From a virus: DNA of 26,994 bases. Below the pieces are notes generated by a model. It saw nothing but the letters and a program-made list of their open reading frames with translations. It ran no database searches and was not told the origin of the DNA. Every line of letters starts with the position of its first letter. The first letter of the stretch is position 1. This document shows, piece by piece, positions 1 to 26,994 of this stretch. A program made the translations under genes and the position numbers. The stretch covers positions 1 through 26,994 of the IMG/VR virus record IMGVR_UViG_3300047557_000289, one strand, 5' to 3'.

Positions 1-409
1 CACGTTTACCGCCGACCGAGGTCGTGGTGTAGCGAGCTTCTAAGCCTTTATCCTCACCGGAAATGCACTTCATGGATAAACCAACTTGCGTTTCCCAACC
101 TTTTTTAGCGTTAGGTGGCGCAGGTTCGAGCGCAGGTAATGGTTCTGCAACGCTGACCATCTTTTCACCGAGAACTTCGCCATCACCCCATGCAATGTAG
201 CCATGCACGAACGATAGCGGATTGATTGCCCAAAGGGAATCGTCCTCAATTTCAGTTTGATCTGCGCCGAACACCCAATGACCCGTCTTATCCATTTTGA
301 TAATCACGGTGCCTGCTGGCCCAATCTCGGTTTCGATGGAGCGTAAGGCGGTGGTGAGGTCTTTGACCGAAGGCAGGTTTGCACCTGCAAAAGTTACGAT
401 ATTTGACAT
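1..409 (-). CDS. Conserved phage protein of the replication module, C-terminus cut by window edge
   Basis: The reading frame starts at ATG 409-407 and stays open to the window edge, giving about 136 residues with the C-terminus missing. A good ribosome site (AAAGGA) sits 7 bases before the ATG. The visible part is soluble and mixed alpha/beta, with stretches such as KMDKTGHWVFGADQ, NPLSFVHGYIAWGDGE and GLSMKCISGEDKGLEARY. I recall similar proteins next to DUF2800 nucleases in other podovirus replication modules, but I cannot name a domain. The gene is 11 bases downstream of the DUF2800 nuclease and co-directional, so it is probably translated from the same mRNA. A role in DNA replication or single-strand binding is a positional guess only. 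Confidence 0.7.
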   Translation of the reverse strand, partial: MSNIVTFAGANLPSVKDLTTALRSIETEIGPAGTVIIKMDKTGHWVFGADQTEIEDDSLWAINPLSFVHGYIAWGDGEVLGEKMVSVAEPLPALEPAPPNAKKGWETQVGLSMKCISGEDKGLEARYTTTSVGGKR

Positions 410-420
410 TATTGTGTCCT

Positions 421-1551
421 TTATTGAAGTTTAGAAAGGGCTGCGGTCAACTGCTGCCCGATTTGTAAAACCGCTGGTCTGGGATCGCTCTCAGGTGCCA
501 ACGTACTGCCGGTGCTTACTGCCACCACTTGATCGGCAGGCAATTGCTTGCCATGCTTTTTCAAGACTTTTTCTGCTTGCGCAGGAGATATGATTTTACT
601 CGTCATTAGCTCGTCCTCGGGGATTCCGTCGTTGAGCATCGCAACAAGCGCTGCGTCCTCATCGACCCACTGACGAGTGGCTCGCTTGGCGACTAGCTTG
701 TAGCCTGGCAAAGGCTTGCCTGTTTCTAAAATGCGGTGCGCTAGGGCGCGTAAGTCAGTGATCCACTGCTCGAGCATATCGGCTTGACGCAAGTAGGTGC
801 TGATCTCAGCAGGGTTTAAGATGTCAAGTTGCGCATGAATCGCACGATCCACCGCGCCCGTCATTAGTGGGCAAGTTGGTTTTGCGGCGCACCAACGGCA
901 ATGATCGCCGACTTTTAACGGCGCATCGTCTGATTGGGCTAACTTAACAGCTAACTTGAGTTCTTGTTCAAACTTTTTAATGCGCTCGGGTGTTGTGACC
1001 CAACGCTTGAGTTCGGGAGGCTGCACGATGATGCACTCGATCTCGGTAGCGCCATCAAAGACCCACTGCACTTCAGGGGTACGCATGGCAGCTGCCGCAT
1101 AAAACATGAGTTGAGGGTTTTCTTCGGCTTCTACCGCAACTCCGTCACCAAACTTCCAATCCAATACGATAGCGCGTTGCCCAATACGACCAAGGAGGTC
1201 AGTAGAACCATAAACATCAGGCAGAAAGTCGCCAAAACCCACTCGAGTTTCGACGGCAATATCCATTTCACAATTAGGATCCACCAAGTTAAGCAGATCA
1301 AGAGCCGGATATAACTTATCCTCCAATAAATCTTTAGTGAAGGTAATGTCCTCATACGTGGTTCCCAAGAACTCAGTCGGCTTTTTGTCATGCTCTAGCA
1401 CCTCGGCAATAATGTTGTGTAGTAGTGTGCCTTCGTTGGCGTACTTGCTTGAAGGCTGTGGAGGCATCTTGGCGCAAAGCGCTACTGAGCCTGGGCAATT
1501 CATTACTCGCTTGGCGGTTGATCCGCCGACGATTTGAGAGTGGGCTGCCAT
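421..1551 (-). CDS. DUF2800 family PD-(D/E)XK nuclease (Cas4/RecB-like)
   Basis: A 376-aa protein with the signature of Cas4/AddB-type exonucleases. It has a GTxxH motif (G41-T-L-L-H45), an acidic motif at D118 (YGSTDLL), the core DxK at D131-W-K133, and a QxxxY-like helix at Q147 (ENPQLMFYA). Four cysteines, C19, C218, C221 and C227, are placed as in iron-sulfur nucleases of this class. DUF2800 proteins are common in phage replication and recombination modules and are thought to process DNA ends. The start ATG 1551 is supported by AAAGGAAA just upstream. It is divergent from the VRR-NUC/helicase operon and is followed by a second replication-module gene. Family assignment is firm; the exact substrate is unknown. 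Confidence 0.88.
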   Translation of the reverse strand: MAAHSQIVGGSTAKRVMNCPGSVALCAKMPPQPSSKYANEGTLLHNIIAEVLEHDKKPTEFLGTTYEDITFTKDLLEDKLYPALDLLNLVDPNCEMDIAVETRVGFGDFLPDVYGSTDLLGRIGQRAIVLDWKFGDGVAVEAEENPQLMFYAAAAMRTPEVQWVFDGATEIECIIVQPPELKRWVTTPERIKKFEQELKLAVKLAQSDDAPLKVGDHCRWCAAKPTCPLMTGAVDRAIHAQLDILNPAEISTYLRQADMLEQWITDLRALAHRILETGKPLPGYKLVAKRATRQWVDEDAALVAMLNDGIPEDELMTSKIISPAQAEKVLKKHGKQLPADQVVAVSTGSTLAPESDPRPAVLQIGQQLTAALSKLQ

Positions 1552-1625
1552 TTACTTTCCTTTACTGTAGTTGATTGAAACTTCACTATAGCATAAAAAA
1601 TAATTTGTGTGCTAAACTTTTTTAC
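1552..1625. promoter_or_regulatory. Divergent intergenic control region with candidate promoters
   Basis: This 74-base AT-rich gap separates the minus-strand nuclease gene from the plus-strand VRR-NUC gene, so it should hold promoters for both. For the plus strand I see TTGAAA at 1575-1580, an 18-base spacer and AATAAT at 1599-1604, which places the start of transcription only about 15 bases before ATG 1626. For the minus strand a TATAGT box (1585-1590 reversed) is present, but its upstream box is weak. The two candidates overlap, so the two directions might compete for polymerase. This is inferred from motif matches only. Confidence 0.45.
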
Positions 1626-1910
1626 ATGAAAGAAAAAGACATTGAAAAATATTTTTGTTGGGCGGTTCAGCGCATGGGCGGGATTGCTTATAAGTTCAAG
1701 TCGCCAAGTCAGCGTGGCGTGACCGATCGTGTCGTCTGCTTGCCAGGCGGTGTGGTGTGGTTTGTAGAACTGAAAACCAAAGGTGGCAAGCTATCGGCGT
1801 TGCAGATCGTACATTCCATAAATTTAAAGATGCTGCAACAAAACTACGCTTGCTTGTGGACTACTGAACACGTTGATGAATGGGTTAAAAATGCGCTTCC
1901 AAGTCCATGA
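1626..1910 (+). CDS. VRR-NUC domain nuclease
   Basis: A 94-aa protein covering a complete minimal VRR-NUC fold, as in phage stand-alone members of the family. The metal-binding PD-(D/E)XK residues are visible: D34 in RGVTDR, then E48-L-K50 in WFVELKTKGGKLS, followed by Q60. The family includes Holliday-junction or branched-DNA nucleases. I chose ATG 1626 rather than the in-frame TTG at 1575, because family members begin about six residues before the first helix (MKEKDIEKYF) and the TTG would cover the promoter region. No clear ribosome site precedes 1626, so the mRNA may be nearly leaderless. Its last 20 bases overlap the next gene. It is the first gene of an operon that also carries the helicase, so it probably acts with it on phage DNA. 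Confidence 0.88.
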   Translation: MKEKDIEKYFCWAVQRMGGIAYKFKSPSQRGVTDRVVCLPGGVVWFVELKTKGGKLSALQIVHSINLKMLQQNYACLWTTEHVDEWVKNALPSP

Positions 1911-2049
1911 CGAAACAGGCGCTATGTTGCGCCGCTTCTATACCAAAGCCGAAGCCGTTGCCTTTATGCAACAGGGTTGGACGTTGGTTATATTGCCACG
2001 CAAACCCAAGCTAGACATCCACGCATTACTTGGGGACGCTCCATTTTGA
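1891..2049 (+). CDS. Small conserved phage protein between VRR-NUC and helicase genes (52 aa)
   Basis: This short frame starts at ATG 1891 inside the end of the VRR-NUC gene and stops at TGA 2047-2049, overlapping the TTG start of the helicase. The protein begins MRFQVHDETGAMLRRFYTKA and continues with a predicted helix (EAVAFMQQGW) and a strand (TLVILPRKP). I recognise the pattern (VHDETGAM, a helix, then GWxLV) from small proteins in the same slot of other podovirus genomes, but no function is known to me. Its place, translationally coupled on both sides, suggests it works with the nuclease or helicase. It replaces the longer helicase N-terminus that a naive start call would give. Confidence 0.75.
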   Translation: MRFQVHDETGAMLRRFYTKAEAVAFMQQGWTLVILPRKPKLDIHALLGDAPF

Positions 2050-3380
2050 AACTTAGACCTTATCAAGAACGCGCCGTTGACTTCTTATATTCCAACGACC
2101 GAGCGATGGTGTTAGCGCCCGTAGGCGCTGGCAAGACGGCTATCACGCTCACAGGCATGGACGAGATGTTGCGTCATAAAGTTGTCAAGCGTTGGCTCGT
2201 CTTAGCTCCTAAGCGGGTCTGTACGGATGTATGGCCCGTTGAGCAGCCTAAGTGGGCGCCTGATATGCCACTCGCCGTTGCAGTTGGTACACCAGCGCAA
2301 CGCAGCCAAGCACTCTATTCGGGTTTCCCCGTAGTGGTAACTAACTACGACAACATTCAATGGCTGGCTGAACAACAACTAGACTTTGACGCTATCGTGT
2401 TTGACGAGCTAACCAAACTCAAGAACCCATCAGGCAAACGATTCAAAGCGCTCATCAAGGTGATTGACAAGATCAACATTCGTTGGGGTTTGACCGGCAG
2501 CTTTACAAGTAACGGGCTTGAGGACGTGTTTGGGCAGTGCAAGATCGTCGATCAATCCTTGCTTGGTCGTAGCAAAGGCGCGTTCATGCAACAGTATTTC
2601 GTTTGCATCAATAAGGATTTTGGCGAATGGGCGCCCCGTGTAGGTTCGTTGGAAGCCGTCATGAATCAGATCAAACCTGCTACGTTCGTTTTAGAAGCTG
2701 GCGTCTATAAGGACAAGCTGCCTGATCTGCACACCGTTGAGTTGCGTTGCGACATGGATGACCGCGCCCCATACGAAACCATGAAAAAGCAGTTTGTGGT
2801 GGAGTTTGGCACTGAGCAGATCACCGCCATGAACGCTGCCGTGGTTACAGGCAAGTTGCAACAGATGGCGTCAGGCTTTGTTTACAAGACCGAAACGACC
2901 GCATCGGACACACCTGGCAAGATGAACGTCACCAATACGCCGATCTGGTTCTCAAGCCATAAGTTCGATTTGCTTGATGAGTTGCTAGAAGAAAACCAAC
3001 ACGCCAATACCATCATCGTCTACAACTTTGTTGAGGAATTGGCTGAACTCAAGCGTCGCTACCCACACGCTCAGACGATCAATGACGACAAGGCGATTGA
3101 GCGTTGGAACGCAGGCAAGATTGAGCTATTGCTCATCCACCCCAAGTCCGCAGGGCATGGGCTAAACCTTCAGCATGGCGGTAGCAAGATTGTGTTTCTA
3201 TCCTTGCCTTGGAGCCTAGAACTCTTTGAGCAGACGGTTGGGCGCCTACATCGGTCAGGGCAGACAGAGGACGTATGGTGCTATATTTTGCTCACCAATA
3301 AGACCGTGGACGAGAGGATTTGGGCGGCGTTGCATGACAAACGTGCGCTATCTGATATTGCATTGGAGGAATTGAAATGA
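2046..3380 (+). CDS. SNF2/DEAD-type superfamily 2 helicase
   Basis: About 444 aa from TTG 2046, an SF2 ATPase of the compact phage SNF2 type. Motifs seen in order are a Q-motif-like N-terminus KLRPYQ, Walker A APVGAGKT, motif II as FDELTKLKN, motif III WGLTGSF, motif V region SAGHGLNLQHG, and motif VI EQTVGRLHRSGQ. Such proteins translocate on double-stranded DNA and may remodel or unwind replication intermediates. I prefer TTG 2046, which overlaps the stop of the 52-aa gene (TTTTGA), because homologues begin at KLRPYQ. A TTG at 1977 would add 23 residues read out of frame from the 52-aa gene. The end overlaps the next gene by ATGA. Confidence 0.9.
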   Translation: MKLRPYQERAVDFLYSNDRAMVLAPVGAGKTAITLTGMDEMLRHKVVKRWLVLAPKRVCTDVWPVEQPKWAPDMPLAVAVGTPAQRSQALYSGFPVVVTNYDNIQWLAEQQLDFDAIVFDELTKLKNPSGKRFKALIKVIDKINIRWGLTGSFTSNGLEDVFGQCKIVDQSLLGRSKGAFMQQYFVCINKDFGEWAPRVGSLEAVMNQIKPATFVLEAGVYKDKLPDLHTVELRCDMDDRAPYETMKKQFVVEFGTEQITAMNAAVVTGKLQQMASGFVYKTETTASDTPGKMNVTNTPIWFSSHKFDLLDELLEENQHANTIIVYNFVEELAELKRRYPHAQTINDDKAIERWNAGKIELLLIHPKSAGHGLNLQHGGSKIVFLSLPWSLELFEQTVGRLHRSGQTEDVWCYILLTNKTVDERIWAALHDKRALSDIALEELK

Positions 3381-3526
3381 CTCTAAGAGAGGAAGCCTTA
3401 AAACTAGCCGACGATATTGATGAGTATGCACCAGACACCAATATCGCCGATATTATTCGCCGTTTGGTTGCCGAGATTGATCGGCTTAACGGCAAGACCG
3501 AATTAGACATAGACGGGAGATGTTAA
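3377..3526 (+). CDS. Small hypothetical protein (49 aa)
   Basis: A short frame from ATG 3377, overlapping the helicase stop as ATGA, to TAA 3524-3526, which overlaps the next ATG as TAATG. The product is acidic and helical, with LREEALKLADDIDEYAP followed by DIIRRLVAEIDRLNGK, so two amphipathic helices are likely. I do not recognise a named family. The exact start/stop overlaps on both sides are the main evidence that it is translated. Confidence 0.7.
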   Translation: MTLREEALKLADDIDEYAPDTNIADIIRRLVAEIDRLNGKTELDIDGRC

Positions 3527-3720
3527 TGGATCGGCTATCGTACTACAAAGCCAAGCTCAAAGCAGCACAAGCCGAGGAGATCATTCGGGTACGCGAGTAC
3601 AACCAGGCGCAGCGATCCTTGGATCGAGTGATCAAGCAAGTCATTGAATTACAAAAGAAAGTAGAAGATTATGAAAGAAGTGAAAGAGCTAAGTTGGCGC
3701 AAACTCAACGATATTCTTAG
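3526..3720 (+). CDS. Small coiled-coil protein (64 aa)
   Basis: Starts at ATG 3526, which shares its A with the previous stop. GGGAG lies about 7 bases upstream, so this ATG is better placed than an in-frame ATG at 3520. The product is almost wholly helical and rich in Lys, Glu and Gln, with heptad-like spacing through RSLDRVIKQVIELQKKVEDY, so it is probably a coiled-coil dimer. It overlaps the next gene by 50 bases. No family or function is recognised. Confidence 0.72.
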   Translation: MDRLSYYKAKLKAAQAEEIIRVREYNQAQRSLDRVIKQVIELQKKVEDYERSERAKLAQTQRYS

Positions 3721-3874
3721 CCAAATGACCGAAGAAGAAGTGTTGATGTTGCTAAACGAAGAACGCACTCACGCTCGCCGTGCCTCGGTGCTTCAACGCC
3801 TGCACCAACGCTACACCATGTTGCGCTGCGCAAGAGAACGTATTGAGATAATGAACGAAGCCGTATTGCCATGA
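3671..3874 (+). CDS. Small helical phage protein (67 aa)
   Basis: Begins inside the preceding coding region and ends at TGA overlapping the next ATG (ATGA at 3871-3874). The product has LSWRKLNDILSQMTEEEV at its N-terminus and an Arg-rich helical C-terminal half (LQRLHQRYTMLRCARERIEI). I recall similar small proteins in the early operons of related podoviruses, but their function is not known to me. The basic helix could bind nucleic acid; this is only an inference from composition. Confidence 0.68.
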   Translation: MKEVKELSWRKLNDILSQMTEEEVLMLLNEERTHARRASVLQRLHQRYTMLRCARERIEIMNEAVLP

Positions 3875-4059
3875 CCCCACCGGACTTTAGTACATGGAGC
3901 CGTCCAAATTTAGAACAGTTTGCAAAAGACAGTTATCAGGAGATACTGTACTTGCAGGCTGATTTAAAGGCAGCACTAGAAGCATATCGTGATTTAAACA
4001 AAAGGAGAAAGTATGATGAAGTTCAGTCTAGTAGTAGCGACGGCAGTATTCAGCGCTAG
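3871..4059 (+). CDS. Small hypothetical phage protein (62 aa)
   Basis: Starts at ATG 3871 overlapping the preceding stop. The N-terminal two thirds look like a conserved helical phage protein (FSTWSRPNLEQFAKDSYQ, then LQADLKAALEAYRDL). The last 15 or so residues, DEVQSSSSDGSIQR, are low complexity and are read out of frame through the start of the next gene, for a 47-base overlap. This suggests the original C-terminus was near residue 46-48 and the tail is a by-product of gene packing. Function unknown. Confidence 0.68.
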   Translation: MTPPDFSTWSRPNLEQFAKDSYQEILYLQADLKAALEAYRDLNKRRKYDEVQSSSSDGSIQR

Positions 4060-4330
4060 CGTCGCAGCGCAATCCACATCCATCTATGGCCCGAATGGGC
4101 AGTATATGGGTCAGACATTTCAAAGCGGGAATGTCACTTCGTTTTATGGCTCTAGTGGTCAGTATCAAGGGCAAGCCTTTCAGAGTGGCAATATCACTTC
4201 GTTGTACGGGCCATCAGGTCAATACATGGGGCAGACCTTTAGTAACTCGGTACCAACAATAACACCTCTACCAATGTTACCAGCAACGCCATCATTAACC
4301 CCGCAGTTTGATTCAATCTTTGGGAGATAG
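4013..4330 (+). CDS. Secreted 20-residue-repeat protein with signal peptide (105 aa)
   Basis: The strongest ribosome site of the operon (AAAGGAG) precedes ATGATG at 4013. The N-terminus is a textbook Sec signal peptide: one Lys, a hydrophobic core (FSLVVATAVFSASV) and an AxA-type cleavage site near residue 19. The mature part has three 20-residue units from T22, T42 and T62 with the pattern T-S-x-Y-G-x-x-G-Q-Y-x-G-Q-x-F-Q-S-G-N, then a Pro/Thr-rich tail. I associate similar YGPNGQ repeats with small secreted proteins of Burkholderiales and their phages, without a known function. A periplasmic or surface role during infection, for example altering the envelope, is possible. It is one of few secreted proteins expected from an early-type operon. 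Confidence 0.8.
   Translation: MMKFSLVVATAVFSASVAAQSTSIYGPNGQYMGQTFQSGNVTSFYGSSGQYQGQAFQSGNITSLYGPSGQYMGQTFSNSVPTITPLPMLPATPSLTPQFDSIFGR
4076..4240 (+). repeat. In-frame tandem repeat, about 60-base period, 2.75 units
   Basis: Units begin at 4076, 4136 and 4196 and encode the YGxxGQYxGQxF motif of the secreted protein. The third unit stops after 15 residues. Units differ at many third positions, so the protein sequence is kept while the DNA has drifted, which points to selection on the peptide rather than a very recent duplication. Confidence 0.85.
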
Positions 4331-4334
4331 TTAC

Positions 4335-4544
4335 ATGAAAAACGAACACATTTGGACGCCATCAGGCACGGATATTACCGAACGTTGGAGAACGCAACAC
4401 GGCTGGGTGCCACCTTCTGAGTTGGCAGATTATCAACAGAAGTGGAAGTATTATCAGGAATTACCCTTACGCAAATTGGACGATAAAGCCAAAGAAGAAT
4501 ACGAGATGGTGTTGCGTAAAGCCAAGGTCGCTCGAATCAAATGA
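4335..4544 (+). CDS. Small conserved phage protein (69 aa)
   Basis: I place the start at ATG 4335, preceded by GGGAG, rather than an upstream alternative codon that would overlap the secreted protein gene. The product has a distinctive N-terminus (IWTPSGTDITERWR, then HGWVPPSELADYQQKW) and a helical Lys-rich C-terminus. I recall similar proteins in related podovirus early regions; the function is unknown to me. The stop overlaps the next start as ATGA. Confidence 0.75.
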   Translation: MKNEHIWTPSGTDITERWRTQHGWVPPSELADYQQKWKYYQELPLRKLDDKAKEEYEMVLRKAKVARIK

Positions 4545-4627
4545 CCAATGACGAGGCTATGATCTTTGCTGGGATTGTAATACTAGCGATGGTCGTAGTC
4601 GTCGTTTTCTTGCTTAACCAAGAATAG
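4541..4627 (+). CDS. 28-aa single-pass membrane peptide
   Basis: A very short frame beginning at ATG 4541, overlapped by the previous TGA, and ending at TAG 4625-4627. The product has a polar N-terminus (MTNDEA) and one hydrophobic segment of about 19 residues (IFAGIVILAMVVVVVFLL) ending in NQE, so it would be a membrane peptide with a short cytoplasmic or periplasmic tail. Its last 14 bases lie antisense to the end of the endolysin gene. Overlap with the upstream stop and the clean membrane segment support it, but at this length chance is not excluded. It could be a small regulator of lysis or of the envelope; this is a guess. Confidence 0.55.
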   Translation: MTNDEAMIFAGIVILAMVVVVVFLLNQE

Positions 4628-5201
4628 ATCGTACTTTATCAATCTTAGCCTTGCGGTCAGCTAATCCGATATTGCCACCATTGATGCGCCGCGTCATGGT
4701 GTCAATATCCCATTTATCCGCTAGGTCGTTTAGGTTTCTTTTGTTCCAGTACCAGCCAGCCGATAACGCGGCGTAGCGCGGTTCTTCTAAAAGTTGAGGT
4801 ACATCTATTAAGTCGATGCCTAACGCCTCACCACAGTGCGCATAGTTCTCTTTACCCGTGGTTTGGATCAAGCCGCGCCCGATGTACTTCCAGCCGTCGC
4901 CATCCTCGGTATTGCCCATCCGACCGCCGTAGACTTTATTGGCGATCTTTTCAGGCTGACGCTCGTATTGCATGGCGGTTTCCATGTCAGGAAAGCGTGA
5001 CGGCCATGTAGCCATAAGCGCTCTTGCGCTGTAATTTAGGTTTTCTTTTAAAAATTTAAAGCCGCCTGACTCATGCAAACATTGACCAATAAAGCAAGCC
5101 TTACGATTATTGGTGTTAATTTGGTACTTGGCAAACGTTTCTTCTAACGGCTCTTTCCATTTGCCGTCGATCCCTAAGGCAAGCAGCTGCGACTCTAACA
5201 T
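4614..5201 (-). CDS. Endolysin, glycoside hydrolase family 19 (chitinase-like lysozyme)
   Basis: A 195-aa protein with the GH19 endolysin pattern. The catalytic Glu is at H43-E44-S45-G-G-F, a probable second acid is E53 in LKENLNYSARAL, and the conserved stretch YGGRMGNTEDGDGWKYIGRG runs into LIQTTGKENY. The C-terminal motif RRINGGNIGLADR is also typical. The enzyme cuts the glycan strand of peptidoglycan at the end of infection. No signal peptide is visible, so it should need the holin encoded immediately upstream. Start ATG 5201 directly follows the holin stop. It is the last gene of the late operon. Confidence 0.93.
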   Translation of the reverse strand: MLESQLLALGIDGKWKEPLEETFAKYQINTNNRKACFIGQCLHESGGFKFLKENLNYSARALMATWPSRFPDMETAMQYERQPEKIANKVYGGRMGNTEDGDGWKYIGRGLIQTTGKENYAHCGEALGIDLIDVPQLLEEPRYAALSAGWYWNKRNLNDLADKWDIDTMTRRINGGNIGLADRKAKIDKVRSILG

Positions 5202-5573
5202 CTAATTACCGAGTTTTTTAGCGTAGAACAGGGTGCGATCACCGAATAGATAAAAACCTACGGCGCTAGCAAAGTTGGTCACGGTTGACGATGTTTTGCC
5301 GGTTAGCTCTAAATACGCCCAAGTGCCTAACACGATTACAGTGACGGTAGGACGCATGAGTCGCACAACCGCCTCAACCCAAGGATATGATGGGTTAGTA
5401 CCACCTGCTTCATTCATCGCTTTAAAAAAGCCTAGATCAACCTCACGCATCTTGACGTATTCATCAATCGTAGCGGGTTTAAATGTATCGCCAGCAACAA
5501 AACGATTGATTAGGGATTTCCCTAAGTCCACTACAAACGGCGCAAATGTGGCAAGTATGGTAATTGGATCCAT
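5202..5573 (-). CDS. Holin, 3TM gene-transfer-agent-release type
   Basis: A 123-aa membrane protein whose layout matches the 3TM holin family. It has an amphipathic or hydrophobic segment at residues 4-22, a conserved middle (FFKAMNEAGG, then SYPWVEAVVRLMRP), membrane segments at about 75-90 and 98-111, and the C-terminal GDRTLFYAKK. It would form lesions in the inner membrane and release the endolysin encoded next. Its ATG overlaps the upstream stop as TAATG. Family identity is inferred from pattern and position. Confidence 0.82.
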   Translation of the reverse strand: MDPITILATFAPFVVDLGKSLINRFVAGDTFKPATIDEYVKMREVDLGFFKAMNEAGGTNPSYPWVEAVVRLMRPTVTVIVLGTWAYLELTGKTSSTVTNFASAVGFYLFGDRTLFYAKKLGN

Positions 5574-6121
5574 TACCTAAACCCGCTTAATCTTGGCGAA
5601 AACGCAAATGTAGCTTGGTATGGGTCTGGCTTAACAGGGACGTTATCGTCAACCAAAGCCATAATATTCCAACCAGCAGTGAACCGAAAACAGCGAGCAT
5701 TACCAATAGGGGTAATCCAAGTAAATTGAAATAGTCCGTTAGCTGTAACGAAGCACCAACCCGCTTTCGCATTGTCATTATCCCGTATGGTTTTGTCACC
5801 CCAAACTTTAGTGTAATACGGGCTAGTCAAGTAACGCAAACATACGCTATACGCGGGGTTGCGCCATAGCCATTTCACTTTTGACCAGTATGACCGACCG
5901 TTGATGCGGTCAAACGTAGCGTCGCCATCTAAGCTATTATCAGGCGTCATAAATAGGTTTAGCCATTTTGGTAGCCGTGGGCCGATGCCCCACTCGCTAT
6001 GGTTGTCTAGCCAACCGTCTTGTTGCGTTGCAAATAAAGGCAACACGGGCGCTAGAATGACCGCAATCAAGGTCATGAATAAGTTATATATCACTAAAAA
6101 TGGATATATAACATAAATCAT
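5573..6121 (-). CDS. Conserved phage protein of the lysis region (182 aa, N-terminal membrane segment)
   Basis: The first 30 residues are strongly hydrophobic (YPFLVIYNLFMTLIAVILAP). The rest is soluble, Trp-rich and conserved-looking: DGWLDNHSEWGIGPRLPKW, then FMTPDNSLDGDATF and WLWRNPAYSVCLRYLTS. I recall this pattern as a widespread phage family of unknown function (I believe DUF7338). The gene overlaps both neighbours (ATGA and TAATG) inside the holin/endolysin cassette. A role at the inner membrane near lysis or in envelope modification is a positional inference. Confidence 0.75.
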   Translation of the reverse strand: MIYVIYPFLVIYNLFMTLIAVILAPVLPLFATQQDGWLDNHSEWGIGPRLPKWLNLFMTPDNSLDGDATFDRINGRSYWSKVKWLWRNPAYSVCLRYLTSPYYTKVWGDKTIRDNDNAKAGWCFVTANGLFQFTWITPIGNARCFRFTAGWNIMALVDDNVPVKPDPYQATFAFSPRLSGFR

Positions 6122-6297
6122 TTTTTGCTCATTTTCTTTAGGGTTTGTGCGAGGCGAGCGCGTTGGCCTGTAACACCTGACTTCTTAGCTGCCGCAGCTA
6201 GTTTCTTAGCGGGGATCTTTTCGCCTGCTTTAACGCCAAGGCTTTTCTTTAATGCGCCTGGTTTTTTAATTGCTTTTTGAATCCATTTCTCTGCCAT
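6118..6297 (-). CDS. Small lysine-rich protein (59 aa)
   Basis: Starts at ATG 6297 with AAGGAG just upstream and ends with TGA overlapping the next start. The product is very basic: KWIQKAIKKPGALKKSLGV, then GEKIPAKKLAAAAKKSG and RARLAQTLKKMSKK. It contains no long hydrophobic run. I know similar short basic proteins from many phage late regions, without a known function. Nucleic-acid binding or minor virion association are both possible. It is too short for most automated gene calls. Confidence 0.75.
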   Translation of the reverse strand: MAEKWIQKAIKKPGALKKSLGVKAGEKIPAKKLAAAAKKSGVTGQRARLAQTLKKMSKK

Positions 6298-6299
6298 GA

Positions 6300-6590
6300 T
6301 TACTCCTTATTTTCTAGCTTTTTAAAAATTAAACGCAAAGTCGAGTCGACGTTAGAAAAGCCAACTCGCATATCATCTTTAATCTCTTTAACAGCATCTT
6401 TAAAGTCGTCACGGCGCACGAAGTCGTCGTGCATCTTAGTGTCGAGCTTCTTCAAATCATCTTGAATGATCTTGTCCCGAGCTTGCATCTCGGTTCTCAT
6501 TTCACGGAGCATATCCCAAATCACCTTTAACACCCATCCGCCCAAGGCGCCTGCGGCTGCAACCGCCCAGTTGAAAACCGTTTGTTCCAT
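6300..6590 (-). CDS. Membrane-anchored coiled-coil protein (96 aa)
   Basis: One N-terminal hydrophobic segment (FNWAVAAAGALGGWVLKVIW, residues 6-25) is followed by a long charged helical region with heptad-like spacing (MLREMRTEMQARDKIIQDDL, then VRRDDFKDAVKEIKDDM). Position and shape resemble XhlA-type or antiholin-like lysis accessory proteins, or an i-spanin. There is no lipobox partner nearby, so I do not assign a spanin. It lies 2 bases after the 740-aa ejection-type gene and 3 bases before the small basic gene, so it is clearly in the late operon. Confidence 0.72.
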   Translation of the reverse strand: MEQTVFNWAVAAAGALGGWVLKVIWDMLREMRTEMQARDKIIQDDLKKLDTKMHDDFVRRDDFKDAVKEIKDDMRVGFSNVDSTLRLIFKKLENKE

Positions 6591-6592
6591 CG

Positions 6593-8815
6593 TTACCTCG
6601 CAAGAGCATTTTGATTCTGTTGATTTGGTGCTAAAGCATTAGCTGGAGGTATTGTAAGCATAATGGCGCCCGATGTAACTGCACGGTTCCAATCCTTACT
6701 GCTTGTTAATAATTGAAACGCTTTCATTCGCTCATCCGCAGGGAGTGTATTTAATACGTCATTCATAGCTTCTCCGTTCTTAGCTGCGTTAGAAAGAATC
6801 TCAAGCGTCTTTTTACTTACCTTTCCTTCTAATGTTTGCAATACTTTTTTGGCAATCGCTGTCTTGTAGCCAACGAAGCCAGGGATTTTTTCAGCCATGC
6901 TTTCTTTTTCAATACCCAACGCACGGCGACCGGCTTTAACTTGTTCGCCAATCTTAGCGTCACGCATGAGTTCGTCAGCAATTTGCTGCATGGGTTTGAT
7001 GTCTGTACCCATCTCTTTAAAAATATTAAAGCTGCCGGGGCCAAACACGGCTTCTACGGCATCAGGATTGTTGCCTTGCACCAAGCGAATAAATTCGTCT
7101 GGCGATTTGTTAAGCATCTCAAGCGCTTTACCCGCTAACTTACGGCGGTCAATCAGCTGCGCATTAGCCGCATAATCGCGTAAATATTGACCATAACCTG
7201 TACCGCCAGCTTCTTCAACAGCGTTGATGATCGGCGTTTTTAGCTGCGCTAATACGCTAGCGGCTAAGTTCTTTTTAGATGTTTGATCTAAGCCTGGGCG
7301 TAGCTTTTCAATGGCTGCGTTGACGGAGTTCTTACGTAGACTATCTAAAGCAAACGCGTCAATAACACCGCCTTTGTCCGTCCATTTAACAACATCATCG
7401 CCAAAGTTACGCACAGCGCCTTCAATCACATCGTTGCCAGCAAACTCAGGATTACGCAAAATACCGCCTAAACGGCTCAAAATAGAGTCGGATGTTAAAG
7501 GATTTAGTCCATACGCTTTTAGGCTATCGACAGCTGCTTGCTTAAACCGAGCAGCTTCACCAAAGCGTAATGAACCTTCAGCGGCTTGAGCCGCCACTTC
7601 ATCAGCTTTAGAAGCTAATTTGCCAAGTTGATAGTCGGTAGCCAATATGCCAGGTGCGGGCGTAATCGCACGTTGTTGTGCGCCCGTAAAGCGGCGAACA
7701 TCTTGAACTTTTTGACCTGCCGCTTGAGCCAATACGTCTGCTTCTTGTTGTAGCTTACGACCTGTTGTGCCAGCAATATTGGCTGCGCCAAGCTCGGCTT
7801 CACGAATTGGAGTCATTAAATTGTTAAGCGCATTTTTAAATTGACTAACAGACGTTAAGTTTTCCGTCAATGTTGGGCCACCAGCTAACTGCGCTAAACG
7901 ATTTAATTGATCTGTTTTCTGGGTGTCTTTTAAAACACGAAAATATCCGGATTTATCTTTGCCAGATACAAAGTCTAAAAACGCTTGATATACGTCATTA
8001 TCAATACCAGCAGCGGCTTGGGATGCGCTAATATCTAACGGGGCTAACTTGTTAGCCGCGCGGATCTGATTGATCGTATCGCCTGCTACTTCACGCGCAA
8101 CTTGACCTGCTTCTACTTTGGCTAAATTGCCTGTTACAGCATCAATAAATTTACCACCGCCAATCGCTAAATAACGTCCAGCAAAAGGTAATGCAAATGG
8201 CGCAGCTGCGCCAATTACAGTACCTGTGGCAGCTTCTTCGGGGTTAATTAAAGCAGCAGATGTACCGCCAACAACAGCGCCGCCAGCAGCGCGAGTAGCT
8301 GCTTCGGCAGCACGACCAGCAGTTGCAGGCAAACCAGTGCTAAAGCCGCCTGTACGAATTGATTGAGCCAAAGGCGCTGCGCCTGGAATAGCGCCTATAC
8401 CCCTAGCGATTACGCCGCCAACTGGCAACGTTCCAACCACTTGCCCTGTTACTTCGCCAGCACCCGTTAATGTAGGCGCAACTTGACGATATGGCGCAAT
8501 AAACGCTTCTTGCTCGGCTTGACGACGTGCGGCATCCTCAACCAAAGCACGACCGGCTTCGGTAGCGCCAATCGCCTCTAAACCGCGTCCAACTAAACGC
8601 TGACCGCCAAACATCACATCACCGATACCTTTGCTAACGCCAGCAAACGGCGCTACAACGCGACGCGTTTCAGCCTCAACCATCTTACGGCGTGGGCTGA
8701 CTTCTTCGGCTATGCTCCCGCCAAACTGTTTAGCGAGTGTTTCATAATCAATATTGGACGCAGGGGCTACTGAACCGCCAAACTGTTTTGCAAGGGCTTC
8801 GTAATCAACGGCCAT
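6593..8815 (-). CDS. Large internal virion / DNA ejection protein (P22 gp16 position, 740 aa)
   Basis: The third and largest of three consecutive ejection-type proteins, in the slot P22 gives to gp16. The N-terminus carries two copies of DYExLAKQFGGS at residues 4-15 and 23-34. A region around residues 100-225 is rich in Gly/Ala and hydrophobic, with many small-residue helices that could insert in or cross the host envelope. The remainder is helical and charged, and a hydrophobic helix (AIMLTIPPANALA) lies near the C-terminus. The protein would travel with the DNA into the cell. Assignment is by order, size and composition; I do not see a lysozyme motif. Confidence 0.72.
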   Translation of the reverse strand: MAVDYEALAKQFGGSVAPASNIDYETLAKQFGGSIAEEVSPRRKMVEAETRRVVAPFAGVSKGIGDVMFGGQRLVGRGLEAIGATEAGRALVEDAARRQAEQEAFIAPYRQVAPTLTGAGEVTGQVVGTLPVGGVIARGIGAIPGAAPLAQSIRTGGFSTGLPATAGRAAEAATRAAGGAVVGGTSAALINPEEAATGTVIGAAAPFALPFAGRYLAIGGGKFIDAVTGNLAKVEAGQVAREVAGDTINQIRAANKLAPLDISASQAAAGIDNDVYQAFLDFVSGKDKSGYFRVLKDTQKTDQLNRLAQLAGGPTLTENLTSVSQFKNALNNLMTPIREAELGAANIAGTTGRKLQQEADVLAQAAGQKVQDVRRFTGAQQRAITPAPGILATDYQLGKLASKADEVAAQAAEGSLRFGEAARFKQAAVDSLKAYGLNPLTSDSILSRLGGILRNPEFAGNDVIEGAVRNFGDDVVKWTDKGGVIDAFALDSLRKNSVNAAIEKLRPGLDQTSKKNLAASVLAQLKTPIINAVEEAGGTGYGQYLRDYAANAQLIDRRKLAGKALEMLNKSPDEFIRLVQGNNPDAVEAVFGPGSFNIFKEMGTDIKPMQQIADELMRDAKIGEQVKAGRRALGIEKESMAEKIPGFVGYKTAIAKKVLQTLEGKVSKKTLEILSNAAKNGEAMNDVLNTLPADERMKAFQLLTSSKDWNRAVTSGAIMLTIPPANALAPNQQNQNALAR

Positions 8816-8816
8816 G

Positions 8817-10076
8817 TTATAGCCCCGCTGCTTTTTTGTATGCTGCTGCCGCTTCAGGCGTTGGGAATGTTAAAACTTTACCGCCTGGAATAGTTACCGT
8901 ATTACCACCTGCGCTCGGTGCAGGTGTTGGGGCAGCGCCACCGCCAGCAGCAGGCGCAGCTGCACCGCCGCCTTTGTAATCATAGGTAAGATCAAATGCT
9001 TCACGAACACGCGACTTAGAGCCACGGATGCCATCAGCGATACGATCTAATTCATTTTGAACGCTACTAGCTTCTTGAGTGCGATCTAATGCACCCGCAG
9101 CTTGACGCAACTGTTGACCTTCTTGGTTCGATACGTTACCTAATGCACCACCTGTGGGCGAGGCATTACGCATATCTTGAAGTTCTTTGAACTGCAAACC
9201 AGCCACAATCTTGTCGTATAGCGCTTGAGCTTCACGACCTTCTTTGGTAACGCTAGGCGTACGACCGTAAACAATACCTGTAATGCTTTTAAGACCAGGG
9301 TGATTACGCAGCCGTTCAATGTCTTTAAGCACCGAGTCGGACTTAGACTCAAATGATTTAAGCGCCAAGTTAGCTTGCGGATATTTAGCTTCACGCACTT
9401 GCATCTCTTTGGGCGAGATATTAGTTGTGGTTGGGCCACCGGGAATAGGCTCTAATGTGCCTTCACCAGTCATGCGATAACCAACAGGAATACGCCCAAT
9501 ATCTTGACCGCGCATGGTTACGCCCATCTGGGCTTTTTGAGCAGCGCTAATGGTTAGCTGCTCTAAGCGCTTATTAACGTCCGTCCCCATTTGCAACAAC
9601 AGTTCTTTACGTTGATTTGCAGGCATAGCGCTTACTTGCGCCCACATTTGTTTAGCTTGATCGGGTGACATTTCGCCACGCAAAATAGAATCTTCTAAAT
9701 GGGCGGTAATATTAGCGTCCGATGGGTTAAATGCTAAATCCGATATGCGTTCGCGTTGCATTTTTAACGATTGTTCATCAAGTTGACCACGCAATTTTTT
9801 AGTTTCTAAGGCTGACTTTTCTTGCTCAGATAAAGCCTTGCCGTATGCCAAACCAGCTTTACCAAACTTAGCTAAACCCGCCCGTGTTTCAGGCTTGGCT
9901 AAATCTGCTCCTGCCAAGTAATTACGCAGTTGTTCTTCTTCTTGAAGCCCACGTTGTAACTCTTGCATTTTTAACGCATTTACACCAAATTCTTGAGCGC
10001 GTGATGCCGCTACAAGCGGATCTTGAATCTGAGGCATTTGAAAACTTAAAGGAATATTTGGATTAATTTGTGCCAT
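8817..10076 (-). CDS. Internal virion / DNA ejection protein (P22 gp20 position, 419 aa)
   Basis: A mostly helical, charged protein with long coiled-coil-like stretches (residues about 30-200) and a Gly/Ala/Pro-rich linker near residues 370-395. It ends in a short module VLTFPTPEAAAAYKKAAGL that I associate with phage ejection or tail-tube accessory proteins. It sits between the 251-aa and 740-aa ejection-type genes, in the place of P22 gp20. AAGGAA precedes ATG 10076. Role inferred from position and composition. Confidence 0.65.
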   Translation of the reverse strand: MAQINPNIPLSFQMPQIQDPLVAASRAQEFGVNALKMQELQRGLQEEEQLRNYLAGADLAKPETRAGLAKFGKAGLAYGKALSEQEKSALETKKLRGQLDEQSLKMQRERISDLAFNPSDANITAHLEDSILRGEMSPDQAKQMWAQVSAMPANQRKELLLQMGTDVNKRLEQLTISAAQKAQMGVTMRGQDIGRIPVGYRMTGEGTLEPIPGGPTTTNISPKEMQVREAKYPQANLALKSFESKSDSVLKDIERLRNHPGLKSITGIVYGRTPSVTKEGREAQALYDKIVAGLQFKELQDMRNASPTGGALGNVSNQEGQQLRQAAGALDRTQEASSVQNELDRIADGIRGSKSRVREAFDLTYDYKGGGAAAPAAGGGAAPTPAPSAGGNTVTIPGGKVLTFPTPEAAAAYKKAAGL

Positions 10077-10085
10077 ATCTGTTCC

Positions 10086-10841
10086 TTAATCTCCCCACGA
10101 TAGACTACCTTCGCTACCGCCCATATATCCAAAACCGCCGCCGCGTTGTGCGGGAAGTAATCGGTTAAGAAGTTGTTGATTTTGATAAAAGTTAAGCCCT
10201 TGACCTAAACCGCTAGCAATCGCATTTGCAGCGCCAATTTGCCCCGCTGCCTGTGCGTTACCAGCGCCAATAATATTGGCGCCAAGACTTTGCCCTAAAG
10301 TGCCAGCTTGTGTGCCTAATACATTAGCAGATGTTTGAGCCGTGCCAGCCAATGATTGCAAGGGGTTTAATGTACCAGCACGTTGCGCTTGAAAACGATT
10401 AAATGCGTTCATGTATTCTTGCGAAGCTAAATCTTGCCCATAACGCTGAATACCTCTTAAAGCTGCGCCTGACAATAAACCACCTCTAGCCGCTGCTGAA
10501 CGTTCTAATGCTTTCATGCCTTCAGACATACGAAACGCATAGCCAGGGTCGGCTTGAAACATTGCTGGTGTAAATTCAGCTGTGGCATACTTGCCATAGC
10601 CAGGGGCAGTTTTAGACCCGCCAAGCCCTAAATATTCTAAAAGACGATTTTGACCTGCAAGACCAGCTTCCCTAAACGGTGCTTGTAATTCAACTTGACG
10701 TTCAAAAATTTGTCGTTGAACATCAGAGGCTTGTTGGGCGGCTTGTTGTTGTGACGCAGCAGCGCTGCGCGAAGCACTTGATCCAATAAGAGCGCTGCCA
10801 ACGGTGGCAACGGCTGGAATGGCTATGGCTGCACTAGGCAT
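10086..10841 (-). CDS. DNA transfer / ejection protein (P22 gp7 position, 251 aa)
   Basis: The N-terminus is hydrophobic with small residues (AAIAIPAVATVGSALIGSSA), then Gln/Ala-rich (QQQAAQQASDVQRQIFER). Next comes the pattern PFREAGLAGQNRLLEYLG and a region with RMSEGMKALERSAAARGGLL and LRGIQRYGQDLASQEYMNAF that I recognise from phage DNA transfer proteins. It ends in a Gly/Asn/Gln-rich helical part. In P22 the gp7 slot holds the first ejection protein, and the order here is the same. Overlaps the preceding gene by 8 bases. Confidence 0.78.
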   Translation of the reverse strand: MPSAAIAIPAVATVGSALIGSSASRSAAASQQQAAQQASDVQRQIFERQVELQAPFREAGLAGQNRLLEYLGLGGSKTAPGYGKYATAEFTPAMFQADPGYAFRMSEGMKALERSAAARGGLLSGAALRGIQRYGQDLASQEYMNAFNRFQAQRAGTLNPLQSLAGTAQTSANVLGTQAGTLGQSLGANIIGAGNAQAAGQIGAANAIASGLGQGLNFYQNQQLLNRLLPAQRGGGFGYMGGSEGSLSWGD

Positions 10842-11286
10842 TTTTAAACTCCTTCATATATTCATCGTATGTTTCACCATACAATGCTGAAACTACATGG
10901 GCATTTTGCGCCGCAAAAACTTCACCGTGGCATAGCTGAACTACCGTTAACACCACATCATAGTAACCTGCACGCCACATATACGACTTAGCGTCCGCTT
11001 TTCCCGTTCGTTCTAGCGTATCGGATGCTTGCCATTTTAGTATATTTACACCAACTACAGAAGATAAACAATAGGCGTTAGCGGCATAAAACGGGTTTTG
11101 TTGCATACCGACTAATGTATTCCAAATGACGGCATTTAGATCGTTACGCTCAACAGGGTCGCCATCAGCAAAATCGTCAAAAACTTGAAACGCGTGGTAC
11201 AAGTCTAATAACCACCGAACGGCGTCTGGTGGCAAAAATAAGCCTTGGCTTAAATTTTTTTGTAAGCGTTCAAGGTCTTGTTGCAT
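10834..11286 (-). CDS. Conserved phage protein (150 aa), P22 gp14 position
   Basis: A soluble helical protein with LPPDAVRWLLDLYHAFQVFD, FADGDPVERNDLNAVIWN and an aromatic C-terminal half (SYMWRAGYYDVVLTVVQLCHGE). I have seen similar proteins in the tail/ejection regions of podoviruses, but I know of no function. It sits just before the first ejection-type protein, where P22 has gp14, an assembly factor. The start overlaps the upstream stop as TAATG. Confidence 0.7.
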   Translation of the reverse strand: MQQDLERLQKNLSQGLFLPPDAVRWLLDLYHAFQVFDDFADGDPVERNDLNAVIWNTLVGMQQNPFYAANAYCLSSVVGVNILKWQASDTLERTGKADAKSYMWRAGYYDVVLTVVQLCHGEVFAAQNAHVVSALYGETYDEYMKEFKNA

Positions 11287-11624
11287 TAGCTCGTAATCTC
11301 CCGTCCGTTTGACCGAATGTTGATCGCCGATGCAGTACCCGCAATCGTCGAGATAAATCCACCTGGTAATAGCGCCGCGCCCACAATTTCTGGAAAAGTA
11401 TAGGTTTCCGCAGGCTGTAAGGTCTTGGTCTTGACGATCAAGTTCTGGTTACCTGCCGTATCTGCGGCAGTCACTAAGTTGACGCTAATGGTTGCAGCGG
11501 CAGCGCTGTAATTGGTAGCGGTGAACTTGTCAATAATGGTCGTTACGCCATTAGCGGTATATTGGGTAGTTTGCGTAGCCTCAGCAATTTTGGCTGGGAT
11601 TAGAACTCTTACGGTGACGGTCAT
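11286..11624 (-). CDS. Beta-rich virion-type hypothetical protein (112 aa)
   Basis: A short beta-rich protein with a repeated Thr/Ala/Val pattern ([20 protein letters not shown], then [20 protein letters not shown]) resembling a single immunoglobulin-like or decoration-type domain. There is no Cys and there are few charged residues. It is coupled to both neighbours (ATGA upstream, TAATG downstream). It lies between the needle-like 366-aa protein and the gp14-position protein, so a minor tail or connector role is plausible. Not recognised as a named family. Confidence 0.68.
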
Positions 11625-12721
11625 GCTGTAACTCCTTGTAGTGTTGGTTTAGACACCAAATCCATTGTAACGATAACTGACGGTGTTGCGGGGCGAACTG
11701 GCGCTGTTTTTGCGGCTAAGTATTGAATTGTAGTGCTAGTGTCTGTAGTTGCCCACATTAACTCAATATATTCGTTAGCGGCTAAATCAATGAATAAATT
11801 TAATGCGGCAATTAAATGTCCATCCACGCTACCATGCCGATTGGGTACAGAAAATTGACTATTGGTATCTGCCACATTGGTGCCGTTCTTACGCATCCAA
11901 ATATCAGTGTCGTGAATACTACCATCGGTATTAACAAACTGAACGCTAAACTGCACGTTGTAGACCCCTGCAATCTCGGCTTTTAGCTTGGATTTGCAAG
12001 TGCCTGTAATGGTTGTGGATGCTACGGTTTGGGATGCGCTGACAACATAATCGCCTGTACTGCCGTCCGTACCCGTAGTTTGCGACACAATATAAGTGCC
12101 AGCCGTCACGCCCGTACCCGTAATGACCATGCCAGAATAGATCGGGCCAGACGAAACCGCCGTAACAGTCATGGTCGTACTAGCAGGGCCAATTGACGCC
12201 GTAAACACGGCGGTTCTATCTTCTAACGTAACGTTTTTGCTATACGCCGTGGTGTCGTACACAATGGGGTACGCCGTGGTGTTGGAGCCGTCAGGCTGAT
12301 TAGCCGTACTGTAAAAGCTCCCGTACACTAACTGTAAGACTTGAGGCGTATGTACAGGAGCGCTTGTTAAGGCTTGCACATCCGTAGACAAGTTCATAAT
12401 TTGAGCTTGTAACGCATTTACGGCAGCTTCAGCGCTAAGTTCAGCGGTCTGAACTTGTTTGGCTAATTCAGCAATTTGTGACACCAACGGGCTGTCATTG
12501 GTTTGCGCTTCGGTGACGTTTTGCAGATCCAACACAAACTGGTCGTTATTCGGTGGCCCAAGCTGTAGATCGTCAAGGCTCGTTGGGTTATTGCCCGAAC
12601 CCGTTAAGACGAATAAGTTAAGGAAGAACCGGTACCACTCACGGGTTAAGTAGCCTGTGTTGGCGTCAATCAACGGCGTTCTTGGCGCCGGTATATTGGT
12701 GACGTTTAGTGGACTAGGCAC
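11621..12721 (-). CDS. Trimeric-type tail protein with C-terminal knob, tail-needle position (366 aa)
   Basis: Starts with GTG at 12721-12719, overlapping the gp10-like gene by 8 bases. The N-terminus [11 protein letters not shown]...LTREWYRFF is a pattern I know from phage tail proteins. A coiled-coil stretch follows at about residues 78-120 ([20 protein letters not shown] and on), then a beta-rich C-terminal domain ending near [11 protein letters not shown]. This layout, plus its place right after gp10 where P22 has the gp26 needle, suggests a trimeric needle or short fibre with a knob. The knob appears interrupted by a Thr/Gly-rich module at residues 170-242. Function inferred. Confidence 0.7.
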
Positions 12722-14144
12722 GGGTTGGACTCAAGAGCAGTTCAGCGCCGACGATGGCGATCTTGACAGGATCGGTGCCTGACACCTCATATACGCGGTC
12801 ACGCAGTTTCATAGTCATGCCAAGCCGACGCCAAAACACGCGGCGTCCAAATTGACCGATCTTGCCCATCGGCGCCCAGTGTTCGTTCGACCATGTATGA
12901 CCGCCGTCATCTGACCAACGCAACATTAGTTGGGGATCGTCGCCTTGGCCAATATTGATGCCCGTACCCGTTTCGCAATCAAGCTGTAGGCTGTGTTGGG
13001 CGGTACGACGCAGGTTGTTCTGACCGCTAGGAATTGGACGCCATGAGCGTAGCCACTTTTGCGGCGCACCATTATCGGCATAGACTTCTAAATCGTAAGC
13101 GTACAAGTTGCCGTTCTCGTAATCGCCGAGGATGATCTCGTTATTAAACGCCACTTGGCAGTTGGGGCGATAGCGCACAAAGTTGCCGTTCGACCAGCCT
13201 GCTCGCTCATGCCACGATTGGGTCACGACATCGTAAACCCATGTCTTGCCAACGGTAGGGAAAGTTAGCACATAAAAGCTATGGCCGTCTTGTTGATAGG
13301 TGTAAGCAATCGCATTACTTAGATCGCCATATTGCTGAATCTGCCATTCAACTGCATGGTTAGACGCACGAACGCCCGTGTAGCCACTGTTGCGGTACAC
13401 GATGCCACGACCGCGGGCGTCTTGGCCTAGCCAAAACACCGAGTTGTCGAGCTTGGCAACCGAGTAGGGCGCTACGCAACCAATCTCGTTCGAGGCACCT
13501 TGAATACGAGCCAAGGGGAAGTCAGGCGTTCCTGCGTCATACCAGACCTCAATCGAGTTCGTGCCAAATAGCCACGCCTCACGGTTGTTGACGATTACAG
13601 CTACTAGCCCATCAGGTGAGCCTTCAGCGCTTGCAAAATCAAGTGGGTCAACTTGCGAACCATCAAGCAGGCTTGTAATCCATACCTTTTGGCTGTTTGG
13701 CTCGTTAAACACAAAGTAGCCGTCTAAGTAGCTAACTGTCACTGCGCCTGGATAGTCAGGGTCGCTAATCTGTGCAAACGCTAATGTGTTAGCGTTGTAA
13801 ATGTAACCTTGTGGATTAGCCGCTACAAACAACTGCGTACCGTTGTCCGACATGGATACAGGGCCAGTGCCAGCAATCGTGCCTAATGCAGTGGCGTTGT
13901 ACGAGCTATCGAGCTTGTATAGGGTATTACCCGATACGGCATACATAAAGCCATCAAACGCCCACAAGCCTCGGATTGGGCCAAAGCCAATGGTAGTGAG
14001 TAGCCGCAAGCCTGGGGCGCGGTTTAGAAAGCCTGCCTCTTTACCCTCGTTGGGGATGGCTTCGGGGAACAAGTTAATCATGCGGTTGTCGGCCGCATTG
14101 ACGCTACGGGCTACATACGCTTGCCCCAAGATTGGGGTTTTCAT
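12714..14144 (-). CDS. Packaged DNA stabilisation protein, P22 gp10-like tail hub
   Basis: A 476-aa protein with the N-terminus of the Phage_stabilise family ([20 protein letters not shown], then [20 protein letters not shown]). A long repeated-strand body with [16 protein letters not shown] and similar blades suggests a beta-propeller. The C-terminal part ([18 protein letters not shown], then WRRLGM) is the typical conserved end. In P22 this protein closes the portal after packaging and binds gp4 and the needle. Both expected neighbours are adjacent here. Its ATG overlaps the upstream stop as TAATG. Confidence 0.92.
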
Positions 14145-14872
14145 TAGTAGTTACCCGCAAAGATATTGAACCGTTGACGTGTGCCAACCAAGCTGTAAGG
14201 CATGGCCATGATGTCGTCAGGATTGTTGATCCGCTTGAGATTGCGCTTAGAAGTCATTGCTACACGCGCTACGTTAGCGGGCGGCTCAATACCGAACTCG
14301 GTAGCGATTTCGCAAGCAAGGTTGTATTTAAACGCTCGTAGGTAGCCAGGTGGCATGGTAATGTCAGTCGATAGACTTGGCACTTCCATGAGCTTTTCTA
14401 CCGAAACAATATGAAACTCCAACGGTTTAATCGGCACAGGGTAGACGTACATTTCAATGTCTGGATAGGTCATATTGACCCACAAGACTTGAGGATAGGT
14501 CGAGGTCACCGTTTTGACCGCAATACCGTTGTATTGCTGTTGGTTAATCAGCTTAATGCCGTACGAGATGTTGGTTGCTGCGTCCCTAAAATAGGTCGCA
14601 TCGTCCACCAATACAGGACGTTTGGGTGTACCACCTAATGCCAACGGCAAATTACCTGTTGGGCCAAACGTTAAAAAACGAGCGCCAGCAGGCCACGAAG
14701 CAATTTGATCTTGGGTAGAAAATACAGCTAAACGCTCGGTATTCCAGCTATCAATCATCTGATTGAGAGCCGTTAAAGCATCTTGTGAGGTGGCTGCGGA
14801 TGGTGTTTCGCCTTCGGCTAAAACCCCTAATACGCGCAACGCGCCGTTAATTTGGTCGTTTGCCGTGGTCAT
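14144..14872 (-). CDS. Tail accessory / head completion adaptor, P22 gp4-like
   Basis: A 242-aa helical adaptor. Its N-terminus (INGALRVLGVLAEGETPSAA, then ALTALNQMIDSWNTERLAVF) is the usual beginning of gp4-type head-to-tail connectors, followed by a beta stretch and a C-terminal helix (GYLRAFKYNLACEIATEFG). It would bind the portal ring below the vertex and create the platform for the gp10-like hub. AAGGAG precedes ATG 14872. No muramidase-type motif is obvious in this shorter version. Confidence 0.88.
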   Translation of the reverse strand: MTTANDQINGALRVLGVLAEGETPSAATSQDALTALNQMIDSWNTERLAVFSTQDQIASWPAGARFLTFGPTGNLPLALGGTPKRPVLVDDATYFRDAATNISYGIKLINQQQYNGIAVKTVTSTYPQVLWVNMTYPDIEMYVYPVPIKPLEFHIVSVEKLMEVPSLSTDITMPPGYLRAFKYNLACEIATEFGIEPPANVARVAMTSKRNLKRINNPDDIMAMPYSLVGTRQRFNIFAGNY

Positions 14873-14883
14873 GGCGTAACTCC

Positions 14884-15099
14884 TTATGCGGTTGTTTTAC
14901 GTCGTCTTGTCTTTACTTCCAGCGTATTAGCAGGAGCCGCCTCGACTTCGGTTTGTACTTCTTCAACCACAGGCTCTTGAACAACGGGCGTGTCGATAGT
15001 ATAGCGTTCCCAACCGTAATTTTCATCATGTTCGGCTTCAATATCGCTACACGCAACTTTGTGACCATGTACAGGATGCTTCATGTAAATAACAGCCAT
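14884..15099 (-). CDS. Small conserved phage protein (71 aa)
   Basis: The N-terminal half has a compact pattern (AVIYMKHPVHGHKVACSD, then ENYGWERYTID) that I recall from small proteins between coat and adaptor genes in related phages. The C-terminal half is acidic and low complexity (VVQEPVVEEVQTEVEAA) and ends in a basic cluster TRRRKTTA. AAGGA precedes the ATG. Function unknown; it may be an assembly factor or minor head protein. Confidence 0.75.
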   Translation of the reverse strand: MAVIYMKHPVHGHKVACSDIEAEHDENYGWERYTIDTPVVQEPVVEEVQTEVEAAPANTLEVKTRRRKTTA

Positions 15100-15115
15100 T
15101 ATTAATCCTTATGGA

Positions 15116-15135
15116 ATAGGGGCCGAAGCCCCTAT
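15116..15135 (-). other. UUCG-loop hairpin after the 172-aa gene, no U-tract
   Basis: Read on the minus strand, ATAGGGGC pairs perfectly with GCCCCTAT around a TTCG loop, giving an 8-bp stem. It begins 3 bases after the stop of the 172-aa gene. The following bases (TCCATAAGG) are not a U-tract, so a complete terminator is unlikely. It may stabilise the 3' end of the upstream message or weakly pause polymerase. Confidence 0.75.
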
Positions 15136-15138
15136 GAG

Positions 15139-15657
15139 TTAAGCAACACTAAAGTTCAAACGATAAACTGGGAATGTTACGGTATTAGCAAGCGTATTAG
15201 TCGCCGCAGCACGAATACGCAAACGGTCGCCAGCAGCTACAACTAAATTGGCTGCGGTGCCATTTAAAGTTAATGTACGTGCAGCATTAGCTGTCAATCC
15301 AGTTCCACCAGTAGCTTTGGTAGTATTAGCGTCAGTTGCGGCTAACATTGCAGCCGTTCCAGAGCCAGTTAAACCCAAGTTGGTGATGGAAAATGTAATG
15401 AAGTTGGTATCGTTAGCAGTAAGCGCGTCTACACCAGAAAACACAGCCGAGGTTAAAACACCCGCCGCAGGAGCAATAATAAAAACATCACTATTGCCGG
15501 TGGTGGCGATTGTTGCGCCTTGTTGCGATGCAGTAGCACCGTTAGCAATATTAGATAGAATTTTTGTTGTGCTATCAATAACTGCGCCCGTAATCGTAGT
15601 GCCAGAAGTCAGTTCAGGATCGCTAAACGCAACCCCTACAGGTTTGGTATTAGGCAT
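15139..15657 (-). CDS. Probable capsid decoration or fibre-like structural protein (172 aa)
   Basis: A beta-rich, Ala/Thr-rich protein with very few charged residues. It has TSGTTITGAVIDSTTKILSN at the N-terminus, a central ITNLGLTGSG region and a C-terminal GDRLRIRAAATNT...YRLNFSVA strand set. Composition and its place two genes after coat, between strong hairpins, suggest a high-copy head decoration protein. AAGGAAA precedes ATG 15657, right after a terminator. No named family is recognised. Confidence 0.72.
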   Translation of the reverse strand: MPNTKPVGVAFSDPELTSGTTITGAVIDSTTKILSNIANGATASQQGATIATTGNSDVFIIAPAAGVLTSAVFSGVDALTANDTNFITFSITNLGLTGSGTAAMLAATDANTTKATGGTGLTANAARTLTLNGTAANLVVAAGDRLRIRAAATNTLANTVTFPVYRLNFSVA

Positions 15658-15670
15658 AATTTTTCCTTAT

Positions 15671-15694
15671 AAAAACCCGCCCCGAAGGGCGGGG
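15671..15694 (-). terminator. Rho-independent terminator after the 143-aa gene
   Basis: On the minus strand, CCCGCCC pairs with GGGCGGG around a TTCG loop and is followed at once by TTTTT. The stem is all G:C with a stabilising loop. It lies 7 bases after the stop of the 143-aa gene and immediately before the ribosome site of the 172-aa gene, so readthrough must supply everything downstream. Confidence 0.88.
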
Positions 15695-15701
15695 TATTTC
15701 A

Positions 15702-16133
15702 TTAAGCAGTACGATACAAAGTCCAAGTTGTGTCGCTAGTTTTACGAGCAACAAACGAAGCCGAAGTACCGTCATTAATTGTCAAAGAGCCAACAATCGT
15801 CCAACCAGTACCAGTACCAGCGGCCATTGTGATGTCGCCAGTAGTTGTACCGATGTTGATAACAGTCCAATTAAAAGTACTGCCAGTTTTTGCGCTAGAT
15901 ACTAGATCATTAATACCAGTAGTACCGCCAGACGTTACAACGATAGGCATTGTGTAAGTCGTGCCAGTTGTACCAGGATTAGCAATCAAAATACCACCAG
16001 TAACTTCAGCAGCAGTCAAAGTAACGGTAGAAGTACCAGTTTCAGTAAGAGGATCAGCTAAATAACCGAGGACTGGTTCGTTAAGATTACCGTCGCCTAG
16101 TTGATAGCCACCTGCACCATTTGGGAGAGCCAT
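15702..16133 (-). CDS. Probable capsid decoration protein (143 aa)
   Basis: A beta-rich, Thr/Gly-rich protein: TSTVTLTAAEVTGGILIANP, then TYTMPIVVTSGG, FNWTVINIGTTTGDITMAAG and a C-terminal SFVARKTSDTTWTLYRTA. The pattern of short strands with GTTG loops is common in phage proteins just after coat, which often decorate the capsid. AAAGGAATT precedes ATG 16133, and terminators bracket the gene. It is about as short as stabilising decoration proteins of other phages. Decoration role is inferred from position and composition. Confidence 0.75.
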   Translation of the reverse strand: MALPNGAGGYQLGDGNLNEPVLGYLADPLTETGTSTVTLTAAEVTGGILIANPGTTGTTYTMPIVVTSGGTTGINDLVSSAKTGSTFNWTVINIGTTTGDITMAAGTGTGWTIVGSLTINDGTSASFVARKTSDTTWTLYRTA

Positions 16134-16153
16134 AATTAATTCCTTTCAAATAT

Positions 16154-16180
16154 TTAAAAAGCCCCCGCCGTAGCGGGAGC
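16154..16180 (-). terminator. Rho-independent terminator after the coat gene
   Basis: On the minus strand, GCTCCCGC pairs with GCGGGGGC (one U:G pair) around a TACG loop and is followed by TTTTTAAAT. It starts 7 bases after the coat stop codon. As no promoter is evident between it and the next genes, partial readthrough must carry transcription to the tail and lysis genes. Confidence 0.88.
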
Positions 16181-16187
16181 AATTAGA

Positions 16188-17396
16188 TTAACCCCACAAG
16201 CGAACGCCCATTTGAGGACGAATCACTGAGTAGCCATACAACACGTCGATACGGCATGGTAGACGGTCATTGTTGATGTCGTATTGGCGAACAATACGCA
16301 TCGAAATGCCGTTATGCACTTGACGTGAAGCCATGTCAACACCTTGAGGCATCAACAAGTCAGCGGTCGCAAAAGTGATCGCATCTTTGTGATAGACCAA
16401 GTTTTGTGGGTACTGGGTATTAGCTGCACCGATGAAGGTGGTTACTGAAGTAGCGGTTGGCAACGCAGATACAGTTGCTAGCGCATGGCTAGAAGTGTAC
16501 ATTGCGGGGCTAACGGTTACAGTAGCAACGCCGCCAGCCGAAGAAGTAGTATCGGCTAAAACAACGAACTGCTGGAGCGAACCAGTAGACTCACGGGTTT
16601 GTGGGTTAACAGAGAATACGCCAGCAACGGTAAATACGTCGCCAGCCTTGATGGTAAGAGCGTTACCAACACCTGCCAACACGATGGTGTTAGAACCTTC
16701 GGTGGTTACGGTGGTGCTAACGGTACCAGTGGAGTTACGAGTACCAGTTGTGAACTGCTTGATAGATTGGCTCATGTTGATCTCGTCAAAGCCCAAAACG
16801 CCCATACCCATCATGCCGTTTTTAAACTGCTTGGAGATGGTGTCGGTTGGGTTGAAAAGACCTTTCATGCCTTCTACTAAGCCAGCGTTAGCGGCTGGGT
16901 TAACAGTTGCATAGCGTGGGGACATTACAGCAGCAGCTTCGTTAAGTTTTTGTTGTGCAGACAACAAAACAGCGGAAGTTGCAGGAGTAATGCCAGGAGT
17001 TCCAACGGATTGGAAAATGCCTTTAAAGCTGTTAGCTACGTCAGCATCAATAGAAGCTGCCAACTGGCTAATACGAGGCTTCAAAACACGCTCTGCGAAG
17101 TCGTCTAACTGCATGGTCAATTCAGCAGTGGTGAAGTTAACACCAATGTGCTTTTGGCTAGATACAGTCAAAGTGGTGAACTGCTCGTTGTCGTCCTGAA
17201 CTTGGAGGGCGGCACCGTCAGTGACCAAAGCACGGTCTGGTAGACGAATACGGAGGGTTGAGCCGATTTTAGCGCCTTCAACAGCAAAGCTGTCGTCGTA
17301 CGCACGATTTACGTTGCGAGTTAAGACAAGATTATTCTCAAGGATTTCAAGGGCCTTACGAGTAATCATGTCAATGGTTAAGATTGAGTTTGCCAT
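16188..17396 (-). CDS. Major capsid (coat) protein, P22 gp5-like
   Basis: A 402-aa protein with the family pattern. The N-terminal arm is ILTIDMITRKALEILENNLV, then NRAYDDSFAVEGAKIGSTLR. Next come TLTVSSQKHIGVNFTTAELT and DFAERVLKPRISQLAASIDA. An insertion-domain-like segment includes AGDVFTVAGVFSVNPQTRES, and the C-terminal strand set ends in VIRPQMGVRLWG. It is slightly shorter than P22 coat (430 aa). It lies 19 bases after scaffold and ends before a strong terminator, which fits high expression from the promoter near 18271. AAAGG precedes the start. Confidence 0.93.
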   Translation of the reverse strand: MANSILTIDMITRKALEILENNLVLTRNVNRAYDDSFAVEGAKIGSTLRIRLPDRALVTDGAALQVQDDNEQFTTLTVSSQKHIGVNFTTAELTMQLDDFAERVLKPRISQLAASIDADVANSFKGIFQSVGTPGITPATSAVLLSAQQKLNEAAAVMSPRYATVNPAANAGLVEGMKGLFNPTDTISKQFKNGMMGMGVLGFDEINMSQSIKQFTTGTRNSTGTVSTTVTTEGSNTIVLAGVGNALTIKAGDVFTVAGVFSVNPQTRESTGSLQQFVVLADTTSSAGGVATVTVSPAMYTSSHALATVSALPTATSVTTFIGAANTQYPQNLVYHKDAITFATADLLMPQGVDMASRQVHNGISMRIVRQYDINNDRLPCRIDVLYGYSVIRPQMGVRLWG

Positions 17397-17415
17397 GATA
17401 GCCTTTCAAAAAGTT

Positions 17416-18216
17416 TTAGCGGTTTCTCATAGCCTCGAGCTTTTTGATCTGGCGTTGGCGTTCTGCTTCGATCCATTCGGAGGTACTCATCGACTTAATC
17501 GAACGAGGATCCGTCGTATCGAACGCAGGCGAACTAGAAGTTCGTGCCGTCACCGGAGCAATAGGCGCCGGGGCGTTTGAAGTCTTTTTAACTGGCGGAT
17601 TGTCGCTTAATTTAGCTTCAATTTTGCCAATCTCTTTTGCCTGCAAAAACGGCGATAATTTGGAAATACGTTCAGCTTCCTTAGGGTTACTACCTAAATA
17701 GTACGCCATCTCTGGCCCTATATCGGACGCTTGAATCGTTTGAGCCATCACATCGGTGATTGGTAGCTTGGGATTGTAGGCGACTTGTTCAAAGTCATCG
17801 TACTTAGCCCGAGCTTCTTCTTCCCGTTCGTGATACTGCTCAATAAGTTCAGCTTGCATCCTCGCCTGCTCACGCCTCTCGATTAGCTCGGCAGCCTTAC
17901 GTTCAGCCAATAATTCGGCATATTCTTCAGGCGGCAGTGAATCGGCAGGCGGGAGTTCGGCAGGGATATTTGCCTTTAGCTTTGCTTCCTCGGCTTTTAG
18001 GCGCTGCTCTCTTTCCCACTTACGTTGTTCTCTTGCAAGGCGTTTACCAATCGCGGCATCCAATTCTTCTTGTGTGAATACTTTGGCGGCCTGTTCAACT
18101 GGCTTTTCTTCCGGCGCATCTGTTACTTCGGGTTCTGGGGCTGCCGTAGCTTCCAGTTCCGGCGCGGGTACTTCGGGTACTTCCGCTTGGATTACTTCTT
18201 GTTGACTTTCGTCCAT
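17416..18216 (-). CDS. Scaffolding protein, P22 gp8-like
   Basis: A 266-aa protein with a Pro/Glu/Ala-rich acidic N-terminus (EVPEVPAPELEATAAPEPEV). A highly charged helical middle follows (KRLAREQRKWEREQRLKAEE and on). It ends in a basic helix, WIEAERQRQIKKLEAMRNR, which matches the coat-binding helix-turn-helix end of scaffolds in general character. Its position directly before coat is as in P22 (303 aa there). It would guide procapsid assembly and leave the head. AGGAAA lies before ATG 18216, within a weak 5-bp hairpin (GTTTC/GAAAC, 18221-18235). Confidence 0.9.
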   Translation of the reverse strand: MDESQQEVIQAEVPEVPAPELEATAAPEPEVTDAPEEKPVEQAAKVFTQEELDAAIGKRLAREQRKWEREQRLKAEEAKLKANIPAELPPADSLPPEEYAELLAERKAAELIERREQARMQAELIEQYHEREEEARAKYDDFEQVAYNPKLPITDVMAQTIQASDIGPEMAYYLGSNPKEAERISKLSPFLQAKEIGKIEAKLSDNPPVKKTSNAPAPIAPVTARTSSSPAFDTTDPRSIKSMSTSEWIEAERQRQIKKLEAMRNR

Positions 18217-18270
18217 TGTTGTTTCCTAAAGAAACCCTGATGATCCGCACCAGTACGGTTTAATGCTCTA

Positions 18271-18299
18271 AATATATTCTTAACTTTACTCTGCGTCAA
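18271..18299 (-). promoter_or_regulatory. Sigma70 promoter for scaffold and coat
   Basis: On the minus strand TTGACG (18294-18299) and TATATT (18271-18276) are separated by exactly 17 bases, a near-consensus match. The start of transcription would be about 48 bases before the scaffold ATG. It lies in a 135-base gap between the second beta-helix protein and scaffold, one of only two sizeable gaps in the late operon. Confidence 0.78.
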
Positions 18300-18323
18300 T
18301 ATTTTTAATTGCGCAGATAATTA

Positions 18324-18345
18324 GGTCATAATATGCGGTCATAAT
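18324..18345 (-). repeat. 9-bp direct repeat upstream of the scaffold promoter (possible operator)
   Basis: GGTCATAAT occurs at 18324-18332 and again at 18337-18345, 13 bases apart start to start. It lies about 25-46 bases upstream of the -35 box, where an activator could touch RNA polymerase. Spacing is a little over one helical turn. No binding protein is known from the window. Confidence 0.55.
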
Positions 18346-18351
18346 TTTTGC

Positions 18352-19899
18352 TTAAACTGTTTTTTGCACACCAAAATACGAATGGGAAGCAATTACTACG
18401 CTATTCCCCGCTGAATTTTTTATCGAAACTACCCCGTTTGTTACGTCGCTATCACACGCATAAGGAATCATTACAGAAACCAATCCTTTTTCAAATTGTG
18501 GATATATAAATGCGGCGTCCCAAGAAGTTCCGTTTGGTATTTTTACGTCTGATGGTCTTACAATTTCCAATAGTTGTGCGCCAGGAGTTGCTGACATTCC
18601 TGAACAACTTAATTTAACAACAATAAATCCAGTTTCACCTTTAGCAAAATTTGTTGTTACGGTTGAAATTGTTGCCCCAACAGCATACGTTCCAGCAAAA
18701 TCACTAGCATTAAATTTCCAAACATTACTGCGGTCACCAGCGGACTGAACAGGGTAACTTTTTAGCAGTGTTGGTGTTTCTAAATACGCAACTGACCCTG
18801 AACCATTATGTTTCAAATTATGCACTTGCACATTTACAGATGAACTTTTGATTTGAACGCAATTTACAAACGTTGCGTCTGTGCTGACGCCATTTATAAA
18901 TATGTTGCCGTTTCCGCCGTTGGCTACAACACCAGCATTACCAACTATTGCGTCAACACATTTAATATCTGTAACATCAACACCATATGTTCCAGCCATA
19001 ATGTCTACGCATTGGCCAGTTTGATTAATAAAGGTGCAATTTCTAATTGCGGCTCGCGTATCAATTCCGCTAGTATTTACCGTGATAAGGCCATTCAAAA
19101 CTACGCAAGCATCAATTACAGCATTAAAACAGTGCGTAGTTGTTGATGGTGTGGTCAAAAATGCAGAATATCCAGCCGACGTGCCTTGCAACAAACACGA
19201 CACAAATTCAGCAACAAAATAATCTGACAAATAAACTGCATATTCGTAAACTGCTATTTCGCAACCAGTAAAATACCAGCCTTCGTTATAGTAAGAAGTG
19301 CCGCCACTAGATAACAATTTAACGCCGTATGTACCTGCGGCACTTGTGCCAGAATACAATAAGGTTTTGTTAGCGTAAACTTCTACGCCTTTTCCATCTG
19401 ACAAAATTCCATTGGCAGACAACGCAACGCATGAGTCTATAAAAACTTTTCTTGCGGCTTTGTGCAGCCACAAAAAAATGCCAATGGTGCTAGATGATAC
19501 GCGAATATCTTGCAAATAAATGTTTCTTGCATAATTTGACTCTTGCGTTGGCGTGTCGGTTAAACCTATTGCTTTCAAAAATACCGATGCCGTACCAGTT
19601 ATTTCACCACCAAAAATACGAATTTGAGTTGCTGCGGTATCAGTCACAAATAAAGGATTTGCCCCACAATTTGCAACAAGATTTGCGTCTTGCATGACAA
19701 TAGTTGTGTCGCTTGGCAGCGTAATGGTTGAATTAACCAAATACGTTGAGCCAGCGGGGAACATAACGCTTTTTTCCGCGTTAATTGCCGCTTGAATGGC
19801 TGCGGTACTATCTACTACACCAGTAGGATCAGCACCGTAATCATTTACGTTAGCGGGTGAACCGCTAATCATTGCGTAGGTAACTTTTGTCAAAGACAT
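18352..19899 (-). CDS. Tailspike-like beta-helix protein with pectate lyase superfamily domain (515 aa)
   Basis: A short N-terminal adaptor (MSLTKVTYAMISGSPANV) leads directly into the Pectate_lyase_3 signature DYGADPTGVVDSTAAIQAAI. A long run of short beta strands with Asn/Gly turns follows, then a beta C-terminal domain (about residues 385-515). It lacks the head-binding domain of the 688-aa protein, so it may attach through that protein or the 369-aa fibre. Likely role is binding or cleaving surface polysaccharide of the host. Catalytic residues are not identifiable by eye. The AAAGG ribosome site is 6-7 bases before the ATG. Confidence 0.82.
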   Translation of the reverse strand: MSLTKVTYAMISGSPANVNDYGADPTGVVDSTAAIQAAINAEKSVMFPAGSTYLVNSTITLPSDTTIVMQDANLVANCGANPLFVTDTAATQIRIFGGEITGTASVFLKAIGLTDTPTQESNYARNIYLQDIRVSSSTIGIFLWLHKAARKVFIDSCVALSANGILSDGKGVEVYANKTLLYSGTSAAGTYGVKLLSSGGTSYYNEGWYFTGCEIAVYEYAVYLSDYFVAEFVSCLLQGTSAGYSAFLTTPSTTTHCFNAVIDACVVLNGLITVNTSGIDTRAAIRNCTFINQTGQCVDIMAGTYGVDVTDIKCVDAIVGNAGVVANGGNGNIFINGVSTDATFVNCVQIKSSSVNVQVHNLKHNGSGSVAYLETPTLLKSYPVQSAGDRSNVWKFNASDFAGTYAVGATISTVTTNFAKGETGFIVVKLSCSGMSATPGAQLLEIVRPSDVKIPNGTSWDAAFIYPQFEKGLVSVMIPYACDSDVTNGVVSIKNSAGNSVVIASHSYFGVQKTV

Positions 19900-19908
19900 G
19901 GCAAACCT

Positions 19909-21018
19909 TTATACAAAATAAGTCAAATGAATGGCAATTAAAGCACCAGACACATTTGCATTTGAAATAGCAGAATTATCATTTTTTACAGCAATGAAAA
20001 CGGTGGTTGAGTTAGGCCGCAAAAATAACTGAAATCCTGCGCTGCAATACATAGAAACACCTGCACCATCATCTGTCGACTTTATATTAAAAGGCAATCC
20101 GCCGATTGTCAGACCTAATCCGTTTGCGGTCGATGGATAAGTTAGCCAAGCTAAACAATTAACTTGCCTGCCAATTCTTGTGTAGGTACCTTTTACGTTT
20201 GTAAAAGTTAACCCTGCGCCAGATTGATCTGTAGGTGTCCAAGTACCTTCTTCGTACCATGTCAGCGTTTCGCTAGTCATCCCAGCAGCATGAGTGTTTG
20301 CAGAAAAGTCGATGCCAGCGCCCGAAACGGGTACAAAACTACCGTTTGTGTCAATGGCCGCTTTACGAACACCGTCAAACGCTATGACTAAACCGCCACT
20401 AGCGTTGCCTGCGCTTATGATAGCCGCGTCTTGAGCATTAGTAATATCGGTGTATGCCGAGCTAGTCATTCCAAAAGCAACGTTGCCAGCATCGCTAATC
20501 GCAATGAATCGTGCTACAGAGCTAGTTCCAGCGGTTGAGTTCGTTACACCAACAGTAGCGGTGCCGTTAACGGATTGAATTGCATGAACTCTATAAGATG
20601 GTGAACCACCAAAACCAGTATCACCAAAAATATTAGTTCCTGTAAATGTCTGACCAGTGTCAGTTCTAGCGACCGTAAAATTAGCGTCGGGCGTAGTCAT
20701 TACCCGTGTAGCTGCGGCGGCGGGGCCAGCAATTTGCAATACGCCAGTAGTAGCATTAGATTTAACTTGATTTGCTGTATCGGCAGAAGTAGCGTTAGCA
20801 GCCCTTAAATTAGCGACTTCAGTAGTAGATGCAACGGTTAATGGTGCAGTTCCCGTAGCAACCGTAGATTGAATGGTAGTTGCGCTAATCGCTCGCCCCG
20901 CAGTTAAATTTGCTACTGATACTTGTTTTGTAGTAGTGCCTTGAACAATCGGCAATACTTCAGTGCCAGCAAGAGGTGTGGTTGATGCGGGTAAACCTGA
21001 TATTTTTACGTCAGCCAT
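19909..21018 (-). CDS. Tail fibre-like protein (369 aa)
   Basis: The N-terminus VKISGLPASTTPLAGTEVLP, then GTTTKQVSVANLTAG, is a common start of phage tail fibre or appendage proteins. A Thr/Ala-rich middle follows. The C-terminal domain begins with the pattern LTWYEEGTWTPTDQSGAGLT and GTYTRIGRQVNCLAWLTYPS, which is a common fibre tip that I know from many phages. It is placed between two beta-helix proteins, so the three genes form a host-recognition module. Which surface it binds is not visible. Confidence 0.82.
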   Translation of the reverse strand: MADVKISGLPASTTPLAGTEVLPIVQGTTTKQVSVANLTAGRAISATTIQSTVATGTAPLTVASTTEVANLRAANATSADTANQVKSNATTGVLQIAGPAAAATRVMTTPDANFTVARTDTGQTFTGTNIFGDTGFGGSPSYRVHAIQSVNGTATVGVTNSTAGTSSVARFIAISDAGNVAFGMTSSAYTDITNAQDAAIISAGNASGGLVIAFDGVRKAAIDTNGSFVPVSGAGIDFSANTHAAGMTSETLTWYEEGTWTPTDQSGAGLTFTNVKGTYTRIGRQVNCLAWLTYPSTANGLGLTIGGLPFNIKSTDDGAGVSMYCSAGFQLFLRPNSTTVFIAVKNDNSAISNANVSGALIAIHLTYFV

Positions 21019-21028
21019 AATTATTCCT

Positions 21029-23095
21029 TTACGCTATTTGTCCAAAACCAAGCCATGTGCCTGGGGTTCCAGCCGCAACACAAACCCAACCAATATATTC
21101 AGTAGTTGCTGGATCTGAGTTATAAACAATGTCGCCTTTACGCCATGTCCCTGTAGTGGGGGCGGCTGTTTGCCGCCATGCTTGATAAGTATCGTTTTCG
21201 GTATTTTGATTTAATAGCAAAGTACCAGCAGTTAAGTTGGAGCTATCATCAACCTGAATATTCTTTTTACACCAGTTTTGGCTAACAGTGACAGGGCCTC
21301 CGCCAACAGAACCAATTTTAATACTTGCTGTAGTGTCTGTAGATTCACAACGATTATTGGCTATGTTTGTTTTTCCTGGCTGGCCTAAAAGTGCGATGTC
21401 AAATCCAGTAAAACCTCTAAATAAGTTGTATTGAATATCATTTCGCCAAGCAAAGGATGTTGCATTAGCGCCAGTCACAATTCCAATAGTGTTTGTATTG
21501 GCTGAATTGTTATTAATAAAATTGTTAGAGTGAATGACGTTTTGGCTTCCAATTTCGCTATTTTGCTGCCTAATGTATATGCCAACGCCATTACTAGCTC
21601 TAACTTCAAAATAATTGCCTTCGCATCTAAATAAATTTTGTACGGTTCCTACTACAACGCAATATTCAACCGTAGAAAAATCATTAGCTACTACATTTAA
21701 AAATATGTTATTTGTTGTTGCTGGTGAATTGATGCCGCGATCAAAACCAAAAAATTGATTGTTTTGAATTATCACCCCTTCAGCAACGGCGCCAGTAAAA
21801 TTAATACCATACGCGTCTGCAGAACCGCCGTGGCTATCGCCATTCTCATAGATCATAAAGTTATTCAAAACTCGCCAAACCATTGAATAAGTACCGAATT
21901 CAATTGGATTAGTTACTTTTTGAAACTTACATAGCTGAATGGATGATTCCCATGTGTCTGAAATTAAAAAACCTTGGTTCCAATCAAAAAGTTTAAGTCT
22001 ATTAAAATGCAATCCATCACGCGAATCTACTCCAGTTGTACCGCCTGAAGGCAGTATGGACACTATAGCTGCCCAGTTTGCGGTAGATCCTGTAGCTCCA
22101 ACAAGGGAAAAATCTTCAAAAAATTGAGTGTTTCTGTCGCCTGATGGCGTAACAATCTCTATACCGTTGCATGATAGTGCTTGAATAACGCTTGCATCTG
22201 CGCCTTCACCATATATAGAAATGGTATTGCTAGTTACTTTTATGGAATCCGTTATTTTATATTGACCGGTAGGAATAAAAACAGCGCCACCACCTGCTAA
22301 AACAAGCGCATCAATGGTTGCTTGAATAGCTGCGGTATCATCCGCAACTCCATCACCAACTGCGCCAAAATCCTTAACAGATACAGTTTCACGCATTTTG
22401 TCTTGTGCTGACCTTGCAACAGCCCCCGTACCTGCAGGTTCAAAACCAATCCAATCGGCGCCGTCATTACCTGCTAAATCTTGTACGTTACCAGTTTGAT
22501 TTTTAAACCCCGTAAATGCAACTTGAGCCGCAGTATTAGCAGACGCGGAACTATTTAGTTGCGAAGTAGTAAATTTAACTTCTGCGCCAACGTGCAAACC
22601 GTTTGTAAAAGTAACGGTATCACTATCCGTTTCTACATACGCATATTGGGCGCCTGGGCCATATTGATTTACGCCATCGACAAACACAGTCAAGCTATTT
22701 GTGCCTGGTTGATACGACATTGTGGTTAAATCAAATACAGTTTGCCCGGCGGTGGCAGTTTGAATTTCTTGCTGATTTGTAAAGTTAACAAAATTACTAT
22801 TAATTCCTAAAACATTGTCATAAGTAGCAATTAATACGTCATTGCTATCACGCAAAATAAACTTATAAACCAATCCATCTGTTAGCCAAATTTCACCGCC
22901 TGAAGGTACACGACCTGAAGCGTCTAATATGATGGGGTTTGGGTGAGGAATATTACCAACGCTAGTTGTATAAGTGGGTTGCGGTGTGGTTGTACCTGCT
23001 TGGTAGGTATAAATCTTACCTCCAGTAAGAACATTACCGCTGTTATCAAAAAACTGTGCGCCTACGCCGCCGTACGGAGAAAGGTTAACGGCCAT
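21029..23095 (-). CDS. Tailspike protein with head-binding and pectate-lyase-type domains (688 aa)
   Basis: Domains in order are as follows. Residues 1-100 resemble a P22-type head-binding domain (GAQFFDNSGNVLTGGKIYTY, then GRVPSGGEIWLTDGLVYKF). Residues about 105-190 form a beta domain common in phage fibres (SYQPGTNSLTVFVDGVNQYG). From about 238 there is a Pectate_lyase_3 beta-helix (VKDFGAVGDGVADDTAAIQA). From about 640 a C-terminal end (TTGTWRKGDIVYNSDPA) is of a type seen in other tailspikes. It should be the main virion-attached spike, binding or degrading host polysaccharide. AAGGACAG precedes the ATG region of this gene. Confidence 0.86.
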   Translation of the reverse strand: MAVNLSPYGGVGAQFFDNSGNVLTGGKIYTYQAGTTTPQPTYTTSVGNIPHPNPIILDASGRVPSGGEIWLTDGLVYKFILRDSNDVLIATYDNVLGINSNFVNFTNQQEIQTATAGQTVFDLTTMSYQPGTNSLTVFVDGVNQYGPGAQYAYVETDSDTVTFTNGLHVGAEVKFTTSQLNSSASANTAAQVAFTGFKNQTGNVQDLAGNDGADWIGFEPAGTGAVARSAQDKMRETVSVKDFGAVGDGVADDTAAIQATIDALVLAGGGAVFIPTGQYKITDSIKVTSNTISIYGEGADASVIQALSCNGIEIVTPSGDRNTQFFEDFSLVGATGSTANWAAIVSILPSGGTTGVDSRDGLHFNRLKLFDWNQGFLISDTWESSIQLCKFQKVTNPIEFGTYSMVWRVLNNFMIYENGDSHGGSADAYGINFTGAVAEGVIIQNNQFFGFDRGINSPATTNNIFLNVVANDFSTVEYCVVVGTVQNLFRCEGNYFEVRASNGVGIYIRQQNSEIGSQNVIHSNNFINNNSANTNTIGIVTGANATSFAWRNDIQYNLFRGFTGFDIALLGQPGKTNIANNRCESTDTTASIKIGSVGGGPVTVSQNWCKKNIQVDDSSNLTAGTLLLNQNTENDTYQAWRQTAAPTTGTWRKGDIVYNSDPATTEYIGWVCVAAGTPGTWLGFGQIA

Positions 23096-23104
23096 ATTCT
23101 GTCC

Positions 23105-23263
23105 TTAAACTAAAATAAAACCGCCGTCCTCTTGGACGAGGTTATCGTTATTCTCGGTCGCTAAATTAATGAACTCTTGGTCGCGACCATACCCTGAAAA
23201 ATACGAAAGAATATTCCCTAGCCCAACGGCTAATCCAACTCGGGAAAATCCGCCCCAACTCAT
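23105..23263 (-). CDS. Small hypothetical late protein (52 aa)
   Basis: A short frame starting at ATG 23263, which overlaps the previous stop as ATGA, and ending 9 bases before the tailspike start. The N-terminal half is Gly-rich and mildly hydrophobic (SWGGFSRVGLAVGLGNILSY). The C-terminal half is acidic and Asn-rich (NLATENNDNLVQEDGG). The exact overlap, and the absence of any other reading for this gap, support it. I recall small proteins of this kind next to tailspike genes but know no function. Confidence 0.7.
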   Translation of the reverse strand: MSWGGFSRVGLAVGLGNILSYFSGYGRDQEFINLATENNDNLVQEDGGFILV

Positions 23264-23562
23264 CTGAAATTGATCGGTTTAGCGTACACAACACCGTCGG
23301 TGCTAACGCGCAAAGCGCTAACACGCCAAGGAGCCGTAACCGTATTGGCCACAACGAATGGGATTGGGGTGTATGCTGGAATTGGAGTGCTAGCCGAAGT
23401 CGCCGTTACACCTTCGCCGACCGCAATATACGCATCTTGCGTACACCAGACCATGACGCCTTGAGCGCCTGGAGGCCAAGGGCCTAAAGTAACAGCCACG
23501 GCGCCTGTATTGTCGGAATCCGCAGGGTAATTAGCGTCTGCTAGGGGGTTTAAAAAATCCAT
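23260..23562 (-). CDS. Hypothetical late protein, virion-like beta domain (100 aa)
   Basis: A beta-rich protein with NTGAVAVTLGPWPPGAQGVM, TQDAYIAVGEGVTATSAST and a C-terminal strand set ending in VVYAKPINFR. It resembles single-domain proteins often found beside phage connector or decoration genes. It lies between the 121-aa gene and the 52-aa gene and is coupled to the latter. Not recognised as a named family; a minor virion role is an inference. Confidence 0.7.
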   Translation of the reverse strand: MDFLNPLADANYPADSDNTGAVAVTLGPWPPGAQGVMVWCTQDAYIAVGEGVTATSASTPIPAYTPIPFVVANTVTAPWRVSALRVSTDGVVYAKPINFR

Positions 23563-23572
23563 TCTTTTCTCC

Positions 23573-23938
23573 TTACGCTAAGAAGCGCAATTTATACAAT
23601 GTTGACAAATATAGCTCAACAATTCCGTCAATTAAATTTTGTAGCGGCGTGTCTGTTTTGTCACAAACATCGTAACGCATCGACTCAATTTCGGCAAGTT
23701 GATCCTCTAAAAACTCAATGATATTGGCTGTTTTTTTAGCCGACATTAAACTGATGGGGCCAATCAATCCATGACGGCCTTGGTATGCTTCTGAAAAACC
23801 ATCCGCAAGCTCAACAATTTCCTCATAAAACTCTTGCAACGCTTTATGTTTAGCGTAACTGCGAGTGTTGAGGTGTACAGAATGAGCAACATCACGGGCT
23901 AAAAAGAACATTCCTACGAAATCTGCGCACTTTTTCAT
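23573..23938 (-). CDS. Helical phage protein, possible DUF5856-like (121 aa)
   Basis: An all-helical protein with the pattern FFLARDVAHSVHLNTRSYAK, ALQEFYEEIVELADGFSEAY and IIEFLEDQLAEIESMRYDV. This is a four-helix-bundle look that recalls a ferritin-like phage family I believe is DUF5856. The histidines and acids could bind metal, but I cannot show a site. The start overlaps the portal stop as ATGA. Function unknown. Confidence 0.72.
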   Translation of the reverse strand: MKKCADFVGMFFLARDVAHSVHLNTRSYAKHKALQEFYEEIVELADGFSEAYQGRHGLIGPISLMSAKKTANIIEFLEDQLAEIESMRYDVCDKTDTPLQNLIDGIVELYLSTLYKLRFLA

Positions 23939-26151
23939 TGGGGTAATCCTTGAGGTGGAACGGGTGGTGGTTGCATTGGTGCTTCATTCATTTCGGGCAT
24001 TTCCCGATCGTCTGGCATCGCTGCGACCAAATCACCGCTTGTAATCATGCTGCTAATGGTTCCCATCACAATATCTTGGATCTGTTCTGGGGTCATGCCT
24101 GCCATTGTTGCTTGTAAACGCTTAGTTTCTGCGTCATACGCCTTAATGGTGGCTTCAAACTCTTTACGCTCCATGTCTTGCGCTTCAATCGACTTATTGA
24201 CGTTCTGCAACATACCAAAGACGTTATCCAATTCAGCTTGGAGGGCGCCAATCTGCTGTTCAGCAGCTTGTAGCGCAGGATCTTTGTCATCCGTTTCAAG
24301 CAGTTTTGGATCAATCGTCTTAGCAAAACGCTCTGCCATCTCTTGTGCGCCAGGCCAATCCATGTTCTTAATGAACAAATCGCCTGCAACCGACCACAAG
24401 TTCGGGTTGGCTTGCAACAACTGGGTCATAGCGTCCATCGCCTCTTGGCGCTTGGTCATGTAGCTTGGGCCAGTGGTTACTACGACGTCGTACTTACCAA
24501 CGCCAGGGTTGTAAATCTTTTCAATCACAATGCCCGTTTCCATGTCACGAATCTCTTTGACAGGCTCGGGTTGCATCGGATTGATCTTGACCATGCCTAC
24601 TTCGCCGTCAAGACCAACAATACGAGCTATGCGTTCCGTGTCGTAGATTTTGGGAATAAGATCCACCAACTGACGAGTAACATGACGGATAGCGCGGGCC
24701 AAATTATCCACATAATGATAGGTTCCTGTGTCACCCTGCTTCTCGCGGGCAAGGATAGCGCGTCCTGAACGTTCGTTCGATGTCGCACCAAGGCTTGAAT
24801 CATACTGTCCTGTGGTCGATTTAATGTCGTCACTTGCACCCATTTTGGCTTGAATCAAGCCAGTTTGGGGTAGTGGGGGTGCGGCGCGTTGCGGTAATGG
24901 CAATACGGCGCCCATGCCATCGGTTACGTCAGGATTGACTTCCAAATACGGCCAGTTTGTCGTGTTGGCCGTTTTCCACTGCATCTCATAGCCTTCAAAC
25001 TGACCGCCATATCCAATGAACGGCGCTTTGGGCGCGAGAGCGAGCATTTCAGCTTCTTGGCTAGTCCAATAGTTGTACATACGTTGGGCATCCTTGGCGT
25101 TACGCACCAAGCCTGATATGTAAATCTGCCCATCGACTTCAAATTCATTACCGATCACGCGTACGACTGGCAGCCACTTGCCTGCCCATTCACGTTCTTC
25201 AAGCGCTTCATAGCCATTGGTTTTCATCCACATGACTTTTTTGCGCTCAACGCGGCGTGAACGAATGGGCTTTAGCCCCATCTTTTTCATCTCTTTGTCC
25301 TCGCGTGAGCCTTCAAAATGGCTCATATTGCCTGGATACAAGTTGAGGGTCGCCATCTCAATCTTGTAATAAAAATACTCAGCAATACGGATGGTGTCCT
25401 CACTGAGCCACTGGGCTAAGTTTTGGTCGCCAATGCCACTCGCCATGATGGTGCTGATCGGCGAAGCGTTGGGGAACATCCGTTCGTAGTCTTTTTTGTA
25501 CACGTCCTCGGTAATGAACACGTATTGCGCATCGGCCCCAGTGGGGTCTTGCGACATTGGATCCATATACACGCTAAAACTATTGCGAATCCGACCAATC
25601 CGTAGGTCTTGATCGAAGGTAGTGTCGTCGCAATACTCCGTCAAAATGCGAATATAGCCTTCACCATAGGTGACTTGGTTCTCGCAGGCGGTGTCGTACG
25701 CTACATCGGCGTCACTCATGTACTCAATATGACGCACCATGCCATCAAATATCTCCGCAACCGCTACATCGGCTTTATCATCGGCAGGGATGACCTTGCC
25801 TGACGGACGATTCTGCCGTTGTTCGTTGGTTACTTGACGAACGTGCTGTGGCAGCTTGTTGATTGTTAAGCATGGACGGGCGTTGATCGTTTGACCTTGC
25901 ACTGCACCACGGGTAGCCAACACATCGGCTGGCCACTGCCATTGATTGTCGGGCGAACCCGCCATAAACCGTAGATCGTCCAACTCATCTTCACGACTGT
26001 CGCTGTATGCAGCGATGGCGGTCGTGTAGCGGTGGCGCATGAGCGCTAATGTGTCACGCTGATCGGCTGGATCACCTTCGGGGCCACCCCGTGCGGCTAC
26101 GATCCCCGCCTTATTGATGCCAGACGGGTCGCTGTTATATGTATCTGCCAT
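23935..26151 (-). CDS. Portal protein, P22 gp1-like
   Basis: A 738-aa portal of the P22 type (725 aa in P22). Family patterns include ATRGAVQGQTINARPCLTIN followed by LPQHVRQVTNEQRQNRPSG. Further on are YDTACENQVTYGEGYIRILT and SFSVYMDPMSQDPTGADAQY. The central ERSGRAILAREKQGDTGTYH, then DNLARAIRHV, is also characteristic. The C-terminus has a coiled coil (about residues 630-690) and a Pro-rich tail PPPVPPQGLPQ. It forms the dodecameric ring at one capsid vertex through which DNA is packaged and ejected. Its ATG overlaps the upstream stop as TAATG. Confidence 0.94.
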   Translation of the reverse strand: MADTYNSDPSGINKAGIVAARGGPEGDPADQRDTLALMRHRYTTAIAAYSDSREDELDDLRFMAGSPDNQWQWPADVLATRGAVQGQTINARPCLTINKLPQHVRQVTNEQRQNRPSGKVIPADDKADVAVAEIFDGMVRHIEYMSDADVAYDTACENQVTYGEGYIRILTEYCDDTTFDQDLRIGRIRNSFSVYMDPMSQDPTGADAQYVFITEDVYKKDYERMFPNASPISTIMASGIGDQNLAQWLSEDTIRIAEYFYYKIEMATLNLYPGNMSHFEGSREDKEMKKMGLKPIRSRRVERKKVMWMKTNGYEALEEREWAGKWLPVVRVIGNEFEVDGQIYISGLVRNAKDAQRMYNYWTSQEAEMLALAPKAPFIGYGGQFEGYEMQWKTANTTNWPYLEVNPDVTDGMGAVLPLPQRAAPPLPQTGLIQAKMGASDDIKSTTGQYDSSLGATSNERSGRAILAREKQGDTGTYHYVDNLARAIRHVTRQLVDLIPKIYDTERIARIVGLDGEVGMVKINPMQPEPVKEIRDMETGIVIEKIYNPGVGKYDVVVTTGPSYMTKRQEAMDAMTQLLQANPNLWSVAGDLFIKNMDWPGAQEMAERFAKTIDPKLLETDDKDPALQAAEQQIGALQAELDNVFGMLQNVNKSIEAQDMERKEFEATIKAYDAETKRLQATMAGMTPEQIQDIVMGTISSMITSGDLVAAMPDDREMPEMNEAPMQPPPVPPQGLPQ

Positions 26152-26327
26152 TATTTTTTAATTTTCGATAACACACTGCTTACCGCAGCCTTAACATTTT
26201 CTTTTGCTGGGATCGTGCCATGCGAATCGCAGTGATATGTTTCTTTATTGCGTGAGGGCATACCGCCGTTGCTCACTTTTGGCTGACGAGCCTCAACTTT
26301 ACGGATTTGTTCGGTGGTGGATTTCAT
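26151..26327 (-). CDS. Small basic protein (58 aa)
   Basis: Starts at ATG 26327 overlapping the previous stop as ATGA, with AAAAGGAGC as ribosome site inside the preceding gene. Ends at TAA overlapping the portal ATG. The product is polar and basic, with TTEQIRKVEARQPKVSNGG, then a YHCDSHGTIP stretch whose Cys-x-x-His is suggestive but too little for a zinc site, then a helix KAAVSSVLSKIKK. Function unknown. Confidence 0.72.
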   Translation of the reverse strand: MKSTTEQIRKVEARQPKVSNGGMPSRNKETYHCDSHGTIPAKENVKAAVSSVLSKIKK

Positions 26328-26473
26328 TTTTTGCTCCTTTTTGCGGGTTTAGCAGCTGCTCTTTTGACGGAATACGCAATCGCAACGGCCTGTTTGACGG
26401 GTTTGCCAGCCTTTACTTCGGCACGAATGTTCTGACGGAAGGCTTCTTTGCTAGTCGATTTTTTTAACGGCAT
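26324..26473 (-). CDS. Small basic conserved phage protein (49 aa)
   Basis: MPLKKSTSKEAFRQNIRAEV, then AGKPVKQAVAIAYSVKRAAA and a Lys-rich end. The GKPxKQAVAIAYS core is a pattern I know from many short phage proteins near portal or terminase genes. Its strong positive charge could suit nucleic-acid binding, but no function is established to my knowledge. ATG 26473 is 3 bases after the preceding stop. Confidence 0.8.
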   Translation of the reverse strand: MPLKKSTSKEAFRQNIRAEVKAGKPVKQAVAIAYSVKRAAAKPAKRSKK

Positions 26474-26475
26474 GA

Positions 26476-26631
26476 TTATTTCGCTTTCTTCGCTGTTTTA
26501 GCCGATTCTTTGAACGCTTTGGCAGTTGGCGCACCTTTTGCGCCTACTTTGCGCATTTTCTCGCCACTTCCGGCTTCAATTCGCTTGCGTTTAGCGTGAA
26601 TGTTTGCGTAAAGACCAGGTTTAGTCGCCAT
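26476..26631 (-). CDS. Small basic conserved phage protein (51 aa)
   Basis: The core GLYANIHAKRKRIEAGSGEK, then KGAPTAKAFKESAKTAKK, is a pattern widespread in phage genomes. I chose ATG 26631, which follows an AAGGAAG ribosome site, because known relatives begin MATKPGLYANI; the longer frame up to 26808 would be spurious. Very basic and probably disordered. Function unknown; it may be a minor virion or DNA-associated protein. Confidence 0.82.
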   Translation of the reverse strand: MATKPGLYANIHAKRKRIEAGSGEKMRKVGAKGAPTAKAFKESAKTAKKAK

Positions 26632-26644
26632 TGTTTTCTTCCTT

Positions 26645-26926
26645 TTAGCAGTTCCAGCTTTTGAGCGCGGCTTTCGCACGCGGGGCGTCGCCTTTTGCGT
26701 TACGGACGACTCCTGACATTCTTGCACAGAATGATTTTTTGCGCCCTGCGTCAGCTTTTGTCTTAGGGTTTGGAGCAGGCGCTTTAAGATTTGCATTATT
26801 TTTTGCATTGTAGGCCTTTCGCCCTGCCGCGGTCATGCCTGCACCTTCGGCAGTTGTCTTGTAGTTGCGACCTTTGCCCGTAGTCGTGCGGGGGATGGGT
26901 TTGTCGTGTGATTTTTTCGTAGCCAT
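26645..26926 (-). CDS. DUF6321-like small basic phage protein (93 aa)
   Basis: The sequence carries the pattern GAGMTAAGRKAYNAKNNANL, KAPAPNPKTKADAGRKKSF, CARMSGVV and a final ALKSWNC. I recognise this as a phage family near terminase and portal genes (I believe DUF6321). C67 and C93 are its only cysteines and are both in the conserved segments. GGGAG lies before ATG 26926. It is the first gene after the right-edge promoter, and the next three genes are also small and basic. Confidence 0.82.
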   Translation of the reverse strand: MATKKSHDKPIPRTTTGKGRNYKTTAEGAGMTAAGRKAYNAKNNANLKAPAPNPKTKADAGRKKSFCARMSGVVRNAKGDAPRAKAALKSWNC

Positions 26927-26962
26927 TTATGCTCCCATCCAAGAGTTAACTAATCCATGCTG

Positions 26963-26991
26963 AGAATAAGACCGAACGGGGCGCTTGTCAA
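26963..26991 (-). promoter_or_regulatory. Strong sigma70 promoter at the head of the late operon
   Basis: On the minus strand TTGACA (26986-26991), a 17-base spacer and TATTCT (26963-26968) give a near-consensus promoter. Transcription would begin about 30 bases before the ATG at 26926. The match is the best in the window and drives the basic-protein, portal and tailspike genes. Confidence 0.82.
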
Positions 26992-26994
26992 CAT

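Follow-up and report, generated by a model that had tools for sequence, protein, structure and literature searches.

A small beta-barrel module predicted inside the C1q/TNF-like knob of a phage needle-like protein and shared with unrelated virion proteins

Introduction

The locus studied here raises the question of whether a segment rich in threonine and glycine, located within the C-terminal knob of a phage needle-like protein, is an integral part of that knob or a separate domain grafted into it and, if it was grafted, which unit moved and how long ago. The window (the whole stretch of virus DNA that was analysed, 26,994 nucleotides of record IMGVR_UViG_3300047557_000289) encodes this protein on its minus strand. 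The initial annotation, made from the sequence alone, had placed a self-contained beta module at positions 11996-12214 and had suggested that it was a mobile domain transferred between virion proteins. In needles of this kind the replacement of the whole tip has been described, and the parts of that paper available to us do not describe an insertion within the knob (PMC3741392).

Results

A needle-like protein in a P22/Sf6-type late gene region

Comparison of the gene maps showed that the order portal, scaffold, coat, gp4-like, gp10-like, 366-aa ORF, gp7-like and gp20-like is that of the Sf6 and P22 late genes (Table 1). The 366-aa ORF lies directly downstream of the gp10/Hc3 gene and upstream of the gp7/gp20 ejection genes, as the needle gene of P22 and Sf6 does, and its product has a coiled-coil stalk (AlphaFold2 helix, residues 78-120) followed by a C-terminal tip (knob, residues 130-357), which is the architecture of gp26 in P22 and Sf6. 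Since hhalign found no sequence similarity to P22 gp26 or to the Sf6 needle (probability 0.7% for both), the name needle rests on position and architecture, by which we judged the protein to be the tail needle of a P22/Sf6-type podophage. Another contig, L328, matches the window without a difference (100% identity) over 3330 bases.

Table 1. Coordinates of the late genes of the window and of the parts of the needle-like protein
Feature	Positions	Strand	Description or basis
P22-type portal gene	23935-26151		Pfam E 1.7e-172
Scaffold gene	17416-18216
Coat gene	16188-17396
gp4-like head-tail adaptor	14144-14872	-	Without modules; site of the tandem pair of relatives is the junction near 14650
gp10-like head closure protein (Hc3)	12714-14144	-	Module-free here; relatives such as L240 have modules
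ORF at the tail-needle position	11621-12721	-	366 aa, GTG start; coiled coil between an N-terminal segment and a C1q/TNF-like knob that holds the module
N-terminal segment and stalk, residues 1-128	12338-12721	-	Predicted long helix, residues 78-120 (12362-12490), AlphaFold2
Knob, N-terminal part, residues 129-166, to strand NVTL	12224-12337	-	Alignments; AlphaFold2 strands 133-138, 157-162 and from 164
Inserted module, residues ~167-241, predicted small beta barrel	11999-12223	-	Gap in module-free knobs, HMM, AlphaFold2, BFVD
Knob, C-terminal part, residues 242-357, with C1q-like AGVYNVQFS segment	11651-11998	-	tblastn to module-free phage knobs, alignment, fold
Knob cassette, ~730 bp, exchanged whole between related phages	11638-12367	-	Nucleotide identity pattern against L065/L066
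gp7-like ejection protein gene	10086-10841
gp20-like ejection protein gene	8817-10076

Several other features of the region were recorded. Three tailspike-like or unknown ORFs, one of them pectate-lyase-like (21029-23095), lie between the portal and scaffold genes at 18352-23095; Sf6 and P22 have no such ORFs at this place, their spike genes being downstream of the ejection genes. A 740-aa ORF occupies the gp16 position (6593-8815) and had no match in Pfam or PHROG. The 112-aa ORF that comes right after the needle gene (11286-11624) matched no family and is conserved at 73-80% nucleotide identity across the boundary of the knob exchange described below. In some relatives the gp4-like and gp10-like genes are separated by about 730 bases that are absent from the window (L065, positions 1567-2292; also L066 and L075).

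The knob has a C1q/TNF fold that skips the inserted segment

Prediction of the full protein by AlphaFold2 (75 related sequences, monomer) gave a mean pLDDT of 87.9, with residues 78-120 forming the long helix and residues 130-357 a beta knob. Foldseek and VIA comparisons of the predicted structure assigned the knob to the C1q/TNF jelly-roll fold, with Z scores of up to 16.5 over about 136 residues. The matches were to F-BclA (Z 16.5, 136 residues, 2.4 A), the C1q domain of Caprin-2 (Z 15.4), the knob of the phi812 central spike (Z 15.2) and complement C1q (Z about 14.5). The C1q/TNF matches align 130-140 residues of the knob although they span about 232, which is what is expected if the module is skipped and lies outside the fold. 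Searches of PDB sequences with the knob and with the module returned nothing credible.

Filled and empty sites in the same loop

Alignment of seven module-bearing and five module-free knobs showed one clean gap, located between NVTL (residues 163-166) and CKSKL (residues 242-246), so that the extra block comprises residues ~167-241. The segment first proposed, which translates exactly to residues 170-242, is thus real and only slightly displaced, and it does interrupt one strand pair after NVTLED, as had been claimed. The expectation that the two flanks make up a normal C-terminal domain when joined was borne out by module-free relatives, the closest empty site being that of L421, where GVTVVS-GSRITAAYSGIYNIQFS faces NVTLED, the module and a continuation of 18 residues in the window; the module-free junction of L421 reads GVTVVS-GSRITAAYSGIYNIQFSLQYVNTDSQIHDIDIWFRKNG.

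Across all loci examined, 375 knob ORFs contain both knob halves, some contigs being counted twice. The halves are separated by 71-84 residues, with exactly one module, in 191 of these ORFs and by 1-15 residues, with no module, in the other 184; no intermediates were found. All of the closest homologues (64-78% identity) carry the module and the empty knobs are more distant, with the exception of syntenic phages whose entire knob differs. The module is therefore inserted between two strands of the C1q/TNF-like knob, and comparison with C1q folds suggests that the loop concerned is the A'-B' hairpin.

The module is predicted to be a small self-folding beta barrel

The module predicted alone, from 96 diverse copies, reached a pLDDT of 96.3 and a pTM of 0.83, in agreement with the view that it is self-contained; within the model of the full protein its pLDDT was about 97. 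In the full model two strands (E164-191 and E223-248) run unbroken from the knob into the module and back, and the module sits outside the C1q core, where it caps a knob hairpin and provides no core strand of the knob. Since its first and last strands continue the two strands of the knob, a rigid extra lobe is expected rather than a floppy linker.

By prediction, the module folds as a small beta barrel. Among solved structures, VIA ranked first 8eci_1, from Arthrobacter phage Bridgette (28% identity over 69 residues, Z 7.6, rmsd 2.5); a Pyrococcus protein and barrels of translation factors scored about as high (Z 6-7.5). Scores in this range may reflect no more than a common arrangement. Pfam and NCBIfam contain no model for the module; the Ig families of Pfam gave no significant match (Big_6 matched 4 of 96 members, best E 0.04) and Ig folds were absent among the VIA matches listed. 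Matches in BFVD had an rmsd of 0.6-1.4 A at 34-58% identity, with a TM score (query) of 0.86-0.94 for most of the top matches.

The module recurs in unrelated virion proteins

The HMM of the module gave 377 domain matches in the real ORFs scanned, whereas 31,816 control ORFs, either reversed or shuffled with their composition preserved, gave none. Outside the knobs, the module was found in 147 ORFs of 33 flank clusters, with one to four copies per ORF; one cluster consists of truncated needles (L069, ignored), which leaves about 32. The module, single or in tandem, is thus present in about 30 unrelated virion-protein types, as the initial annotation had supposed from resemblance to other environmental phage proteins. 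Family searches identified the hosts as gp4-like adaptors, Hc3 head closure proteins, tail sheath proteins (phrog_205, DUF3383), neck terminators (PF23961), minor head proteins of the XM1 gp53 type (PF23982), baseplate wedge proteins, fibres and others, and BFVD, which holds predicted structures of viral proteins, added an HK97 major capsid protein, Stf, protein J and a P22 gp10. Position-specific identity between the needle module and copies in unrelated proteins is about 60-77%. Many contigs have modules in two neighbouring ORFs, typically gp4-like and gp10-like, and the gp4-like protein of the window is empty at the one site where other gp4-like proteins hold a tandem pair. Contigs in which the gp4-like and gp10-like proteins both bear modules, often in tandem, include L143, L144, L146, L233-L236, L238, L240 and L242, and in such phages the module may have spread within one genome.

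The scan of contigs with a single module as query yielded 15 loci. A tblastn search of GenBank phages with the module alone gave no match, probably as a result of low-complexity filtering, and is no gauge of its frequency in cultured phages. The only PHROG matches of the 366-aa protein, one of them to a 'tail fiber' family, come from the module, which can therefore mislead function calls. It corresponds to positions of about 385-478 of 595 in phrog_21413 and of about 547-641 of 896 in phrog_38233; these are long tail-fibre or unknown families with one copy each and do not define the module.

Outside phages, A0A1V0SDM6_2 and A0A1V0SCQ2 of Indivirus ILV1, a giant virus, match the module structure at 51% identity; both proteins contain collagen repeats. 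Module-like segments were also seen in three bacterial contigs (L314, L317 and L327), where they lie in a Big_1 protein (Nitrosomonadales bin) and in large proteins (Bacteroidetes and Comamonas bins). These may be either surface proteins of bacteria or phage sequences that were binned with them.

Evidence for repeated filling of one loop

The occurrence of the module in all of the closest homologues would suit another explanation, namely that it is an ancient elaboration integral to one knob subfamily and that its likeness to segments elsewhere reflects convergence of Thr/Gly-rich beta sequences. A composition rich in Thr, Gly and Ser does ease loose matches, and the filtered tblastn search with the module alone was empty; however, the HMM was silent in the shuffled and reversed ORFs, position-specific identity extends to unrelated proteins, the BFVD models superpose closely, and empty knobs exist. 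Phylogeny of the knobs points the same way. When the module columns were left out of the knob tree, presence or absence of the module required five changes on it with 98 rows and four with 60 rows from which long branches had been removed; many branches of the tree are weak, and the strongly supported ones force at least two changes. The AU test rejected a single clade of all module-bearing knobs (p = 8.7e-7) and also the union of the main clade with L133 (p = 0.0066). An origin in a single subfamily, or by convergence, is thus largely refuted by the HMM controls, the BFVD matches and the AU test, and we regard it as extremely unlikely.

Since the module-bearing knobs do not form one clade, we conclude that this loop received a module on more than one occasion. 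The flanks of the L133 module are closer to empty knobs (61/67%) than to filled knobs (56/52%), and in the minor lineages (L133, L265/L276, L286 and L257) the module is no closer to the modules of other knobs than to those of unrelated proteins; the truncated knob contig L058 was ignored among the non-knobs in this comparison. The tree of the module itself (70 columns) was too short and largely unresolved. The filled state is read as derived because the C1q/TNF relatives that do not come from phages show no insert of this kind in the alignments. We read these results as several acquisitions of the module at one knob loop, some of which could instead be losses or recombination between knobs.

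The whole knob is the recently exchanged unit and the module is old

Comparison of the window with L065 and L066 showed 81-89% nucleotide identity through gp4, gp10 and the stalk to position 12368, no match from 12367 to 11638, and homology again from 11637 (73-77%). The N-terminal segment and stalk are 85-86% identical in nucleotides to those of L064-L067, whose knobs lack the module. Because the knobs of L065 and L066 are module-free, the presence of the module was changed there by a swap of the whole knob, and the recently moved unit is the knob of about 730 bp, with the module nested inside it. A further arrangement was seen in OR003940 (L493, positions 3001-3651), where the N-terminal 104 needle residues recur upstream of a CDS annotated as sialate O-acetylesterase; apparently the same stalk bears there an enzyme-like tip in place of the knob.

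Recent exchange of the knob, together with the many contigs in which one phage has modules in several of its genes, could suggest that the module is itself a recently mobile DNA cassette which recombines between genes at its own borders. The synonymous sites of the needle modules are, however, close to saturation (mean pS 0.69, and 0.81 for the C-terminal half of the knob), and modules in different proteins are mostly less than 80% identical in nucleotides. These two observations disfavour such a cassette, which we consider very unlikely. A possibly recent transfer is hinted at by one pair only: the modules of L241 and L239, in ORFs of different flank clusters, share 90% nucleotide identity across 167 bases. 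The suggestion of a mobile domain therefore held for its spread over many unrelated hosts and its repeated origin in knobs; no recent jump of the module alone was seen.

The module of the window is on average 84% identical in amino acids to those of 79 other module-bearing needles, as compared with 71% for the C-terminal half of the knob. Between distant relatives, no part of the protein is better conserved than the module (83-96% amino-acid identity, versus about 67-88% for the C-terminal half of the knob). Among closer pairs, dN/dS was 0.093 for the module, 0.112 for the C-terminal half of the knob and 0.158 for the N-terminal region. Near-saturated synonymous sites, low dN/dS and the low nucleotide identity across proteins show that the module is old in the needle lineage and has been kept by purifying selection, and that it is not a recent arrival. 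We give this account of the anatomy and history of the graft a probability of about 0.85, a figure that does not extend to its function.

A putative accessory contact surface

The site of insertion is a loop and many functional knobs lack the module; moreover, the tips of P22 needles are dispensable in the laboratory (PMC3741392). The module could accordingly be seen as a neutral passenger in a permissive loop, making no contribution of its own. Against this stand a dN/dS as low as that of the knob itself and a sequence more conserved than any other part of the protein despite near-saturated synonymous sites, and in view of this purifying selection we hold the passenger reading to be quite unlikely.

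A beta-barrel module of 70-75 residues, self-folding by prediction, has been grafted into the loop between two strands of the knob, and in the mechanism that we envisage a trimer of knobs would display three copies near the tip of the needle. These copies might serve as an accessory contact surface, either by weak adhesion to the cell envelope or to polysaccharide or by cementing the needle to neighbouring virion parts, and such a contact would tune injection rather than choose the host. In P22, needle tips do not determine host range and change the kinetics of DNA delivery (ejection) (PMC3741392). Phage sheath proteins have optional extra domains that are mostly Ig-like and located away from the tube, and a role in adhesion or in cementing the virion has been proposed for them (PMC9230969). 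Because the module is distributed over exposed parts of the head, neck, tail and needle, it fits an accessory contact role like that of these sheath domains. An accessory surface contact of some kind appears fairly probable from this analysis, and adhesion specifically is put forward only tentatively, the connectors, sheath and head proteins among the hosts suiting cementing as well as adhesion.

It is also conceivable that the module is a structural clamp, which would touch the adjacent subunit of the knob or another part of the tail and stabilise the virion or the trimer, with no contact to the cell. Connector, sheath, neck and head proteins, none of which meets the receptor, contain the same module, the closest solved arrangement is a chain of phage Bridgette (8eci_1), and cementing is one of the roles proposed for the sheath domains (PMC9230969). 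Sister phages, however, lack the module at the same needle and gp4 sites, so no obligatory partner surface is implied, and the clamp is a possible but on balance unlikely reading.

Discussion

Beyond the needle, we lean towards the view that the module belongs to an undescribed small beta-barrel family which serves uncultured phages as a general-purpose optional surface module, repeatedly grafted onto loop tips and retained by selection. If so, nearly every exposed virion protein, from the needle knob, gp4, gp10, sheath, neck, baseplate and fibres to even the HK97 capsid protein, could receive one copy or a tandem set, as is the case for Ig-like domains, and the needles would be nested mosaics, with a module within a knob within a needle. 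A domain that is unannotated in many environmental phage proteins gains a place, an empty and a filled site, and a fold, and annotators can mask it. Because the same needle site occurs with and without the module, it offers a clean system for asking what an optional surface domain does. The two levels of mosaicism, knob swap and module graft, are nested at a virion part thought to be the first to touch the cell.

A text search of papers for the peptide motifs of the module found none; subscription journals were mostly outside this search and an earlier description is possible. Domain mosaicism in phages (PMC10684548) and replacement of needle tips (PMC3741392) were already known. As far as we searched, three things are new: the module as a family, its having been placed several times in a single knob loop, and the nesting of one level of exchange within another.

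Comparison with the Sf6/HS1-type needle with a TNF-like knob of P22-like phages (PMC3741392) shows the same gene place, a stalk with a C-terminal TNF/C1q-like knob, and a knob that is exchangeable; the protein of the window differs from the Sf6 and P22 needles in having no detectable sequence similarity to them and in carrying a beta-barrel module nested in its knob. The C1q/TNF-like domains of BclA, C1q, Caprin-2 and the phi812 central spike knob share the core fold of the window knob, which has about 75 extra residues in one loop and is 9-17% identical to most of these matches. Homologous fragments shared by unrelated phage proteins, many of them outside domain databases, were reported by Smug et al. 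(2023; PMC10684548); the module is not named in the parts of that work available to us, and here it is traced to one site with empty and filled relatives. The closest parallel in the literature is provided by the promiscuous Ig-like domains of phages (Fraser et al. 2006, as cited in PMC9230969), which, like the module, are small optional beta domains of many unrelated virion proteins, probably displayed on the surface and spread horizontally. The module probably differs from them in its fold, predicted to be a small barrel, and it is inserted inside domains, often in tandem.
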